This document shows positions 1 through 64,000 of a DNA stretch of 64,000 bases, in pieces (position 1 is the stretch's first letter; each line of letters starts with the position of its first letter). Under the pieces are notes generated by a model. The model was not told the DNA's origin and ran no database searches. It saw only the letters and a list, made by a program, of their open reading frames with translations. A program made the position numbers and the translations under genes. The stretch comes from Natronorubrum aibiense (GTDB lineage Archaea > Halobacteriota > Halobacteria > Halobacteriales > Natrialbaceae), in contig NZ_CP045489.1 in the NCBI RefSeq assembly GCF_009392895.1, positions 310,001 through 374,000 of the forward strand. The letters run 5' to 3'.

Positions 1-44
1 GAGTGTGTCAAACAAGCGGTAACGCCTATCTGAATGCGTAATGA

Positions 45-71
45 GCGTTCAGTACAGGTAAAAGCGTTACC
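45..71 (+). repeat. Copy of the dispersed GTCAGTACAGG / GTTACC unit
   Basis: The sequence reads CGTTCAGTACAGG, a few bases, then GCGTTACC. The same bipartite motif recurs in many intergenic spaces of this window (for example 5934, 16019, 39890, 48570, 62823 and 63431). Here it lies just beyond the 3' end of a minus-strand HalOD1 gene. Its function is unknown. Confidence 0.6.
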
Positions 72-93
72 AGCAGGGTTGTCTATCCATCCG

Positions 94-405
94 CTAACTG
101 TTTTTACAATTGAATGCACCATCGGTGATTTTTATCTCCTTGTCACCCCTAACCAGAATGGTCCATCCCTCGTAGGTGAATTCAATGGACAGATCTGACT
201 GATGTCGTTGTGAATGTTTCATCAGTCTGTTCAGTAATTCTGGCTCGACACTATTATATAATGGACTTAGATTGCACTCAGGAACTCTTTCTATTTCAGC
301 AATCCCTCGTATTATTGTCTGTGATACCGGTTCGTTCGGTTCTCTCTTTATAAAAATCTCAGTCCCACCATCTGTAATTATTTGTGGGTCGTAGTGACTT
401 TTCAT
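94..405 (-). CDS. Stand-alone HalOD1 domain protein
   Basis: This protein of about 103 aa matches the haloarchaeal output domain HalOD1. It has an N-terminal helix with the pattern 'I..GIAEIE', then 'LSPLYNSVEPELLNRL', and a C-terminal strand pair 'IEFTYEGWTILV'. HalOD1 is usually the output half of response regulators. Single-domain versions are common in haloarchaea and have no proven role. The open frame extends upstream to 552, but that extension lacks the acidic composition and family similarity. I prefer the internal ATG at 403-405, which gives the usual family length. A copy of the dispersed repeat follows the stop codon. The family call is good; the start is less certain. Confidence 0.75.
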   Translation of the reverse strand: MKSHYDPQIITDGGTEIFIKREPNEPVSQTIIRGIAEIERVPECNLSPLYNSVEPELLNRLMKHSQRHQSDLSIEFTYEGWTILVRGDKEIKITDGAFNCKNS

Positions 406-584
406 ATACAAATAAAATACTTGCTGGCTTTTCAAGCTTCTACCTAACAACGGATTTGCCGGTACATCTGCAGATCTACTTACCGGCCCATTCACCGTCG
501 AAGTTAGTGGATTAAACCGATAGAGGAATTCTCTGCTGTCCGTCGAGAACAAGGTTTAGTCGGAACGGCGCATAACTTCCCCGT

Positions 585-1553
585 ATGCCATTCAGCGTCA
601 GTTGGCACACGCTTCTCGAGCATCTTGATGAGTTGCCGGCGGACGCGACACTGATCACACCGTTGTCGCACTCTCGCATCCATATCACAGATGTTCAGGA
701 ACACCGTGTCATCGCCCGATTTGACGAGTCCACCGAGAAGCGTCCGCTCCAACGTGAGCAGTTCGAGACACTCTACCATCAGATACAGACCGCCCACGAT
801 GGGTTCAATCTCGACCGGCTCCCGCCAGATGCCGACCCGTATCCAGCGGTGTTGAGTGTCCATCCTCGGTTCGAGATTGACGAAGACGCGGGTGTGATCG
901 CCGAGACAGACGGGTCGACGACGACCCAACTGGCCGACACAGCACACGAACCTGATGACGATGACCGAACCGAACCTGATGGTCTGGATATCTACTCGGA
1001 TAGCCTACTCCTGATCGATGCACTCGAGCGCCACGACGTAACTGACCTGCCTGAGTTGGAGACGGCCACACTGGTGAATCTCTATACGCTGCTGTCGGAT
1101 GTCCAGCGTGATGCTAACGACTTTCGACAGGAAGTCGCTGATGTGCTTCTCTCACGGCTTCATCACGACCGTCCTGTTGCCGGTCAGTACGGCTCCGTCC
1201 AGCGTACGAGTCGCCGTAACCGCTTGCTCAAAGATGACGAGTATGTCCTCTCGATGCTCGAGGCGGAAGGGATCGACCGCGAGCGCGTTATGAGCGTTGA
1301 CCGGCAGAAAGTCGACGAAGCACTCGAGGTGACGACGCTCACCGAGTCCGATGTCTACGAGATTGATGAGAGCGAATACGTTCGCAAAGCAGAAGTCGAC
1401 GACGACATCAAGGAGTCACGCCTCCAGGGCTTGAAGGATCGACTTGCCGCTAGTGAGGAGACAGAAACTGAGGAACTGCGACAGGAGATCGAAGCACTCG
1501 AAGACCGTATTGATGACCTCACAAGCTTCCGAGCGGGGACTGAAGTTCAATGA
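585..1553 (+). CDS. Acidic haloarchaeal protein of unknown function
   Basis: This 322-aa protein is strongly acidic and soluble. I recognise no catalytic motif. The N-terminal part (about 1-100) looks globular. An acidic linker follows near 120-135, then a helical middle region. The last ~50 residues, rich in E, L and R (from 'LKDRLAASEETETEELRQE'), look like a coiled coil. Codon use and acidity fit a real haloarchaeal gene, and antisense frames are clearly worse. It is transcribed away from the HalOD1 gene at 94-405. A mobile-element role is only inferred from context. Confidence 0.75.
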   Translation: MPFSVSWHTLLEHLDELPADATLITPLSHSRIHITDVQEHRVIARFDESTEKRPLQREQFETLYHQIQTAHDGFNLDRLPPDADPYPAVLSVHPRFEIDEDAGVIAETDGSTTTQLADTAHEPDDDDRTEPDGLDIYSDSLLLIDALERHDVTDLPELETATLVNLYTLLSDVQRDANDFRQEVADVLLSRLHHDRPVAGQYGSVQRTSRRNRLLKDDEYVLSMLEAEGIDRERVMSVDRQKVDEALEVTTLTESDVYEIDESEYVRKAEVDDDIKESRLQGLKDRLAASEETETEELRQEIEALEDRIDDLTSFRAGTEVQ

Positions 1554-1647
1554 CGACTGTTGATAACCTTCTCGTCATCATATACGATGCAAGAGACTGG
1601 CGGTGTATCTCTCGGTCGTTCTGCAATCTGTTAGCAGGAGTACCAAA

Positions 1648-1875
1648 TTAGTCATCCTTATTCTGTGTTCGGAGTTCACTAGCTTTCTCTTCGAGTTGGC
1701 GGAGAATTGGGACACGTTGTTGGTGCTGGTTTTCGTAGGCGACGCAGGCCCGCAACGTGTCCATATCGTTGATCGTTGCAATGCTGGCATCGATGAGTCG
1801 CGGGTTCGGTGCTTCGAGCCGCTGTGCTGGTGAGAGATCGCTCGAGTCGTTGGAGTGCTCTGGAGTGTTACCCAT
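1648..1875 (-). CDS. Small conserved-type protein, third gene of the HEPN-like operon
   Basis: This 75-aa acidic protein has a helical core ('MDTLRACVAYENQHQQRVPILRQLEEKA' region, residues ~38-66). It resembles small haloarchaeal proteins of unknown function that carry the same 'L+xxVAYExxxQxR' helix. It lies 48 bp downstream of the HEPN-like gene at 1924-2586 on the same strand and is probably co-transcribed. The helical form and small size would suit an antitoxin or accessory subunit, but nothing in the sequence proves that. Confidence 0.6.
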   Translation of the reverse strand: MGNTPEHSNDSSDLSPAQRLEAPNPRLIDASIATINDMDTLRACVAYENQHQQRVPILRQLEEKASELRTQNKDD

Positions 1876-1923
1876 TGGATGTTGCCTCTACCCCTGTCGA
1901 GGCACGAAAAACGAGTTGCAAAC

Positions 1924-2586
1924 TCAGGCTCGGTTTTTGCTACACCACTCTTCGAACGCATTCTCGAATTCGCTGAATAAGTTCCGATGAAAGTCACCGA
2001 TGTACGGAAGTGGATATCGCTGATCCTCATCCGGAGCATGCGCTAAGTAGTCGCCAGCGCTATCGAGATCGCCTTTTGGCGTTGCTTCAAAGTCTTGTTT
2101 CTGGAAATACAATTGATAGTAATCACTTCCATCTTGTGTCCCTTCATATTTGACCTTGAGGCACCAGTAGTCGCCGTGTTGGAAATCATTCCGTAGTCCC
2201 CAGAGAAACGTACCCCGGCGAGCATACTCTGGTGCAGCCTTGTCATCTCGTGCTGGGAGGAAATGCCCCTTCCTGATATGCTGCTTCAAGCGTTTGTTTA
2301 GGATCGATCGAATCTGTTCGTTATACGAGTACAGCGAAGAAACATAATTGTGTACTCGTCGGTAGACCTCATTCTCTACATCTGTTTCGTCAGCTCCTTG
2401 CTCAATGACGATCGTTCCCGTGGTTGAAATGTTGTCACACATTTGAGCCAACTCGTGAAAGTTTCCGTGAACAATATAGGCTGATGATCGTGCTCGCACT
2501 AAATCACGATCAGTAACCGGGTTTGCCGGCCCTTTTGTATGGCCAAGTAACTGGTCTACCGTATTCCTAGAACCACAGTTGCCCAT
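1924..2586 (-). CDS. HEPN-like protein with an RNxxxH motif
   Basis: This 220-aa protein has no family I can name with certainty. Residues ~70-150 are helical, and near 130-140 they carry 'LRNDFQHG', which matches the R-N-x3-H catalytic motif of HEPN ribonuclease domains (the same motif type as in HepT). The C-terminal part (150-220) is mixed and rich in aromatic residues. By family knowledge, HEPN proteins with this motif are often metal-independent RNases in toxin-antitoxin or abortive infection systems. The gene sits between a 40-aa ORF 11 bp upstream and a 75-aa ORF downstream, all on one strand. RNase function is inferred from a single motif and the context. Confidence 0.65.
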   Translation of the reverse strand: MGNCGSRNTVDQLLGHTKGPANPVTDRDLVRARSSAYIVHGNFHELAQMCDNISTTGTIVIEQGADETDVENEVYRRVHNYVSSLYSYNEQIRSILNKRLKQHIRKGHFLPARDDKAAPEYARRGTFLWGLRNDFQHGDYWCLKVKYEGTQDGSDYYQLYFQKQDFEATPKGDLDSAGDYLAHAPDEDQRYPLPYIGDFHRNLFSEFENAFEEWCSKNRA

Positions 2587-2597
2587 TCGATCTACCG

Positions 2598-2720
2598 CTA
2601 CTCGTCTTCAGAGTTGCTCGACATCTTCACTGCTGCCTCGCGGTCCTTCAGAAGTTGTTCCTTAGACTGGCCAGTTGTTTCGGCCAGTTCATCTACAGTG
2701 GGAATGTCCTTCAGGGCCAT
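2598..2720 (-). CDS. Small acidic protein upstream of the HEPN-like gene
   Basis: This 40-aa ORF starts at ATG 2718-2720 and stops at TAG 2598-2600. It begins 'MALKDIPTVDELAETTG' and has a helix followed by an acidic tail. It ends 11 bp before the HEPN-like gene and shares its strand, so the two are likely one transcript. Its composition is haloarchaeal (acidic, helical). It could be an antitoxin-like partner, a leader peptide or a truncated DNA-binding protein. It is too short for standard gene finders, so confidence is moderate. Confidence 0.5.
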   Translation of the reverse strand: MALKDIPTVDELAETTGQSKEQLLKDREAAVKMSSNSEDE

Positions 2721-2827
2721 CTTCTTACTGCTAAATTCCCTGCTCAGACAATTATACCTTTCGCACAGTCAGATACCGTTTTCTCTAGGCTGAACAGGGC
2801 GAGGGCCTCGTGTCTTGAACCTATAGT

Positions 2828-2885
2828 ATTTCACGCATCACTCGAGGTCAAGCCCCGAGGCAGTCTGCCTTGCACTTCTGTAGAT
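2828..2885 (-). mobile_element. Degenerate IS200/IS605-like end hairpin (copy A)
   Basis: The segment has the stem CTCGAGGTCAAGCCCCGAGG followed by AGTCTGCC and TTCTGTAGA. It matches copies at 8867-8919 and 59047-59099. The structure, a GC-rich hairpin near a TTCAC terminus on the other strand, resembles right ends of haloarchaeal IS200/IS605 (TnpB) elements. No tnpA or tnpB gene remains nearby, so this would be a solo end or a short derivative. Confidence 0.5.
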
Positions 2886-2906
2886 GACTCGTGTTCTCAT
2901 CTGCTG

Positions 2907-3272
2907 CTAGCGTTCTGCGCCGTAGACGATCTTCGAGGGGGCTTCGTAGCCACAGTCAGGACAGTCGAACCATCGCTGGACCTTCGCACCAGTGGCAGAT
3001 TTCTGGCCGACGATGACGTCGTCGTTTGGACACTCCGGACAAGCGAGTTCGGGGGCTGGTTTGTCCCGGAGTGCATCCCGAACGCTGGTCGCCTCCTTCG
3101 TCTCGAAGCCTTGCGACCACACTGGATAGCCGTCGACGAGGATCACTGCCCGCCACTTGTACGCGTAGGAGTCCGGTGCACGATGCAAAACGGCTCGCGC
3201 TCCAGTCTCCGTGTTTCGATATGCTAGCGTGGGTGTTCGACTCTCTCGTGTCCAGTTGGTGATTCGAGGCAT
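2907..3272 (-). CDS. Haloarchaeal zinc-ribbon protein, copy 1 of a duplicated pair
   Basis: This 121-aa protein begins 'MPRITNWTRESRTPTLAYRN'. It has an N-terminal beta-rich domain that includes 'RAVLHRAPDSYAYKWRAVI'. A C-terminal zinc ribbon has two CPxC-type knuckles, 'CPECPNDD' and 'CPDCGYEAP'. It belongs to a widespread haloarchaeal family of unknown function found on plasmids and islands. It follows the 166-aa gene directly. A near-identical copy lies at 9059-9424. The ATG at 3270-3272 matches the start of that copy; an upstream in-frame GTG adds two residues. Confidence 0.85.
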   Translation of the reverse strand: MPRITNWTRESRTPTLAYRNTETGARAVLHRAPDSYAYKWRAVILVDGYPVWSQGFETKEATSVRDALRDKPAPELACPECPNDDVIVGQKSATGAKVQRWFDCPDCGYEAPSKIVYGAER

Positions 3273-3278
3273 GGTCAC

Positions 3279-3779
3279 TCAGAAATGGACGTCTGCCGGT
3301 ACGATCCAGCACATCTCGCTCTCGTCAGTAGTCTCGAGGAGTCGATCGAGGTGTCCGCGATGACGGATGCCAGTCGCATGTTGATCGTACAAGCAGATCG
3401 ACGGGCCACGAGAAGCACCGGCCCGTTTGAAGGCGTGACGGGCAAGGCCCGCATCGCGCATGATCTCATCGTCGCTGCGTTCCTCGAGTGTAGTTTTCAC
3501 CCGATTCAGATTGCGTTGGAACGTTTCCGTCGTGGTCTCCCAGGCCCGCTCGAGGAGGTCTTTGCCTTCCTCTGATGTGATGGGCGCAGCCGTCGGCAGG
3601 TCACCCCACCGTGCTTTTCCAGCCACTGTTGTCTTCTCTTCGTCGAAGGTAACGTAGTAGTCGAACGCTGCACAGCAATGCGGCTCCGCGCCGACCAGTC
3701 GATCGAACACTGTCTTCCCGGTTGACAGTGCCTCGTCTGCTGTCGATGCCTCTACCAACGAATAAATGATCATATGCAT
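3279..3779 (-). CDS. Haloarchaeal conserved protein, copy 1 of a duplicated pair
   Basis: This 166-aa soluble protein begins 'MHMIIYSLVEASTADEALS'. It carries 'FDYYVTFDE', 'RWGDLPTAAPITSEEGKDLL' and a C-terminal 'SICLYDQHATGIRHRGHLD' segment, and ends with a conserved 'WIVPADVHF'. I know the sequence type from haloarchaeal accessory regions but not its function. The layout (substrate-like 'YYVTFDEE', 'GIRHRGHLDRLL') is shared with the 294-aa protein at 14524-15408, so the two may be distant relatives. It lies just upstream of, and is almost certainly co-transcribed with, the zinc-ribbon gene. Copy 2 is at 9431-9931. Confidence 0.85.
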   Translation of the reverse strand: MHMIIYSLVEASTADEALSTGKTVFDRLVGAEPHCCAAFDYYVTFDEEKTTVAGKARWGDLPTAAPITSEEGKDLLERAWETTTETFQRNLNRVKTTLEERSDDEIMRDAGLARHAFKRAGASRGPSICLYDQHATGIRHRGHLDRLLETTDESEMCWIVPADVHF

Positions 3780-3835
3780 CTTGAGTACCTCACTGCGCCG
3801 ACGCTCTGGTCAGTGTTCGCTTGATACTACCCAGT

Positions 3836-3858
3836 GCGCCGGCACCCATCACCGGCGC
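3836..3858 (-). promoter_or_regulatory. Conserved stem-loop in the leader of gene-pair copy 1
   Basis: GCGCCGG and CCGGCGC form a perfect 7-bp stem around a 9-base loop, about 57 bp upstream of the 166-aa gene. The same hairpin with the same loop lies at 9988-10010 upstream of copy 2, while surrounding bases have diverged. It may be a regulator site or an RNA leader structure. Confidence 0.5.
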
Positions 3859-4163
3859 ACAAAATCACGGTGCAACACATCTGGCTCACGGAGTAGAGCG
3901 ATCCAGATCGGTACTAGCACCGACAGCGGTTGTCAGGTCGCTCGACTCGTCGATAGCTTCGAAAAGACCGCGAGTTCCTTTGGAAACTTGCACCCTCGAC
4001 TCGAGTGGAAGTACTGGTTGGGTGAGTATCATAGAAAGACTTGCAAGTGATTTGTTTCAACTCCTTTTGATTGAATCAGCTGGTAAGTAGATGTGTGCAC
4101 TGACCAATCGTCTCTGACTCAAGAATTAAGTACTCTTTTACATATTGTCAACTAAGCTCACCT

Positions 4164-4322
4164 ATGGCGCTTGACGATATCTTTGCCGAATTTAGTAAAC
4201 TCCTCGAAGGAGAGGAGATGACCGGAAGACAGGCGGGGCTCATAATCTTTGCCTGGATGGGGGCCACCGCCCTCTTTGGATTGATTTCCTATATTGTAGT
4301 GTTCATAATTATGGGCTATTAA
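4164..4322 (+). CDS. 52-aa single-pass membrane protein
   Basis: This short ORF starts at ATG 4164 and ends at TAA 4320-4322. It begins 'MALDDIFAEFSKLLEGEEM'. An amphipathic acidic N-terminus (1-22) is followed by one hydrophobic segment (about 25-50: 'LIIFAWMGATALFGLISYIV'). It sits alone, with motif-like fragments of the dispersed repeat near 4085 and 4345. Function is unknown. It fits the window's series of lone small membrane-protein genes. Confidence 0.55.
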   Translation: MALDDIFAEFSKLLEGEEMTGRQAGLIIFAWMGATALFGLISYIVVFIIMGY

Positions 4323-4421
4323 TCAGTTTTGTCGTTATGTTACTCGCCAGTACTGAGCGATGCGTGCCTCCTGAGACATGGTGAAACGAAACGCGGCGAT
4401 CTGCTCACTACAGGTGCTTAC

Positions 4422-4844
4422 TTATTCACACGTCTTTTGCATAAACCTCACACGCAAATCATTATCTATCCTCATAGTCAGCTCTTGATGATAACAGTCT
4501 GCAGGATTCCATGTAGTACTAAAGGGACCTGCACTTTCCGAACGATCCTTCGATGTGACTTCAACTTCCACATCATACGTTCCAGTTTCAACAATATTGG
4601 TATCACCACTACGAGAATGTTGGTTTGGGAAAATACGATACTCCCTTTCGTATATAACATCAGAGTCAGCAAGAAAACCGCTATCAGAGATGATTGTTGT
4701 TTTTACCCATACTTCTTCGTCACTGTCATTGGCCCAACTGACTGAGCCATACCCTGAATCAAGTACAGATATCCCGGTATACACGCTTGTACCACCAATA
4801 ACCGCCCCACTAAGCGAAAACAAAAGTTCCCTTCGGGTAGGCAT
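4422..4844 (-). CDS. Exported protein with Tat-like signal
   Basis: This 140-aa protein starts 'MPTRRELLFSLSGAVIGGTS', a twin-arginine type signal (RR followed by a hydrophobic stretch). The mature part is beta-rich and includes 'VWVKTTIISDSGF', 'EREYRIFPNQHSRSGDTN' and 'GTYDVEVEV', like small haloarchaeal Ig-like secreted proteins. There is no clear lipobox Cys. I chose ATG 4842-4844, which starts directly at the signal; an in-frame ATG at 4853 adds 3 residues. It is a monocistronic minus-strand gene next to an IS. Function is unknown. Confidence 0.7.
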   Translation of the reverse strand: MPTRRELLFSLSGAVIGGTSVYTGISVLDSGYGSVSWANDSDEEVWVKTTIISDSGFLADSDVIYEREYRIFPNQHSRSGDTNIVETGTYDVEVEVTSKDRSESAGPFSTTWNPADCYHQELTMRIDNDLRVRFMQKTCE

Positions 4845-4937
4845 TTCATTCACTCGTCAGGGATAATACTAAGAATTTTTTGTCTCAATATAATGATTGA
4901 TACAGTCTTCTATTTATAGCTATAGTACACTTATATC

Positions 4938-5843
4938 GAACGTTCTGTGAACTCCCTGTACTGATCGTTAGATTGCTCGGTCAAGATTATGAACGATACA
5001 CGCAAGGGCGAGTTCACGGAACTGCTTCCACCAGCGTCGTGACCGGACGAACGCACCGTATCTTCGCTTGAATCGAGAGTTCACCGTTTCGCTCTGGCTC
5101 CGTTGGCCGTAGAGTTCAGTATCCAACCGGGCGTTCCACGCTTTCTGAAGTGAGGAAAAATCACAGTGTTTGATGAGTGGACGAACCCCGTTCTCGCGGG
5201 CCATCGCTCGAATCTGCTGATCGTCGTATCCCTTGTCTCCAAGCAAAACTCCGATTTCAGATGCGTTGCGGTTGATGAGTGACGGTGTGATCTGCGTATC
5301 GTGTTTTCGGGTCGTTGTGACGTGGAGATCGAGGATCGCGTTTGCTCTCGTATCGACTAAGAGCGTGACTTTTAGCTGCTGAATCGTCAGTTTCGCCCGT
5401 TTCGTGTAGTGCTTTGAGGCATGGGTTCGGTCGAAGCCCGAAGCGTCGATTCCCGTAACACCGTTAGTCAGGAGCAGTGAAACAGAGAGATTGAGAAGTA
5501 CCCGCCAAACGGCCATATCGAGTCTATCGAACGCTTTGCACAGCGTTGACGGGTCAGGAAGTTCGGTGAGGTTGATTGCGTTCCGAATACGAGGCATTTC
5601 AATGAATTCGTCGAGGAGCGTTCGATAGGTCGTGTTCTTCCGAATTTTGAGACATAGCAGAACAACGTGCTGATGGAGCGTGTAGCGTTGTTTCGAGTAC
5701 TTTGAGGAATATCGTGAGACTGCTCGCTGGGCGAGGTGAAATGCTTGCTCGACAAACCGGAGTAACTGCGACTTTGGGAGGGTTTGCATCCACTCACACT
5801 ATCGACTGAATCTGCAACTCTCCAAGGATTTCAACAGAGCCTC
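4938..5843 (-). mobile_element. IS5-family-like insertion sequence
   Basis: A 273-aa transposase fills the element. On the right, reading outward on the minus strand, the end is GAGGCTCTGTTGAAATCC (5826-5843). On the left, TTCTGTGAACTCC (about 4943-4955) is a degenerate match. No target duplication was found. The right end looks sound; the left boundary is uncertain by a few bases. Confidence 0.6.
4968..5789 (-). CDS. IS5-family transposase
   Basis: This 273-aa DDE transposase belongs to the haloarchaeal IS5-like group. The catalytic regions are visible: 'TGIDASGFDRTHASKHY' (first Asp, about residue 135), 'LLGDKGYDD' (second Asp, about 205), and 'RSQSETVNSRFKRRYG' (Glu, about 258). An N-terminal helical DNA-binding region precedes them. 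The reading frame is intact. It resembles the transposase at 11827-12687 only distantly, so these are different elements. Confidence 0.9.
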   Translation of the reverse strand: MQTLPKSQLLRFVEQAFHLAQRAVSRYSSKYSKQRYTLHQHVVLLCLKIRKNTTYRTLLDEFIEMPRIRNAINLTELPDPSTLCKAFDRLDMAVWRVLLNLSVSLLLTNGVTGIDASGFDRTHASKHYTKRAKLTIQQLKVTLLVDTRANAILDLHVTTTRKHDTQITPSLINRNASEIGVLLGDKGYDDQQIRAMARENGVRPLIKHCDFSSLQKAWNARLDTELYGQRSQSETVNSRFKRRYGAFVRSRRWWKQFRELALACIVHNLDRAI

Positions 5844-5933
5844 CCGAATATGTCTTTTCACGCGTGATCACAATACACGTAATGAACAGCTTGCCACGCT
5901 TCGTTTCAACGTGTATCGGGAGATACGGACCAA

Positions 5934-5960
5934 TCAATACAGGGGAAGCATTTACCGTTG
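5934..5960 (+). repeat. Copy of the dispersed repeat unit
   Basis: ATCAATACAGG, then GGAAGCATTTACCGTTG, fits the bipartite AGTACAGG / TTACCG pattern seen across the window. It lies between the IS5-like element and a small ORF. Confidence 0.5.
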
Positions 5961-5978
5961 AAAGAAGTAATTGAGTGT

Positions 5979-6077
5979 ATGGCTAAAGCCGAAGACGGCG
6001 GAGAATCAGATGGAGGGGACGAGAAAAACGAGTGGCTTGACCGTATCATTAGTTTTCTCGCCACCTATCTCCCGTGA
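5979..6077 (+). CDS. Possible 32-aa microprotein
   Basis: The ORF runs from ATG 5979 to TGA 6075-6077. It begins 'MAKAEDGGESDGGDEKNEWL', an acidic stretch, and ends in a short hydrophobic helix, 'LDRIISFLATYLP'. It is bracketed by dispersed repeat copies at 5934-5960 and 6108-6195, like other small genes here. Its short length makes it tentative. Confidence 0.35.
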   Translation: MAKAEDGGESDGGDEKNEWLDRIISFLATYLP

Positions 6078-6107
6078 GTACCAGGGGAACTCTTCACCGA
6101 TAGATTC

Positions 6108-6195
6108 GCACACGTAGTTACCGAACTGCCCCGATTCAGTTTCAGGCATAATTCTGAATAGAGAAATCGTGCTACTATCTACTAATAGGAATTAG
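6108..6195 (-). repeat. Long form (~85 bp) of the dispersed repeat, copy R1
   Basis: On the minus strand it reads AGTAGATAGTAGCACG, then TTTCTCTATTCAG, then CCTGAAACTGA, then GTTCGGTAACTACGTGTGCG. The same blocks in the same order recur at 16290-16372 (same orientation) and, more diverged, at 15961-16050 and 39824-39910 (opposite orientation). A short non-coding mobile or recombination element is likely. Confidence 0.65.
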
Positions 6196-6359
6196 CGTCA
6201 ATCCTCATACGTTCCAGTGTGACCGATCACGGATATGTTGGATTTTCTGTATCTTGCACGATTTCTATCAGCTACTGTATATTTTAAGCGAGACGTGCAA
6301 GAGACACAGCGCGTGTCGGTGACTGGAGTTCTCCAGTCACAGTGTTACAGACAGTGCGT

Positions 6360-7232
6360 CTATAGTAGACCTGCACCGACAGCGAGAGCACCAAGTCCGA
6401 CGATTGCTGCGACGACAGCACCGATGTATGCATACTTGTATTGCTTGAAGGAGTCCGCGAGTTCCGCCTTGGACTTATCAGAGATGATGAGCTGGCTGTC
6501 GTCAGGGGGCGTGACTACAACATCCTCGGGTTTCAAAGGATGTGTCGCATTCTCGGTGGCGTGAGCCTGCCCGAGGAGGTATATTTCATCGCCCGGACCG
6601 AGTGTCCCCTCGTAGTATCGGCGTTCGCCGTGTTTGTTCCCGATATCAAGGATATTCGTGATAGAGTCGGTCTGGGGGGAGATTATTGCCTCACCTTGGA
6701 CGAACTCTGCGATACGCTCGGGCGGTTCACTGTCAGGAGGTACGTTGGCCTCGACAGAGAAACTATTGAGCGCGGCGAGAACGTTGTCAACGGTCACGCC
6801 GGTTGAGAGAAGCCGGTCAACGTCAATCGCCCCCACCTGGATATCGTGAATCCCGGTGCCGGCTGATGGATCGTTCACATGGTTGCCGACGTCCACGCGG
6901 ACGCGCCCAGTCCCATCGTCAAGCTCGAATGAGGTTGCATGTATACCCGTGGCACGCGTCTCCCACATTTCAGTCTCACCGCCTTCATCCCACTCTTCGA
7001 CTTCCCACGCCGATAATGTGCTCTCTTCACCTTTTATTGGAGAGTCGAATGGGCTACTCGCACGGACGGTACCCTTGAGTTCGATGAGTCCTTCGCTTTT
7101 AATATCCCGTACGTCAGTTGTTTCGGTATCTCTGAGAAGCGCACTCCTACGGTGTTGGCGGCGGCCGTAGACTCCGGCGAACGCTGCAACGACCAGAAGG
7201 ACAACGCCGACGATGAGTAGTATGGTGGACAT
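6360..7232 (-). CDS. GIDE/MULAN-like domain membrane protein
   Basis: This 290-aa protein has one N-terminal membrane segment ('MSTILLIVGVVLLVVAAFAG') and one at the C-terminus (about 265-290). Between them is a soluble domain with 'IELKGTVRASSPFDSPIKGE', 'WETRATGIHATSFELDDGTG' and 'GERRYYEGTLGPGDEIYLLG'. This pattern matches the GIDE domain, known from the mitochondrial E3 ligase MUL1 and common in archaeal and bacterial membrane proteins that lack the RING part. There is no RING here, so ligase activity is not implied. The start at ATG 7230-7232 begins at the membrane helix. It is monocistronic. Confidence 0.8.
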   Translation of the reverse strand: MSTILLIVGVVLLVVAAFAGVYGRRQHRRSALLRDTETTDVRDIKSEGLIELKGTVRASSPFDSPIKGEESTLSAWEVEEWDEGGETEMWETRATGIHATSFELDDGTGRVRVDVGNHVNDPSAGTGIHDIQVGAIDVDRLLSTGVTVDNVLAALNSFSVEANVPPDSEPPERIAEFVQGEAIISPQTDSITNILDIGNKHGERRYYEGTLGPGDEIYLLGQAHATENATHPLKPEDVVVTPPDDSQLIISDKSKAELADSFKQYKYAYIGAVVAAIVGLGALAVGAGLL

Positions 7233-7334
7233 GGACGGAGACACTTCCCCAGTCAATCTGCTGGAATAAGAGAGTGTTCAATTTACGCACCTATCTGACA
7301 ACTGTTTCGTTGTATACTAATACAAACGAGGATC

Positions 7335-7410
7335 AACTGCTGAATACACAGCGCGAATGTGGTACGGATTGAGAAGCGATCTGCGGGAGCAGTAGTCGGT
7401 AAGTATAGAG
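7335..7410 (+). repeat. Second dispersed repeat (GAATACAC-GCGCGAATGT type)
   Basis: CTGCTGAATACACAGCGCGAATGT is followed about 45 bp later by AGTCGGTAAGTATAG. The same order of blocks occurs at 10298-10395 and 48505-48605. Shorter matches are at 11152-11180, 12843-12866 and, inverted, 49285-49315. It lies between the GIDE and M48 genes. The function is unknown. Confidence 0.6.
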
Positions 7411-7534
7411 CACAGCAAACATCTTACTCGCTCACGGTCGTTATCGAGCGACCGCCTGCCCAGAGTTACGACGATCGCCGCGAGTTTTGACGTCCGCCCT
7501 TCTTGGCCATGTGTTTCGAGTGTATCGGAATTGA

Positions 7535-8773
7535 TCAAACGCGAGCGTGAATCCGTTCGACGCGCTTCTCCGTTGGTGGATGTGTCCCGAACAATCTTCG
7601 CGCGACGAACTGCCGCGTCCGGTCGAAAAAGCGGTGTTCCTCCCACGGCGGCGGCACGATCGAGAACGCTGTCGTCGACCGATGTTCGCGAAGATCACTC
7701 GAGGGACGAGAAGCGAGGTCGCGATCCAGCGTCTCGAGGGCGCTTGCCAGCGCCGCGGGATCGCCGGTGATCGCGACGGCGCCGCGGTCAGCGACGTACT
7801 CGCGATAGCGAGCGACGACGGTACTGGCCCACCGGCTCAGGCTGGCGACGACGAGTATAGGAATCGCGATAGCTGGATGATGGTACGGGCTCTGATTGCC
7901 CTCAAGTTCGTTCTCGAGCATCGCGTGGGCTTTCACCCGCGGGATCGACAGGACCGTCAGTATCGCCGCGTCGCGGTTGAGCAGATGAGCGAGTTCGTGG
8001 GCGAGGACGCCCTCGAGTTCACGGTCCGAAAGTTGCTCGCAGAGTCCACGCGAGACGACGATCGCCGACGTCTGTGGCCGGACGCCGACGGTGGCCGCGA
8101 TCGGCATTCGCTCGCGACCGAGGCGAACGGTCGGGGCCGGAACGCCAACCTGATTCGCGAGTCGGTCGACGCGCGCCTCCAGGTCTTTGAGACGTTCGAT
8201 ATCGTCGGAGCCCAGTTCGTCTCGCTTGAGGATGCGGACTTCCTCCTCGAGTCGTCGCTGGACGCTGCCGCCCTCATCCAGTTCATCGGCGACGACACGT
8301 CCGGTCAGAAAGAGCGAACCGACGATCCCGGCGACAACAGCGAGCGGGGCGACGATCTGAAACGGCGTCAGCGAACTGGTTTCGACGAAAACGAAACCGA
8401 CGAACCAGGTGACGAGCAGTCCGAAGGCGACGCCGCTCCAGCGAAGCACCTCACGGGCATCAGGATTCGCGATACTGCGTGCCAGCGGTTCGAACGCCTC
8501 GACCGAAGCGTCGTGGCCGATACGACCGACCACGAGCGGGGCCGGTATCACCCACCGGTAAACGGTCGCGACGACGAGCCAGGGAACGACGAGAAACAGA
8601 CAAACAGCAAGTGCCCACGGAACGAGCGCTAAGAACACTACCGTGATGGCCGCGATCATCACGAACTCGAGGACGAGCAGCGTCGCGATCCCAGACGTGG
8701 CGATAAGGCTGGCGACCAGCATCCGAATCCAGTGCCCGAACGTCATCCACAGTCGTTGCATTGGTGCCTTCAT
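7535..8773 (-). CDS. HtpX-like M48 membrane metalloprotease
   Basis: This 412-aa protein is a peptidase M48 family member. Four or more N-terminal membrane segments (about 15-160) precede the catalytic domain. The zinc motif HELAH is at 'LEGVLAHELAHLLNRDAAIL', and the third ligand is in 'YREYVADRGAVAITGDPAAL'. A conserved 'FGTHPPTEKRVERI' closes the protein. By family knowledge these proteases clear damaged membrane proteins. It is longer than bacterial HtpX (about 290 aa). It is monocistronic. A shorter paralogue is at 58073-59050. A very long antisense frame is a codon-bias shadow. Confidence 0.92.
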   Translation of the reverse strand: MKAPMQRLWMTFGHWIRMLVASLIATSGIATLLVLEFVMIAAITVVFLALVPWALAVCLFLVVPWLVVATVYRWVIPAPLVVGRIGHDASVEAFEPLARSIANPDAREVLRWSGVAFGLLVTWFVGFVFVETSSLTPFQIVAPLAVVAGIVGSLFLTGRVVADELDEGGSVQRRLEEEVRILKRDELGSDDIERLKDLEARVDRLANQVGVPAPTVRLGRERMPIAATVGVRPQTSAIVVSRGLCEQLSDRELEGVLAHELAHLLNRDAAILTVLSIPRVKAHAMLENELEGNQSPYHHPAIAIPILVVASLSRWASTVVARYREYVADRGAVAITGDPAALASALETLDRDLASRPSSDLREHRSTTAFSIVPPPWEEHRFFDRTRQFVARRLFGTHPPTEKRVERIHARV

Positions 8774-8866
8774 CCGTCTCTGTTAAACTGGCATCTCTTC
8801 CGCCGATTTCGACCTATCATACACGTTCGATGAAAAAGAGGTTTGGTTTCGGCTCTGCGTCCGTGC

Positions 8867-8919
8867 TCTACAGAAAAAGCAGGCCGAGTGCCTCGGGGCT
8901 TGACCCCGAGGTGGTTCAC
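8867..8919 (+). mobile_element. IS200/IS605-like right end (copy B)
   Basis: CTCTACAG, then GCAGGCCGAGTGCC, then the hairpin CCTCGGGG-CTTGA-CCCCGAGG, ending in TGGTTCAC. This is the best preserved of three copies (others at 2828 and 59047). In TnpB elements the right end forms the 3' part of the guide RNA scaffold. No tnpB is present, so this is a solo end. Confidence 0.55.
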
Positions 8920-9058
8920 TGACCGTTCACCGCCTTTCGTAGATCGCCTCTCTCCTCGTGCCACATTCGTGCTTTGTATTCATCAGTTCCAACTTCTCAA
9001 CTACTCAAGAGAAATGATATGAAAATATGAGTTGCGTTGCTACTCCCTATCTGTTCTG

Positions 9059-9424
9059 CTAGCGTTCTGCGCCGTAGACGATCTTCGAGGGCGCTTCGTA
9101 ACCACAGTCAGGACAGTCGAACCATCGCTTAACCTTCGCACCAGCAGCAGATTTCTGGCCGATGATGACATCGTCGTTTGGACACTCTGAACACGAGAGT
9201 TCGGGGGCTGGTCGGTCCCGAAGTACATCCCGAAAGCTGGTCGCTTCTTTGGTCTCGAAGCCTCGTGACCAGATGGGATAGCCGTCGACGAGGATCGCTG
9301 CTCGCCACTTGTACGCGTAGGAGTCCGGGGCACGATGTAGGACCGCTCGTGCTCCAGTCTCCGTGTTTCGATATACCAGCGTGGGTGTTCGACTCTCTCG
9401 TGTCCAGTTGGTGATTCGGGGCAT
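9059..9424 (-). CDS. Haloarchaeal zinc-ribbon protein, copy 2 of a duplicated pair
   Basis: This 121-aa protein is about 90% identical by eye to the one at 2907-3272. It shares 'MPRITNWTRESRTPTLVYRN' and the C-terminal zinc ribbon ('CSECPNDD', 'CPDCGYEAP'). The first knuckle reads CSEC rather than CPEC, but both Cys are kept. It follows the 166-aa partner by 6 bp. Function is unknown. The fact that both copies are intact suggests both are expressed. Confidence 0.85.
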   Translation of the reverse strand: MPRITNWTRESRTPTLVYRNTETGARAVLHRAPDSYAYKWRAAILVDGYPIWSRGFETKEATSFRDVLRDRPAPELSCSECPNDDVIIGQKSAAGAKVKRWFDCPDCGYEAPSKIVYGAER

Positions 9425-9430
9425 GATTAC

Positions 9431-9931
9431 TCAGAAATGGACGTCTGCCGGTACGATCCAGCACGTCTCGCTCTCATCATTCTCTTTGAGGAGTCGATCG
9501 AGGTGTCCGCGATGACGGATGCCTGTCGCATGTTGATCGTACAAGCAGATCGACGGGCCACGAGAGGCACCGACACGTTTGAAGGCGTGACGGGCAAGGC
9601 CCGCGTTGCGCATAATTTCGTCGTCGCTGTGTTCCTCGAGTGCTTGCTTCACTCGGTTCAGATTGCGCTGGAACTCTTTCTTGGTGGTCTCCCAGGCCCG
9701 CTCGAGGAGTTCTTCGCCTTCACCCGATGTGATGGGCGCAGCCGTTGGCAGGTCACCCCACCGTGCTTTTCCAGCCACTGTCGTGTCCTCTTCGTCGAAG
9801 GTGACGTAGTAGTCGAATACTGCACAGGACTGCGGCTCTGCACCGACTAGTCGATCAAACACCGTCTGTCCAGTTGAAAGCGCTTCTTCTGCTGTCGATG
9901 CCTCTACCAGTGCGTAGATGATCATATGCAT
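9431..9931 (-). CDS. Haloarchaeal conserved protein, copy 2 of a duplicated pair
   Basis: This 166-aa protein is near-identical to the one at 3279-3779, with the same 'MHMIIYALVEASTAEEALS' start and 'CWIVPADVHF' end. Differences are scattered and mostly conservative (for example 'HCCAAFDYY' against 'SCAVFDYY'), as expected for two functional copies. It is the first gene of the pair, and the conserved hairpin at 9988-10010 lies in its leader. Confidence 0.85.
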   Translation of the reverse strand: MHMIIYALVEASTAEEALSTGQTVFDRLVGAEPQSCAVFDYYVTFDEEDTTVAGKARWGDLPTAAPITSGEGEELLERAWETTKKEFQRNLNRVKQALEEHSDDEIMRNAGLARHAFKRVGASRGPSICLYDQHATGIRHRGHLDRLLKENDESETCWIVPADVHF

Positions 9932-9987
9932 TTATTTCACCTTAGTTCGACGACGCCTTGGTCAGTGTTCGTCTGTTTCTGCTCAGT

Positions 9988-10010
9988 GCGCCGGCACCCA
10001 TCACCGGCGC
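9988..10010 (-). promoter_or_regulatory. Conserved stem-loop in the leader of gene-pair copy 2
   Basis: GCGCCGG / CCGGCGC with the loop CACCCATCA is identical to the hairpin at 3836-3858 and at a similar distance from the start codon (about 57 bp). Confidence 0.5.
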
Positions 10011-10297
10011 AAAAATCACTGTTGGAGTGCGCATCTCTCAAGGGGTAGAGCAATCTGGATCGGTAGTAACATTGACAGTGGTCGTCAGACCGTCTAACTC
10101 GGCGGTAGCATCGAATCAACGTGAATGCCTTCGGAACTCATATCTCCAGCTCGAGTGGAGTTGCTGGTTAGGGAGCACATTATAGAAAGCCTTGTAAGTG
10201 ATTTGTTTCAGCTCTTTTTGATTGAATCAGCCGGTAAGTAGACGTGCATATTGACCGCTGGGGTTCCTACCAATTAGATCAACTGTTCGAAGAGTCG

Positions 10298-10395
10298 TGA
10301 TGAATACAGGGCGCGAATGTCGCACGGTACTCCACAGAAATTGTGACGGGCCGAATCGCTTAGTACAGAGGAAGGGAAGGAGTTACCATTGAATC
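10298..10395 (+). repeat. Second dispersed repeat joined to the first
   Basis: GTGATGAATACAGGGCGCGAATG and TCGCACGG are followed by CTTAGTACAGAGG and AGTTACC. This is the same compound order as at 48505-48605, so the two motif families may be parts of one element. Confidence 0.55.
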
Positions 10396-10403
10396 GGTCG
10401 CCA

Positions 10404-10600
10404 TCAGTCCTCTATCATAACCGCAAACCGGAACTTCTCGAATGGCCGAATTACCTCGACGAACTCGCCGGGATCAACCGGTTTTCGAGGATTCCATCTT
10501 CGTTAACATCTTCATTGAGATCACGGGATTCGATGAAGTTTTCACTCATTCCAGACAGAACGATCACTGGAACATGAGGGCGCGTCTTGTATCGTTCGCG
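10404..10600 (-). pseudogene. Decayed response-regulator receiver domain
   Basis: The minus strand shows 'VPVIVLSGMSEN' in one frame and 'DPGEFVEVIRPFEKFRF' followed by 'AVMIED' and a stop in another. Together these match the beta-4 strand ('PVIVLSG') and the K-P-x-D-P-x-x-F tail of haloarchaeal receiver domains. The lysine region between them is corrupted, and a frameshift near 10455-10490 separates the halves. Only the C-terminal half of a receiver survives. Confidence 0.5.
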
Positions 10601-10655
10601 TCGGTGCGCACTTGCAAGGTGGGATTGTATTCCATCGAACGTCAACCATCTATCC

Positions 10656-11000
10656 ATGAGCGACCGCAGCCGAGAGCAAGGCGTCGATCTGGGCGACCTC
10701 CATGAGAAGCTCGAAACTCACGAGTACCCGGCGAGCAAGGAGGGCCTGCTCGAGGCCTACAGGGATCACGAACTCGAGTTCGGCGACGGACGGGCGACGT
10801 TCGCCGACCTCCTCGAACCGCTCAATCAGGGCATCTACGACTCCGAGATGGAGGTCAAACAGACGATCATGAACATGGTCGGCGACGAGGCGATCGGACG
10901 CAAAAACTACAGCGACCGAACGCCGCCCGCCCCCGGCGAGGACCGCCAGGACGAAGGTGCACCCGATCAGGAGGGTCTGCGCCATCAAGAGTCGTTCTAA
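10656..11000 (+). CDS. DUF5789-type haloarchaeal protein
   Basis: This 114-aa acidic protein begins 'MSDRSREQGVDLGDLHEKLE'. It contains 'HEYPASKEGLLEAYRDHELE', 'GDGRATFADLLEPL' and 'YDSEMEVKQTIMNMVGDEAIG', the typical layout of the haloarchaeal DUF5789/DUF2795-like fold, a small helical domain with a proposed nucleic-acid-binding role. The ATG at 10656 is the family start; upstream frame sequence is not protein-like. It is monocistronic. The C-terminal 25 residues are a disordered tail. Confidence 0.85.
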   Translation: MSDRSREQGVDLGDLHEKLETHEYPASKEGLLEAYRDHELEFGDGRATFADLLEPLNQGIYDSEMEVKQTIMNMVGDEAIGRKNYSDRTPPAPGEDRQDEGAPDQEGLRHQESF

Positions 11001-11151
11001 ACCGCCCGCGAGGCTGGCGGCAGGGTTAGATTCGTACGTTTAATGAGCGGGTGATGCACCCTTTCGGCGCGAAATAACGGGGTCGTTCTGCTGCACATAC
11101 CCTCTGTATTGGTCACGCCAATTCTACCAGTTACTGGATAGATCGAGCGAG

Positions 11152-11180
11152 ACGTGCTGAATACACAGCGCGAATGTGTC
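11152..11180 (+). repeat. Short copy of the second dispersed repeat
   Basis: GTGCTGAATACACAGCGCGAATG and TGTCACGAG match the 7335, 10298 and 48505 copies. It lies between the DUF5789 gene and a HalOD1 gene. Confidence 0.55.
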
Positions 11181-11219
11181 ACGAGCCGAGGGCCAATCAG
11201 GTGACTGTTCGAAACTTCG

Positions 11220-11462
11220 TTATCGTTCTTCGAGATGAATTTCGTCCGGTTTCACGAGGACCTCGAACCCCTCGTACTCGAAGCAGACAATTATACCGTC
11301 CCCGCTCTCAACGAGAGCGTCAAGAGCATCTGAACCTACTGTATAGTACAGCGGCGAGAGCTTCTCGGGAGAGGTATTCCGAACCGCTGCCACGGCTTCT
11401 GCTACTTCCACCGTAGCGGATCCGCCTTTTTCAGTTCTACGAATCGAAAACCTTGCACTCAT
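11220..11462 (-). CDS. Stand-alone HalOD1 domain protein
   Basis: This 80-aa protein shows the complete HalOD1 pattern: 'VEVAEAVAAVRNTSPEKLSPLYYTVGSDALDAL' and 'VCFEYEGFEVLV'. It has no receiver or sensor domain. The ATG at 11460-11462 ('MSARFSIRR') is preceded by the AT-rich ATTTTAATT; the frame also runs to 11528 with unconvincing sequence. Beyond it, 11463-11803 holds no gene that I can support. Role unknown; possibly protein binding in signalling. Confidence 0.75.
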   Translation of the reverse strand: MSARFSIRRTEKGGSATVEVAEAVAAVRNTSPEKLSPLYYTVGSDALDALVESGDGIIVCFEYEGFEVLVKPDEIHLEER

Positions 11463-11803
11463 AATTAAAATACATGCTTCGTAGTAATAATGTGAGTCCC
11501 TGATTCCTGTACTATGGGAATCATTCACATACAGGGCTATTTTAGCTCTCAGTAATAGCAGTATTAAGCGATTTAATTAAACCACACCTATATACGGTTT
11601 TAAATAGTTTTGATGAGTTAATAAACCAATTGTACTCGGATGGACACTGAGTATTGCTACTGGAACTCACACCTTGTATCGTGCACGGCTCTATGAACTA
11701 TTCTCTGACAAAACGTCTGCGATCAGTAGGCAGATCTACTGATCGGCTGGTTCATTGGTTTCGTCGTGAAACAAACGAACCTGTCGTGCTGAACTCATGC
11801 TCT

Positions 11804-12784
11804 GGGCCTTGTTTGAACGCGTGATTTCACGGGTGTAAGTCCTCTATTGCGCGTTCGATGTTGCGGACGGCGGATTTCATGACAAGTTCACGGAATTGAC
11901 CGAACCAGGTTCTCGACCAGAGCGTATCGCCGTATCTGCGCCGGAGACCGAAAAACACCGATTCAGCGTTCGACCGCTGGTGATACGCCCGATCCTTGAT
12001 GAGCAAATTTCTCGCCCACCCCCGCATTCCAGGATCTCGCTGCGGAATCAGCGGCGTGATACTTTCCGCACGCAACCTCGTACGAATCTCCTCCCAGTCG
12101 TAGCCCTTATCGGCAGCGACAGTCGTCAAATCGTCGAGATTCCGCACTAACACCTGCCAGCCGACCTGTGTATCGTGCGGTTGTTTCATCGAGCAGTGTA
12201 TATCGAGAATCGCACTGGTTTCACAATCGATAAGCAGCGTCGTCTTCACCGCCTCAAACGTATAGTCCGTCCGTTTTGCGTAGTGCTGGCTGGCCTGGAC
12301 GCGATCGACACCGGTTGCGTCGATCGCCTGCACATCACCGAGATCATACAGCTCGACGGACTGATCAAGGATCGCTCGCCACCGCTTCATCGGAATTGCC
12401 TGCTTTCGCGTACACACCGTCGAGAAGTGTGGAACCGTTTCAGGCCTCAATCCGAGTGATTTTGTCACTCTCGGCATCTCGCGGAGGACGTCCATCAGCT
12501 TCCGGTACGGATGGCCGAGATACTCTTTCAATCCCTGAACGGCGAGAATCACCCAGTCAGCGTAGCCTTCTTCTCCCGGACGGTAGGCCGGTGCTGGCGT
12601 TCCAACGACGGCTTTTTGAGCGAGCGATACAACCTTCTCTGTGAAGCGGGAGGTCTTCGTGTGCACAACGAACCCGTCCCGCTTCACTTCCTAGTAGATT
12701 TGGTATTTTCCCCGAGCTACTAACACGACGATACGAGTTCGATCGACTCTACACTGCTAATGTTTGAGCGTCTAAACAAGGCCC
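11804..12784 (-). mobile_element. Complete IS5-family element with target duplication
   Basis: The terminal inverted repeat is GGGCCTTGTTTGAACGC (11804-11820) paired with GCGTCTAAACAAGGCCC (12768-12784), 15 of 17 positions. Immediately outside both ends is ATGCTCT, a 7-bp direct repeat (8 bp if the adjoining C is counted). This marks a clean insertion. The transposase gene inside is intact, so the element may be active. Confidence 0.88.
11827..12687 (-). CDS. IS5-family transposase
   Basis: This 286-aa DDE transposase carries 'VQAIDATGVDRVQASQHYAKR' (first Asp, near 138), 'TVAADKGYDWEEI' (second Asp, near 214) and 'RSNAESVFFGLRRRYGDTLW' (Glu, near 262). The N-terminal part is helical. The frame is uninterrupted and nearly fills the element. 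It shares the fold and motif spacing of the 4968-5789 transposase but is clearly a different group. Confidence 0.92.
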   Translation of the reverse strand: MKRDGFVVHTKTSRFTEKVVSLAQKAVVGTPAPAYRPGEEGYADWVILAVQGLKEYLGHPYRKLMDVLREMPRVTKSLGLRPETVPHFSTVCTRKQAIPMKRWRAILDQSVELYDLGDVQAIDATGVDRVQASQHYAKRTDYTFEAVKTTLLIDCETSAILDIHCSMKQPHDTQVGWQVLVRNLDDLTTVAADKGYDWEEIRTRLRAESITPLIPQRDPGMRGWARNLLIKDRAYHQRSNAESVFFGLRRRYGDTLWSRTWFGQFRELVMKSAVRNIERAIEDLHP

Positions 12785-12890
12785 ATGCTCTGTATACAGC
12801 AGGACGTTTCTGACAATAGCTCGGTAGTTCGTTGTGGCTCTGCGAGATACACAGCGCAAATTCATCAGTCCAGTCGATTCTAAACATCGA

Positions 12891-13898
12891 TTAAATTCCC
12901 CGGACAGTCTCAATGATTCCCATCGATTCGAGAATCATCCAGAGGAGGAACAATCCGTATAGGCAGAGAAAGCCGTATGCTTCGTGGTCGGTGAGTTCGA
13001 GGTCCGTGCGTGTAAACACGACGAAAACGAGCGTGGCGAACGCGAGGAACCCCATCGTCGGAATTGCAGCGAGGAAGTTGATGGTCGCGGACCCCGCCAA
13101 GAGGACGCCGATTGGGATCGCAACCAGGAGATTGAACGTGTTACTCCCGAGGACGTTCGTGAGGCTCGTGACGCTGTCGTCGTTTTGGGCGGCGCGAACG
13201 CTGACGAACGCGTCGGGGAGGCTCGTTCCGGCGGCGATAACGGTCAACCCCAACAGGAAACTCGACGCCCCAAAGATTGCCCCCAGTGAGAGAGCAGCAC
13301 GGACGATGCCCTCGACGCCGACGGCGATGATGACCAGAGCTACCGCAAGCATTCCCCACTCTCGGGCCGGACGCACGTCGAGAGAATCGTCAGCGACGTG
13401 TTCGCTGGCGTCCTGCTGGTGGAGAAAGACGTAAATTCCGTACGTAGCAAGCGGGAGCAGCGCCAGCGTGGGTGTCAGTATCGCGGCACGATTCGTCCCC
13501 CCAGGGACGTACGTCGCACCGAGTGCGAACATGATGAACAGGACGAGAACGCTGATGATGTAAAACTGCGCGTCTTTGTGAACGATGTCACGGGTCGCTC
13601 CCAATTCCTCGCTGGCGAGGGCTGAGAGTGCCGGAATAACCAGGAGATTGAAAATGGCACTGCCGACGATCGCACCGACGCCGAGGGAGAACTCGCCATG
13701 GACGAGCGTACTAATGACGATGGAACTGATTTCGGGAAAACTTGACCCGACGGCAACGACGATGGCGCCATGGACGGCGACAGGCAGCCCGTAGTATTTG
13801 CTGAGCCGTTCTGCGGCCTGCTCGAAGTATATGCTGCCCTTCCAGATAACGAGTGTTGCGATAACTACGAGAACGAGGGTGACGAGCAGTCCCACCAT
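12891..13898 (-). CDS. Sodium/calcium exchanger family antiporter
   Basis: This 335-aa integral membrane protein has about ten hydrophobic segments. The two inverted alpha repeats of the CaCA superfamily are plain: 'VGSSFPEISSIVIS' with 'GAIVGSAIFNLL', and 'AAGTSLPDAFVSV' with 'TNVLGSNTFNLL'. The acidic residues in 'FPE' and 'LPD' are the usual ion ligands. An acidic cytoplasmic loop lies near 165-180. Family members exchange Na+ or H+ for Ca2+ (YrbG/MJ0091 type); the exact ion cannot be told from sequence. It is monocistronic and full length. Confidence 0.92.
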   Translation of the reverse strand: MVGLLVTLVLVVIATLVIWKGSIYFEQAAERLSKYYGLPVAVHGAIVVAVGSSFPEISSIVISTLVHGEFSLGVGAIVGSAIFNLLVIPALSALASEELGATRDIVHKDAQFYIISVLVLFIMFALGATYVPGGTNRAAILTPTLALLPLATYGIYVFLHQQDASEHVADDSLDVRPAREWGMLAVALVIIAVGVEGIVRAALSLGAIFGASSFLLGLTVIAAGTSLPDAFVSVRAAQNDDSVTSLTNVLGSNTFNLLVAIPIGVLLAGSATINFLAAIPTMGFLAFATLVFVVFTRTDLELTDHEAYGFLCLYGLFLLWMILESMGIIETVRGI

Positions 13899-14159
13899 CG
13901 GGTATCGGTTGCCACTACGCGGTGAAAGGTGTGTCTCCTTCGAACGGAACTCAATGAGCCAAATATTGTCCTCACTGCAGTTCTTCCGGTCGAATCGGAA
14001 TCACTTGCTGGTCGAATGCCCTCTCTGAACTCAGAAGACCGGAATCTAACAGGAACTTGGGAACTAATCGGTGATGGATACGTCCTCTATATTCAGCAGG
14101 TGGCTTTTGGCATAGTTCGGATAGATCGATAGCCGCTTCGGTAACTGCTTGTCCTGTAC

Positions 14160-14399
14160 TTACCGTTCACTACGGAGTCCAATGGCCCTGTGATCGATTC
14201 TGTGGCACGCTCGGTTAGAGTTGATGTGGGTATCAGTAGGTTCACTACGTTCTGGTCGAGTGAGAGGACTCACTTCTTCCAAGAGCTCCGTTGCTGTCTC
14301 GATCGTTTCTGTCTGCGTCAGTCAGCTGATCACCCTCGAGATTGTTGAGTTTGCTGAGTGCATGATACAGTCTGGATCTGGTGTGTTGCGTGGATCCAT
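14160..14399 (-). pseudogene. Small frameshifted haloarchaeal gene
   Basis: On the minus strand, one frame begins 'MDPRNTPDPD'. A second reads 'RLYHALSKLNNLEGDQLTDA', and a third continues 'TETIETATELLEEVSPLTRP' to a TAA inside a CGGTAAGTACAGG repeat copy. The parts join into one acidic helical protein of about 75 aa only if two frame changes are allowed. I do not know its family. The rest of 13899-14523 holds a repeat copy at 14148-14172 and no other gene I can support. Confidence 0.35.
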
Positions 14400-14523
14400 T
14401 GGATGCGCCTCAGCCGATTGCGGCGCAGACGAACAGAACACGACAGCACGGCGACCGTTTCCGTTAACCAACATCCACGCTGCACCATCGTCGTCTGTTG
14501 GTTAAGACATGGCGCGAAGCAAG

Positions 14524-15408
14524 TCATTCTGGGCTCGGCCCATAGCGCGGCGTCCCGCAGATCTGGCACTTCCAGATTGCGTGGCCGGTCCAGGTTTCGT
14601 CGGGAACCGATTCATGATCGCTGAATCGATGATCGGTTGTGCGTCCGCACTGGTGACACTCGAGGCGTTCTTTGGTTGGAAGGGGACTGTCCTGACGCTC
14701 AGGGTCACGTTCTTGAGGTGCCTGCTGGAGGGCAATTGCAGGAACTAGCCACGCATCATCACCGGCGTTGTCGAGCAGCGTCGCAAGTCGCTGCTCGTCG
14801 TGAATACCGGATCCACTCTCGTCGTAGAGATACGTTGTTGGTCCGAAGTCGCTATCCACCGGTGATTGGTCAGTCCACGCTGTTCGATCGCGGGCTGCCG
14901 CGAGAAGTTGCTCACCATCGGTGGATGTAATTCGTACTGCAGCAGGAAGCATGGGCCACTGGTCGGTCAATTGGGCTGCAGGCTCGTCCTCGAGATCATA
15001 GATGATCGTGCAGTCGTCGACCGTTGATTCCGTCACACTCGAGGCAAGGAGCGTCGCAGCGGCCCCACCTTTCGCGACGGCGCCGTAGAACGTCGACGAC
15101 TCGACCAGCATGTGGACGACGCCGAGGAGTGTCCACTCTGGTGCTGGTGCGTCTGTCTCAGAAGAGGAGTTCTCGAGATGATTGGTGAGACAGAACAGAC
15201 ATTTCGTCTGGTCAGCTGGGATCGGTGCGCCACAGGATCGACACTCGGTATCCGTTTCCGCTGGTGTGTCTGGATATCCAGTCGTCGCCGTCGCAACCCG
15301 CTGTCGATCAGGCTCACCGTCGTTACACTCGCTGAGTGTCTCATCTGGAACATCCGACGCTTCACCGGTCGGACGAAGTTCCTCAAAATCAGAATATCGA
15401 TCAGTCAT
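14524..15408 (-). CDS. Haloarchaeal protein with two zinc ribbons
   Basis: This 294-aa acidic protein has an N-terminal zinc knuckle pair ('CRSCGAPIPADQTKCLFC', about 56-73) and a C-terminal pair ('CHQCGRTTDHRF' and 'KCQICGTPRYGP'). The middle domain (about 90-250) includes 'ALQLTDQWPMLPAAVRITSTD'-like and 'YLYDESGSGIHDEQRLATLL' segments. The latter echoes 'LYDQHATGIRHRGHLDRLL' of the duplicated 166-aa proteins, so a shared fold is possible. The family occurs on haloarchaeal plasmids and islands without known function. It is monocistronic, with an ATG start that fits. Confidence 0.8.
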   Translation of the reverse strand: MTDRYSDFEELRPTGEASDVPDETLSECNDGEPDRQRVATATTGYPDTPAETDTECRSCGAPIPADQTKCLFCLTNHLENSSSETDAPAPEWTLLGVVHMLVESSTFYGAVAKGGAAATLLASSVTESTVDDCTIIYDLEDEPAAQLTDQWPMLPAAVRITSTDGEQLLAAARDRTAWTDQSPVDSDFGPTTYLYDESGSGIHDEQRLATLLDNAGDDAWLVPAIALQQAPQERDPERQDSPLPTKERLECHQCGRTTDHRFSDHESVPDETWTGHAIWKCQICGTPRYGPSPE

Positions 15409-15494
15409 TGATTAGGTTGTGGATCGTGTTTTCTTGTGTCTCGATGCAGGTTCCAGTTCGATAGAGAAGAGCTAGCAATAGAATTACTTAGAAG

Positions 15495-15632
15495 CTACTG
15501 GTCGCGGAGTCCTGCTTCTCGAGCGTCACGATTGGTGGAACAATGGATACACGCTGGGAGATTCCCATCAACAGCGAAAACCCGGTAGTAGCTCTCAGTG
15601 ACATGAGAGCCACAGCCATCACATTCTGGCAT
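15495..15632 (-). CDS. 45-aa zinc-finger microprotein
   Basis: This short protein begins 'MPECDGCGSHVTESYYRVFA' and contains a second knuckle, 'CIHC'. The two CxxC pairs (C4/C7 and C29/C32) form a treble-clef-like zinc site of a kind very common in haloarchaeal small proteins ('MPxCxxCGxHVSxxYxRVF'). Start is ATG 15630-15632, stop TAG 15495-15497. Function is unknown; small haloarchaeal CPxCG proteins have been linked to regulation. It is too small for most gene lists but is strongly family-like. Confidence 0.75.
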   Translation of the reverse strand: MPECDGCGSHVTESYYRVFAVDGNLPACIHCSTNRDAREAGLRDQ

Positions 15633-15707
15633 TGTCAAAATTCTTGTTATCCCTTCGGTAAATCTCTTGCTTCAATACTTGTGTGAATTTGGCTAATAGC
15701 ATGCGAT

Positions 15708-15893
15708 CTACGCGTAACTGACTCGTCTCTGCGTCTGGCGATGTTGCGCTTCTAAGAGGTTTCCACAGTCTTCACACATGGTTTCGACTATGTTGGTGGT
15801 TACCTGTCCGTTGCACTTCGGACACGAACTGGCACTCGAGTCGGGCTGGACGTCTTCGTCGAACGCCGTCTCATAAATTTCTCTGAGAGTCAT
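15708..15893 (-). CDS. TFIIB-type zinc-ribbon protein, truncated
   Basis: This 61-aa protein begins 'MTLREIYETAFDEDVQ', followed by 'CPKCNGQVTTNIVETMCEDCG'. It closely matches the N-terminal zinc ribbon of haloarchaeal TFB general transcription factors. The two cyclin folds that bind TBP and DNA are absent. It may be a remnant or a small regulator that mimics the TFB ribbon, which normally contacts RNA polymerase. The start at ATG 15891-15893 is set by family similarity. Confidence 0.75.
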   Translation of the reverse strand: MTLREIYETAFDEDVQPDSSASSCPKCNGQVTTNIVETMCEDCGNLLEAQHRQTQRRVSYA

Positions 15894-15960
15894 GGTGTTC
15901 ACGAGAGGCGATGAGCAATTCCGACTGCCCCTCACCCACTCGTGGGGCATAGAAACCCAC

Positions 15961-16050
15961 TTTACAGTAGACGGTAGTATAGTTTCTTTATTTATGATAC
16001 TCTATGAAACTCGCAGTAAGTACAGGCCAAACACATACCGCTCAGTACAG
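15961..16050 (+). repeat. Long form of the dispersed repeat, copy R3
   Basis: CAGTAGACGGTAGTATAG, then TTTCTTTATT, then TGAAACTCGCAGTAAGTACAGG, then a second unit, CATACCGCTCAGTACAG. It matches 39824-39910 closely and is the inverse of the copies at 6108 and 16290. It lies just upstream of the small membrane gene at 16096. Confidence 0.65.
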
Positions 16051-16095
16051 AGGGAGGACCGAACGATTCACATCAAGGACAGGTAATGTGATTAT

Positions 16096-16278
16096 ATGTC
16101 CGACCGTACCGACCGACTCCTTGCTGTTCTGGTCATCCTGATGGCCTTGTTGGTAGTTGCTCAAACAACTGTTGTCCCACGAAACCGACTGCTGAGTACG
16201 ATAGGGATTTTCTCTGGAAGCTTGGCGGTCGTCTACGGATTAATGGAGTTACTGATGACGTTCGACTCGACTTCCTGA
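16096..16278 (+). CDS. 60-aa two-helix membrane protein
   Basis: After a charged N-terminus ('MSDRTDR'), two hydrophobic segments (8-26 and 34-54) are separated by 'VVPRNRLLS'. It has no recognisable family. It is a lone gene bracketed by inverted copies of the ~85-bp repeat (15961-16050 and 16290-16372), giving a repeat-gene-repeat unit of about 410 bp. Acidic and basic residues outside the helices fit a real membrane protein. Confidence 0.65.
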   Translation: MSDRTDRLLAVLVILMALLVVAQTTVVPRNRLLSTIGIFSGSLAVVYGLMELLMTFDSTS

Positions 16279-16289
16279 CGCGACACGTT

Positions 16290-16372
16290 CGCAGATATAG
16301 TTACCGAATTGCTAGGTTCAGTTTCAGGTATATCTCTGAATAAAGAACCCGTGCTACTAACTACTAGGTGGC
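16290..16372 (-). repeat. Long form of the dispersed repeat, copy R2
   Basis: On the minus strand: AGTAGTTAGTAGCACGG, then TTCTTTATTCAG, then CCTGAAACTGAA, then ATTCGGTAACTATATCTGCG. It is collinear with 6108-6195. Confidence 0.65.
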
Positions 16373-16513
16373 GGCAACGCTGTCGAACGGACTCATGCTG
16401 TGGCGAAAGCCCGGCAGCGAAACGGTCATCGACCGTGAGCAGCCCGGACCGTGGAGGTGGTGGGAGGTGGCGGTGACTGCGTTCACACCAGCAAAAAAGG
16501 GGCTTCGCTCCGG

Positions 16514-17410
16514 CTATTCCCACCAGCAGCTGCGCTCGGGGAAGTGAATCGTCGTCCATCCGGTCACGGCCAGTGAGACACGGCCCTCGTGCCAGTTCCG
16601 GGCAGCCTTGTGAATGCGCACCTGCTCGCCTTCCTCGATCCACGGCGCGTCTGAGGACTTCCAGATCGTCACACGCGTCTGGCCACTATCATCTGCGATG
16701 AGCCCGACCTGTGCGATGCTTGGATGCGAGGGATCCCACAGGGTTTCGACACGCCCTTCGATGCTCACCTCTTTTCGAGCAACCTCCTCGAGTTTCCCAA
16801 TGGGGATGACGTGTCCGGGCGCCGTCTGCAGCTCCTCGAACACGTTGACGACCGCACTCGTCAGGTCTTGGCCACCGACGACGGCCTCACTCAACCGCCG
16901 GCTGATCGCCGCTCGAGACCAGCCATCCAACTGCTTTGCGAGTCGCATCGACTGCTTGTTCACGGCCGCCAACTTCTCTCGAGAGAGCTCTGTCCGGGAA
17001 TCCGCTCGCTCCGGGTCCGCCATCGGATCCACGCTCGCCGCCCGTTTCTGGAACTTGAAACGCCGCGCTTTGCTCTGGTTCGCAGCGATTGCTCGCGTCC
17101 GCTTCTCTCGACCTTCCTGTGTTCCCAACTCGGCTTGGGCACTGATCCGCTCGAGTTCGTCCTCTCGTGCTCGAATGCGCTCTTCCTGTTCGAGGGTTGC
17201 ACCGTGAATCCGGTCCTCACTGGTGTCTGCGATACCGTCTGGGTGGTTCGCATCCACCTTTGCTTGGACCTCTTGCTCGACCGTTGCCTCGAATTCCGGC
17301 GTCTCGTCGACGACCGGGAAGCCGTCTTCATCGACTGCCTGCTCGTCCGTCTGTTTGAGTGCCTGTTCATCGACCGTAACGACCTTGCTACTCGAGTTGT
17401 TACTAGACAT
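16514..17410 (-). CDS. OB-fold single-stranded-DNA-binding-like protein
   Basis: This 298-aa protein has a long acidic, coiled-coil-like N-terminus (about 1-110). A helical middle includes 'LAKQLDGWSRAAISRRLSEA'. A C-terminal OB-fold segment (about 205-298) has 'VSIEGRVETLWDPSHPSIAQ', 'GLIADDSGQTRVTIWK' and 'GEQVRIHKAARNWHEGRVSL'. The last part matches haloarchaeal RPA/SSB-like proteins encoded on plasmids. It probably binds ssDNA during element replication or transfer. A very GC-rich, repeat-laden leader precedes it. Confidence 0.82.
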   Translation of the reverse strand: MSSNNSSSKVVTVDEQALKQTDEQAVDEDGFPVVDETPEFEATVEQEVQAKVDANHPDGIADTSEDRIHGATLEQEERIRAREDELERISAQAELGTQEGREKRTRAIAANQSKARRFKFQKRAASVDPMADPERADSRTELSREKLAAVNKQSMRLAKQLDGWSRAAISRRLSEAVVGGQDLTSAVVNVFEELQTAPGHVIPIGKLEEVARKEVSIEGRVETLWDPSHPSIAQVGLIADDSGQTRVTIWKSSDAPWIEEGEQVRIHKAARNWHEGRVSLAVTGWTTIHFPERSCWWE

Positions 17411-17419
17411 TGGAGTTCT

Positions 17420-18230
17420 GATCTCCGAAGGCGCTCATGCGCCTGCCACCGCGATGCCTCACCATCGCGGTTTTCCGACGACACCGACCGACTAGATCCA
17501 TCTGCGCGCTCGCGCTCGCGCCTTCGCGAGCGCCCATCTGGGCGCGAGCGAGAGCGCGCCTGAATGCGGTGTCCCAACCAGCACCGCGCGGCGTCCTGCC
17601 GAGCGAAGCGAGGCAGGGCTCGAGGTGCGAACGGTGTGAGCGCCTCGGCGACCCGCCCGAAGCGAGCGGCCAGCTTTAAGCCGTTTCTCGTGTCCGGCCC
17701 GGACTGCGGGTTCGTGTCCAGCGCGACTGTCGACGAGAACGCGCGCCGCGGTGTGGCGCGCGACAGCGCAGGCGGCACCAAGCGCTGGAACGCGAAAGCC
17801 CGCGAGGGGCGCAACCGAAAACGCGCTTAATGCTGGCGTCGAGACCAGATTCATTTTAGCCCGGAACGGTGAGCGACGTCAGGAGCGAACCGCAGCCCGG
17901 AATGGTCGGTCGCGAGCGACGCGGAGGGCGGCACGCGGCGAGCGGGGCGGGCCGATACTCAAGAGCAAGCAACCGACGCAACAGCAGCCCGATCAATCCA
18001 CGTGGGTGGGATCAAAAGGGGCTGGCGCGCTCGAGGAACCCCGCCGACACAAGCACCGCAACTTGTGAGGAGCGCAGCGAGGTGCGGGACTCGAGCGCGC
18101 CAGGGGCTTTCTCCCTGTTATCGAAAGCGATGATTGCGAGCCACTCATCGAGATCAACTCCTTTACAGAGCTGGTTCAGTGGCCCATCCGCACACTAAAG
18201 GACTTTACAAACGAGATTCAGATGAGGAAG
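17420..18230. other. Very GC-rich non-coding leader region
   Basis: About 800 bp with no gene that I trust. It is packed with short inverted repeats such as GCGCTCGCGCTCGCGC against GCGCGAGCGAGAGCGCGC (about 17508-17560), and with CGAGCG-type tracts. Composition differs sharply from neighbours (about 50-60% GC). Open frames here exist on all strands only because stop codons are rare in such DNA. It lies upstream of the ssDNA-binding-like gene and could contain its promoter or an origin-like structure. Confidence 0.5.
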
Positions 18231-18231
18231 T

Positions 18232-18456
18232 ATGGATGGAATGAAAACCTTTGCTACTATCATAAAGTATTCTGCTGGAGGGACACTCGGTAGCCTCTTT
18301 ATCGCATATGGTCTCAGAGAGTTTCTTCGAGCTTCAGGGGGCGGATACTATTGCTGCCGCCATAGTCTCTATCAGACGCAAGGGATATCTCTTACGTTCA
18401 TTGGATGGGTGATTATACTCGTCACACTCATCAATCTGTACGGGGAGATGCGGTAA
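18232..18456 (+). CDS. 74-aa two-helix membrane protein
   Basis: Hydrophobic segments lie at about 10-30 and 50-70, with 'GGGYYCCRHSLYQTQG' between them. Family unknown. An ATG three codons downstream ('MKTFATII') is an alternative start. A degenerate repeat unit (GCGGTAAGTACGCACGCGTAAT) overlaps its stop region at about 18450-18473, as seen with other small membrane genes here. Confidence 0.6.
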   Translation: MDGMKTFATIIKYSAGGTLGSLFIAYGLREFLRASGGGYYCCRHSLYQTQGISLTFIGWVIILVTLINLYGEMR

Positions 18457-18586
18457 GTACGCACGCGTAATGAACGAATAGTTCAGTTTATATGATATAA
18501 AAGGGGCTGTGGGAATAGCACTATGCTACTTTTTCATCGTCTCAAAATATCGTCTACGGGAATCCGAGTGGTTGCGGGCTTCGCGA

Positions 18587-18844
18587 CTAATCTAACGCAC
18601 TGGCTGGTTCGTCAGCCAAAACGTCGACACCATCCGACGTCACAGCAATCCGAATACCTTCGACAGTGAATCGAATTTCGAGATCTCGAGTCGATGAGTC
18701 AAGCAACTGTTCAAGTACTTCGGCATCAACAGTGTCGTAGAGTTGGTAGTCGTCACGGTCAAGTCCACATGCTTCAAGCGTCTCAATGATTGCAACGACA
18801 AGATCGGTTGATGAGCTATCCCCATTTCTCGATGATCGATCCAT
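18587..18844 (-). CDS. Stand-alone HalOD1 domain protein
   Basis: This 85-aa protein has the HalOD1 layout: 'TDLVVAIIETLEACGLDRDDYQLYDTVDAEVLEQLL' and 'IRFTVEGIRIAV'. The open frame extends to 19096, but that extension overlaps the divergent winged-helix gene and does not look like protein. ATG 18842-18844 is therefore preferred. It faces away from the winged-helix gene at 18966 across a ~120-bp shared intergenic region. Confidence 0.75.
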   Translation of the reverse strand: MDRSSRNGDSSSTDLVVAIIETLEACGLDRDDYQLYDTVDAEVLEQLLDSSTRDLEIRFTVEGIRIAVTSDGVDVLADEPASALD

Positions 18845-18965
18845 TTGAACAATCAGTGCTTCGGATTGACGATGCTTAAAGGGTTTGGAGTCAACTACAG
18901 TTGCGTATAGACTCAATACTTGACTTAGCGCGTGTGGGATACTGTCGGCGCAAGCAGAGTGGAGT

Positions 18966-19226
18966 ATGCGCTTTGACGCTGACTGGATGTCTCGCGCTGA
19001 CGATCGGATTCTGGAACATCTAGCTGATGCTGGGCCCGATACACCCAAAAAGATGGCTGAGAGCGACCGTGTACGATTCTCTAGACAACACATCAACGCT
19101 CGCTGTAAGACGCTCGTCGAGTATGGACTCCTCGTTCATCTCGGCAACGGTGTCTACGACATTACTCGTGAGGGCAAACAGTATCTCGCCGGTGAACTCG
19201 ACGTTCGAGACCTCGAGTCCAATTAA
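18966..19226 (+). CDS. PhiH1-repressor-like winged-helix protein
   Basis: This 86-aa DNA-binding protein begins 'MRFDADWMSRADDRILEHLA' and has a helix-turn-helix ('TPKKMAESDRVRFSRQHINA') and a wing ('GLLVHLGNGVYDITREGKQYL'). This arrangement is typical of haloarchaeal PhiH1-repressor-like regulators. It is transcribed divergently from the HalOD1 gene and may regulate it or itself. Full length for the family. Confidence 0.85.
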   Translation: MRFDADWMSRADDRILEHLADAGPDTPKKMAESDRVRFSRQHINARCKTLVEYGLLVHLGNGVYDITREGKQYLAGELDVRDLESN

Positions 19227-19380
19227 ATTCAATTGGGGAAAAGTCGGTCTTGGATAAATATAGGGAGCCATAGAACGCTTCCTACGGTGTTGATTTCATC
19301 CATTTTGACGGTGAACACGCCGATAAATGGGTTTGCGAAGATACCTCCGGCCAAACAGTTAATATAGTGTCAATACTCTC

Positions 19381-19578
19381 TTGAGTATGAACCTCTCGTT
19401 CCGGTATCCCGACGGTTTGGTAGTTCTCTTGGGAATAGTAATAGCCGTTTTAGCAAGCATTGTACTTCCTGCGACCGGCTATTCAGGAGGTGTCAATCTA
19501 AACTGGCTACAGTTATCCGGATTGGCAATTATGTTTCTTGGAATTGCACTCATCATGTGGAATGACAGGAAGGAATAG
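19381..19578 (+). CDS. 65-aa two-helix membrane protein
   Basis: Hydrophobic segments lie at about 11-30 and 42-60, with 'PATGYSGGVNLNWLQ' between them and a charged C-terminus ('WNDRKE'). Family unknown. The ATG lies at 19387 or 19381 depending on the codon chosen; 'MNLSFRYPDG' is the likely N-terminus. Immediately downstream is CCTGTACTTACCG (19602-19614), an inverted copy of the dispersed motif. Confidence 0.6.
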   Translation: MSMNLSFRYPDGLVVLLGIVIAVLASIVLPATGYSGGVNLNWLQLSGLAIMFLGIALIMWNDRKE

Positions 19579-19658
19579 CGACAGGCCTGATATGTAGCTC
19601 GCCTGTACTTACCGATTCAGGGAGCAAAGAAATGATCCAGACCGCTTCTGATCTCAAT

Positions 19659-19931
19659 TCAGTCGACGTACTGTGATACCCACTCACGACGCTCCACGAT
19701 TACTTGCTCTCCCTCACCTGTGATCGCGTAATAGTTCGTGCGTCTGTCGAGTTGCCCTTTCTCGACGAGCTCCTTGTTGACGACCGTATCGAGATTGGGA
19801 TACAGCCGACCATGATTGATCTCTGAACTGTAGTACTGCTCGATCTCATCTTTGACATCCTGTCCAGATGGCTGATCAGCGCCCGCGATCACGTACAGCA
19901 GGTCTCGTTGGAATCCTGTAAGGTCGTCCAT
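19659..19931 (-). CDS. PadR-family transcriptional regulator
   Basis: This 90-aa winged-helix protein begins 'MDDLTGFQRDLLYVIAGADQ'. It contains 'EINHGRLYPNLDTVVNKELVEKG' (recognition region), 'RRTNYYAITGEGE' (wing) and a short C-terminal helix. This is the usual size and motif order for haloarchaeal PadR-like regulators, which normally repress their targets. A decayed second copy lies about 180 bp further right, between this gene and a HepT/MntA pair. Confidence 0.88.
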   Translation of the reverse strand: MDDLTGFQRDLLYVIAGADQPSGQDVKDEIEQYYSSEINHGRLYPNLDTVVNKELVEKGQLDRRTNYYAITGEGEQVIVERREWVSQYVD

Positions 19932-20109
19932 GGCCCAGCCATTCAGGCGAGATGATATTTGTTATTCTACACGTACGTAGATGTAAGCTAATCCAACTAG
20001 TCGGTTCTTTATACCACTAGCTGACTCTCGTTCCATTCACGACATTCTGAGACTGTAGTCGTGGTGGAGCGACACTCGAAGGATTCGATCCAGCGCGTAC
20101 GATCAGCGA

Positions 20110-20275
20110 TCGCGACCGTCTCACTCTGCACTCGAGAAGATACCTCCGACGTACTGATCTGTCCACTCTCGGCGGGCTTCGAGTTCGCGTTGACCACGCG
20201 CTGTGATCGTGTAGTAGTTCGCTTGTCTGACGAGCGCTGCCCCTCGTCGACGATATCGTTGTGGGAGAAATCGCA
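20110..20275 (-). pseudogene. PadR-like regulator fragment
   Basis: The minus strand encodes 'YYTITARGQRELEARREW' and 'TDQY', a good match to the C-terminus of PadR regulators ('NYYAITGEGEQVIVERREW' in the intact neighbour). In another frame just upstream it reads 'NDIVDEGQ'. A frameshift lies between them, and the N-terminal two-thirds is missing. It is evidently the remains of a paralogue of 19659-19931. Confidence 0.65.
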
Positions 20276-20296
20276 ACAGTTGACGAGTATGTGCTT

Positions 20297-20764
20297 CTAG
20301 GAGATGTCCTCATCAAGTGCTCCGATCGACTCGAGGTAGTCACGGACTTCGATGACGAACTGGCGGTACCGATCGAGGTCCTGCAAAGCGTTATAGACCA
20401 CGTCGTGTTCGATGATGTTCCCGTAGGTGTGTGCAAGGACATTCCGGAACCGGGCACCTTGTGCCATTTCCTCAGCTGTCGAAGCAGAGAGTATACCAAG
20501 CTCTTCGAGAGCCCGCATTGACTGTGGATTACTCGCTGGAGGCGTTCCACGCTCGTGTTTGACAAGTTCCTCTCCAATATCGATCGCTGCCTCGGTCATC
20601 TTTACAAATCGGCGTTCAACGATATCCTGTGTATCTGAGTCAGCATGATATGCTTCGCGACTCAGCGTCTGTTTCCGAGCGAGAACGCCCAAACTGGTTT
20701 CAATCGTTTCGACAGCGTTGAGTATTCTATTGAGACCGTCAGTAGGAAAGGTCTCGTCTGTCAT
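20297..20764 (-). CDS. hepT: HepT-like HEPN ribonuclease toxin
   Basis: This 155-aa helical protein has the HEPN motif 'RNVLAHTYG' (R-x4-H-x-Y) near residue 108-116, the signature of HepT toxins in type VII toxin-antitoxin systems. By family knowledge HepT cleaves RNA and is silenced when its partner nucleotidyltransferase adds AMP to the motif Tyr, which is present here. The stop/start overlap with the upstream nucleotidyltransferase (ATGA, 20761-20764) shows tight coupling. The gene is intact and normal in length. Confidence 0.9.
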   Translation of the reverse strand: MTDETFPTDGLNRILNAVETIETSLGVLARKQTLSREAYHADSDTQDIVERRFVKMTEAAIDIGEELVKHERGTPPASNPQSMRALEELGILSASTAEEMAQGARFRNVLAHTYGNIIEHDVVYNALQDLDRYRQFVIEVRDYLESIGALDEDIS

Positions 20765-21243
20765 CGATCACGGGTCTCGCCATCAGTCGCTGTCACAGCA
20801 GACCCACTCAGATGTCGATCAATTCTGGCTACTGCTGCATCAAATCGTTCGCGCGGTGACTGAGTCTGCTTCTCAGTTGCGGTGAGTTGGCTTCGAACAT
20901 CAGCCACATGTTCTGGGTCACCGATGAGAAGGACGCCGTGATCGAAGATCGTCTCTGCTAGCTCCAGTGACGTTGTCTGGAGATCAACGAGATCGACATC
21001 ATCAGTCTCGAGCGCTTCGCTGAGATCAGCACTCAACCTGAGAAAGACCTCATTGTAGGCTGGATCACTCGGGCGGACAGTGTCGAATGCAACTGCGATA
21101 TCGATGTCGCTTCGAGAGTGAGACTCCCCAGTTGCGTGAGAACCGAAGAGAATGGCTAGCTCTACCGGATGCTCCTGCAATACCTCCTGAAGAGTCTCGA
21201 GAGGAAGGGATTCATCGATAGCAGCGTTCTCACTGGTTCTCAT
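20761..21243 (-). CDS. mntA: MntA-like minimal nucleotidyltransferase antitoxin
   Basis: This 160-aa protein has the GSx10DxD signature of minimal nucleotidyltransferases ('FGSHATGESHSRSDIDIAV'), followed by a third acidic residue in 'DVDLVDL'. In MntA-HepT modules it modifies the HepT Tyr to neutralise the toxin. It precedes and overlaps hepT by 4 bp. The start at ATG 21241-21243 ('MRTSENAA') is preferred; the frame continues 7 codons upstream to 21264. A C-terminal helical tail with a disordered end completes it. Confidence 0.88.
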   Translation of the reverse strand: MRTSENAAIDESLPLETLQEVLQEHPVELAILFGSHATGESHSRSDIDIAVAFDTVRPSDPAYNEVFLRLSADLSEALETDDVDLVDLQTTSLELAETIFDHGVLLIGDPEHVADVRSQLTATEKQTQSPRERFDAAVARIDRHLSGSAVTATDGETRDR

Positions 21244-21335
21244 TACGCAAAAATACGGCCTCATGGCACATAAACACTCAGGAGCAACTGTCTGCGTGCA
21301 CTCGTTCTGTCTCGGTAACTTCGTATAGCTGTACT

Positions 21336-21668
21336 CTACCCGGTTTTCACGACGTGCTCCTCGAGATCACGCGTCCAGTAGGTAGCCGGCCCACCGGGAC
21401 TACATCGCGCACACAGCTGTAGCGAGCCCTCGAGATGGCCGAGTTCGACGCGGAATCGCGTGAGGGCTGCAAGCGCGTCGACAACGAGCCCACAGCCGTC
21501 GCAGGCGTAGTGATCGCGCTTATCCGGATCTGGCCGTATCTGGATGGCACAGTCGACGCAGATCTGGTGACTGACTCGCTCGTCTTTTCCCCAAGTGTAT
21601 GCAGTGCCAGTTTCCGTTCCGGGTGGTGCCTCACAGAACGAACACCCCGCGAGTGTCTGCTGTGTCAC
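21336..21668 (-). CDS. Cys-rich zinc-binding haloarchaeal protein
   Basis: This 110-aa protein carries several paired Cys: 'CSFCEAPPG', 'CVDCAIQI', 'CDGCGLVVD' and 'CARCSPGG'. They are arranged to bind two zinc ions. No enzyme motif is visible. Its start overlaps the stop of the upstream gene (21665-21668, ATGA), so the two are co-translated. The family is found in haloarchaeal accessory regions; function unknown. Confidence 0.8.
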   Translation of the reverse strand: MTQQTLAGCSFCEAPPGTETGTAYTWGKDERVSHQICVDCAIQIRPDPDKRDHYACDGCGLVVDALAALTRFRVELGHLEGSLQLCARCSPGGPATYWTRDLEEHVVKTG

Positions 21669-21958
21669 GACTCCTCCCCCGTGACGTCATCTCGAGCAGC
21701 CGTCCAGCCTTGATGGAAGACAGCAAGCTGGGTGCTCGAGTCAAAGGTGGTCCCACTTGGCTCGTGGACGAACACCCGCTTGCCAGGAACCGGCGTTACC
21801 ACACCGTTATCGATGAGTTCCGTAACGAGCTGTCGGGCGGTTGTATCACCGATATCTGCTGTCACGACGCGAGTTGCATCCTGATCATGGGCAACGAGTC
21901 TAGCTTCGAACCGGCTGTAATCGTCTGCAGTGTCGTCAATCGGGTTTAGATCAGTCAT
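21665..21958 (-). CDS. Small haloarchaeal protein coupled to the Cys-rich protein
   Basis: This 97-aa acidic protein begins 'MTDLNPIDDTADDYSRFEAR' and contains 'GDTTARQLVTELIDNGVVTP' and 'GKRVFVHEPSGTTFDS'. The helix followed by beta-strands suggests a small winged-helix or similar fold, but no family is certain. ATG 21956-21958 is chosen; a longer frame to 22003 has weaker sequence. It overlaps the downstream Cys-rich gene by 4 bp. Confidence 0.7.
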   Translation of the reverse strand: MTDLNPIDDTADDYSRFEARLVAHDQDATRVVTADIGDTTARQLVTELIDNGVVTPVPGKRVFVHEPSGTTFDSSTQLAVFHQGWTAARDDVTGEES

Positions 21959-22115
21959 TGGAAACCACATAAGGCACACTGTTGAACGCGCCTCATGCCT
22001 CACGGCGCCGATAAACTCGCTGCTAGGAGCACAGTCAAGTCGAAGATACTAGGTGGTGTGTACTGGAGTCAGTGACCTACGTCCAACAACAGGCTGGAGT
22101 ACCGACGGATGGTGA

Positions 22116-22580
22116 CTACCTCTTGCTGGTCCGTCGACCTGTTCGCAGTTGCCACGTCGGCTTCACCCGGAACGTATCTGGTTCCTCAACAGGATGGGGA
22201 TGACTCTGATTCGTCGCCAGTGACGCGGGCCGTGCGAGGCGGTTGAGTAGTTCATCACGCACGTCCTGTCGGGGTATCGTCTGCTCGTGCCAGCCGAGCC
22301 GTTCGTCGTAATGGCGCTTTTTGAATCTCTCGCCGACCGTATCGGCTGCGATGTACTGCGTCAGTTTGATTCCCCAGATATTTGATGATCGATACTCGGC
22401 ACCGACGTCTGCATGTGTGAGCTCAACGAGAACACACTCGACGAATGAAATGAGTGACTCTCGACTTCGGTCGTTCGGAATGCGTAACTCGAGGCCAGAC
22501 CAGGGTGGTTCAGTGGGCTGTCGGTGGGCTGGTACTCGATCGATACCACGGTCTCGTGGGTGCTGTCGCTCAGAAGTCAT
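22116..22580 (-). CDS. Hypothetical haloarchaeal protein
   Basis: This 154-aa protein has a disordered N-terminus. The core (about 28-120) has 'LELRIPNDRSRESLISFVEC' and 'IWGIKLTQYIAADTVGERF'. The C-terminus is basic. I do not recognise the family. Acidic helices and codon use suit a real gene, and antisense frames are less convincing. It is monocistronic; neighbours are the zinc-binding pair and a 60-aa gene. Confidence 0.6.
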   Translation of the reverse strand: MTSERQHPRDRGIDRVPAHRQPTEPPWSGLELRIPNDRSRESLISFVECVLVELTHADVGAEYRSSNIWGIKLTQYIAADTVGERFKKRHYDERLGWHEQTIPRQDVRDELLNRLARPASLATNQSHPHPVEEPDTFRVKPTWQLRTGRRTSKR

Positions 22581-22790
22581 TCGCTATCTCGGGGCAGTTT
22601 GATCGCCCCGCACCCCTCTCGGGGAGGACAAACACGCCATCACAGTCGCGACGGTACCGGTAGCTCGTTGCTCTGTTTCTTTATTTTGAACGGCTTACGG
22701 AACCCATGACAAGTACAGGGAAGGGGTAATTAGTATCTACCCGCCACAAGTTGCTGGAGGTAGAAAGCGCGATACTACTGTCGTTCAGTA

Positions 22791-22973
22791 TCAGTGGTTT
22801 CCAATATTGAGTGCTCTGACGGCCTCAGCCGGGGTGACATCCCACGCGACGAGTCGGTCTGCAGCCAGTTGCCACGCATGGTTGGCAAGGTCGGGATCGA
22901 CATCTTCAGTCTCGTAGCTGAACTCCGCTAAAGCAACCGCAATCAGGAGGTCCTCCTGTTGATTGGAGAGCAT
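22791..22973 (-). CDS. 60-aa acidic helical protein
   Basis: This small soluble protein ('MLSNQQEDLLIAVALAEFSY'), rich in Ala, Asp and Glu, has probably three helices and ends 'AEAVRALNIGNH'. Family unknown. A repeat copy (GACAAGTACAGGGAAGGGGTAA, 22707-22728) lies beyond its 3' end. Confidence 0.5.
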   Translation of the reverse strand: MLSNQQEDLLIAVALAEFSYETEDVDPDLANHAWQLAADRLVAWDVTPAEAVRALNIGNH

Positions 22974-23124
22974 CGCTGTCGTTGGCTGCGGCTTTGGATA
23001 AAAAGAGTCGGGAGTTCTACCACAATCACGGATGCTTCGTTCGGTGACGTAGCTTCCAGTCTGCCGTTGACGGTTCTATTCTGCTGGGCGGAACACTCAA
23101 ACGGCTCCTTTAACATGAACTGGT

Positions 23125-24585
23125 ATGGACCGAGCGATCCTCGTAGTCTTCGTGACGCTCCTCGTCGTTCTTGCAGGATGTGCGGGCGGCACCGAAGGTG
23201 CCGAGGATGCGATCGACGACTCGCAGTCGGTTGGGGATGCTATCGACATCGTCGAGTTGAACGTTGCAGACGTATCGCCCGATGAGGAGTACATTGTCCT
23301 CCAGAACACTGCCGATGAGCCCGCTGATTTGTCCGGGTTTGAACTCCGAGACCGAGAGGGTGGACAGGTCGATGGCGGCCTCTCGCCGTTTTCGTTTCCA
23401 AGTGAGTTTATCCTCGAGTCCGGGGAGACTGTGAAGATAACGACCGGTGAAGGCGACTCAACGGAGACCGAACTGTACTGGGGGTACAACGTGAATATCT
23501 GGCGAGGCGATGGCGACGTGGTTCGGCTCGTCGACACCAGTGGCCAGGTCGTGCTCGAGCACGCCTACGGCGATATCGATCTCGATGAGTCTGAGTCGGA
23601 CGGCGATGGAGAGGACAGCACCGGTGACGAGAGCGATGACGTCAACGAGCGTCCTGTTGACGGTGAGCTCGAGATTCACCACATCGACGTTGGGCAAGGC
23701 GATTCTACCCTTATCGTCACGCCAGCCAATGAGACAATTCTGATCGATACTGGCGACTGGCGCCAAGACGGCGATGAGGTCATCGCCTACCTCGACGCCC
23801 AGGGGATCGATCGGATCGACCACCTCGTCGCGACGCATGCCGATGCCGATCACATCGGTGGCCACGCCGCTGTGATCGAGCACTTCGAGACGACTGGTGA
23901 GGGTGTTGGGGCCGCGTACGATTCGGGTGTTCCATCGGATTCAGCGACCTATGAGAACTACCTCGATACCGTCGACGACCACGACGTCAATCTTCTCCTC
24001 GTCGAAAGCGGTGATGAGCTACCGATCGAGGGAAACGTCTCTGCCCAGGTAATGAACCCGCCTGCTGAGGACGCTGGGAGCGACGTTAACGATAATAGTG
24101 TGGTGCTGGCATTCGAGTTCGGCGACTTCCAGTATCTAGCGCCTGGCGATGTCGATACTGGCGTCGAGCAGCGGCTGGTCGACGAGTGGGGAAGCGATCT
24201 CGAGAGCGACGTCTACAAAGCCGGCCATCACGGCTCATCGACCTCCTCGAGTGACGCCTTCGTAGACGCCATCGCTCCTGAGACGGCCATCATCTCGAGT
24301 GCCTACGACTCACAGTACGGACATCCGAGTGACGAGGTTCTCGAACGGTTTGCCGATCGGGAGATCGAAACGTACTGGACAGGGGTCCACGGCAATATCG
24401 TAGTGCGAACTGATGGGACGTCGATCGCTGTCGAGACGAGTGAGTCGTTCTCGACGGACCCAGCGGATATCCTCGCGGAGACACCTGATTCCGACGACGA
24501 GACGAATGCACTGGTACCCCCTCCGCTTGTCGCAGGCAGTGTGGCCAGTGGGATTGATGGAGTTGTCGCTCCTACTATGGGGTGA
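23125..24585 (+). CDS. Secreted lipoprotein: lamin-tail domain plus metallo-beta-lactamase fold
   Basis: This 486-aa protein has an N-terminal lipobox signal ('VVLAGCAGG'). A lamin-tail-like beta domain (about 40-155) contains 'EYIVLQNTADEPADLSGFEL'. An acidic linker follows, then a ComEC-type metallo-beta-lactamase domain (about 175-440) with 'HHIDVGQGDSTLIV', 'THADADHIGGH' and 'KAGHHGSSTS'. The HxDxDH motif is complete (THADADH). Related domains degrade extracellular DNA or act in uptake. The substrate is unproven, but extracellular nuclease is a reasonable inference. The DUF3006 gene 7 bp downstream is its usual partner. Confidence 0.9.
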   Translation: MDRAILVVFVTLLVVLAGCAGGTEGAEDAIDDSQSVGDAIDIVELNVADVSPDEEYIVLQNTADEPADLSGFELRDREGGQVDGGLSPFSFPSEFILESGETVKITTGEGDSTETELYWGYNVNIWRGDGDVVRLVDTSGQVVLEHAYGDIDLDESESDGDGEDSTGDESDDVNERPVDGELEIHHIDVGQGDSTLIVTPANETILIDTGDWRQDGDEVIAYLDAQGIDRIDHLVATHADADHIGGHAAVIEHFETTGEGVGAAYDSGVPSDSATYENYLDTVDDHDVNLLLVESGDELPIEGNVSAQVMNPPAEDAGSDVNDNSVVLAFEFGDFQYLAPGDVDTGVEQRLVDEWGSDLESDVYKAGHHGSSTSSSDAFVDAIAPETAIISSAYDSQYGHPSDEVLERFADREIETYWTGVHGNIVVRTDGTSIAVETSESFSTDPADILAETPDSDDETNALVPPPLVAGSVASGIDGVVAPTMG

Positions 24586-24592
24586 GAGAGAG

Positions 24593-24871
24593 ATGGATGG
24601 GACCTACACTGGTGTTGTCGATCGAATTGAAGACGGTGAGATTGCCGTCATCTTGCTCGAGGAGAACAAGCAGGTGATCGAGCAAGTGGATATCCCTGCT
24701 GATCGACTCCCAGAGCCCGCCCGAACGGACGGTGGCGTGCTGTCGGTGACGCTCGAGGATAGTGAGGTCGTGTCGATGGAGTACCGACCGGACGCAACGC
24801 GAGAGCGCCGTGAATCTGTTCAGGAGAAGTTGGATCGGTTGTCCGAGCGGTTATCCGATCGTGAGGAATGA
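24593..24871 (+). CDS. DUF3006-type small protein
   Basis: This 92-aa acidic protein begins 'MDGTYTGVVDRIEDGEIAVI', with a beta-barrel-like start followed by 'IPADRLPEPARTDGGVLSV' and a C-terminal coiled-coil ('LDRLSERLSD'). It matches DUF3006, which is regularly found beside ComEC-like metallo-beta-lactamase genes, as here (7-bp gap). Function unknown, perhaps an accessory to the secreted enzyme. A longer frame begins inside the upstream gene and is rejected. Confidence 0.85.
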   Translation: MDGTYTGVVDRIEDGEIAVILLEENKQVIEQVDIPADRLPEPARTDGGVLSVTLEDSEVVSMEYRPDATRERRESVQEKLDRLSERLSDREE

Positions 24872-25057
24872 GGAGACTGTTCGTTGACGAACAAAGAATC
24901 GAACGTGCTCAACGCCTCTCTGTACTTGCTGTACTGTTCATTCGAGGAGGTCACAGAACGGTTTACATAACCACTCTGCGCCTACCCGACGAACGGTAAG
25001 TACAGGAGTTCTGTGTAACAGACTTCCCTAGGAGTATGATGCGTTTGCGCTGGTCAT

Positions 25058-25465
25058 CTATCGAGAGACAACGGTGTTTGCCACCCAACCTCCGACACGA
25101 CCAAATCCTAGACCAAAGAGAGAGGCAACGCACACTATCATCCCACTGGCGAAGACGAAAAATACAACTCTAGGTAGCGGCCATGTCGCTGTCGTACCTA
25201 CTGTCACTACGAATATAGTCAGAGCGATGATGCTAGCAATGAAACCAGTGCGGAGTCCAGCAGCATTCGGGTCTGATGAGCGGATTGTAGCGATGGCTCC
25301 TGCGATGAACGCTCCGAATATCATGATACCACCACCAATGCTCGCCTCCGAGTTCGGCAGCCAATTGAGAATGGCGGTGATAGGTAGCGAGGCTAGCGCA
25401 CCGATGAGTGCAAATCGCCATGCTGCAGGGAGAGCGTGGACGCGAAGAGATGACACTATACTCAC
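25058..25465 (-). CDS. Four-helix membrane protein (DUF5518-like)
   Basis: This 135-aa protein has four hydrophobic segments (about 15-33, 45-62, 75-92 and 98-122). The pattern 'GGIMIFGAFIAGAIA' is typical of small haloarchaeal DUF5518-like proteins. Function unknown. It stands alone with dispersed-motif copies on both sides: CGGTAAGTACAGG at 24993-25005 and, inverted, ACTTACTTACCG at 25551-25562. Confidence 0.75.
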   Translation of the reverse strand: MSIVSSLRVHALPAAWRFALIGALASLPITAILNWLPNSEASIGGGIMIFGAFIAGAIATIRSSDPNAAGLRTGFIASIIALTIFVVTVGTTATWPLPRVVFFVFASGMIVCVASLFGLGFGRVGGWVANTVVSR

Positions 25466-25621
25466 ATCTAAGGGTTGCCAATGGCATAAATTTTTGTAGA
25501 GTTGTACGATGAGGGACCCAAGGACTAATCCAGCACTGTTACACTCGCAGACTTACTTACCGAATCGGATATCCGTATCATAGCTTACTCAGAATTGAAG
25601 AAACGATCCTTCCAACGATTG

Positions 25622-26890
25622 TTATTTGGAGCTATCGCCGAATAATCGTCCCCACAGAGAGGCTGTCTCTGAAGCGGTATCACAGTCGGATGTCGTCTCG
25701 GCTTGTTCTTCTCGAGTCTGCTTGATCTCGCGGTCACGCTCTGCAAGTTCGGTTTTGAGATCCTCGATCGTTGCCTCGAGACGATCGATACGCTCATTTT
25801 TCTGTTCGAGCGTAGTCTCGAGTTCGTCGACACGGTCGGTCAACAGTCGGTTCTTCTCGACCAGATACGCACGGTTCCTATTCCGTCCCGATTTGTCACG
25901 GCTGGCAGTGGCCGACGGCTCGCTCGTTCTAGGAACAGATTCGGTTGATGTCTCTCGAGTGTCCGGGTCGTAGAACTCGGAGGTACTCGAAATCGCTCGT
26001 TCGATGGTCTTCTCGCCGTACGTAGAGCCGTCTGCGTAGTGGACTTCGTCCCACTTGTCTCGAAGTAGTCCCGATTGGCGGAAGAGCCGATCCATCTGCT
26101 GGTGGTCACCGCCAGTCCAGAACGCCAGCAAACAGCACAGAGCCATGTCTGCTTCTGACTGACTCTCATAACCGGCAGTCGAACCACGCCATAACCGCTC
26201 GAACTTCTCACCGTTCGATGCGTTCTGCGCTCGCTCGAGCAGCTCCTCGTCATCGAGATCAACGTCAGTATCGGCTGCACTGCCCGTCGTTTCCGTCTCG
26301 TCGCTAGTGCGATGGTTCCCAGAGTCGTGCTCTGGATCCGGCTCAGAGTCTTGGACGTACTCACGATGGATCGCAACCAGCGCGTCCTGCCGACGTGCAA
26401 CGCGAGGTGGTGTGTCCTCGAGGCGGTCGCAAGTCACGGTGAAAAACCGAGCAGTGTCATACAGTTCGATACTGCCACGGCGGTTCCGTCCATCTGGGAG
26501 TTCTCCCTTGATGAGTACATGGAACCCAGTACCCGACGGAGAGGTCTCCGTATAGGAATCAAGTCGTTCGATGATGTCCAGTGCTGTATCGTCGACGTCG
26601 CCGCTTTCGGGATCTCGACAGTCATCCAGATCCACGCCGACGATGGGATCGTCGTCGGTAAAGACGAATCCGATGCCATCGGCATTTCCTGTATCAGCGT
26701 ACTCGAGGGCTGTCTCGAACGACGCCCATGTTTCGGGATCCGTCGATGACGCGAACGCACCACTCCCTGGCGTCACTGGTATCTTCGTCGGCTTCCCATC
26801 CCGAAGTTCTTCTTTCCAGCACACCCACTGGTCACGATTTCGCAAGTCTGCTGGGAGTACTGTTCTATCGAATGATGGTGTAGAACTCAT
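25622..26890 (-). CDS. Primase-polymerase-like replication protein
   Basis: The N-terminus (about 1-180 of 422 aa) reads 'LPADLRNRDQWVCWKEELRD', 'KIPVTPGSGAFASSTDPETW', 'GIGFVFTDDDPIVGVDLDDC' and 'SPSGTGFHVLIKG'. This is the pattern of phage/plasmid primase-polymerase (NrS-1-like) N-terminal domains, with catalytic acids in 'GVDLDDC'. The middle has 'LLAFWTGGDHQQMDRLFRQS', a PriCT-like helical segment. The C-terminus (about 330-400) is a long coiled coil. It probably initiates replication of the element. There is no helicase domain. Iteron-like repeats lie just upstream. Confidence 0.82.
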   Translation of the reverse strand: MSSTPSFDRTVLPADLRNRDQWVCWKEELRDGKPTKIPVTPGSGAFASSTDPETWASFETALEYADTGNADGIGFVFTDDDPIVGVDLDDCRDPESGDVDDTALDIIERLDSYTETSPSGTGFHVLIKGELPDGRNRRGSIELYDTARFFTVTCDRLEDTPPRVARRQDALVAIHREYVQDSEPDPEHDSGNHRTSDETETTGSAADTDVDLDDEELLERAQNASNGEKFERLWRGSTAGYESQSEADMALCCLLAFWTGGDHQQMDRLFRQSGLLRDKWDEVHYADGSTYGEKTIERAISSTSEFYDPDTRETSTESVPRTSEPSATASRDKSGRNRNRAYLVEKNRLLTDRVDELETTLEQKNERIDRLEATIEDLKTELAERDREIKQTREEQAETTSDCDTASETASLWGRLFGDSSK

Positions 26891-27049
26891 TGGCAATACC
26901 CCCGAGGGGCACTTACTGAGTCCCTCGAACAAACTATATCAGAATATAGATAGAAATGTCGATTCTGTGTATGGTGTCTAAGCTCCCTGTCCCCGCATCG
27001 TTCTGCGGATGGAACCCAGTGTATACTAGTTGGTTTTGGGTGGTACTTT

Positions 27050-27134
27050 TGCGTGGACAGCGTTTCTGTCATGCGATTCTGCGTGGACAGGAGTGTCCAT
27101 GCAGTTTTCGTGGGTAGCCGATCTGCGTGGACAG
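27050..27134 (-). repeat. Iteron-like repeats upstream of the primase gene
   Basis: TGCGTGGACAG occurs three times on the plus strand (27050-27060 as TGCGTGGACAG, 27080-27090 and 27124-27134). An inverted near-copy, TGTCCATGCA, is at 27094-27103. They lie in the 325-bp gene-free gap between the coupling ATPase and the primase-like gene. Repeats of this kind bind plasmid replication initiators or act as operators. Confidence 0.65.
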
Positions 27135-27257
27135 GTTCTGAGAGTGCTCCATATTGGCGGTATAAGAAGCTATCTCGGCTAATATCGCAAATCGAATGCC
27201 ATCGGTCAATGAACTCTCCTGAGACGTGATTACAGTACTTCATATTTCTGATATTAG

Positions 27258-30200
27258 TCATTGGTCAAGGAGGGAGTACCCCTCTTGCGTCAGAGTCAGG
27301 CCGGTGTAGAACTGGACACGATCCCCGTCCACTCTGGAGCGATCAACGTCGAAGTCAACGACATCCTGTAACTTCCGAGTGAACCAGCCCTTGGTCGTCC
27401 CATCGATATTTTGCTGCTCAGTCCAGATATCGTACGCCTGAAACAGATCATCCTGTGATACTCTAGCACCCTCGATCTGCCTGAGATACGTTGCTGCAAA
27501 CGCTTCCACACCGTCTCCGGTTGGATCGATCTCGCTCAACTCGTCCATCGTTGACGAATCAGAACCCGGTAACGCCGGCGGCGCGTTCTGATCATTGTCA
27601 GATATCGAGTTGTCAAATTGGGCAGACTCACCAGTCGGTCCAGTAGGCCACAACTCCTCACGACCTGGGTTTGTGGGGAGCCGATATGTCTCACCAGACT
27701 GGAAAACCAGTGGGTCGCCACCGGGTGGTAGAATCAACACGACATAACTGTCCCGTGAGTAGTCTGCATCTGGCAGGTCGACAGCAGGAATGAACGGTCG
27801 TTTAATCAGTGTCCAGTCCTGTTCAAACTCATCTTTCGAGTCGTATACATGGGTCTCTCCAGCCTGATAGACGGAATATTGGCCAGTTTCACGGTCATGG
27901 CTGTAATAGGCTGGAACGCTGTCTTTCGAGAGTACTCCGCCATCAGGGACACGAGCGAACTCCGTGTTCCCATCGGAAAGGACGCGCTCGCCGTTGTCGC
28001 GTATCCAGACGGTCTGATTTGTCTCGAATGTCCGTGGTCGAATCGCAGTGACACCGCCGTGAGCTGTCGCACCACCGCCGAAGGTCACAACCTCGTCGCA
28101 GTTATAGAACTGTTCAGTACCGTCCGTTCGCTCTCGGAACGGCGGCGAGAGGATATTCTCGACTCGTGACGCAACCTGTGTCTCAGATTCTCCAGGTCGA
28201 ACAACGAAGATCGGAATGCGGTCTTCCTCGTGAGCGCGTTTGAGATTCTGCAGAACCTTCGCCGGTCGGTCGGGCGTTGTTGTCTCAGCCTCGATGTTAA
28301 ACACCACATCGTGATCTGGGTGCGTGGCAACTGCATCAGGTTGCTCGCTCCCATCTTGCTCGAGGATCTCGACACTGAACCCGCGTTCAGTGAGCGCTAC
28401 CTCAGTATCCAGAAGCACTTCATCGTGGCTAGTTCCACCAGCCGAGCCGCCAGTGCCCGTCTTGGGCCGGACCAACTCTTCACCCTCGTCGGTGAGCCGA
28501 GCGACGATCTCATCGTTCTGCAGATCGACCTCGATCAACTGCGAGGCATCACGCACGTCCGGCAGGTCTTCGTATGCATAGTCAATCTCGGGCTCAGTCT
28601 TCTCGAGGCGAGCCACGAGTTCCTCGTCAACAGCCGTGACCTCGACCCAGCCATTTGCCTCTTGCACACCCTCTCGAATTTGGACTGTGCGGAGAGCTTC
28701 TGCCATGGTCTCGTCCAGTATCTTCGTCGGATTGGCAGCCTCATTGGCGTCGCTGTAGATGAGGTTCTGGAGTATTTCCGCGTCCGTTAGCGGGTCAGTT
28801 CCGTAGCGCTCGAGGCTCTGTTCGATGATATCATCGACGTCGTCTGTCCCACGGAGAGGCGGATATGGCGGAAACGTCCGGATTAAGACCGGTTCGGAGT
28901 ATCGCCCTCCAGAGAGAGGAATCCGCGTCCACACTTTGAACTGGTCGGTCGTGATGAGGTCTTCTGCGGTGTAGTCACGGAACCGTTTCATCAATAATTC
29001 CGCGTCATCACTGTCGTTGACCGAGAACGTGAGGAGGTTGTCACAGTTGTTCTGCATCGCTTTCAGTGTGTCCTCGTCAAACTGCGACGGATACTGCGAG
29101 GCAAGGGTCACGGAGAGCCGCATCGACCGGGCTCGAGCCAGCATTGACTCGATGTCGAGATTGTCACTGGCGATATCATCGAACTCGTCACAGAGGACGA
29201 AGTAGGGATCTGGCGTCGTATCCAACTCATACGATCGCCGCTGAATCGCACTCCAGAGATTCCGCATCACGCCGAGCGTGACCATCTTCTTGATATCCGT
29301 ATTCTCGACGGGCGTTCGGACGATAACGATCCGGTCGTTGTCGATGATGTCTCGGAAATCGATCGTGCTCTCACGATGGGCAATGATCCGACGAATCACC
29401 GAATTCTCGACCCACGATTTGATCCGTTTCAGCAGTGGTCGAATCGTCTCCTCTTCCATCTTCGCAATCTCGAGGCAGAACTCCCTGATGTAGGGGTCCT
29501 CAACATCGAGCGCGAAGTCTTCGCGTCGCTCGGCGTTGAGCAACGTGAAGTACATATCGATGATCGAGAACGGCTTCTCCGATTTCATCATCGCTCGAGC
29601 CATTGACTCGGTGATCGCCTCCATGTTGATGCCCCAATAGTCGGAGGTGTCGAAGACAGCTTTCAGATTCTCGACCCGGCTTTCAATCTCGTTCTCGAGT
29701 TCCTCGCGCGTCTCACACTCGGGGACCTCGAGGAAATTGAGCCCGATCGTCTTCTCGTGGGTGGTCGAGCCGGGCTCGATCCAAACCACGTCCTTGAGAC
29801 GATGTTTGGGGAGCATCCGGAGGAGCTCTCGAGAGTCACGGCCCTTCGGGTCGAAATACGTGAAGCCATAGCCGGAGTAGGCCCACTGGACCATCATATT
29901 CAGGAGTTCGGTCGTCTTTCCGTAGCCGGTCGTTCCAGCGATCCAGGTGTGCCGAAAGAGCGATTCGAAACGGAGCGGCGCCTCACGAAAGCCAGTCTGC
30001 GGATCCTCTGAATAGCCGATCCAGAGTGGAGCTGGTGCATTGTACATCCCCGCTTCGAACATTTCTCGAACGAAGGGGCCTGCAACTGTCCCCTCGTCGA
30101 CTGTCTCCGTGATAACCTTCTTCCCACCAATACGAATCGTGTTCTGTTCTACGATATCGTATTGTTCACCGTGTTGTTGGTGGGTGGACGATTCAGCGGT

Positions 30201-30302
30201 CGTGTTTTCTTCCGGCTGTTCATCGCCTCCAGCAGTTTGCTCATCTTGTTGGTCGTCACTGGAAGCCTCGTCGCCGGATCCAAAGAAGCGATCAAGCACC
30301 AT
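27258..30302 (-). CDS. VirD4/HerA-type coupling ATPase with extra C-terminal domains
   Basis: This 1014-aa protein has Walker A 'GTTGYGKTT' (123-131) and Walker B 'FVLCDEFDD' (368-376), with arginine-rich sensor segments, as in VirD4/TraG/HerA ATPases that pass DNA to a secretion channel. There is no N-terminal membrane helix. Residues ~625-700 ('PDAVATH...NIEAETTT', 'RPAKVLQNLKRA') look like a PD-(D/E)xK nuclease-type core. The last ~75 residues resemble the winged helix of D5-type primases. ATG 30300-30302 overlaps the upstream gene by 11 bp; the frame extends to 30377. Confidence 0.85.
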   Translation of the reverse strand: MVLDRFFGSGDEASSDDQQDEQTAGGDEQPEENTTAESSTHQQHGEQYDIVEQNTIRIGGKKVITETVDEGTVAGPFVREMFEAGMYNAPAPLWIGYSEDPQTGFREAPLRFESLFRHTWIAGTTGYGKTTELLNMMVQWAYSGYGFTYFDPKGRDSRELLRMLPKHRLKDVVWIEPGSTTHEKTIGLNFLEVPECETREELENEIESRVENLKAVFDTSDYWGINMEAITESMARAMMKSEKPFSIIDMYFTLLNAERREDFALDVEDPYIREFCLEIAKMEEETIRPLLKRIKSWVENSVIRRIIAHRESTIDFRDIIDNDRIVIVRTPVENTDIKKMVTLGVMRNLWSAIQRRSYELDTTPDPYFVLCDEFDDIASDNLDIESMLARARSMRLSVTLASQYPSQFDEDTLKAMQNNCDNLLTFSVNDSDDAELLMKRFRDYTAEDLITTDQFKVWTRIPLSGGRYSEPVLIRTFPPYPPLRGTDDVDDIIEQSLERYGTDPLTDAEILQNLIYSDANEAANPTKILDETMAEALRTVQIREGVQEANGWVEVTAVDEELVARLEKTEPEIDYAYEDLPDVRDASQLIEVDLQNDEIVARLTDEGEELVRPKTGTGGSAGGTSHDEVLLDTEVALTERGFSVEILEQDGSEQPDAVATHPDHDVVFNIEAETTTPDRPAKVLQNLKRAHEEDRIPIFVVRPGESETQVASRVENILSPPFRERTDGTEQFYNCDEVVTFGGGATAHGGVTAIRPRTFETNQTVWIRDNGERVLSDGNTEFARVPDGGVLSKDSVPAYYSHDRETGQYSVYQAGETHVYDSKDEFEQDWTLIKRPFIPAVDLPDADYSRDSYVVLILPPGGDPLVFQSGETYRLPTNPGREELWPTGPTGESAQFDNSISDNDQNAPPALPGSDSSTMDELSEIDPTGDGVEAFAATYLRQIEGARVSQDDLFQAYDIWTEQQNIDGTTKGWFTRKLQDVVDFDVDRSRVDGDRVQFYTGLTLTQEGYSLLDQ

Positions 30303-31479
30303 CAAATCCCTCCTGTTCTCGAGTTGGTTCTTCAAAACGGACTGGTGTCTCGTTCGGAACGCCAGGGGTCTGCTCATCTACCGATGATTCATCAGCTGCG
30401 TATCGACTCCCATCTGCTGGCAGCCGGTCACCACGCTGTGTGTACCGCCAGTCGATCTTTGGCGTCTCAATCTCCGCATTGGGGATGTGTGCGACGCCGG
30501 CGAGTTCGTCGACAGTCATAATCATGTGCCGGTCGATCCACTCACGGTCACACATCCGCTCGACGAACTGTCGAAGTCGCGTTGCGCGTTTTCGCTCTCG
30601 GCGATGCCAGACTGGATTGTCGTTCAGGCCCTGTTCAGTGATCGCGTTGTAGTACTTCCTGAACATCCCTGCGACGCCACGAGCGCGGGCCTCGGCTTCG
30701 GCCTGTTCGCTCGAGGCAGCGAGGACGCGAATGTTCACGTGGAACGCCTGTTGGCCGCGTTGCTGTTCGATGGTTTTCGCGGCCTGTTTGTCCTTCTCAG
30801 TCGGCGGTCGCGTACGAGGGTTAAGCCAGCCGACGGACGTCCCTTGTCGGAGTGCATGAGCGAGTTCGTCGACGCTATTGTGCTTGAACCGGTCGCCGTC
30901 GGTCCACGACTGTTTCGCCGGCCGGAAAACAACCTGCGTAACGACTGTACTCTCATCGAGCGACAGCATTTCACTCGTGATTTCGCCGTAGGGATCCGTC
31001 TCGAAGCCCTCGCTGTTGTGATGGCGGATCGGATAGTAGGGAATCTTCTCTATCTCGAGCCACGCGCCGGCGACGTACTCGTCAGCGTCGATAATGGGGA
31101 ACGCATAGCCTTCCTCGACCGGGAAGACCTCGCTGTTGGCGTAGTTGTTCCCGACACGCCGGCGGAACTTGTCCGCAGCTGCCTCGGTGGCAGCGTGCAT
31201 GTAGAACTTGATCTTCCCTTCGTCGAACCAGACCTCAAAGGAGTGGTGGTCGCTCGTATTCTTCCCGCGGAAGTTCGTCGTCACATCGTGGACTGACTGG
31301 AGGACTCCAGCCCCGTCCGCGATACCGTTGTTCTCTTTGTAGGGACGGATCCGAAGCAGCGTGCCTGGCGTATCCGCTTGCCGTTGGACAAACGAATCGT
31401 GCTCTCCGAAGTTGAGTTGCGTCGCCTCGTACTGTGGCGACGAACTCAGGATTGCCTTGATTTGGTTGAACCTAGTCAT
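30292..31479 (-). CDS. Conjugation accessory protein of archaeal type IV systems
   Basis: This 395-aa soluble protein begins 'MTRFNQIKAILSSSPQYEAT'. It contains 'SFEVWFDEGKIKFYMHAATE', 'DKFRRRVGNNYANSEVF' and, later, 'QAFHVNIRVLAASSEQAEAE'. The same kind of domain is found fused in front of the ATPase in other type IV coupling proteins (my inference). Here it is a separate gene wedged between VirB4-type and VirD4-type ATPases, overlapping both (8 and 11 bp). It likely works with the coupling ATPase. The ATG at 31477-31479 is chosen because of the tight overlap. Confidence 0.75.
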   Translation of the reverse strand: MTRFNQIKAILSSSPQYEATQLNFGEHDSFVQRQADTPGTLLRIRPYKENNGIADGAGVLQSVHDVTTNFRGKNTSDHHSFEVWFDEGKIKFYMHAATEAAADKFRRRVGNNYANSEVFPVEEGYAFPIIDADEYVAGAWLEIEKIPYYPIRHHNSEGFETDPYGEITSEMLSLDESTVVTQVVFRPAKQSWTDGDRFKHNSVDELAHALRQGTSVGWLNPRTRPPTEKDKQAAKTIEQQRGQQAFHVNIRVLAASSEQAEAEARARGVAGMFRKYYNAITEQGLNDNPVWHRRERKRATRLRQFVERMCDREWIDRHMIMTVDELAGVAHIPNAEIETPKIDWRYTQRGDRLPADGSRYAADESSVDEQTPGVPNETPVRFEEPTREQEGFDGA

Positions 31480-34400
31480 GGTTTTGGATGTCAGACTCCG
31501 TTTCAGCTGTGTCCTGTGCAGTAGCTGATTCCCCACCATCAGGCCGGACAGACGATTTCTCACTGTCTGTCTCGAGGGCATGTTCAACGATCACATCGAG
31601 AACATCCGATTTCGTGAGATCTGCCTCGAGAAGCCGACTGGCCGCGTCTGCGCTGAGATCGAGACGCGTTGCAAGCGCGTTGCGCTGGGCCTCGTTCTCG
31701 ACGAACTCTTCGAAGGCGAGCAACTCTGCTGGCTCGTCACGAATCGCCTGCTTGATGAAGGCCTGATCCTCGGGCTCGTAGTCGATAACCCGTTTCTCGA
31801 AGTCGTCAGCGACGATATGCAGCGGGTACGTTCCGTGTTCCTCGACGCGAACGAGTGCCTGACTGTAGCCAAGGTCTTCGTTGCCGGCGTCGGCACCTCT
31901 GATGTACCGGCGCTGCTCTTCGGTTAGCCCGATCTTGTCGGCCGTCCGCTCATCCAGCTCGGGGAGTTTGTGGAGAACCTTGATCGGACACATGCCGATA
32001 ATCTTCTCTGCCTGCTCAGTTTCGTAGAATTCCTGGGCCGTCTGCGAGAGTAACACCATCCGAAGCCCTGCGTGGCGTTGGTGCCGGAACGCCGTCTCGA
32101 GGAAGTCGAGGTTAGCTTGGTCCTCGAAGAGGTAGTGGGCTTCATCGATCGCGAGCTCGACGTTCCGGTGGGTGTTTTTCGCCTGCTGGTAGATCGTCGA
32201 GAGTAGCAGCTGCATCAGGAACGTCTGGCGATCGATTCCCGATGCACTGCCTTCGATCTGCCCGAGGTCGATATAGACGACCTTGTTATCGCCCTCGAGG
32301 ATATCGATCTCAGAGTGATGAGAGAGGTTCTCGTAGGCCCCTCCCTCGCGGAATGGCTGGAACGCAATCGCAAGTTCGTCTGCATACTGTGCGGCACGCT
32401 CGCGCGCCGAATCTGACTCCGCGATATTGTGCTCGTCCGGATTTTCGGCGGTATCACAGAGAATTCGGTGAACGTCCTGCATCGTCGGTGAGTTTTCCGA
32501 CGTATGCGTCGAGACGTCATCCTCGACGACGCCTGCTTGCCGGTAGGCTTCGTCGATGACATACGAGAGGACACCCGTCTCGGTTCCGAGTTCGATATCG
32601 CGAGCGTTGAGAAAGTTCTCGAGGATGGCGTAGACTTCGTCTTTTTTCGCCGACAGGGGAGAGATTCCCTCTCCAGAATCGAGGATATGCTGGGGAGTCT
32701 CGCGGATCTCGAGTGGGTTCAGCTTTGTGTCACCACCAACGGTGATCGTCTTCGCGTTCAGCGCGTCTGCGATTCCACGGAAGCCACCAACTGGGTCGAC
32801 GAGAACGAGCATCGTGTCGTTGCGGCGTTTCATCATCCGAAGGTGGCGCATGATATCGCCAAACGTTTTCCCAGCACCAGGCATCCCGACGACGAGTTCG
32901 CTATGTCCTGTCTCGAGCGCCCATGGGTTGATCCGGATCGGAGAGCCGTTGTGGCCATGATAGCCGTATTCGATACCCTCGTCCATCATCAGGTAGTTCG
33001 ACGAGAACGGAAACATCGCGCCGACGGCTTGGTTCGTCAGCGTCGACATACGATCACGGCCGAGTTCGTTCGCGCCAAGTGGCGACACGGTTGCGAGGCC
33101 ACGTTCCTGCCAACGACTCGCGACCTTGAGCGTACAGTTCGCCGGCGCATCCTTGATGATCGACCGCAGGCGCGTCGTGTGATTGTCGAGTTCCTGTTCA
33201 CTGTCAGCAGCAAGGCGAATGAACACACCACCGCGGTAGAACGACGCTTTGTTCGCGCGAACGAGCGATCGCATGTACTTCGCCTGATCGATGTCCTCCT
33301 GGAGATCCTCGGATTTGAGGCTGTTCGAGTCGTGTTGATTGATCTTCAAATCCGAGATCCAGTCCGCCATCATGTCCTGTGCAGATTGACTATCGAACGG
33401 ATCGAGGTGGATGCTGATCTCGGTCTGCAACTCCGTGTCGAGCAACAATCGCTCGAGGAGGCCATCTGGCGGTTCCTCGGGGAACTGTTCGATCCAGAAC
33501 GTGCGGACGTACGTCTCATCATTGATTACAGCGTAGGTCGTTTCCCAGTCGACCGTCGACGGCGCAATTACCGACTGATGCATCGTCGACGTATCTGGTA
33601 GGTGGTCATCAGTTCCATCTGATAAGTCGTTGATGGTGTCTTCACTACGATCGCTCAAGGGCGTATCTGACGGGCTGTCGTGCTCGGCAATCGCATCGAG
33701 GACGTCATCGGGATCAGGCGTCGCTGGAACGCCGTCGCTCATTCCATGCGAGACGACCGGGAACGTGCCGAGCGCGCTCGTGATATCGGCGTATTCTTCC
33801 GGGAGACACGTCCAGTACTCCTTCGTGATCCGAGCAAGATCGTAGGCATCAACAGGGCTAACCGAACACCGATAGAGCGACGACCCACCACGGCGGAGTT
33901 GTGTGAGTCGTGACTCGAGGTGTTCTTCTTTGAATTGCTCTCGTTCGGCGTCGGTCAGGTCGTCGGTTTGGAACCGACCGAAGAACCGTCCAATAGCGGG
34001 AAGATCAGCAAGATAGGCGAGGACACTGTCATCAGTTGCGTCGAAATGCTCAACATCTCCGTCGTTCACCGCGGTGATGAGGTAGTACTCGCGGATCGTG
34101 GTCGTCTCGGAGTCGATTTCTCCGTTGTCAGTCGTATTCGCCGCAACGTACTCCTCGAGCAGTCGTTTCAATACGGGGCGTGAGCGAACGTCGGCATCAG
34201 CGAGCCGATCCTGGTGTGCACGGACGATCTCGTCTTCATCGACCTCGCGGCTGGTAACGTAGATCTTCACTGGAAAGTCGACAGTCGAGTTGACAAACTC
34301 GGACAACGACTGAACGGCCTTCGCCCATGCATCGTCGTCCTCGAGGGCCATGTTCGCGGGCTCGACTTTCATGGCCCCGACGAGTGCGCCATCCGTTCGT

Positions 34401-34774
34401 TCGATGGCATGCGGATACACTCGTTGGAGGCGTGTCAAATACCGGACCTCGCTATTGTCTTCGTCACCGTGCGTGTACTCCTTGTTCTTGATCGCCCAGC
34501 TCAGACGGGCAGCGAGCCACTCGGTGAGCCACAGATATCGGGGCTTGACTTTGTGGAGCAAGAACAGCAGCGTCGTAAGCATGAGTCCGAATCCCAGGAC
34601 TGGAATCGTCAGTGCCGCCGGGACGAACGTCGCTGCAACAACCGTGACGAACGCCACTGCGAGAAATAGCATGAGTTCGCCGATCGTGTAGCCCCGGAAG
34701 AAGGCCGTTGTGCCACCCAGCGACTGATGGATCTTTCGCGCGTTGTACTCGCTATCGGCTGTGTTCGTACTCAT
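31472..34774 (-). CDS. VirB4/TraC-type conjugation ATPase
   Basis: This 1100-aa protein begins 'MSTNTADSEYNARKIHQSLG' and has two membrane segments (about 32-54 and 58-75), like VirB3/PrgI fused to VirB4. A long CagE/TrbE-like N-terminal domain follows. The P-loop is 'GMPGAGKT' (630-637) and Walker B is 'ELAIDEAHYLF' (873-883). VirB4 proteins power assembly of the conjugative channel and pilus at the membrane. ATG 34772-34774 lies 5 bp past the upstream stop; a GTG at 34786 is an alternative start. It is the central gene of the operon. Confidence 0.93.
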   Translation of the reverse strand: MSTNTADSEYNARKIHQSLGGTTAFFRGYTIGELMLFLAVAFVTVVAATFVPAALTIPVLGFGLMLTTLLFLLHKVKPRYLWLTEWLAARLSWAIKNKEYTHGDEDNSEVRYLTRLQRVYPHAIERTDGALVGAMKVEPANMALEDDDAWAKAVQSLSEFVNSTVDFPVKIYVTSREVDEDEIVRAHQDRLADADVRSRPVLKRLLEEYVAANTTDNGEIDSETTTIREYYLITAVNDGDVEHFDATDDSVLAYLADLPAIGRFFGRFQTDDLTDAEREQFKEEHLESRLTQLRRGGSSLYRCSVSPVDAYDLARITKEYWTCLPEEYADITSALGTFPVVSHGMSDGVPATPDPDDVLDAIAEHDSPSDTPLSDRSEDTINDLSDGTDDHLPDTSTMHQSVIAPSTVDWETTYAVINDETYVRTFWIEQFPEEPPDGLLERLLLDTELQTEISIHLDPFDSQSAQDMMADWISDLKINQHDSNSLKSEDLQEDIDQAKYMRSLVRANKASFYRGGVFIRLAADSEQELDNHTTRLRSIIKDAPANCTLKVASRWQERGLATVSPLGANELGRDRMSTLTNQAVGAMFPFSSNYLMMDEGIEYGYHGHNGSPIRINPWALETGHSELVVGMPGAGKTFGDIMRHLRMMKRRNDTMLVLVDPVGGFRGIADALNAKTITVGGDTKLNPLEIRETPQHILDSGEGISPLSAKKDEVYAILENFLNARDIELGTETGVLSYVIDEAYRQAGVVEDDVSTHTSENSPTMQDVHRILCDTAENPDEHNIAESDSARERAAQYADELAIAFQPFREGGAYENLSHHSEIDILEGDNKVVYIDLGQIEGSASGIDRQTFLMQLLLSTIYQQAKNTHRNVELAIDEAHYLFEDQANLDFLETAFRHQRHAGLRMVLLSQTAQEFYETEQAEKIIGMCPIKVLHKLPELDERTADKIGLTEEQRRYIRGADAGNEDLGYSQALVRVEEHGTYPLHIVADDFEKRVIDYEPEDQAFIKQAIRDEPAELLAFEEFVENEAQRNALATRLDLSADAASRLLEADLTKSDVLDVIVEHALETDSEKSSVRPDGGESATAQDTAETESDIQNHD

Positions 34775-34779
34775 TGAGA

Positions 34780-35991
34780 TCACCACCTCGAGACCTTCTC
34801 TTTCGTATTTTTGAGTCCACGCTTCGCTCGAGTCGATGCCTTCTGTGTGGCCTTCCGAGCGTCATCGGCGGCCTTATCTCGAATTCGACCTGTCTCGGAC
34901 TTTCGCAGGTTGTTGTAGCGGCCGGCGTGATCCTTCGTCGAGCGGGCCGAAGAGCCGAGTTTGTACGCTTTCGAATTACCGCTCCCGAGTGTGGTCTGGC
35001 CACTCTTCGTTACGGCACCAATCTGGTTGTCCGCATATCCACGGTGGACGTTTCGGGCACCACGAACTGCTTTTCCAGAGGTGCGCTTTGCCTTTGCAGC
35101 GCCAGCTTTGGCCGCTGCGGGATTCGTCGTAGATGCTCCTTTCTGAGCGATCGTCCGTATTGCAGGACTACTCCAGTAGACCGTCATGACCATCGCAATA
35201 ATCGCAGCAGGAATCAGCGTCAATCCGATAAACAACGAGAATAGCTCGTTCTGGCCGAGCGTCTCAATACCACCAACTTCCCAACCAATTCGGAAGAGTA
35301 GAGATGCCGGAATTCCGGCAAGTACTAATCCAGGATAGATCCCGGCAACTCGACGGGCCATATTTGCTGCTGGAGTGAATGGCCAGACATCAAGTGCCCA
35401 GATTACACCTAAAAACGGCATAGTTACTGTCAACACAAATACTCCAACCCAACGGAGAGCAACAATGAATCCAGCAACAACCAAAAACAGGTTCGAGATA
35501 GCAACCATCGCAAGAATCGTAAATGTGCCTCCAAGAGTTGACTGAATAAGTCCTCCAAGTCCTGCTGACATTTCTTCAATTGGTGCAACCGTCATTCCGA
35601 CTGCATCAATAAACTGCAAGGGAATCGAGACTAGTGGGAACCAAACGAATGTCCCCATAAACACAAGACCTAGCCGCCTCAGAAGGCGCTTTCGTCTATA
35701 GTCACTTATCGAACCAGAACGAACGCCGACAAATGCGGCAGCAATGACAATCATCATAATCGCCAATGGCATAATATACGCTAAGTAAACATCTTGATAC
35801 AAACTTGCCCAAGGCTCATAACTTGGCGTTCCGACGACAATATAACTCGAATCCGACACGGGTGCTGGAACACCCACAATCGGTCTCAACAATGCCTCAT
35901 AGATTTCGTTTATCAGACCAAGAAGTGCATTGGTGATTCTCTCCAGAACACTTTCAATCGCATTCTCGACTTCTTCTTGCAGCCATGCCAT
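34780..35991 (-). CDS. VirB6/TrbL-like polytopic membrane protein
   Basis: This 403-aa protein has an amphipathic N-terminus ('EVENAIESVLERITNALLGL'), then about six membrane segments (70-280). A ~120-residue basic, disordered C-terminus follows, rich in K, R, A and G. The layout and its position just before the VirB4 gene match VirB6/TrbL channel components, although sequence identity in that group is always low. The basic tail may contact DNA or other subunits. It is tightly packed with neighbours on both sides. Confidence 0.78.
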   Translation of the reverse strand: MAWLQEEVENAIESVLERITNALLGLINEIYEALLRPIVGVPAPVSDSSYIVVGTPSYEPWASLYQDVYLAYIMPLAIMMIVIAAAFVGVRSGSISDYRRKRLLRRLGLVFMGTFVWFPLVSIPLQFIDAVGMTVAPIEEMSAGLGGLIQSTLGGTFTILAMVAISNLFLVVAGFIVALRWVGVFVLTVTMPFLGVIWALDVWPFTPAANMARRVAGIYPGLVLAGIPASLLFRIGWEVGGIETLGQNELFSLFIGLTLIPAAIIAMVMTVYWSSPAIRTIAQKGASTTNPAAAKAGAAKAKRTSGKAVRGARNVHRGYADNQIGAVTKSGQTTLGSGNSKAYKLGSSARSTKDHAGRYNNLRKSETGRIRDKAADDARKATQKASTRAKRGLKNTKEKVSRW

Positions 35992-36855
35992 CTAATTCTC
36001 ACCTCCGTCAGATAGCGATTTGCCTTGGCCCTCCTCGACAATTGAGAGGTTACACGACTGGTCCCCTCCATACTTGATTTGCTGTGTATACGATGAATTC
36101 TGCCCTACTTGAACGACAGCTGTCACTGTCATCGGTTCTGTTCCTAATTCGCTACAATCAAGCGACCCACCTGCACCACTCGTTTGGTAAATCTGACTAA
36201 ACGAATAGACAGTAGTTTTACCAGGTGGCAGGCGTGTCTCATGGTAGTACGATACTGTATCATCCAGTCCAAGCTTAGCAGCTGGAGCACCTTTCCACCG
36301 AAGTTCAGTAAGTAACGAAGGGATCGTACCCTTGTTCTCAATAACGACTGCTGCGTACTCATCCCAGACAGGCGAGTTCTTATCCCACTCCATGTCGGGG
36401 TTCTCCGCTGCCCACAGCACATCCGTAATCGTACACTCTGCCTCGAGCGTGATTGTCGTCGTATCGACCTGCTCGTCCCCATCGAAGGCAATCAGTTCAT
36501 AGTCTCCAGTAGGAGTACTGTCCTCATAGCGACCGAGAACTTCGAATGACGTCGTGGTCTCACCATTCGCGAGACGCTGTTGGTCGAATAACTCACCGTT
36601 CGGATCGATGAGATTGATAAACTCCACCGACACATCATCAGCAACTTCGATCTCGAGGTTTGCGTCACTCATCTCGACAGAGGTGAAGACGTCACTCCCT
36701 TCGGCGCTAATTCCGTTGTCATCCGTGCTGTTGTTCGGTGGGTCTGCGGACGGTTCCGAGGTACAGCCAGCAAGCGCAGCTGTACTCGCACCGAGGCTGG
36801 CAAGGACTGTTCGGCGAGCGATACGACTCTCGTCCGTGTGAGTGCGTTCTGTCAT
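35992..36855 (-). CDS. Tat-type lipoprotein of the conjugation operon
   Basis: The ~287-aa protein has a twin-arginine lipobox signal ('RRTVLASLGASTAALAGC'), an acidic Ser/Thr-rich linker, and beta-sandwich-like repeats ('FINLIDPNGELFDQQRLANG', 'YELIAFDGDEQVDTTTITLE'). It is probably anchored outside the membrane and may shape the mating surface or channel exit. ATG 36853-36855 overlaps the upstream stop by 4 bp; the longer frame to 36936 has no signal. Function within transfer is inferred from the operon. Confidence 0.8.
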   Translation of the reverse strand: MTERTHTDESRIARRTVLASLGASTAALAGCTSEPSADPPNNSTDDNGISAEGSDVFTSVEMSDANLEIEVADDVSVEFINLIDPNGELFDQQRLANGETTTSFEVLGRYEDSTPTGDYELIAFDGDEQVDTTTITLEAECTITDVLWAAENPDMEWDKNSPVWDEYAAVVIENKGTIPSLLTELRWKGAPAAKLGLDDTVSYYHETRLPPGKTTVYSFSQIYQTSGAGGSLDCSELGTEPMTVTAVVQVGQNSSYTQQIKYGGDQSCNLSIVEEGQGKSLSDGGEN

Positions 36856-38606
36856 TGTTGATGTGTAAGTCCAAGGAATGTGCCACCTGACAGGTAGTCG
36901 AACCCGTAGACGGCCAAGGAAACTGGGAGAAACCAAAGCAGTGTCACGAGAACCAACTGGACAATCTTCTGGAACTCAGGATACTTCGGAGGAATCTTCG
37001 CACGGTCCTCTGCTCCAGAGTATAGTTGGTCTGTACGCCACCACTCCGCTGGGATGTACTGGCCATCAACGAGCAAAGATGGCCTCTCCTCGAGTTCAAG
37101 AACGGCCATTCCACTGGCGTTCACAGCAGCCGATTGATTGGCGACTTCGACGTGACCACTCGTAACCGGCTCATCGGTCGCTGTCTCCGTGACTCGTGCC
37201 TGCACAAGGACTCCTGACGAGTTCGCTTCGAGAACCGTCAGATTCAGCTTTGTTTCGCGAACGGTTCCGTCGTCATCGATCGAGACTGTCTGCGACTGGC
37301 CACGTACGATACCATGGACGGTTACCTCGTCAAAGGTCGCCGCTGGCAGTCCCTCTGACTGGACGGCAATCGACGTTGCGTCCACGTAGCGATCGACAGT
37401 TGGAATGTCGATCGCTTCTGGGAGGGTTGGACCATTTCGTGTACTGCCCCACGCCTCTTCGATAACTAACGACGGCCCGTCATCATCCGTTCCCCTGCTT
37501 GGTATATCCGGCCGTTCCTGCGTAGGGACGGCGTGGATCTGTGTGGGACGAACAGACGAGTTCGTACGAGTGGTCTCTGTTTTCGTTCGCGTGACCATCG
37601 TGTGCCAGCCGTCTACGGCCGCAGCGTAGAACCGCCAGTTTCCGCGAAGACGTGCGTCAGTAGCCACATCGATTGCTGACCACGTGGAGCCAGGATGGAC
37701 GACGACACCAGTCCGGTTCTCATCGCTTTCGAACGTAACGCGTTTCCCGCCACTAGCATCGATCCGCGTCACGACGGTGTGCTGGGAATCGCTCACTGTT
37801 ACCCGGTCAGTCGGGTACTCAATTTCAGTCTCCCACGAACCCTCACAGGAATCTGCGGTACTGTTGTACTCCTCGCACGTTCGTCGTTCATGACGAAGAC
37901 GAACGGAGATCTCTGTATCTACAGTGAGATTCTGCGTTCCAGACAGTCCACTGTACTCGAGAGTGGGGCGCTGGCTGCTGTTGGAGTCGAGTACCTGCCC
38001 GTCTGCCTGGAGTTCGACACTGTCGACAGCCGTCTCAGCGATCGACCACTGTTCTCGAACGGATCCACTCGTATTATCGTCTGGAATACGGACCCGGTAA
38101 TCGGTTATCGAGAGCACCTCGCCGTCTGGTGCAATATACTGAGTCGAGTTATTCCCCGAGTGTAACACCGTCGACGGCTGCACCGCAAAGATGCTCGTGT
38201 ACGCATCACTGATGTAGAGCCCATCCTCGAGTTGTGCTCCTTCTGGATGAACCGAGGTCTCTTCATCGCCAGGAGTGAAATCCTGGATATCACCCCTGTT
38301 CCAGATATCGACGTCTTCGATCGGGTCGTCGAACGAGACATCTGTTGAGTCCGCAAGCCGAGTCGAAAACTCTCCAGCAGAGGAGACGTTCTCCTCAAAC
38401 TCGTCACTCGAGCGATTTCCCTGATCGACGTCTTCCGACCACAGCAGTGGGAACCGCGTCTCGTTCACCCCGTACACTGGTCCATCGTCGGGAATCACCG
38501 GGCTCGAATGTGGCTCGGCTGCAGCGACACCGACAGTCAAGCCAACAACACTCCCACTCACGGTAAGGAGTGCAAGGGCGACAGTGATCGCACGTGGCGG
38601 GGTCAT
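36852..38606 (-). CDS. Large secreted membrane-anchored protein of the conjugation operon
   Basis: This 584-aa protein has a Sec-type signal ('AITVALALLTVSGSVVG', cleavage near 'AAAEP'), a long acidic extracellular region, and a C-terminal membrane anchor (about 548-570: 'IVQLVLVTLLWFLPVSLAVY'). The ectodomain has Asn-x-Ser/Thr sequons and two Cys pairs ('TCEEYNSTADSC'). No enzyme motif is seen. Its size and place suggest an adhesin or surface component used in cell contact during transfer. It overlaps the lipoprotein gene by 4 bp. Confidence 0.8.
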   Translation of the reverse strand: MTPPRAITVALALLTVSGSVVGLTVGVAAAEPHSSPVIPDDGPVYGVNETRFPLLWSEDVDQGNRSSDEFEENVSSAGEFSTRLADSTDVSFDDPIEDVDIWNRGDIQDFTPGDEETSVHPEGAQLEDGLYISDAYTSIFAVQPSTVLHSGNNSTQYIAPDGEVLSITDYRVRIPDDNTSGSVREQWSIAETAVDSVELQADGQVLDSNSSQRPTLEYSGLSGTQNLTVDTEISVRLRHERRTCEEYNSTADSCEGSWETEIEYPTDRVTVSDSQHTVVTRIDASGGKRVTFESDENRTGVVVHPGSTWSAIDVATDARLRGNWRFYAAAVDGWHTMVTRTKTETTRTNSSVRPTQIHAVPTQERPDIPSRGTDDDGPSLVIEEAWGSTRNGPTLPEAIDIPTVDRYVDATSIAVQSEGLPAATFDEVTVHGIVRGQSQTVSIDDDGTVRETKLNLTVLEANSSGVLVQARVTETATDEPVTSGHVEVANQSAAVNASGMAVLELEERPSLLVDGQYIPAEWWRTDQLYSGAEDRAKIPPKYPEFQKIVQLVLVTLLWFLPVSLAVYGFDYLSGGTFLGLTHQQ

Positions 38607-38636
38607 TGAATTCCGGTCAAATCCTGGTCTAATGGG

Positions 38637-39101
38637 TCAGAAAGGTTTGACACAGTCTGAGAAGCCGAATCCCATCTGCCTGCCAACCTTATCGATGAGC
38701 TCTGGTGAGATGAGGGCGAGGACAATGATACCGAACCCAATGCCCGACATCACGAGCTTTTCTTTCGCCTGATTCTTCTTCTCAGGATTGCCGCCTGCAC
38801 GCATGTATGAGAGGCCGGCTCGGCCGACATAGAAGCCAGTTGCCGGGAGGCCAAGGCCTGCGACAGCGCCAAAGACGATACCGATCCCAGTCTCAATACC
38901 GGTCCCACAGTAGACATCACCGACGTTCGACTGTGCAGCGACTGAACTGGTGCTGACAAGCACGAACGCCATCCACACGACAAGCGACGACACTGTTGGG
39001 GACACTCGATCGACGAAGCACCGAGTGCGGTCCAATAGACTGGTTGACTCAACACGGTTAATGGACAATTCGGACGGCTTGGACGACGTATCGTTACTCA
39101 T
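38637..39101 (-). CDS. Pilin-like (VirB2/TrbC-type) membrane protein
   Basis: This 154-aa protein has an N-terminal segment with a signal-like helix (about 40-58, ending 'SSVAAQSNVG'). Two more helices follow ('GIVFGAVAGLGLPATGFYVG' and 'VMSGIGFGIIVLALISPELI') with the basic loop 'NPEKKNQAKEK'. This topology (signal, helix, basic loop, helix) is that of VirB2/TrbC pilins. Identity is inferred from topology and from its place at the start of the operon. ATG 39099-39101 overlaps the upstream stop by 8 bp; the longer frame to 39329 overlaps another gene. Confidence 0.72.
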   Translation of the reverse strand: MSNDTSSKPSELSINRVESTSLLDRTRCFVDRVSPTVSSLVVWMAFVLVSTSSVAAQSNVGDVYCGTGIETGIGIVFGAVAGLGLPATGFYVGRAGLSYMRAGGNPEKKNQAKEKLVMSGIGFGIIVLALISPELIDKVGRQMGFGFSDCVKPF

Positions 39102-39375
39102 GTTTGGCGGGGTTTGAGTTGGAGGGTTCAAGCAGTGCCTGGAGGTCTTCGAGATCAGACGTCCGTTCGGTGAGGTCGTCGAGATCGTACTCGTCGTGAC
39201 GAAGCGCTTCGTTGACGAGCATGACGAGTTCAGGACGGTCAATATCTCGGTAGGCCATCTGCTCGGCCAGTGCTTCACGAAAGAGCCCAGATGCGTTGAT
39301 GCTGGTTGCCCAACTGAGAAACAACGCATCAGCAGGCATAACCGAAACAGTCGTAGTGACGGTGTTCTGCGCCAT
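39094..39375 (-). CDS. Small acidic protein, first gene of the conjugation operon
   Basis: This 93-aa protein begins 'MAQNTVTTTVSVMPADALFL' and is otherwise helical and acidic ('DLDDLTERTSDLEDLQALLE'). No family is recognised. It overlaps the pilin-like gene by 8 bp and follows the operon promoter. A regulatory or chaperone role is possible from position only. Confidence 0.7.
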   Translation of the reverse strand: MAQNTVTTTVSVMPADALFLSWATSINASGLFREALAEQMAYRDIDRPELVMLVNEALRHDEYDLDDLTERTSDLEDLQALLEPSNSNPAKHE

Positions 39376-39397
39376 TTTTCTCTTCTATATTGGTTAG

Positions 39398-39428
39398 CAG
39401 TAAATACTGTATAGCAGAATTATATAAA
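39398..39428 (-). promoter_or_regulatory. Promoter and palindrome of the conjugation operon
   Basis: On the minus strand TTTATATAAT (about 39418-39427) is a good haloarchaeal TATA box, about 45 bp before the first gene's ATG. Between them lies CAGTAAATACTG (39398-39409), with 5-bp inverted arms around AA. It could be an operator next to the transcription start. Confidence 0.55.
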
Positions 39429-39523
39429 GATTTCGCTGTTGGTGATTGCTAATACAAATAGTTCGAGCTAAAGATGAGAGAGTTACTTCACAAATTGATG
39501 CAGTTGGGCAGTGTGGGGTAACT

Positions 39524-39774
39524 ATGAGTAATGGTCCAGCAAAACCACCAACTCTGGACCTGCCGACATCTGTTCTGGGTTCACTCGAAAGTCAATCTCT
39601 GGACCGACTCGGGGTAGTTGCGGAGTATGCTACGAGCTTGTAGCGTGGAAACGAGCGAAGCGTGATCACGAACTCAAGCAAAAGCACGCCAAGGAAGCGA
39701 CTGGCAAAGAGGAACTCGAGGCACGTCGAGAGTGGGAACAACAATACGTTGATGATTTCCTTTCGGACTCATAG
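39524..39774 (+). pseudogene. Frameshifted small haloarchaeal gene
   Basis: One frame reads 'MSNGPAKPPTLDLPTSVLGS' and 'GVVAEYATSL', then a stop. The next frame continues directly as 'ELVAWKRAKRDHELKQKHAK' and 'EQQYVDDFLSDS'. Adding one base near 39632 restores an 83-aa protein of a common haloarchaeal type, with the 'LxxxVAEYAxxLxxWK' helix. It is either a recent one-base loss, a sequencing error or, less likely, a recoding site. It is the only plus-strand gene inside the conjugation region. Confidence 0.7.
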
Positions 39775-39823
39775 TTCACCGACGACTACAGCTTCAAACA
39801 GATCTCGTGCATTCGGGCTCGAA

Positions 39824-39910
39824 AGTCTACTTTAGCAGTAGTTGGTAGTACGGTTTCTTTATTCAGTGTGAGGTGTGAAACTCGCGTTCAGTACAGGAAA
39901 CATACGTACC
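39824..39910 (+). repeat. Long form of the dispersed repeat, copy R4
   Basis: CAGTAGTTGGTAGTACGG, TTTCTTTATTCAG, TGAAACTCGCGTTCAGTACAGG, then CATACGTACC. It matches 15961-16050 in the same orientation. A further unit in inverse orientation (GCACACGTAGTTACCG, 40189-40204) lies on the other side of the small gene at 39913-40125. Confidence 0.65.
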
Positions 39911-39912
39911 AG

Positions 39913-40125
39913 CTACTGCCCGGCTCCAACCCTACGCCTCAACAAAATCAAAAGTGCTCCGACCGCGATCGTACTCCCAAGTAGTTGACCGACTAAGCCG
40001 ATGATTGTATCATGCCCACTTGTAGCGTTGGTTATCTCTGCGAGAACGAGGACACAGAGACCAAGCAGAAATACGATAACCAGTAGTAGTTCAGTAATAG
40101 AGGGATCAACTATGTCGGAGGACAT
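39913..40125 (-). CDS. 70-aa two-helix membrane protein
   Basis: Beginning 'MSSDIVDPSITELLLVIVFL', it has hydrophobic segments at about 9-30 and 42-62 and ends in a basic tail ('LLRRRVGAGQ'). Family unknown. A longer frame reaches 40191, but ATG 40123-40125 gives the natural N-terminus. It is bracketed by copies of the dispersed repeat on both sides, the pattern shared by other lone membrane genes here. Confidence 0.6.
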   Translation of the reverse strand: MSSDIVDPSITELLLVIVFLLGLCVLVLAEITNATSGHDTIIGLVGQLLGSTIAVGALLILLRRRVGAGQ

Positions 40126-40425
40126 GAACTGACATTTCAGAGGAGCCGAAAAAATCCTACCGGTCTCTGATCCTCGTCGTTCAATATGCACACGTAGTTA
40201 CCGAACTGCCCGATTCATTACCAATCACACCCGTTGTGAGTGAGTCCACCGCTGAAACTCCAGAACCAGCGTTAGATGTCCAAACACTCTTTCTGAAAGG
40301 AAGGTTTTCTCCACATACCTGCAGCTAATGGTAGCAGCGACGTCGTCGGACCAAGACGACGACCAGATCCGTGCGTTGTACTCGTTAGAGAGATGCTCCC
40401 TCTCGGGATGGGTTCAACCGCTTTC

Positions 40426-41244
40426 TCACACCTCTGCCGTGTCGGTTCGAGTCACAACGGGTGTGACGCCACCAGTGACCTGTCCATCTACATCAAGCAA
40501 CTCGAGATGGTGGTAGCGGGTATCAAGCAGTCTCTCAGCGGTCTCGATATCCATCGTAATGATCTCTTTTGGTGTCTGTTTCGCAGAGACACGGCGCTCG
40601 GTGACATCAATGTCCGAGCTCCCGATCGCGATCATCTCTCCCCACACGCGTTTGAGTGTCTGTGCATGGGGACACTTTCCGAGAATTGCAGTGAGCGCAT
40701 TTCGGACATCGTCTCGCGTCCAAAAGATGCCGCTCCCGTTCGTGCGCTTGGTTGCGAACTCGTTCCAGCGTTTCATGACGAGGAGTGCGCGGAACCGGTT
40801 CTTTCGCGGCGTTCCTTGGTCGACGAGGTGCTTCTTGACACGGTGCTGGCGGCAGTTCGCACGGAAGTCCAACGGACTGCTCGAGGGTTCGATGCCGTTG
40901 GGTAGTTCCTCCGGGTCCTCGCGGTCGAAGGCAGTCTCGCCGGTCTCGGCAATTGACTCGTTGATCTCGTGGAGTTGGCTGGCGATCTCCTTGCGGTTGC
41001 GCTCGGCACGGCTCTGTTCCTGCTGGAGGTCGTCGATACGCTCCTCAAGATAGTTGATCGTCTGTGACTGCTCTTGGATGATAGCCCACATCTCTGCGCG
41101 ACTAGGGAGCTCATCATTACCGTCGTCGGCCGTCGGATCAGTGCTGGTGTGCGTATCGATAGTGTCAAATCCGAGAGCGGCGGCAACGTCGTGATTAGTA
41201 GGCGTTTCGGCGTCAACTGCGTCCGAATCTTTTCCAATTGTCAT
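40426..41244 (-). CDS. Coiled-coil protein near the conjugation module
   Basis: This 272-aa protein has a disordered acidic N-terminus, a coiled coil (about 55-95: 'TINYLEERIDDLQQEQSRAE') and a compact C-terminal domain. The C-terminal domain includes 'RHxxKxHLVDQGTPRKNRFR'-like and 'ILGKCPHAQTLKRVWGEMIA' segments. It resembles proteins of haloarchaeal plasmids without assigned function. The basic, helical C-terminus could bind DNA, perhaps as a partition or transfer factor. The 41245-41745 stretch upstream holds no gene I can support. Confidence 0.7.
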   Translation of the reverse strand: MTIGKDSDAVDAETPTNHDVAAALGFDTIDTHTSTDPTADDGNDELPSRAEMWAIIQEQSQTINYLEERIDDLQQEQSRAERNRKEIASQLHEINESIAETGETAFDREDPEELPNGIEPSSSPLDFRANCRQHRVKKHLVDQGTPRKNRFRALLVMKRWNEFATKRTNGSGIFWTRDDVRNALTAILGKCPHAQTLKRVWGEMIAIGSSDIDVTERRVSAKQTPKEIITMDIETAERLLDTRYHHLELLDVDGQVTGGVTPVVTRTDTAEV

Positions 41245-41745
41245 GGAGGGTCGTGTGCTGCTGATTGTCGGTCGAGGTGCAATGCTGCTGGGGAGAGAGA
41301 CGACTCTCGAAGGAGACGAGACGCCGTGCTGGACAGAGCCACAGCTCCTCGAGAGGCAAACTTTTATATCGATCCGGGTCGCAGGATTGAGTAGCCAACT
41401 CTGGGGGCGAATTGACGCCCCCTTCTCCTGCGACCCACATCGATGAGCGGTGGGTACGTTCTCCTATCTTCTTGCCTCACTGATAGTCATGGATATCACT
41501 TAAAACTAGGAGTCCTCACTGGCGGCTTTTCCTCAGTATCGAACTGCAGTAATCGCAAGCAGGAACACGCATCAACCGTGATTAAATCAGTGCTAGATCG
41601 TCGTCAGCACGCATTGAGTGCCCATGACTATGACTGTCTCTGAGAACAATGGACGAGTGCCACTGAGACTGTCCGAGGCGTCTGGGTCCGTCTTCAGGAC
41701 GATACTGCTATGTGGCCCGCGTAGTCAGTTTATTGTATACAGAAG

Positions 41746-42300
41746 ATGTCGGCATCTGAACAGGGAGTGGGTCGTGAGGCCAGATATACGCTGCTCACGG
41801 TATTTCTCGTCGGACTTCGACGGCGGGATCCAGGCGCGGTTGTCAATGCGGTCGTTGCGGCGATCGGCACATATCTTCCCATGTTCGTCACGCGTGCGTA
41901 TGGTGTTGAACTCCGGCCGTGGCAGCGAGCCTATGTGAACACTGCGATGGTTACTCATGCTGTCGGCATGCTTGGTCCCTATGACGATGTCTGGTGGTGG
42001 GATCACCTTACACACGTGCATTCCTCGTCGATTCTAGCCGGGATTGTCTACGTGGCCAGTCGGCGGAAGGGACGCAACCCTGTCCCACGGGTCGTTGCCG
42101 CCGTCGTCAGTCTCGGTCTTGCTTGGGAATTTGTCGAGTACGCTATTCACGCAACAGCAAAACGTCTTGAACTCGAGCCGATACTTGTCACGTACGGCCC
42201 GAAGGACACATTCCTCGACATTGTCTTCGATCTGATCGGTGCGTTACTCGTACTCGCGTTTGGTGACCGTGTTCTTGGCGAGCATGCGGCCAACGAGTAG
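41746..42300 (+). CDS. DUF2238-like polytopic membrane protein
   Basis: This 184-aa protein has about four membrane segments. It carries the conserved acid/aromatic patches 'DDVWWWDHLTHVHSSSILAG' and 'AWEFVEYAIHATAKR', with 'YGPKDTFLDIVFDLIGALL' near the end, which fits the DUF2238 (YjdJ-type) inner-membrane family. Function unknown. It is monocistronic and intact. The region 42301-42736 after it holds no gene I can support. Confidence 0.82.
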   Translation: MSASEQGVGREARYTLLTVFLVGLRRRDPGAVVNAVVAAIGTYLPMFVTRAYGVELRPWQRAYVNTAMVTHAVGMLGPYDDVWWWDHLTHVHSSSILAGIVYVASRRKGRNPVPRVVAAVVSLGLAWEFVEYAIHATAKRLELEPILVTYGPKDTFLDIVFDLIGALLVLAFGDRVLGEHAANE

Positions 42301-42736
42301 CTGGTCTAGTGCGGCTTCAGTCATAAATTTCTAGATCATCGTTATGGAGGAATTATCGGCCGAATCTAGCAGTTCAGCGTTGAAGATGCACTCAGTCTTC
42401 TTATTTCACTTCTCCTCATCCGTGGATTCTATTACCTGTTCACTCAGTTACCACACCGGGGTTCACTCCGTTCGTCCATGACTCAGCACAGCTCACGAAG
42501 CGACGTTCGGGAAGTACCGACTGTTCTCTTTGCGGCGACGTATCGCCGTGACAGTGCACATGAAGATGCTCTCCCTATCCTTAGAAGAGTCGACACCGCT
42601 GACCTTCAGAAGTAGTGTTTCTCGATTATCTAACTCACGCCTCTGACGCGGCATACCTCGTCTCTGAAATTGGTAGAAATCAGAAGCATGAAATGAGTTT
42701 GAGAGCCACTCACTACACACTGGTACCTACAATAAT

Positions 42737-43903
42737 ATGGAAAGTGTATTGACGATGATCGATATCTCTCACAGCCTAGAATTTCTACTCCAAAGCACTG
42801 GTGAGATTCCCTTCAGCGATCGGCCGTGGCTACTCGTCATCGCTATCCTCGTCGTCTCGTACTTTCTCTCACAGTTTATCAAGTGGGGCGGGAATAAACT
42901 CCTAGACCAGTCCAACCGCTGGGCTGACAACTCGATCAACCGTGCCTTTTTTGAGGAGATTTACATCCCATTGTACGTCTCGGTGGCTCTCGGTGGGATT
43001 TACCTCAGTCTAAGCGTTCTCGAAGTCGTCGAATCGAGTTACTTCCTCGTCGGCACTATCCTATCGATACTCGTCGTGCTGTGGATGCGAGCAGCAAAAC
43101 GCTTCGGAGGAGAGTGGATTGAGGCCGTGAATGCTACTGAGAGTGACTATGAATTTTCACCAATCTTCAAGAACTTCTGGACAATTTTCATCTTACTCGG
43201 GACTGGGATCAGTCTTCTCATCATTTGGGAGATTGACATCACCCCGTTTCTCGCTTCGGCAGGGATCATCGGGATTATTCTTGGGTTGGCTGCACAGGAA
43301 GCTATCGGTAATTTGATCGGCGGCGTTTCGCTATATTTCGACGATACGTACAAAACGGGAGACGTAATCATCTTGGAGGACGGCCAGCGAGGGACAGTCA
43401 CTGACATCGGTATTCGGAGTACGACGGCTCTCACACGTGACAATATTCTAGTGACAATCCCGAATTCGGTGTTGAACTCCGCGTCGGTCGTCAACGAGTC
43501 AGCCCCACAACGGCGAAAGCGGATCCGTGTTCAAATCACAGTCGCATACGGAACGGACTACCGAGATGTCGAAGAAATTCTCCTGGGAGTTTGCGATGAA
43601 ATTTCACTCATCCTCGACTCACCCTCACCACGGGTGATGTTTCGCGAATTTGGTGACTCTGCGCTCGTCTTCGAGCTCTGGGCCTTCGTTGCCCATCCAT
43701 TTAGCGAACCGCGAGCAATTGACCGAATTAATCGACTGGTCTACGACGAGTTCGATGAAGCAGACATCGTCATCCCCTTCCCACAACGTGAAATTAGTTT
43801 CCTCGAGACTACAGACGAAGCATCAAGTGAACATCTTGAGCAATCAGAAAACGAAAAGGAATACCAGTATCCGATGGAGCGGACTAATAAGAGCGACAAC
43901 TAA
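42737..43903 (+). CDS. MscS-type mechanosensitive channel
   Basis: This 388-aa protein has about five membrane segments. The pore-lining helix and beta domain are clear: 'FLASAGIIGIILGLAAQEAI', 'NLIGGVSLYFDDTYKTGDVI', 'GTVTDIGIRSTTALTRDNIL' and 'VTIPNSVLNS'. These are the hallmarks of MscS channels, which open under membrane tension to release solutes. The C-terminal acidic tail (about 350-388) is variable. It is full length and monocistronic. An internal Met at residue 7 is an alternative start. Confidence 0.93.
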   Translation: MESVLTMIDISHSLEFLLQSTGEIPFSDRPWLLVIAILVVSYFLSQFIKWGGNKLLDQSNRWADNSINRAFFEEIYIPLYVSVALGGIYLSLSVLEVVESSYFLVGTILSILVVLWMRAAKRFGGEWIEAVNATESDYEFSPIFKNFWTIFILLGTGISLLIIWEIDITPFLASAGIIGIILGLAAQEAIGNLIGGVSLYFDDTYKTGDVIILEDGQRGTVTDIGIRSTTALTRDNILVTIPNSVLNSASVVNESAPQRRKRIRVQITVAYGTDYRDVEEILLGVCDEISLILDSPSPRVMFREFGDSALVFELWAFVAHPFSEPRAIDRINRLVYDEFDEADIVIPFPQREISFLETTDEASSEHLEQSENEKEYQYPMERTNKSDN

Positions 43904-44231
43904 GCAAATTATCACGTTTGAAAGCCATTTTTGCTACTCAATTACTCTGGAATGATCACAACCGCAACCTCGAAGCATCCGGTGTTGGCAAATCGAGTGG
44001 ACGGTCTCGTAACGACAGAAGGCACCTGAACCCGACGCAATCTAGCGATTCACCAGAGCCATTCCGGACGCTCTCCCCTAACGTATTCCCCCACAAACTC
44101 CCCGAATCACGCCGCTCGCCTATCCGAGAGTGCCGCCTGTCGGGATAACATTTATTCGTATTATTTTATATCTAACAAATAGGATTCGGGCCACTCGAGT
44201 ACACGAGACGGCCGGAATAAGTGAGATAGAC

Positions 44232-44524
44232 ATGAGCACGGAACGGCAAACAGGACGGCCGATCGATGTGGGACAGGAACAGACAGATGACCCGCTGGCA
44301 GGGCTTTCGAGTACGAGGTCCTCCGCTGTCACAACCCCGAGACCGGGTAGGTGTGGTACTAAGCACGCGAGAACAGCGTGATTCGGAGATTCCACGCCTA
44401 CCACGGGTTCGCGCCGGAGTTGGTATCGAGGACTGAAGTGGCCGATACAGTCGGACTCGAAGCGGTTGAGTCGGAACCCGTTGGGCAGGGAGAACTCGAG
44501 TGGGAGCGAGGGGCGGGCGAATGA
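44232..44524 (+). pseudogene. Decayed haloarchaeal accessory gene
   Basis: The N-terminus is in one frame ('MSTERQTGRPIDVGQEQTDD'). The rest continues in another: 'AFEYEVLRCHNPETG', stop, 'VWY', stop, 'ARENSVIRRFHAYHGFAPEL', then 'VGQGELEWERGAGE' to TGA 44522-44524. One frameshift and two nonsense codons break an otherwise coherent ~97-aa protein with an acidic C-terminus. Function unknown. The 43904-44231 spacer holds no gene I can support. Confidence 0.55.
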
Positions 44525-44593
44525 GTGGAATCGATAACGGCTCAGGCGGTACTGATCAACTGACCACCGAGACTATCCAGCCCCTGATCAGGC

Positions 44594-44749
44594 TTAAGAG
44601 ATATCCCCACTCGAGGCGTTTGGTTCCGAGACAACGAATTCAGCCAGTTCTTCCTTTGAATGATCTTCGACCAAATGCTCGTCGACATTCTGGTTATCAT
44701 GGAGGTCTTTGTGACAAAGGGGACATTCAACTGGTGGTTGGGTGCTCAT
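44594..44749 (-). CDS. C2H2 zinc-finger microprotein
   Basis: This 51-aa protein begins 'MSTQPPVECPLCHKDLHDNQ', followed by 'VDEHLVEDH', giving a single C-x2-C...H-x4-H finger and a short acidic tail. A purine-rich AGAGGAGAT directly before ATG 44747-44749 looks like a ribosome-binding site. Single C2H2 fingers in haloarchaea are thought to bind nucleic acid or protein partners. The longer frame to 44809 is not protein-like. Confidence 0.75.
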   Translation of the reverse strand: MSTQPPVECPLCHKDLHDNQNVDEHLVEDHSKEELAEFVVSEPNASSGDIS

Positions 44750-44842
44750 ATCTCCTCTAGTGGTCTGACAAATAAAAGCCTCTGGCTGGCAGTCTCGCTT
44801 TTCACTCACTACAGACGGCTACTGACCACACCGGAGGAAACA

Positions 44843-45256
44843 ATGAGTAGCGACTAAAGCCAAAGCGACCACGTATCCATCATCCAGACCGGTCACTTCG
44901 TCGACGACGTGCTCGGTGACTACCACGATCGCCCGCGACCGAAACACGAACCGGACTTCCCGGCGACTGAGGTGCGGGTGAAAGAGAAGGGCACCAACTG
45001 GGAACGGAATCGCTACGTCGGTCGGAGCGACCCGGCCCAAACGTCCTACTACGAGGTGTCCATCAAGGAACCTCTGAGTATCCCGGTTCGGGTGACTCAG
45101 GTCCGCGATCCGCCGCTGTTCGGCGATCGACGCTTTCCCGACCGCCACCTCGAGTTGAATCTCGGATCGGTCGAACGGATGCGGGAGCTATACGAGGCGC
45201 TCGGCGCGGTACTCGAGGAATACGACCACCACGAAACGAGTGAGAACGATGAGTAG
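44843..45256 (+). pseudogene. Haloarchaeal accessory protein with nonsense codon 5
   Basis: From ATG 44843 the frame reads 'MSSD', then TAA, then 'SQSDHVSIIQTGHFVDDVLG', continuing unbroken to 45256 with 'RPKHEPDFPATEVRVKEKGT', 'YYEVSIKEPLSIPVRVTQVR' and 'LELNLGSVERMRELYEALGA'. Except for codon 5 it is an intact 137-aa protein. Translation might restart at GTG 44909, giving 115 aa. Function unknown. It overlaps the next gene by 8 bp (ATGAGTAG). Confidence 0.65.
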
Positions 45257-45425
45257 TCCCGTCCCACAAACCGGAATCGCACGCGCCCACTGCAAGGACT
45301 GCGAATGGACCCTCGAGCGGCCACTCGACAAGAAAGGACTCTCGAAAGACAAGAACCGCTCGATCGACCTCGGAGAGCGTGAGTTCCGCGAGGAACTCAC
45401 GCCCGGTTGGGCCAAACAGTTCGCG
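45249..45425 (+). pseudogene. Zinc-ribbon gene cut short by an IS110 fragment
   Basis: The gene begins 'MSSPVPQTGIARAHCKDCEW', with one CxxC knuckle, and runs to about 'LTPGWAKQ'. From about 45425 the frame enters the antisense strand of an IS110-family fragment. The second zinc knuckle is therefore lost. The 8-bp overlap with the upstream gene shows that it was the next gene of an operon. Confidence 0.6.
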
Positions 45426-45843
45426 GCTGTATTGGTTACCAGTTCGCTTGAGAACTGCTCGGACACGGTTTTTTCTCCCGAGTTCGATCTTCGACGAGTG
45501 TCTTGCATGCGCGAACGAGGTCACGTCTTTCGCGCACGTCCTTGGGCGGAACGTAGCTTTCAGCGACGAGGTTTGCACGCAGAAGATGCGCAAGCATCTT
45601 CGCGTCGGCGATCACACGTGTTTTACTCGGGTTGACGAGCGTAACGTCCATGTACTCGTCAAGCGTTTCGTAGATCGGGCGGTAGTGTCCGGTTGCTTCG
45701 ATGGCAACCACCGACCCGGCATACTCGCGCGCGAACTCTTCGAGTTCGGCACGCTCGGTGCCATGGGAGAGACGGAATTCATCGACAAGACTGCCGTCCT
45801 GACGCATGACTGCTACTCACAGGTAGCGGTCATGCGTATCCAT
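45426..45843 (-). pseudogene. IS110-family transposase remnant
   Basis: The minus strand encodes the N-terminal RuvC-like part: 'MDTHDRYL', a TGA, then 'VAVMRQDGSLVDEFRLSHG', 'VVAIEATGHYRPIY', 'DVTLVNPSKTRVI' and 'DAKMLAHLLRANLVAESYVP'. Damage is multiple: the TGA after residue 8, an apparent loss of about 7 codons before DAK, and a 6-A run that shifts frame before 'NRVRAVLKRTGNQY'. The C-terminal domain is missing. It is inactive. Confidence 0.75.
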
Positions 45844-46180
45844 TCCAATATATGGTTTGATGTCTTCGGGGTCAAGTGAACGATCCGAATAGACACCTAT
45901 ACGGGCTGTTTGCCCAATCCTTCGGATTCTTGCAAGGGACCAGTCAGAGCCTCGTGTTCTTGGACACATGTTGAAAGACGGTATCCTTCAACCCCAGCGC
46001 ATTCGTTTACCGACTATGGGCTTAAACAGGATTCTCATAAAGTCAGGGCCATCAATCATTCCTTTCATACAGATTGACTGGTGAATTACTCTCACACAGA
46101 TTGAATCACCCGATTACTCAAAAAACAAGATGAGGGTGAATACGTTGCGGGTTTAAATACTCAGGACACGTAGATGGTCT

Positions 46181-46399
46181 ATGCTAGCATCACACAGAGT
46201 TCTAGATAGTGCCGTCTCAGTCCAGGCGGTGCCGTTGCAGTTCGGGGGTGGTTTCATTGAGCTTGCAGTCCTCTTTTTGATACTTGCACTCGTCGCAGCG
46301 GTGCTCGGTGCTCGGGGTGTCGCCGGACTTAGTATGGATATCGCAAAATGGCTCGTCATCATCTTTGTCATCCTCGCTATTGTCACGTTCATTCTGTAG
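46181..46399 (+). CDS. DUF1328-type small membrane protein
   Basis: This 72-aa protein ends with '[20 protein letters not shown]' and '[20 protein letters not shown]', the two-helix signature of DUF1328, a family of unknown function also known in bacteria. The first ~20 residues are extra compared with the family's usual ~54. It is monocistronic. The region 45900-46180 upstream shows nothing else. Confidence 0.82.
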
Positions 46400-46441
46400 A
46401 CTCAGAATGATGCCTATCGAGTCTGTTCGAGGTAGCGGCCG

Positions 46442-46996
46442 ATGATAGACCTGATGGGCCACGTCGCGTTCGGATTGCTGCTCACGCTTCCGGCGTGGCA
46501 TTTCTGGAACGACAGGGCAAGTGTCGCGTTCGTCGTCCTCGCAGCGGTCGCCTCGCTCCTCCCGGATATCGATCTGTAGCTCGTGGCTCTGTTTCCCGAA
46601 ACGGTCCATCACCACGGGGTGACGCATACAGTCCTGTTCGTAACAGCTTCGGCTCTAGTCGGTGGGGCGGTCGTCGCAGCGCTGTTCGCCGAGCGATTCG
46701 ACGACTGGATTGGAAGCGAGGAGTCCGACCGGCACCGCTTGTTCCTGTTTGCGTTCCTGGGACTCCTGGCCGGGGGACTCAGTCACGTGTTCGCCGATAT
46801 GCTCTCGGCGCCCGACATCTCGACGCCTATCGAACCGCTGTGACCCCTCGTCGACGGGTCCTGGGGTATCGACCTCGTCTGGTACAACGCCAGGTGGATC
46901 AACTTCGGATTTCTTATGCTAATGCTGGTCGTTCACGTCGCAGTCGCGGATCTGACCACACCGGAGGACCATCGCCACCGACTCTTCCTACTATAA
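46442..46996 (+). pseudogene. Membrane-bound metal-dependent hydrolase gene with two nonsense codons
   Basis: A single 185-codon frame begins 'MIDLMGHVAFGLLLTLPAWH' and carries 'SLLPDIDL', TAG (46577), 'FPETVHHHGVTHTVLFV', 'AGGLSHVFADMLSAPDIST', 'IEPL', TGA (46841) and 'WGIDLVWYNARWINFGF', ending with TAA at 46994. The HHHG-x-THT and GGxxHxxxD motifs are those of the YdjM/DUF457-type hydrolases. Apart from the two stops the frame is perfect, so decay is recent. Confidence 0.75.
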
Positions 46997-47186
46997 TTGC
47001 AACACGAAACGGAATTAACTGTCACATGTGGTATATATTGGGTGGCAGATATGCTCGTCGGCTATCACAATCATGAGTCTCAGGTAGCTCCGAGTATGAA
47101 TCTCGACTGATCCAGAAATCCATTTTCAATACCTCACGAAGCGTCCACATTCAACGGTGTCTGAGGTTTGAGTTCTGCGTCGGATC

Positions 47187-48203
47187 TTAGCGTTGTGATT
47201 CGCGGAGGATCAGCGGCTCGATGGCAAGTGTCCGTTTCGCTATGGTAACGATGCGAAGGACGTAGGAGACGAACAGCATGAATGGAACGAGCGTCACCGC
47301 AAACGCACCGCCCACGATGAGGATGATGTGATCGAAACCGAGTGTGCTTCCCGGAAACATCCCCGCATCGACGATTGCGACCATGATACCCGCAACGGCC
47401 AATGCCGGGACTGCAGCATAGAGAATCATCTGAGACAAGTTGATGAGTGCCCACTGGAAGTACAGCGTCTTGATGTGCTCGCGCGCCGGACCAAAAAGAG
47501 ACAGCGCCGTTTTGAGGTCGTCAAGCAAGCCGTGTTCTTCCTCATTGAGGCTCTCTTCGTATTCGTTCGCGAGACGTTCAACTTGGAAGATTTTCCAGCT
47601 ATAATTGAAATTCAGTGCGGCGAATAACACATCGAACGAGCCGAACTGCGCCCCCTCAAGTTGGTCACGTACCGTGTCAGCGTTGCCAGTGACGCTTTCA
47701 GCAAATTCATCGACCTCTTCTCGGAGGTTTTTGTTATCATTCTTGCCAATAGACTCTCGAAGAGCCGTAGTCCGTTGTGCCGTGATTCCGATGATCTGCC
47801 GGAGAAATTCGGATGGATCGGCAGGACTCGGAGACCCGATTAATTCTTCAGTAAAGTCCCGAAAATCCATTGAACTGGCCATCCGCTCGCGTTGATCGCC
47901 GAGCGGGCCGTTCTCCTGAGAGAGGACGAGCTGACCAATCGTGACGACGAGTGTCGTCCCAGTCACGATGACCGAGATCATCGTCGAGAACATCGTGTCG
48001 ATCATGTCGCCGGACTCGATTTGCCGTGAAAACGGTGGATCGAGGACAGCGACGGCGATCACGAATGCGACGAACACGGCACTGGTCAGGACACTGGAGA
48101 CGAGAAGGCGGTTCGCGCGCAGCAGCATCCAGAGTTTTATCCGACTCTCGCCCGAGCGCTCACGCATCGTGTTGGCCGTACTGATGTCGGTCTCGTCAGT
48201 CAT
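47187..48203 (-). CDS. Four-helix haloarchaeal membrane protein
   Basis: This 338-aa protein has two membrane segments near the N-terminus (35-60 and 70-95) and two near the C-terminus (250-275 and 285-312). A ~150-residue soluble domain between them is helical and acidic ('REEVDEFAESVTGNADTVRD'). I do not recognise a named family. The layout recalls ion-channel-like or sensor membrane proteins, but that is a guess. Its start overlaps the stop of the upstream DUF4177-like gene (48200-48203), so the pair forms an operon. Confidence 0.78.
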   Translation of the reverse strand: MTDETDISTANTMRERSGESRIKLWMLLRANRLLVSSVLTSAVFVAFVIAVAVLDPPFSRQIESGDMIDTMFSTMISVIVTGTTLVVTIGQLVLSQENGPLGDQRERMASSMDFRDFTEELIGSPSPADPSEFLRQIIGITAQRTTALRESIGKNDNKNLREEVDEFAESVTGNADTVRDQLEGAQFGSFDVLFAALNFNYSWKIFQVERLANEYEESLNEEEHGLLDDLKTALSLFGPAREHIKTLYFQWALINLSQMILYAAVPALAVAGIMVAIVDAGMFPGSTLGFDHIILIVGGAFAVTLVPFMLFVSYVLRIVTIAKRTLAIEPLILRESQR

Positions 48204-48406
48204 ACTGGTTCACTCGATTGGGCAGGTCGCTTGAAAACGAGGTACTTGGTGCCGCCTCCCTCATAGTCGATCGTCTCCACAAACTCCCAGCCCTCTGCAC
48301 CGAGTTGATTCAACTCTGCTTTCGGATCCTCTGCTTCTTTTTTGGTCTCATCGCGCGGCGGGCGAAGCGTCTCGTACTCCCAGTGGGTCGCTTCTGATTC
48401 GGACAT
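48200..48406 (-). CDS. DUF4177-type small protein
   Basis: This 68-aa protein begins 'MSESEATHWEYETLRPPRDE' and continues 'LNQLGAEGWEFVETIDYEGG' and 'TKYLVFKRP'. This is the compact DUF4177 pattern of strand, helix and 'GAEGWEhV' turn. Function unknown. ATG 48404-48406 is set by family length. It overlaps the membrane-protein gene by 4 bp and is probably co-expressed. Confidence 0.85.
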   Translation of the reverse strand: MSESEATHWEYETLRPPRDETKKEAEDPKAELNQLGAEGWEFVETIDYEGGGTKYLVFKRPAQSSEPV

Positions 48407-48504
48407 CACTACTAGTAGGTACTGCAGCCCTCTATACCCCGCACCACCACCGAGATGGAGGGAATATTTTGGCCTTGTTGAAACCCTCAATCGGTGATGG
48501 GTTT

Positions 48505-48612
48505 AAGCGGTCGTGCTGAATAGAGTGCGCGAATGTCGCACGAAGTCTGGCCTAATTGCGAAGGCAGTAACCGGTCAGTATAGGTCAAACAGTTACCGGA
48601 GCGGTTACCGAT
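48505..48612 (+). repeat. Compound dispersed repeat
   Basis: GTGCTGAATAGAGTGCGCGAATG and TCGCACGAAG are followed by CAGTAACCGGTCAGTATAGG, CAAACAGTTACCGG and GCGGTTACCG. Both motif families of the window are present in order, as at 10298-10395. The rest of 48613-48833 contains no gene I can support. Confidence 0.6.
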
Positions 48613-48833
48613 CTCTATTGGATCTGTCAAAAGCTGCCTGCTGACTATAGAGGATGAGTTTAGCACGACGGCTTCGTTTGTTTCATCCTGAAGTCAATGA
48701 ATCAGCTGTTCAGTGAGTATGCGAACTGAACTGGGCACACTTAATCACTCAGTTAATCAAAACAACAGTGAACCGTAAAAATGATGCGTATTTAAGATCA
48801 TGAGAGACCATAGTTGAGGCCGAGGGATATGGA

Positions 48834-49211
48834 ATGGTCAATTATGATAATGTCTTTGACGCATTGGCGGACAGCCACCGACGACAGTTACTAGTCAAAT
48901 TACTCTCCAGGCCCCAACGCGTCTCAAAACCGTCCGGCATTTCCCGAGAGGTTGCAGAAGCAGACGAGAACCTACTTCACAGACATCTATCCAGTTCTCG
49001 AACGATTGCAGAAGCCGATGAGCACTCGGTTAGTATGCACCACATCCACCTTCCTAAATTAGCGGAGTACGGGTTCATCGAGTGGGATCGAAATGACGAT
49101 CTTGTAATGCAAGGCCCCCATTTTGACGAGATACGACCTCATCTCAAACTGTTGGCCGAAAATCAGGAGAGACACCGTACAAAAAGTCCCGTTGCAACCC
49201 TTCGTAGATGA
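48834..49211 (+). CDS. DUF7344-like winged-helix protein
   Basis: This 125-aa protein has 'VFDALADSHRRQLLVKLL' at the N-terminus and 'HHIHLPKLAEYGFIEWDRND' near 80-100, the typical start and wing of haloarchaeal ArsR-like DUF7344 proteins. The acidic middle is variable. It probably acts as a DNA-binding regulator. It is monocistronic, preceded by the compound repeat. 49212-49500 holds an inverted short repeat copy (CTCGTGCGACATTCGC, 49288-49303) and no gene. Confidence 0.8.
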   Translation: MVNYDNVFDALADSHRRQLLVKLLSRPQRVSKPSGISREVAEADENLLHRHLSSSRTIAEADEHSVSMHHIHLPKLAEYGFIEWDRNDDLVMQGPHFDEIRPHLKLLAENQERHRTKSPVATLRR

Positions 49212-49504
49212 GGGTTGGACAGAAGACAATGTTCAACATTTCTCCTAGACTGAACGATCACTACCCTTCGCAAATCGACCCGAATCTCGTGCGACATTCG
49301 CACAGCGGTATAGAGTTTCGAGCTGTGGGTGAGTAGACGGTCTAGTAGTGCCTATCTCTACGCTCTCTAAACTACGTGCACTCGGTGCACGCCATTTTAA
49401 CGCAGTACCGCTGTCTGTAGTAAGGTGCCGCCGCGACTCTCAACGGCAAACTCGAGACGGCTTTGCGATGCGGCCAAATGATTGTTGCACATGCCTCATG
49501 CTAT

Positions 49505-49537
49505 GTTAGGGAGAACCCTAACACTTATCGTGTTAGG
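49505..49537 (+). promoter_or_regulatory. Overlapping palindromic operator of the toxin-antitoxin pair
   Basis: GTTAGGG (49505-49511) pairs with CCCTAAC (49516-49522), and CCTAACAC (49517-49524) pairs with GTGTTAGG (49530-49537), sharing the central half-site. A further CTAAC half-site lies at 49545-49549. The cluster sits 20-50 bp before the toxin's ATG, the expected place for autoregulation by the winged-helix antitoxin. Confidence 0.7.
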
Positions 49538-49557
49538 TCTCATACTAACAAACAGGG

Positions 49558-49854
49558 ATGAGTGATGATGTCACAGTTGTTCGTGACGAGATTGAAGCCT
49601 ATGCGGACGGTACTGTCGCCCGTGTCCGCGTGCTTTCGGTGCCCGAGTCCGAGAAGTTTCCAGACGGCATCAAGTACGCCTTCCACTACGGCGTCGCCGG
49701 CGCTGATGATCCAATCATCCGATTCGATAACCACCACGGAATTCACGAACTGCATCTTGGTTCGGAGGTCTACGAGACCGACTATCCGGGACTGCAGACG
49801 CTGTATCGTGCTTGGCGTTCGGCACTCCCGTTCGCCAAACGAACCGACTGGTAA
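49558..49854 (+). CDS. tumE: TumE-type toxin (DUF6516)
   Basis: This 98-aa protein begins 'MSDDVTVVRDEIEAYADGTV' and contains 'FPDGIKYAFHYGV', 'DDPIIRFDNHHGIHELH' and 'PGLQTLYRAWRSAL'. This is the TumE/DUF6516 pattern, including the conserved 'RFDNxHG'. In the bacterial type II TumE-TumA module TumE is the toxin. The downstream HVO_A0114-like winged-helix gene (18-bp gap) is the usual archaeal partner. The gene is intact, and a palindromic operator precedes it. Confidence 0.85.
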   Translation: MSDDVTVVRDEIEAYADGTVARVRVLSVPESEKFPDGIKYAFHYGVAGADDPIIRFDNHHGIHELHLGSEVYETDYPGLQTLYRAWRSALPFAKRTDW

Positions 49855-49872
49855 TACACCGATCCCACACCC

Positions 49873-50265
49873 ATGACCCAAACACTTCACGTCCGTATCA
49901 ACTCGTCGTCCGACCGTAGCGATCTCGAAGACACGCTTGCTGCTCTCGATGCTGGCGAGAGTGTCGACCCCAAGCCATCGACGCTCTCGGTGGAGGACCT
50001 CGAGACGTTCGGTCGAATCTTTCGGCCGACGAATCTCGAACTGCTCGAGGCAATCGCTGATCATGAGCCAGACAGTATTCGTGAACTCGCGCGAATCGTC
50101 GGCCGTCATCCGCCAGAAGTCACTGAGAACGTGACCGAACTTGCCGACTACGGACTCGTCGAACTCGAGCAAAACGGTCGCGCAAAGCGTCCGGTTGTGT
50201 GGTACGATGAGATCGATATCGACCTACCCATCGGTCAGCACTCTCCCGATGTTGCACCAGCGTAA
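49873..50265 (+). CDS. HVO_A0114-like winged-helix antitoxin/regulator
   Basis: This 130-aa acidic protein has 'LHVRINSSSDRSDLEDTLAA', 'PTNLELLEAIADHEPDSIRE' and 'ELARIVGRHPPEVTENVTEL', followed by a short wing ('YGLVELEQNGRAKRPVVWYD'). It belongs to the HVO_A0114-type DNA-binding family, regularly paired with TumE-like toxins. It probably neutralises the toxin and represses the operon through the upstream palindromes. Length and order are typical. Confidence 0.87.
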   Translation: MTQTLHVRINSSSDRSDLEDTLAALDAGESVDPKPSTLSVEDLETFGRIFRPTNLELLEAIADHEPDSIRELARIVGRHPPEVTENVTELADYGLVELEQNGRAKRPVVWYDEIDIDLPIGQHSPDVAPA

Positions 50266-50387
50266 TATCTTCCTCACTTTTCGCTAACATCAGTAGTATG
50301 ACGGCTGTTTTGGCTGACCGTTTGGGTAATTCGCTGATGAACGCCGCAGAATCATTTCGGATATCGAAGAGTGACTCAAGTTCGTTC

Positions 50388-51530
50388 TCACCCACGCACA
50401 TCGTCAATCGAGTCGGAGACGTCCTTCATCTTGACGTCGGCGTAGGCCTCGTGGGTGGTCTCAATCGAGTTGTGTCGTAACGCTTCCTGAGCCTTTTCGG
50501 ACATCCCGCTGGTATAGAGATCACGCCCGAGTGCCCGCCGTGCCCCGTGCAAGGTCAGATAATCGTACTCGCCATCGGGATCGATCCCAGCCTCGTCAGT
50601 GAGTCGTTTCAACAGTTGGCGAACACCCTCTTTCGAGATTGATGGCGGCGGCACCTCGTGCTCGCGATGCAGACGATCAAGGACAGCTGTCTTGCCTTGG
50701 TCACCTCTTTCCTTGAGGGTTGCATCAACCCGATCTGCGACAAGTGCATCCTCGAGTGCACGCTTTTTCGAGCCGTAGTGGCCGGTCGGGAAGACAGGCC
50801 ACGCCTCGGTCGGTGGCTCTTGTACCCGGTACCATCGCTTGAGGACATCATGGACGCTTGCGGGGAACGGGGCCTGTTCGTACTCACGCGATTTGCCGTA
50901 GACTTCGATCAACCGCTCGTCGAAGTCGACGTCGCTCCAGCGAAGGCCGTTGCGTTTGTCGTCTTTCGAGTCGGCGAACAGTTCCGCACCACGCGCGCCC
51001 GTCCCGTCGAGCATAACGACAATCGCCCGGTCACGGAAGGCTGTTTCGACGTCGGTTCGAATGGTTCCCTCCAGAGCCATGTCGACGCGCTTGGTCACGT
51101 ACTCAAGTAACATCTCGCGGTCTTCTTGAGACCAATACTGACGCTTGCGTTTCCCGTCGTCTTCTGGTAGCGGGTCCATCGCGGTGTTCGTGTTCGCCGG
51201 GTTCGACTCGAGGTGTTGCTCTCGGACAGACCAGGAGAGAAAGGCCCTCACGTACGCGAAGTAGTTGTGGGCGGTTGAAGCCGCCAGATCCTCGTCGATC
51301 ACGACGCAGTCGTAGAGGTGCTCGCTGTAACTACGGACGTCATGGGGGGAGAGGTCTTCCACAAGCTCGAGACCGCGTTCGTCTCGACAGTGGTCGGCGA
51401 ACTCGAGCAACGGCGAGCGCATGGTCGTCTTGGAACCGTCGGCGTTGATCTTGTATCGCAGGTAGCTCTCGATGGCTTCGTGGACGGTCGTCCCCCCGGA
51501 GGAAGCCCCTCGTTCCGTTGATCCAGACAT
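50388..51530 (-). CDS. Tyrosine integrase (XerC/D-like)
   Basis: This 380-aa phage-type recombinase has an N-terminal SAM-like core-binding domain (about 15-110: 'TAHNYFAYVRAFLSWSVREQ'). The catalytic domain carries 'GARGAEL' (Arg I), 'TLHGARRALG' (His-x-x-Arg), 'RHNSIETTHEAYADV' (His/Tyr region). All catalytic residues appear present. It probably integrates and excises the element. No tRNA or att core was recognised next to it. A perfect inverted repeat lies just upstream of its start. Confidence 0.9.
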   Translation of the reverse strand: MSGSTERGASSGGTTVHEAIESYLRYKINADGSKTTMRSPLLEFADHCRDERGLELVEDLSPHDVRSYSEHLYDCVVIDEDLAASTAHNYFAYVRAFLSWSVREQHLESNPANTNTAMDPLPEDDGKRKRQYWSQEDREMLLEYVTKRVDMALEGTIRTDVETAFRDRAIVVMLDGTGARGAELFADSKDDKRNGLRWSDVDFDERLIEVYGKSREYEQAPFPASVHDVLKRWYRVQEPPTEAWPVFPTGHYGSKKRALEDALVADRVDATLKERGDQGKTAVLDRLHREHEVPPPSISKEGVRQLLKRLTDEAGIDPDGEYDYLTLHGARRALGRDLYTSGMSEKAQEALRHNSIETTHEAYADVKMKDVSDSIDDVRG

Positions 51531-51565
51531 TCGTATGTGGGGTACAGTGTCGACCCTCGTAAAGT

Positions 51566-51595
51566 CCCTTGGTTAAACTGGGCTTTAACCAAGGG
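51566..51595. promoter_or_regulatory. Perfect 12-bp inverted repeat upstream of the integrase
   Basis: CCCTTGGTTAAA and TTTAACCAAGGG are separated by CTGGGC. The site lies about 36 bp upstream of the integrase ATG and may be an operator, a recombinase-binding site or both. Confidence 0.65.
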
Positions 51596-51794
51596 AATGC
51601 TGTAAGCGCTCTATCCGCTGTTTGCCGGCGTCTCGATTCTTCTACCTTGAATTCCGTAGTTGATAAATCCTATATTGATATATAGAAAATATGGCTCCCA
51701 GAAGTTGAGACTAGTCGTCTTAACGCATACGGTCATCGGCACGTTTCACGCCGGCGCCGCATTCGCTTATGAGACGGGGCGGTGTCCGTTGCGC

Positions 51795-52535
51795 ATGGCA
51801 GATTCGAACGACGATACGCTCGACCCGACGACGCCCGACCAGAGAGAGATCGGCCGCAAAATGGTCGACGAGGGCACAGGCCTCGGCTCGGTGATGGCCC
51901 ACGCGTACCGGGGCGAACTCGGCCGGGTGGATACGTGGCGACAGCGCCTCGACCAGACGACGACATGGGCGGTGACCGTGATGGCGGCGATCCTGACATG
52001 GGCGTTCTCAAATCCCGACAACCCTCACTATATCCTGTTGATCGGAATCATGGTCGTCGCGGTCTTCCTCGGCATCGAGGCGCGGCGGTACCGGGACTAC
52101 GATGTCTTTCGGGCGCGCGTTCGGATGCTTCAGGAGAATCTGCTTGCAACTGCCCTAGACCCGTCACGGGACGTCGAACGCACCGACTGGCGAGTAGAAT
52201 TGAGTCAGGACTACCGTGAGCCCACGGTGAAAGTATCGATGCAGGAGGCCCTCGCGAATCGCCTCCGGCGCGTGTATCTCGCACTGCTCGGCGTCCTCCT
52301 CGTCGCGTGGGTCTTCAGAGTGACCGCGTTCGCAGCGCGCGAAGACTGGGTCGAAACCGCCGCGATCGCTCGAATCCAGGGACTGGTCGTGATCGCGGTC
52401 GTCGTCGCGTTCTACGTCGCGCTGCTCGCGATCGCACTGTGGCCGCGAGAACGCCAGGCGAAGGGCGAATTCAGCAAAGGAGAGGAAGGCGACTGGAAGG
52501 ATTCGGACGCAAAAGACGAGTCGCGGAACCGATGA
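51795..52535 (+). CDS. DUF2270-type membrane protein
   Basis: This 246-aa protein begins 'MADSNDDTLDPTTPDQREIG'. Then come 'GLGSVMAHAYRGELGRVDTW', two central helices ('VMAAILTWAFSNPDNPHYIL') and two C-terminal helices, with 'FRARVRMLQENLLATAL' between them. This fits DUF2270, a family of predicted integral membrane proteins of unknown function. ATG 51795 is the family start; the frame further upstream is not protein-like. It overlaps the decayed HalOD1 gene by 4 bp. Confidence 0.85.
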   Translation: MADSNDDTLDPTTPDQREIGRKMVDEGTGLGSVMAHAYRGELGRVDTWRQRLDQTTTWAVTVMAAILTWAFSNPDNPHYILLIGIMVVAVFLGIEARRYRDYDVFRARVRMLQENLLATALDPSRDVERTDWRVELSQDYREPTVKVSMQEALANRLRRVYLALLGVLLVAWVFRVTAFAAREDWVETAAIARIQGLVVIAVVVAFYVALLAIALWPRERQAKGEFSKGEEGDWKDSDAKDESRNR

Positions 52536-52806
52536 TCGATCGATCACGCGAAACCGATTCGGGTCCGACCGCCCGCAACTAGACTACGAAATTGTGGTGC
52601 TGGCCGCCCTGAACGAGTAGTTCGCCGATGCGGAAGACGTCTCTTCGGCTGCCCTCGAGGCGCCGCTCAACGGCGTTGTGGATCCCGCTGCGCTGGACCG
52701 ATTGTTTGAATCGACTGCTACTGACGACTCGGTCCGAGGCGGACACGTTTCGTTTAGGTACCGAGGGCATGACGTGACATTATCTTTCCACCTCAAGCTG
52801 TCGTAA
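52532..52806 (+). pseudogene. HalOD1 domain pseudogene
   Basis: It starts with an ATGA overlap to DUF2270 ('MIDRSRETDSGPTARN'), then shifts frame to 'LDYEIVVLAALNE', TAG, 'FADAEDVSSAALEAPL', 'GVVDPAALDRLF' and 'HVSFRYRGHDVTLSF', ending at TAA 52804. The HalOD1 pattern is complete but broken by a frameshift (about 52581) and a nonsense codon (52618). 52807-53134 holds no gene I can support. Confidence 0.65.
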
Positions 52807-53134
52807 GAAGAGTTTAGGATTCGCTTCTACGACTCTCGACTAGTGTCATTTTCATGAATAACTACACCCTACGGTTGAATTACACAACGCTGAAAATCTG
52901 GAATCTGTTAGTCACTGAGCGATTCACACTCCTACTTGCCACCAACTTCTCCTCTGATCGGAGTGAAACAAAGCCATGCATCAAAATCATCCTCCGAGGT
53001 TGTGTTCGCTAGAAACGAATCAGGTGGAAATCAACGTCTGACACGCTCTAAAGCATACACAAAACAAAAAGGCGAATCTACCGCTACCTCTGTTGGCGAA
53101 GGTGATGTAAACTATAAGCCCGACAACCAATACA

Positions 53135-53302
53135 ATGAAGCCAAATAGAGTTCCCCGAACCACCACATGGCCTGACACAGCGTCAGTAACTTACGAGTGT
53201 GCCCGCTGTGGATGGACCGATCCCAGCACCGAGTTACAAGAACCAAACGGTGAGTGTCCTGAATGTCTCTCGTCGGCTGTGCAAGTGGTCGGCGATGACT
53301 AA
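53135..53302 (+). CDS. Rubrerythrin-like zinc-ribbon microprotein
   Basis: This 55-aa protein begins 'MKPNRVPRTTTWPDTASVTY' and carries 'CARCGWTD' and 'CPECLSSA', a two-knuckle rubredoxin-like zinc ribbon. Haloarchaeal genomes contain many such 'rubrerythrin-like' small proteins. It overlaps the next gene by 8 bp (ATGACTAA), so it is the first gene of a compact operon of three. Confidence 0.75.
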   Translation: MKPNRVPRTTTWPDTASVTYECARCGWTDPSTELQEPNGECPECLSSAVQVVGDD

Positions 53303-53570
53303 TACCGACCCTCGCTCGCCTGCCGAACGTATGGATAGTTTCGCAGCCGAAGTCGACACACTCGACGGTGCCGCGGCCACGAGCCACGATCGCGAGGTCT
53401 CGGTGACAGTCGTCGAAAAGGAATCGAACCTGTCGGTCGACCTCCGATCCGTGTTTGAGACCGCAACCCGGTATGGAATGGTGGCCTTCGACGGCGATGC
53501 AGCGAGCAACAAAGCAGAGTTGCATTTCAAGCCCGCCGACGTCGTGTTCGACGGTGATTACGATGTCTGA
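53295..53570 (+). CDS. Small haloarchaeal beta-rich protein
   Basis: This 91-aa acidic protein begins 'MTNTDPRSPAERMDSFAAEV' and contains 'REVSVTVVEKESNLSVDLRS', 'ATRYGMVAFDGDAAS' and 'KAELHFKPADVV'. The family is not named with certainty. It overlaps both neighbours by 8 bp, so translation is coupled across the three genes. The longer frame to 53199 lies within the zinc-ribbon gene. Confidence 0.68.
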   Translation: MTNTDPRSPAERMDSFAAEVDTLDGAAATSHDREVSVTVVEKESNLSVDLRSVFETATRYGMVAFDGDAASNKAELHFKPADVVFDGDYDV

Positions 53571-53673
53571 CCGTACCTACGAGTGTCCTTCTCCCGACGA
53601 CTGTCCGTTCGTGGGTGAGAGTGCGACCGACCTCCGACCTCCTCGAGCACTCGCGTCGGCGGCGATCGCATAG
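53563..53673 (+). CDS. 36-aa Cys-containing microprotein, possibly truncated
   Basis: It begins 'MSDRTYECPSPDDCPFVGES' with one C-x5-C pair, like the start of haloarchaeal C2H2-type small proteins. After 'ATDL' another frame would read 'LEHSRRR', closer to a finger helix, so the present ending may result from a frameshift. It overlaps the upstream gene by 8 bp (ATGTCTGA). Confidence 0.4.
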   Translation: MSDRTYECPSPDDCPFVGESATDLRPPRALASAAIA

Positions 53674-53990
53674 CACAGACACAATCCCGAAAAAGTGAAC
53701 GCGAGCAACACAAGCATGAGGAGCGGCTCGAAGAACATAGCCCAGGCCAATATTCATTCACGCTCGCTATATTTCTTTTCTATTCTGCGGACAGAATATT
53801 GAAACTATTAAAATGTTTTATGAAGCTAAATAGAGCAGAATACCGCTTTTCAGTGCCCAATACGAACGATCGGCCGTGTTGAATCGCCATACGGCGTTGG
53901 ATTTTACTGTTTGACGATTCGCTTGATGTTATAGACCGACGTTACGCTCGTTCGGAAGGTTCTTTTTGCTGTCGAGTACACCGTAATTCG

Positions 53991-55169
53991 GTGCCCTCCC
54001 GAAGAGCCCTCCTGTCGGCCATCGGTACTGCCGCCTCCATCGGAACGGCCGGCTGTATCGGTCAGATTCGACGCGAACTTGCGGGCTATACCCCGATCGA
54101 AGGTCCCTGTGACGCTCCAACTGGAACGTGGCCGACCGCCGGTGGTGACCCCGGACGCACCGGTCGGACTACCACTGTTCAGCCAGCACCTGACGCCACC
54201 GCTGTGGACCTGCTTGCCAGCGTCCGTGACGAGGAGGGGCAGCAGCAACACGCCTTGTCTCTCCCTGTAGTCGCAGATGGAATAGCGTATATCTCCGTAA
54301 CCGGTGGACTTGTCGCGGTTGACCTCAACGCGCCGATGGACGGGCCGATCTGGAGTCGAGATCTCGATGTCGGCATCACTGCCGCACCGGTACTCGCCTG
54401 TGGAGCTATCTTTATCCCAGGAACGGATCACCTGACTGCTCTCAACAGTACCTCGGGCGAACGGTATTGGCGAGCTGACGCCGTCGGTTTCAGCGATACC
54501 TCTGCCGCAGTTCTCGAGAACAGCATCTACGTCGCTGGATTCAGTCCCGCCGCCGTCGACATCCGTACTGGAACGGTTCAATGGCTCGAGGGTGCCGGCG
54601 AAACGCTGGCCCTCGACGACGACGGTATCTACACAACCCGAAGCGACTCGCAGGTCAGCGGTATCTTCGCGTACGACCTGAACGGCGAAGAGCGCTGGCG
54701 CGTTTCGGGTGAGTTTGTTGGGTCCGCCTCAGTTCTCGATGGAACGGTCTGGGTCGCCGACTGCCAGGGGACAGCCTACGCTATCGACGCCAGAACCGGA
54801 GAGGTATACTGGTCTCAGTCGCTTCCCGGTGTCAACAAAATCGACGCCGGACTTGCGGTGGCTGGAGACGAGGTATTCGTTCCCGCCGGTACCGGGACCA
54901 CGAGCGTGGCACTTGATGCCGCCACGGGCGAGATCCGCTGGGCTGTCGATACCGGCATCGTCACCGGCCGTCCAGTGGTCGGTGACGACTGGGTCGCGTT
55001 CGGGCGGACAAACGACGGGGTCAGCGTCTACGACCGATCGACAGGCGAAGAGCGAATCACCTGGTCGCGCACCGAGTACCATCTCGGCACGATCGGTGGG
55101 CTCGTCCCGGTCAAAGAGGGGTTCGTGATTTGGGAGAGATCCTCCTTGGGACTCTCGCTGCTTCGCTGA
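53991..55169 (+). CDS. PQQ-type beta-propeller lipoprotein
   Basis: This 392-aa protein starts at a GTG and has a Tat/lipobox signal ('SRRALLSAIGTAASIGTAGC'). The rest is a chain of PQQ-like blades of the type 'GTVWVADCQGTAYAIDARTG', 'TTSVALDAATGEIRWAVDTG' and 'GVSVYDRSTGEERITW'. It lacks the metal and PQQ ligands of dehydrogenases, so it is probably a surface beta-propeller used for binding rather than catalysis. It is a paralogue of 55773-57086. 53674-53990 upstream shows no other gene. Confidence 0.85.
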   Translation: MPSRRALLSAIGTAASIGTAGCIGQIRRELAGYTPIEGPCDAPTGTWPTAGGDPGRTGRTTTVQPAPDATAVDLLASVRDEEGQQQHALSLPVVADGIAYISVTGGLVAVDLNAPMDGPIWSRDLDVGITAAPVLACGAIFIPGTDHLTALNSTSGERYWRADAVGFSDTSAAVLENSIYVAGFSPAAVDIRTGTVQWLEGAGETLALDDDGIYTTRSDSQVSGIFAYDLNGEERWRVSGEFVGSASVLDGTVWVADCQGTAYAIDARTGEVYWSQSLPGVNKIDAGLAVAGDEVFVPAGTGTTSVALDAATGEIRWAVDTGIVTGRPVVGDDWVAFGRTNDGVSVYDRSTGEERITWSRTEYHLGTIGGLVPVKEGFVIWERSSLGLSLLR

Positions 55170-55306
55170 CGGATACACGTCAGAATTGAGTGTGAATACG
55201 GTATGTTCGAGAAGTGAAAAAGTTAGACAGGTGATCGTGGAGCGGTAATCAATACAGCATCCGGGAGAAAGATACGTCTACCAGATAGATGGTGTGTCGG
55301 CTCGAT

Positions 55307-55522
55307 TCAAAGCTTGGCAGCGATTGTTTCGATTGCTAACACGAACCGGTAAAGAAGATACACTACAAACAGGAGGATGCCAAGTTTGAAAATTTCAATC
55401 CACACTGAAAGCAATGGGATGGGGCTTCCCATAATAAGAATTCCATATACGAGACTGGCTATGAACAGTACCGATACCGTTTGAATCATCCGTGTTGGGA
55501 TATCGAACTCTCCAAGTTCCAT
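55307..55522 (-). CDS. 71-aa two-helix membrane protein
   Basis: Beginning 'MELGEFDIPTRMIQTVSVLF', it has hydrophobic segments at about 13-31 and 42-62, and ends 'IETIAAKL'. Family unknown. It is a lone minus-strand gene between two plus-strand propeller genes. A fragment of the dispersed motif (ATAGTTACCGCG) is at 55617-55628. Confidence 0.62.
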   Translation of the reverse strand: MELGEFDIPTRMIQTVSVLFIASLVYGILIMGSPIPLLSVWIEIFKLGILLFVVYLLYRFVLAIETIAAKL

Positions 55523-55772
55523 ACATCACATTAATATCGTCCTCACAAAAATTTTCATAGTCACGACTAGAATTAGATGTAATCTTTTCAAGGTCTGCCT
55601 CTGCACATTCGAATCTATAGTTACCGCGAGCGCTGCGTCAGACACCTTGAGGTTCTGGAACCGTGGTATCCGACTTCGAGAAGACCTTACTGGCGGATGA
55701 GTCCTCGTCTCCGACAACGCTCGTGACGGGCGACCAAAACATATATTTTACAATTTTGTCACTCTTGTACCA

Positions 55773-57086
55773 ATGCCCTCTACCCGCCGGTCGATTCTCG
55801 CAACGTGTACCACCGGGATCGGTGCACTCGCAGGGTGCATCTCGACCGAGAAACCGACCGCCGACGGCAACTGGCCCAGACGCACGCTGAATAATTCCCA
55901 CAGCGGGTACTCGACCACAGAGGGTCCGACGACGGACCTCCACACAGTCTGGCACCGGGAGCGATTGCGTAGCGGCGGGGTCGATCCCTCTCCGGTTGTC
56001 GACGACGGCGTGCTCTACTTTGCCTACTCACAGGAGTCGCGAAGTGACGAACGCGGCGGGGCGTGGATCGAGGCGTTCGACGCGGCGACCGGCGACTCCC
56101 GGTGGACGACCGAACTCTTCCGGACCGACGAGTTCCACTACTTTTACCACTCGGATTCGACGGTCGTCGACGGCGACCGGATAATCCTCCAGACCAAGCC
56201 TGGGCTGACGATGCTCACCACCGACGGGGAGGTCCAGTGGACTTTCGACAATCTCTCTCGTGGCCAGCAATTGCCCGATGCCGTCACGCCCGTCGTGACC
56301 GACGACGTCGTCGTGACGGGGACATACAGCACAGTCGTCGACGACCACCAAGACGAAACAGTCTATGGCATCGATCCCGCGACCGGGGACGAACGCTGGA
56401 GCGTGCCCTTCCCCGAGCGGACAAGCATGTGGCAACTGGCCGGCACCGACGACATGGTCTACGTTCCGTTCTCTCACGACGGGCTCGCCGCGCTCGATCT
56501 GGCGACCGGCGAGGAACGCTGGCGCTGGGAGGGGCCTATCACCGGGACCCCGACCGTGGTCAACGACCTGCTGCTCGTACCGCTCTGGCACCAGGACGAC
56601 GATCAGCACACGCTCGTCGCGCTGGACCGCGATGACCGATCGCTTCGCTGGCAGCGGTCGATCGGACCCCGCTGGTCAGATGCGGGAGTAACCGTCGCTG
56701 ACGGGCTGATCTATCATGCCGCAGCTTTCGGCCTCGAGGCCCGCCGTCTCGAGACGGGCGAGCGGGTGTGGCGGTTTGGTCCCGACGAGGGCAAGCGCCC
56801 GCAGGGCGAGCCACAGGTCGATCTCGTCTCGACGCCGGTCGTTTCCGGTGATGCAGTCTACGCCACGGGCTGGATCCAGCGGGATACGATGTACGGGCAC
56901 CTGTTCGTCGTTGACGCTGCAACGGGCGCGGAATTCGGTCGCGCAGAGCTGGGCCGCAACGAAGACGCCGGTAAGGGGACTCCGGCAGTCACCTCTGACC
57001 TCGTTTTCCTCGGGTCGAACCGCGGAAACCTCCACGCGTTCGGCGAGTGCTCGTTCGAGGTAGCCGGTCGCTGTCTGGTTGGCTGA
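55773..57086 (+). CDS. PQQ-type beta-propeller lipoprotein
   Basis: This 437-aa protein has a Tat/lipobox signal ('TRRSILATCTTGIGALAGC') and about seven to eight PQQ-like blades such as 'VVDDHQDETVYGIDPATGDE', 'GLAALDLATGEERWRW' and 'LFVVDAATGAEFGRA'. Like its neighbour it has no evident catalytic ligand set. It is probably displayed on the outer face of the membrane. The gene's higher GC content and stronger codon bias than 53991-55169 suggest different ages or sources. It is followed by 270 bp with no gene that I can support. Confidence 0.88.
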   Translation: MPSTRRSILATCTTGIGALAGCISTEKPTADGNWPRRTLNNSHSGYSTTEGPTTDLHTVWHRERLRSGGVDPSPVVDDGVLYFAYSQESRSDERGGAWIEAFDAATGDSRWTTELFRTDEFHYFYHSDSTVVDGDRIILQTKPGLTMLTTDGEVQWTFDNLSRGQQLPDAVTPVVTDDVVVTGTYSTVVDDHQDETVYGIDPATGDERWSVPFPERTSMWQLAGTDDMVYVPFSHDGLAALDLATGEERWRWEGPITGTPTVVNDLLLVPLWHQDDDQHTLVALDRDDRSLRWQRSIGPRWSDAGVTVADGLIYHAAAFGLEARRLETGERVWRFGPDEGKRPQGEPQVDLVSTPVVSGDAVYATGWIQRDTMYGHLFVVDAATGAEFGRAELGRNEDAGKGTPAVTSDLVFLGSNRGNLHAFGECSFEVAGRCLVG

Positions 57087-57356
57087 CGCACACGGACGGG
57101 CAGCCACCAGATGTGTGGCGCAACAGGGGTCAGTAGCATCCCCGATCGGCGAGATACTGACAGACTTGCGCCCTCTATTCGGCACGCTTCCGTAGACATC
57201 ACTCGAGCCAAATAGAACCCTCGCTGCCTGATAAGCAGGCGTAGTTGACGCAAGATGCCATCATCTGCTACAAGTATCGAGCCGATAGTTCCTAAGGTCA
57301 AGACAATAATATAGATATCATAATACTTTACCAGGGACTAATAGTCGTTCAACACA

Positions 57357-58067
57357 ATGCAGCCCTTCACACCACTTTTCCGCCCTGATCGGTTCTTCGC
57401 CGAGCGGGACTTCCGCACCAGACGCATTATAGCCGTCAGTCTCCTACTCGTCTTCTCGCACCCGATCGGGGTATGGGGTATCAGTTGGATACTCCAGGAG
57501 CGTATTGACGGGACAGTTATGGTCGATAATCCAAACCGACCGTCAGAGAGTTTCTGCAAGGCTGCCCCGGGATCGATAGAGACAGGGTGTGATGCACCCG
57601 CTCAGGTTGACCGAAACGTCGATACTCTCCTCTCGGAGGCTACTGGTCAAGTCATCGGACTTGTCTTCCTTGGCATACTCATTGTGATCGTTCTAGCAGG
57701 CTGTCTGCTCCATGCGGGGTCATGGTTACTTGACGGTGAGGGCGGGGCAGCGACATCATTCGCCGTCGCGATCTGGGGGCTGGTCCCGATCCTGTTCAAT
57801 CTTCTCCTCGGTGTCGGCCTCCTCTACATGATGATTGACCCTGTGACGGTGACGCCAGATAGTAATCCGACCGTGTGGATGGACGAGTTCCAAGCGGACC
57901 TCAAACCGTTAGAACAGTTGAAACCGCTATTCACCGGAATCACAACTCTGTGGAGTGGGATAATCTGGCGATTTGGACTTCTGCACAAACGGGGGTTAGC
58001 ACCGGGAGAGGCGACCGGTCTGGCCGAAAGTGTAGCGTTGGTCTTCTGGTTACTCACCCTCATTTAA
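57357..58067 (+). CDS. Yip1-domain membrane protein
   Basis: This 236-aa protein starts 'MQPFTPLFRPDRFFAERDFR', the usual beginning of haloarchaeal YIP1-family proteins ('FFxxR'), and has about five membrane segments. 'VIVLAGCLLHAGSWLLDGEG' and 'TSFAVAIWGLVPILFNLLLG' match the family core. Function is unknown in archaea. The M48 protease gene follows after 5 bp, so the two form an operon. Confidence 0.85.
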   Translation: MQPFTPLFRPDRFFAERDFRTRRIIAVSLLLVFSHPIGVWGISWILQERIDGTVMVDNPNRPSESFCKAAPGSIETGCDAPAQVDRNVDTLLSEATGQVIGLVFLGILIVIVLAGCLLHAGSWLLDGEGGAATSFAVAIWGLVPILFNLLLGVGLLYMMIDPVTVTPDSNPTVWMDEFQADLKPLEQLKPLFTGITTLWSGIIWRFGLLHKRGLAPGEATGLAESVALVFWLLTLI

Positions 58068-58072
58068 TTACC

Positions 58073-59050
58073 ATGCCCTCCAGACCAACCACTCTTCAAT
58101 TACGGATGGTCGCTGCCCTCCTTGGACTCGCCCTCGTCTTAGTTGGATTCCTTCTGGGAGTGTGGGTTGTGTTCTACGGTGTACTCGTCCTTCTTGAGAT
58201 TACGAATGCCTTTCAGATAGCAGTCATTATTACTGTTGCAACGCTTTTGACGATCGGCTATCTCGAGTACAGACAGCTCGAGACCATTGAACGACGTGCA
58301 GATGCTTATCCAGTGAATCGGGAGACAGCACCAGAAGTGTATCAAACAGCGACACGAGTTGCTGCCCAACTCAACGTCCCTGTCCCAACGATTGCTATCT
58401 CAGACCGAGATGTGCCTGAAGCATTAGCGATTGGGTTCCGACCAGAAAACATCCATCTGGTACTCTCTCTTGGGACAATCAAGGCACTGGACGGGCAGGA
58501 GGAACTCGAGGCAGTGATTGCGCACGAACTCGCTCACGTCAGAAACCGAGACGCGATGATCATGACGGTTGTGTCACTTCCTGTTGTTCTCGCTAATGGA
58601 CTGCGATCACGAATCACACAGATAGAAAATCCAGGGGCAGTTGGTATTGTGACCGTACCGCTTGGGTTTTTATCAACCGGCGTTTGGGTTGTCGGGAGAA
58701 CGATCACAGCTCGTCTGTCTCGAGCCAGAGAACGAGCGGCAGATCAGGCAGCGGCGGAGGTTACCGGATCACCTGCTGCCCTCGCCATCGCACTCCAACG
58801 ACTCGATGACGAAATCGCAGGCACACCGACTCGTGACCTTCGTGAAGCTTCGAGTGTCTCTTCGTTATCTGTTCTGCCACTTGACCCAAAGGAACCTGAA
58901 AAAGTCATGCTTGGACCAGACGGAGACACTGAGCCGTCGTATTGGTGGCTCAGACGGTGGACACACCGACTCAAACGCTATCTCTTTGGAACACACCCGC
59001 CAACCGACGAACGAATCAAGGCGCTCTCAGAACTCGAGCGCAAACAGTGA
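58073..59050 (+). CDS. M48-family membrane metalloprotease
   Basis: This 325-aa protease of the HtpX type begins 'MPSRPTTLQLRMVAALLGLA', with two N-terminal helices. The zinc motif is in 'VIAHELAHVRNRDAMIM', the third ligand region in 'RARERAADQAAAEVTGSPAA', and the end has 'FGTHPPTDERIKALSELERK'. It is a shorter relative of 7535-8773. The start at ATG 58073 lies 5 bp after the Yip1 stop; a longer frame from 57875 overlaps that gene. Its stop codon TGA is also the first bases of an IS200/IS605-like end (GTGAACC). Confidence 0.92.
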   Translation: MPSRPTTLQLRMVAALLGLALVLVGFLLGVWVVFYGVLVLLEITNAFQIAVIITVATLLTIGYLEYRQLETIERRADAYPVNRETAPEVYQTATRVAAQLNVPVPTIAISDRDVPEALAIGFRPENIHLVLSLGTIKALDGQEELEAVIAHELAHVRNRDAMIMTVVSLPVVLANGLRSRITQIENPGAVGIVTVPLGFLSTGVWVVGRTITARLSRARERAADQAAAEVTGSPAALAIALQRLDDEIAGTPTRDLREASSVSSLSVLPLDPKEPEKVMLGPDGDTEPSYWWLRRWTHRLKRYLFGTHPPTDERIKALSELERKQ

Positions 59051-59099
59051 ACCACCTCGAGGTTACGCCTCGAGGCACTCGGCCTGCCTTCCTGTAGAG
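59047..59099 (-). mobile_element. IS200/IS605-like end (copy C) abutting the M48 gene
   Basis: GTGAACCACCTCGAGG, TTACG, CCTCGAGG, then CACTCGGCCTGCC and CTGTAGAG. It is inverse to 8867-8919 and well conserved. The M48 stop codon lies inside its first bases, so insertion of this element may have fixed the present end of the protease. Confidence 0.55.
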
Positions 59100-59135
59100 A
59101 AGAAGGACTTACAGTCTTCCGTGTTCGGGACGGTA

Positions 59136-59570
59136 TTATCGCCCAAGAAGACTACCGTCGGCGTACTTTTCCTCGTACTCGGTATCGTCGGCGATAAGCA
59201 TCAGAATTCCCTCAACTAGGCCAAGCACTGCGGGGATACCCGTCCAGAAGAAACAGAGGTAGAGTACGCCGAGTTTCATGTTTCCCTGGTAAAATTTATG
59301 TGCCCCCAAGCCGCCGAGTAGTAGCGCCAGAACGCCGGCCGCGATCTTGTCTGAATCTGCCGATCCCTGCACGGAAGGCTGTCGAACACCACAGTCCGGA
59401 CAGATTTCCGCCTGCTTGGTTATCAGGGTCCCGCACTCGACACAGTACTTCTCGTTTTCAGCCCGCTCGTCATAACTTCCCTCGAGAGATATGGTTTGAT
59501 TGACCCCGCAGTTGGTACACAACTCTGCATCGTCGGCGATCTGCTCGCCACAATTAATACAGTACTTCAT
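59136..59570 (-). CDS. Double zinc-ribbon and TM2 domain protein
   Basis: This 144-aa protein has two zinc ribbons ('CINCGEQIADDAELCTNCG' and 'CVECGTLITKQAEICPDCG'). A TM2 domain follows ('AAGVLALLLGGLGAHKFYQG', 'GVLYLCFFWTGIPAVLGLVE') with two helices. TM2 proteins carry a conserved 'G-x-x-G-x-H-x-F/Y' motif, present here. The substrate or partner is unknown. It is a lone, intact gene. Confidence 0.88.
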   Translation of the reverse strand: MKYCINCGEQIADDAELCTNCGVNQTISLEGSYDERAENEKYCVECGTLITKQAEICPDCGVRQPSVQGSADSDKIAAGVLALLLGGLGAHKFYQGNMKLGVLYLCFFWTGIPAVLGLVEGILMLIADDTEYEEKYADGSLLGR

Positions 59571-59629
59571 GTAGTGAAGACTGACTTCTTCTCAGACTCG
59601 ACATAAGTACCTGATCGTTTGGACTCGCA

Positions 59630-60067
59630 TCACCACGAAGATAAGATCGAACTGAAAGCGATGATACCATATACGAGACCAATACCGAGAACGGCAACCG
59701 AAGAGTCGAACAGCAACAACGCGAGTCCAAGTCCGTATCCAGAGCCGAGTAACGCACCAGTTACGGTTCGAACGATATTATAGCCCCGCCGGTCGCGGAA
59801 CGTCGTAACTGCCCAGTCGACAAACGAGGGAACAGGCAGCAACGCAACAGCGAGAAGCGCATCGGTGCCTCGAAACATGATGCTATACGAGAGAAGTCCC
59901 ATGGCGATCCCTGGATAGATGCCCAGACACCGCGCGCAGATGTGAACACGGTGACCGAAGACAGAAGGTGAATAACACCGATAGAATTCAGACGGAAGGT
60001 GGTGTGCGAGCACGAATCGGCGCGTCTTGCTCAGACCCTTTCGTAGCTCTGCAGTATCGATCCGCAT
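59630..60067 (-). CDS. DUF2085-type membrane protein
   Basis: This 145-aa protein begins 'MRIDTAELRKGLSKTRRFVL' and has the family motif 'HHLPSEFYRCYS' with 'FGHRVHICARCLGIYPG' (His and Cys ligands), then four membrane segments. DUF2085 proteins are membrane proteins of unknown function with a likely metal site made by the conserved HH, C and CxxC. ATG 60065-60067 is preferred over an upstream frame to 60166. Confidence 0.85.
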   Translation of the reverse strand: MRIDTAELRKGLSKTRRFVLAHHLPSEFYRCYSPSVFGHRVHICARCLGIYPGIAMGLLSYSIMFRGTDALLAVALLPVPSFVDWAVTTFRDRRGYNIVRTVTGALLGSGYGLGLALLLFDSSVAVLGIGLVYGIIAFSSILSSW

Positions 60068-60340
60068 AGGACGATTCTCGCAGAGTGACGGGATGTATCT
60101 ACTGGACTCACGGCGGATCATCCATGCCACGTCTGCGATAGATCGATTGTTCTGATATGTTCTCAAGGTCTTGACGCTGGCTGGTGTGGACTGTATCTAG
60201 GAAGACGGCGAGAGACTCGAGAGTGGCACCGCGGTCGAATCGACAGTTGATGAAAGGTACTTTTTTAACGAGTTGTCTTGTCTTGAATGTAGTATGGATG
60301 CACTCCTGCCTATAGCAGTACACACGGCGAGGTGGCCACC

Positions 60341-60691
60341 ATGAGCAGTTCCACGGCCGAAGCCGAACTCAACGAGGACGAGCGAGCGGGTCTCGAGCTC
60401 ATCCGCGAGTCCGGCGGCATCCACCAGAGCGATTTCTGGAAGGAACTGGAAATCTCCTCGCGCAAGGGCAGCCGGATCGTCGAATCGCTCGTTGAAAAGG
60501 AACTGGTCGATCGAGAGGAAACCATCTATAAGGGCCACAACACCTACTTCATCTCGCCGACCGCACGAGACCTCGATTTCAGACTGCTGATGGCCGGCGA
60601 TATGCTCTCGCCGTTTGTCGGCGAGGAAGAGATTGATCCTAACAGCGACGCCTTCTCGCAGTGGATTATGAACCTCGCGTACGAGGAGTAG
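60341..60691 (+). CDS. Winged-helix transcriptional regulator
   Basis: This 116-aa protein begins 'MSSSTAEAELNEDERAGLEL'. Its helix-turn-helix is 'GGIHQSDFWKELEISSRKGS', with recognition helix 'RIVESLVEKELVDREE' and the wing 'GHNTYFISPT'. It resembles haloarchaeal MarR/TrmB-like regulators. The C-terminal 40 residues are acidic and helical. ATG 60341 follows an in-frame ATG at 60332. 60167-60331 contains no other gene. It could regulate the adjacent membrane gene (26-bp gap). Confidence 0.85.
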   Translation: MSSSTAEAELNEDERAGLELIRESGGIHQSDFWKELEISSRKGSRIVESLVEKELVDREETIYKGHNTYFISPTARDLDFRLLMAGDMLSPFVGEEEIDPNSDAFSQWIMNLAYEE

Positions 60692-60717
60692 TCGGTTCGA
60701 TCCCCGCTTGAGTCGCT

Positions 60718-61053
60718 TTGACCGTCCGTCCGGATCGAACTACTCCAAATTTCTCGCACGACCACCCTGAGGAATTCACGTTCAATCGCCCCACGATACT
60801 GTTCGTCATCTGGGTAGGGATCGCGTTAGTAATTACGGCGCTGGCAACGTTGGATCTCGTGCAGGAAGGGTTCGAGGACGCCTGGATCTTTCTTTTGAGT
60901 GGGGTGATGCTTTTCTGGTTCATCGTCCGCGACTGGTTCCGCCACGAAGGTGGTGCGTTCGTACGACGAGACGATGACCTTCCGTTTCTTGGTGTGACGG
61001 TCTTCGTGCTGGCAGTAACGCTTTGGGTCCTTATCGAACAGTTCGTCATCTGA
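60718..61053 (+). CDS. Three-helix membrane protein
   Basis: This 111-aa protein starts with a TTG-type codon at 60718 ('MTVRPDRTTPNFSHDHPEEF'). Hydrophobic segments lie at about 28-47, 55-72 and 90-110, with an acidic loop 'RHEGGAFVRRDDDLPFLG' between the last two. Family unknown. It follows the winged-helix gene by 26 bp. The start codon is uncertain. Confidence 0.6.
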   Translation: MTVRPDRTTPNFSHDHPEEFTFNRPTILFVIWVGIALVITALATLDLVQEGFEDAWIFLLSGVMLFWFIVRDWFRHEGGAFVRRDDDLPFLGVTVFVLAVTLWVLIEQFVI

Positions 61054-61226
61054 CAGTCTCTACGGATGCCAGCGAGCGCTTCCAGTCTCTCCTGACTAAA
61101 TCCCACCCCCACAACCGTCCAACCAGACCGTGTTGGTTCGTCGAGTGACAATCAAAGCATGACGCTGCATAGTGATGAACTGAAGTCATCAAAAGCTTTT
61201 TCTTGAAATCTGATCACTCATCACCC

Positions 61227-61829
61227 ATGGCTAAGCCCACCTCACCTGGTTCTCCGCCAGGAAGCTACGATCTCTCCACTGTCGACCTTAATGACGACCG
61301 CTACGAGGTCAAGCAGTCAGCGATCCGGAACAAGTACGCCGTCCGTGACAGCGCTGGTAACGTCGTCCTGCGCGGGAAGCAGAAGATGTTCAAGATGAAA
61401 GAGGAGTTCCCGTTCGTCACCGGTAACGGCGAGGACGCGTTCACGGTGAAGGCGGGCGGTATTATGGACGTGGCGGGGAACTACGCGATCACGGACGCGG
61501 GAACCGGCGAAGAGGTCGTCGTCCTCGACGAGGACTTCTCGCTGTTCGTCGAGAACTGGACAATCCGTGACCCCGACACCGGGGAGGCGTTGGCGACTAT
61601 CCAATCGAAGAGCAAACCTCTCTCAGCACTCCGACACCTCGTCTCCGTTGCGAACCTCATCCCGAACAAGTACGAGATATTCGACGCCAGCGGAAATCAC
61701 GTCGGCGACATTGAGGGAAAGCTCTCACTGCGGGACACCTACACGGTCAGCATCGATGACGCCAGTGACGTCCCAAAAGAGGCCGTCATCGCCTCCGCAT
61801 GTATTCTTGATGCCCTTGAAAACGAATGA
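61227..61829 (+). CDS. LURP-one-related protein
   Basis: This 200-aa protein begins 'MAKPTSPGSPPGSYDLSTVD' and contains 'RYEVKQSAIRNKYAVRDSAG', 'VLRGKQKMFKMKEEFPF' and 'NKYEIFDASGNHVGDIEGKL'. This is the LURP-one (Tubby-like) beta-barrel pattern of repeated strands around a central helix. Such proteins are thought to bind membranes or lipids, but no enzyme activity is known. ATG 61227 is set by composition; an upstream frame begins at 61203. It is monocistronic. Confidence 0.85.
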   Translation: MAKPTSPGSPPGSYDLSTVDLNDDRYEVKQSAIRNKYAVRDSAGNVVLRGKQKMFKMKEEFPFVTGNGEDAFTVKAGGIMDVAGNYAITDAGTGEEVVVLDEDFSLFVENWTIRDPDTGEALATIQSKSKPLSALRHLVSVANLIPNKYEIFDASGNHVGDIEGKLSLRDTYTVSIDDASDVPKEAVIASACILDALENE

Positions 61830-62001
61830 GGTGTTTTCCACAGGCAACAAACCCGAGATAGTGTCCTCTGACGAGTTCACTAGCTCCCGCTCATTTCATT
61901 AGTCTATAATGGTTCTTAACGTGAGCGGATGTTCGGGCCTTGATCGTTCAGTACAGATTGTCTACGGCACGGGATGGGGAAGATATCCTTCAATTAGAAG
62001 T

Positions 62002-62265
62002 CTACTGGAAGAATGTGAGTATCATTCCAAGGACACTGAAAATTGCTGCAACGACTGCAATCCAAACGAAATTTCCCGGTTCGAACTCAGACGAACTTTG
62101 CCCTGACAGAGCGAATAGACTTGAGAGAAGTATACCACCGCCACCGAGAACCATTAACCCCGCACCGAGGGTGGTTCCTTCAATAAGAATCGTTCTGGAC
62201 CCAACTAATCCAAGAGATAGACCCGCTGTCCCCATTGAGAGATGATAGAGAGTTGGACGTTGCAT
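62002..62265 (-). CDS. Three-helix small membrane protein (array gene 1)
   Basis: This 87-aa protein begins 'MQRPTLYHLSMGTAGLSLGL' and has hydrophobic segments at about 10-25, 28-48 and 65-85. Family unknown. It lies between dispersed-motif copies at 61948-61960 (TCGTTCAGTACAG) and 62310-62332 (GCACACGTAGTTACCGG). It is the first of four consecutive small genes, each separated by the motif. ATG 62263-62265 gives the best N-terminus. Confidence 0.62.
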   Translation of the reverse strand: MQRPTLYHLSMGTAGLSLGLVGSRTILIEGTTLGAGLMVLGGGGILLSSLFALSGQSSSEFEPGNFVWIAVVAAIFSVLGMILTFFQ

Positions 62266-62309
62266 ACATAGATAGTTCAACCAAGCAACTATACCTGTTT
62301 TGGTGGTCA

Positions 62310-62332
62310 AACCGCACACGTAGTTACCGGTA
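62310..62332 (+). repeat. Dispersed unit between array genes 1 and 2
   Basis: AACCGCACACGTAGTTACCGG matches the unit at 63441 (CGCACACGTAGTTACCGG) almost exactly. Confidence 0.65.
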
Positions 62333-62343
62333 TGTCCGGAGAA

Positions 62344-62736
62344 TCATTGAGTAGTGCCGCGAAGCTGTTCTGGAATAATTATCCTCTCAATGAGCGATGC
62401 GACTGCAAAGCCGATGAGATTGCCGAGTACAACGACGTCAAGGAAGAATAGGGGCCTACCACCAATGAGCCCAAGTCCGAGGACTATCGATACACAGAGC
62501 AGAGCGACACCACCAGCAACGTAACTGAGTCGTTCGCGCCGTTCTTTCGGAAGCCGGTCGCGGATAGCCCACGTGATCGGGCCGAATATGAAAGCTGTTC
62601 CGATAGCGAAGATTGCAACCCAATTCCATGGTGATGGCTCATACTTAATCACACGCACCCCTGTGAGAAGAGCGATCACGCCAAGTGACGCAAATAGCAC
62701 AAGTTGACGCGATCGGTCTGAGTCTACCAAGGCCAT
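62344..62736 (-). CDS. Four-helix small membrane protein (array gene 2)
   Basis: This 130-aa protein begins 'MALVDSDRSRQLVLFASLGV' and has four hydrophobic segments (about 10-28, 38-58, 70-93 and 100-120). A basic loop 'RDRLPKERRERLSYV' separates segments two and three. Family unknown. Repeat units flank it at 62310-62332 and 62823-62850. ATG 62734-62736 is preferred; the frame extends to 62754. Confidence 0.65.
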   Translation of the reverse strand: MALVDSDRSRQLVLFASLGVIALLTGVRVIKYEPSPWNWVAIFAIGTAFIFGPITWAIRDRLPKERRERLSYVAGGVALLCVSIVLGLGLIGGRPLFFLDVVVLGNLIGFAVASLIERIIIPEQLRGTTQ

Positions 62737-62822
62737 GTCTTGATGTTGTCGCACAGCTCTAAATAACTACACGCCAACATGATTGGCGTCTAGAGAAGTC
62801 TTCAACCACAGTAGTACATCCA

Positions 62823-62850
62823 CACACGCAGTTACCGTTCAGTACAGGCC
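62823..62850 (+). repeat. Dispersed unit between array genes 2 and 3
   Basis: CACACGCAGTTACCG joined to TTCAGTACAGG is the full two-part unit. It lies 70 bp before the next gene's start. Confidence 0.7.
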
Positions 62851-62888
62851 GTACAAGTATCGCCCATTCCAAGCCCTCACACAGAAAG

Positions 62889-62899
62889 CTTATATAAAT
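62889..62899 (+). promoter_or_regulatory. TATA box of the lipoprotein gene at 62919
   Basis: CTTATATAAATA ends about 20 bp before the ATG, with its centre about 26 bp upstream. This spacing predicts a leaderless transcript, common in haloarchaea. Confidence 0.65.
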
Positions 62900-62918
62900 A
62901 TGTTGTGAATCTAACTAT

Positions 62919-63383
62919 ATGCTCTCTCGTCGCGCTACACTCCCTCTACTCGCTGGTACACTTTCGGGATGTACCGCCTCAGTTCTTTCTAACAGACATC
63001 CTCGTCTCAACTGTATCGAACTGATTAATTTAGACACACAAGCGCATACCGTTCGCCTGCGTGTCGAGTACGAGAATGAAGAAATCCTCTCTGATTCGTA
63101 TACTATTGATGGCCGTGAAGAAGATGGTCGCGCTCAACAACGATGGATTCCACAGGAGTGGCCCGACGAGACGGGGCCATTCCGTGTCCACTTTCGGATG
63201 AACACCCATTCAGAGTGGGTAACAATCGAATCTGAAGAAGAGTTGGGCGAGTATGCTATCCAGATAGCGTATCGGATTGATTCAGATGGCCACGGCATAC
63301 CCTTTTGGGAAACACGTGATGCTGATGACGACGTGCGAGGTTGTAGCGAATCGCTAGCGAACCCAATTGAAATTGACGGCTGA
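62919..63383 (+). CDS. Tat-type lipoprotein (array gene 3)
   Basis: This 154-aa protein begins 'MLSRRATLPLLAGTLSGC', a twin-arginine lipobox signal. The mature part is beta-rich ('HTVRLRVEYENEEILSDSYT') with acidic turns and two Cys near 'LNCIEL' and 'VRGCSES'. It recalls small haloarchaeal Ig-like lipoproteins such as the one at 4422-4844. Function unknown. It has its own TATA box and lies between repeat units at 62823 and 63431. Confidence 0.78.
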   Translation: MLSRRATLPLLAGTLSGCTASVLSNRHPRLNCIELINLDTQAHTVRLRVEYENEEILSDSYTIDGREEDGRAQQRWIPQEWPDETGPFRVHFRMNTHSEWVTIESEEELGEYAIQIAYRIDSDGHGIPFWETRDADDDVRGCSESLANPIEIDG

Positions 63384-63430
63384 ACAATGGTTCAGACTGG
63401 ATGTGGTTTCCGTGCGCTTTCCACTATAGC

Positions 63431-63466
63431 CGGTCAGTTCGCACACGTAGTTACCGGTCAGTACAG
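63431..63466 (+). repeat. Dispersed unit between array genes 3 and 4
   Basis: CGGTCAGTTCGCACACGTAG, then TTACCGGTCAGTACAG. The GGTCAGT start recurs after 24 bp, so this is about one and a half units in tandem and the clearest view of the repeat. Confidence 0.7.
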
Positions 63467-63528
63467 TTGCCGCAGTTGTCTCCCGCTAAATGGAAACGAA
63501 TATACACATAAGTGGTGAAATATAAAAT

Positions 63529-63720
63529 ATGACCTCGAAGACTAGTTCTCTTCTCATTCCCGGTATCATGTGTATGATTATTGGATTTCTTCTTTTTCAT
63601 GTGTTAGGTGCCGCATTCGGGCTAATAATTGGATTAGCAATGGGTGAACAATTCTACCAGCGCCACGAGTTAGAGAAGCAGGTCAACGAACTCCAAACAG
63701 AAGAGAAAGAGGAGAGGTAA
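63529..63720 (+). CDS. Small membrane protein with coiled-coil tail (array gene 4)
   Basis: This 63-aa protein has two hydrophobic segments (about 7-25 and 27-40), the second rich in Gly ('GAAFGLIIGLAMG'). A charged coiled-coil tail follows ('HELEKQVNELQTEEKEER'). The tail suggests oligomerisation. Family unknown. After its stop, CGGTCAGTTCGCAGCC (63736-63751) begins another degenerate repeat unit. Confidence 0.65.
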   Translation: MTSKTSSLLIPGIMCMIIGFLLFHVLGAAFGLIIGLAMGEQFYQRHELEKQVNELQTEEKEER

Positions 63721-63800
63721 TGTTTGTACGCTACGGTCAGTTCGCAGCCATAGTGACCAGTACTCTCAAGAAATAATCCTTAGAATAAAGCCACGGGGAG

Positions 63801-64000
63801 TTACTCCTTAGTAAAGAACTCATCCGCCCCTCGATCAACCTCACTTCGTGAGCTGTTCGTCACATCTTCACCGAATGCATCGACATACGGGTCCGAATCA
63901 CTACATCTGGCTATGGTTTCTCTGACATCGTCCTCCCCGATCCACTTGATCAACTCCCCTCTCCCGTTCTCGACTTGTGCATGCATGTCCAGCATCGTCC
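63801..64000 (-). CDS. Partial acidic protein at the window edge
   Basis: The frame is open to the right edge. The visible C-terminal ~66 residues include 'GRGELIKWIGEDDVRETIAR' and 'DPYVDAFGEDVTNSSRSEVD' and end 'FFTKE'. An ATG at 63993-63995 could be the start, but the frame continues beyond it, so the gene may be longer. Family unknown. Confidence 0.45.
   Translation of the reverse strand, partial: TMLDMHAQVENGRGELIKWIGEDDVRETIARCSDSDPYVDAFGEDVTNSSRSEVDRGADEFFTKE

Follow-up and report, generated by a model that had tools for sequence, protein, structure and literature searches.

How could a conjugative element move its DNA without a relaxase? The question is raised by a 64,000-nucleotide stretch of Natronorubrum aibiense DNA (the window), part of the 431-kb contig C2 in a haloarchaeal genome of four contigs. 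A 2025 review states that archaeal conjugative plasmids have no known relaxase, and unknown relaxases have been suggested for archaea (PMC3158045). A first-pass annotation of the window had recognised no MOB-type relaxase, and had proposed that DNA processing could be built into the coupling protein of a type IV secretion system (T4SS), a different design from bacterial conjugation. Here we follow up this proposal.

A coupling ATPase with additional domains

The plasmid-borne frame at 27258-30302 on the minus strand encodes a VirD4/TraG-type coupling ATPase, which we call T4CP-NUC. It matches TraG-D_C (2.4e-5), TrwB_AAD_bind (2.4e-5) and T4SS-DNA_transf above the Pfam cut-offs, with a Walker A motif (GYGKT) at 126 and a Walker B motif (LCDEFDD) at 370. 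The full frame is 27258-30377 (minus strand), and the ATG start at 30302 is supported by homologues. The ATPase is followed by a winged helix, a PD-(D/E)xK fold, a beta-rich region and a second winged helix, of the Pox_D5/primase type.

27258..30302, minus strand: coupling protein (T4CP-NUC), 1014 aa; the open frame extends to 30377
28743..30125, minus strand: FtsK/HerA-type ATPase domain, residues ~60-520
28470..28700, minus strand: first winged helix, residues 535-611; AlphaFold2 pLDDT 81-94
28128..28469, minus strand: PD-(D/E)xK-fold nuclease-like domain, residues 612-725; from AlphaFold2 and Foldseek
27513..28127, minus strand: beta-rich linker region, residues ~726-930, with the specificity-swap boundary inside
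27285..27500, minus strand: C-terminal D5/primase-type winged helix, residues 935-1006

Homologues were found in 117 plasmid records and in 83 of 149 related genomes; a search for related loci with a narrow alignment gave 16, nearly all from haloarchaea. They range from short coupling proteins of chromosomal islands (640-840 aa) and plasmid types of ~900-1550 aa to proteins of methanogens from the same phylum. Some are already named 'primase-like DNA-binding domain-containing protein' by NCBI. Matches reported by PADLOC (mad8, HerA) reflect generic P-loop similarity and were rejected.

The minus-strand T4SS operon runs in the order pilin, p584, p314, VirB6, VirB4, p431, coupling protein and primase.

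38637..39329, minus strand: T4SS pilin (T4SS_pilin 9.8e-9)
36852..38606, minus strand: p584 surface protein, also conserved in the relaxase-type operons
35992..36936, minus strand: p314, lipoprotein-like, also conserved in the relaxase-type operons
34780..35991, minus strand: VirB6/TrbL-like membrane protein (TrbL_3 1.8e-12)
31472..34786, minus strand: VirB4 ATPase (NF045971 4e-54)
30292..31587, minus strand: p431 partner protein
25622..26932, minus strand: AEP/PriPol-like primase gene, likely start ~26890 (NrS-1 polymerase HBD 6.6e-33)

The VirB4-p431-coupling-nuclease operon is conserved in haloarchaea and a VirB4-coupling-nuclease operon in methanogens, where BLAST did not detect p431. Either p431 lies between VirB4 and the coupling gene or, as in L050 and L052, it is fused N-terminally to the coupling protein. 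It reads as an N-terminal partner of the latter. We considered p431 as a hidden HUH relaxase and rejected the idea; its alignment has no conserved HUH or Tyr. The primase gene, whose product shows DxD and SxH motifs, follows the coupling gene in those D5-bearing loci with sufficient flank. Several genes of the operon have no known family.

Like the VirD4/TraG/TrwB coupling proteins, T4CP-NUC is an FtsK/HerA-type motor located after VirB4 in a T4SS operon. Unlike them, it has p431 as a separate N-terminal partner, lacks a predicted TM helix, and carries in addition a winged helix, a nuclease-like domain and the D5 winged helix. A hydropathy scan found no N-terminal TM helices in T4CP-NUC or p431, and found 1-4 in the relaxase-type coupling proteins. 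Some T4CPs likewise lack TM helices.

A PD-(D/E)xK fold with a variant site

The nuclease-like domain was originally proposed from a PD...ExE...K-like pattern after the VirD4/HerA core. The motifs lie where they had been placed (PDAVATH at 655, NIEAETTT at 669 and RPAKVLQNLKRA at 679), but the bare pattern is also present in 491 of 2000 shuffles of T4CP-NUC (25%) and was discarded as evidence. We therefore take the motif as real because of its conservation and predicted fold, not because of the pattern alone. Four residues, H626, D656, E671 and E673, are invariant in alignments of 34, 47 and 45 homologues, methanogens included, the last of these sets spanning 24-84% identity.

28425..28427, minus strand: H626 codon (helix A), invariant in 45/45 sequences
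28335..28337, minus strand: D656 codon of the PD motif, invariant in 45/45
28284..28292, minus strand: E671-x-E673 codons, each Glu invariant in 45/45

For residues 535-790 AlphaFold2 predicts a winged helix followed by PD-(D/E)xK topology with an alpha-beta-beta-beta-alpha-beta core; the nuclease core alone gave a pLDDT of 83.4 and a pTM of 0.76. The best PDB fold match by Foldseek is the archaeal Hjc 2wcw (E=9e-4, prob 1.00), followed by VRR_NUC 4qbn (prob 1.00) and a tRNA splicing endonuclease and, lower, by the DdmD nuclease domain and RecU. The prediction is thus neither a HUH or Tyr relaxase nor the unrelated fold that would have spoken against the first-pass annotation. Pfam and PDB sequence searches with nuclease-domain profiles gave no meaningful match.

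The domain shares its predicted fold and the positions of PD and Glu with archaeal Hjc and VRR-NUC, but in T4CP-NUC a His replaces the first acidic residue (the usual helix Glu), a Glu replaces the usual catalytic Lys of ExK, and the domain is fused to a coupling ATPase. The 'K' of the original pattern differs from the ExK lysine. K/R is present at position 679 in 35/45 sequences and at 689 in 40/45, and none of the basic candidates (679, 682, 689) is invariant. Variants of the PD-(D/E)xK superfamily with such a replaced Lys occur. Since the site reads H-D-ExE and not ExK, we can only infer nuclease activity, presumably from an active but variant site. That said, four polar residues that are identical across 45 proteins of such divergence argue for catalysis.

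The search for a relaxase

A Pfam scan of 19 window proteins (the T4SS operon and ten of the larger ORFs elsewhere) recognised no relaxase. A genome-wide search with the profiles PF03432, PF08751 and PF02486, with positive controls, found none of the three. The DUF7845 family is represented in the genome by just a 44-position relic on contig C1. Replic_Relax (PF13814) gave no match, with the control genomes silent too, and 34 nuclease domains have no Pfam match. No relaxase was found on a 42-kb complete plasmid of the nuclease type either. The first-pass annotation was therefore right that no MOB-type relaxase is recognisable, as far as these profiles go; a clear relaxase gene, named beforehand as the finding that would overturn the proposal, did not turn up.

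Nuclease and relaxase cassettes replace each other

The pilin...VirB6-VirB4 operon is joined to p431 and the coupling protein-nuclease at 44 loci. At 12 loci it is joined to an alternative cassette, comprising a NikA-like protein, a PF03432 relaxase and an ordinary VirD4, and no locus among these 44 and 12 has both. Relaxases of the PF03432 family are present in 30 of 392 haloarchaeal genomes. Eleven of the relaxase loci, from one genus, have a VirB4 of the window lineage (45-48% identity where measured) and a pilin 43-50% identical to that of the window. Their pilin, p584, p314 and VirB6 genes are ordered alike, and after VirB4 come genes for NikA-like RHH proteins, for the relaxase and for a coupling protein of TrwB type. 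The relaxase-type coupling proteins contain no nuclease domain (hmmsearch --max with filters off, best E 0.41); one relaxase-type locus encodes a coupling protein with a fused AEP-like domain.

In a tree built from the VirB4 of 56 loci, the 11 relaxase-type rows and 8 window-type rows are sister groups, and the clade that they form has full support. This clade is nested among the nuclease types. At least two cassette exchanges are forced on the tree, which was made by a quick method and has long branches, the second exchange depending on the long-branched L153. Thus, relaxosome and nuclease-type cassettes replace each other behind a homologous VirB4 operon. The 18 complete nuclease-type plasmids carry no PF03432 relaxase, and one of them carries a DUF7845 rolling-circle Rep. 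The nuclease domain also occurs in 20 of the 30 relaxase-bearing genomes, in a few by weak partial matches only; there the two lie on different contigs, except in G103:C3 and G142:C17, where they are at least 80 kb apart. The swap alone is no proof that the nuclease replaces the relaxase, because the whole coupling protein is part of what is exchanged.

A relaxase-type cassette is carried by Haloarcula marismortui NC_006393 (132.7 kb), which we take to be pNG500. Plasmids of this type share homologous pilin, p584, p314, VirB6 and VirB4 genes with the window, in the same order. Unlike the window, they carry NikA-like RHH proteins, a relaxase of the PF03432 family and a TrwB-type coupling protein with a membrane anchor; neither a nuclease domain nor p431, an iteron element or a primase gene was found on them. 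The plasmid pNG500 has been flagged as conjugative (PMC3158045). The 'different design' of the first-pass annotation therefore applies to this archaeal lineage only, since the Haloarcula elements have a MOBP-type relaxase on the same T4SS family. MOB-suite labels 115 of the 117 plasmids 'non-mobilizable'; we discarded this label because Haloarcula plasmids with the relaxase cassette receive it as well.

A winged helix and the iterons it probably reads

The C-terminal ~75 residues had been likened to the winged helices of D5 primases, and the profiles bear this out. Pox_D5 (PF03288) is matched by 15/15 homologues (best 6.7e-9), the window copy scoring 0.013, below the gathering cut-off. DNA-primase C-termini of PHROG are also matched by 15/15 (best 3.2e-11), here with the window copy at 4e-6 on phrog_1829. 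This domain is confined to the window type and a ~1400-1550-aa type; other nuclease-bearing coupling proteins are without it.

Between the coupling gene and the primase gene lies an origin-like element, consisting of three copies of CTGTCCACGCA and then ACCAACTAGTATA.

27124..27134, minus strand: iteron 1, CTGTCCACGCA
27080..27090, minus strand: iteron 2, CTGTCCACGCA
27050..27060, minus strand: iteron 3, CTGTCCACGCA
27022..27034, minus strand: invariant core ACCAACTAGTATA of the element

The core occurs once in the window, against 0.03 expected. In 2.0 Mb of fetched DNA, every occurrence except one AT-rich chance match (L093) closely follows a D5-bearing coupling gene or the relic of one. In relatives the element comprises 2-5 similarly spaced repeats, some of them inverted; the core is nearly the same and the repeat sequence is different (e.g. 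CTGTCCAGGGTAAA and TGTTCAGGGTAAA beside CTGTCCACGCA). Repeat content exceeds that of all 300 shuffles in 10 of 14 loci, is weak in three others and nil in L054. No repeats were found near the pilin gene.

Which domain do the iterons belong to? Loci L192, L195 and L197 are 97-99% identical in the ATPase, 96-97% in the first winged helix and 95-99% in the nuclease, while their D5 helices are only 32-38% identical and their iterons unrelated. L192, L193 and L207 have iterons in common, with D5 helices that are 90-99% identical. Along the DNA, identity drops from above 90% to ~50% between about -450 and +250 relative to the stop codon and is 85-99% again beyond that, so the drop is limited to the segment of D5 helix and iterons. 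In a partial Mantel test that controls for ATPase similarity, with repeat strings assigned by eye, iteron similarity is correlated with D5 helix similarity (r=0.57, p=0.0002) and uncorrelated with that of the nuclease or the first winged helix. The exchange of helix and iterons as one linked block belongs to this same observation. Because helix and iterons are exchanged together while the ATPase and nuclease stay 95-99% identical, the D5 helix very probably reads the iterons. Nuclease-type loci without a D5 helix have neither iterons nor core, so the nuclease cannot have this element as its general target. The core is less likely to be a plain TATA promoter of the primase gene, as it lies >100 nt upstream of the likely primase start and follows ordered iterons that co-vary with a DNA-binding domain.

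A similar arrangement is known from pRN1 ORF904 and NrS-1-type primase-polymerases, which combine a D5-type winged helix, an AEP primase and a DNA element just downstream. Here, in contrast, the primase is a separate gene without an SF3 helicase, the winged helix sits on a transfer motor, and iterons stand in place of the pRN1 stem-loop.

Discussion

With moderate confidence, we favour the reading that T4CP-NUC processes and couples DNA without a relaxase, as a module of a haloarchaeal type IV secretion system. In this model the C-terminal D5-type winged helix would bind the iterons just downstream of its own gene, so that the hexameric motor (with p431) would assemble on its own plasmid at the origin-like element. 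The Hjc-like domain would then cut or nick the DNA at the element in a metal-dependent reaction at the H626/D656/E671/E673 site, leaving no covalent protein-DNA bond. The ATPase would pass the DNA into the VirB4-VirB6-pilin channel, and the neighbouring primase could prime complementary-strand synthesis and restore the second strand.

The main rival is that D5 helix, iterons and primase form a replication initiation module fused to the coupling protein, with the element as a replication origin, and that replication rather than nicking supplies the pump. We think this less likely, though it has a precedent in pRN1-type proteins (primase-helicase-winged helix), whose origin of action directly follows the gene that encodes them (PMC4234260). 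On contig C3 of the source genome, iterons and an intact primase survive next to a coupling gene that has decayed, and the element tracks the D5 helix, not the nuclease; both fit a replication role. However, no D5/SF3 helicase was seen in the window, the D5 domain is on a transfer motor, and one relaxase-type locus has an AEP-like primase fused to its coupling protein. Furthermore, two complete nuclease-type plasmids carry their own orc1/cdc6 initiators, so the element need not be the main replication origin of those plasmids. The first-pass proposal that processing is built into the coupling protein is thus only partly supported: cassette exchange and co-variation speak for it, but the catalytic Lys is not in its usual position, the iterons could mark a replication origin and the design is limited to this archaeal lineage.

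Other rivals concern the nuclease-like domain itself. It could be an end- or junction-processing nuclease on the motor, as in HerA-NurA end resection, or a terminase-like cutter of dsDNA, rather than an initiating nickase. Its nearest folds, the Holliday-junction resolvase Hjc and VRR-NUC, point that way, and HerA-NurA has been proposed as the source of the transferred ssDNA in archaea (Beltran et al. 2023, PMC9905601). Like the T4CP-NUC module, HerA-NurA and the Ced/Ted DNA import systems join a HerA-family motor and a nuclease without a relaxase; NurA, however, is a separate protein with a different, RNase H fold, and Ced/Ted are chromosomal importers. The link to a single specific cis element would be left unexplained, and we give this alternative about the same weight as the replication rival. 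Less probable still is that transfer is started by a relaxase from a family not yet recognised, encoded on the element or in another part of the genome, and that the domain either binds DNA without activity or acts in exclusion/defence. The ExE in place of ExK would fit, as would the operon genes without known family and the recent recognition of the DUF7845 Rep, an archaeal family tied to some ICEs (PMC13107129). Against it stand the four invariant polar residues, the lack of the three relaxase families with DUF7845 a mere relic, a conserved partner p431 without a HUH or Tyr pattern, and the 42-kb plasmid that shows no relaxase.

FtsK/HerA motors, PD-(D/E)xK nucleases and D5 helices are known parts. 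In the open-licence literature we found no description of a fusion of coupling protein and nuclease or of its exchange with a relaxosome, and there is a sizeable chance that T4CP-NUC is a distinct mechanism. More generally, and more tentatively, haloarchaea and some methanogens may conjugate without a relaxase: a motor would find its plasmid by a swappable iteron-reading domain, cut it with an Hjc-like nuclease and export it, with this module and the classical relaxosome interchangeable on one T4SS chassis.

In summary, T4CP-NUC suggests a testable answer to the question of how plasmid transfer without a relaxase could work in many archaea. It is a concrete candidate, with four mutable residues, a 110-nt cis element and a DNA-binding domain of swappable specificity, and the sister operons of the same VirB4 lineage, with their classical relaxase cassette, are a natural control.

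Architectures of related genes

The nuclease-like domain of the coupling protein is also found in other protein architectures, and at L054 the coupling gene is split:

L100, 5655-8039 (-): ATPase-less protein with nuclease-like domain
L098, 4566-6899 (+): ATPase-less protein with nuclease-like domain
L199 (G008:C29), 2258-12199 (-): giant ORF, 3314 aa
L054, 5249-9894 (-): coupling gene in two overlapping ORFs (1164 aa and 430 aa)

The ATPase-less proteins (778-794 aa) join an N-terminal part like p431, the partner of the coupling protein, to the predicted nuclease domain, and that of L098 has a D5-like tail. The giant ORF combines p431, the coupling ATPase, the predicted nuclease domain and a C-terminal extension of ~1900 aa; a 3275-aa ORF in genome G002 resembles it. 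At L054 an apparent frameshift within the nuclease-like domain breaks the gene into the two ORFs, which may reflect a pseudogene or a case of recoding.

Decayed copies and paralogues

Two further replicons of the window's genome (G000) carry a decayed coupling-gene tail with intact iterons and core, and the window holds a near-identical pair of paralogues:

C3 (L212), 10932-13117: decayed tail, intact iterons and core
C4 (L213), 11017-12123: decayed tail, intact iterons and core
Window, 3279-3779 (-): 166-aa paralogue
Window, 9431-9931 (-): 166-aa paralogue

On C3 the primase is intact too (86% identical). The iterons of C3 and C4 are not the same as those of C2, the contig of the window. A stretch related to the paralogues lies inside window 14524-15408 (-).

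Relaxases in haloarchaea

One relaxase-type element has its coupling protein and primase joined in one protein:

L167 (G074:C4), 6759-10396 (-): PF03432-like relaxase and adjoining 997-aa TrwB-type coupling protein

The C-terminal part of this coupling protein is an AEP primase-like domain, 32% identical to the window primase. PF03432 relaxases are present in 30 of the 392 genomes of the order; they are short, mostly 175-263 aa, and MOB-suite labels the haloarchaeal plasmids that carry them non-mobilizable. Relaxase homologues have been described as not apparent in archaea (Beltran et al. 2023, PMC9905601), a statement to which these haloarchaeal relaxases run counter.
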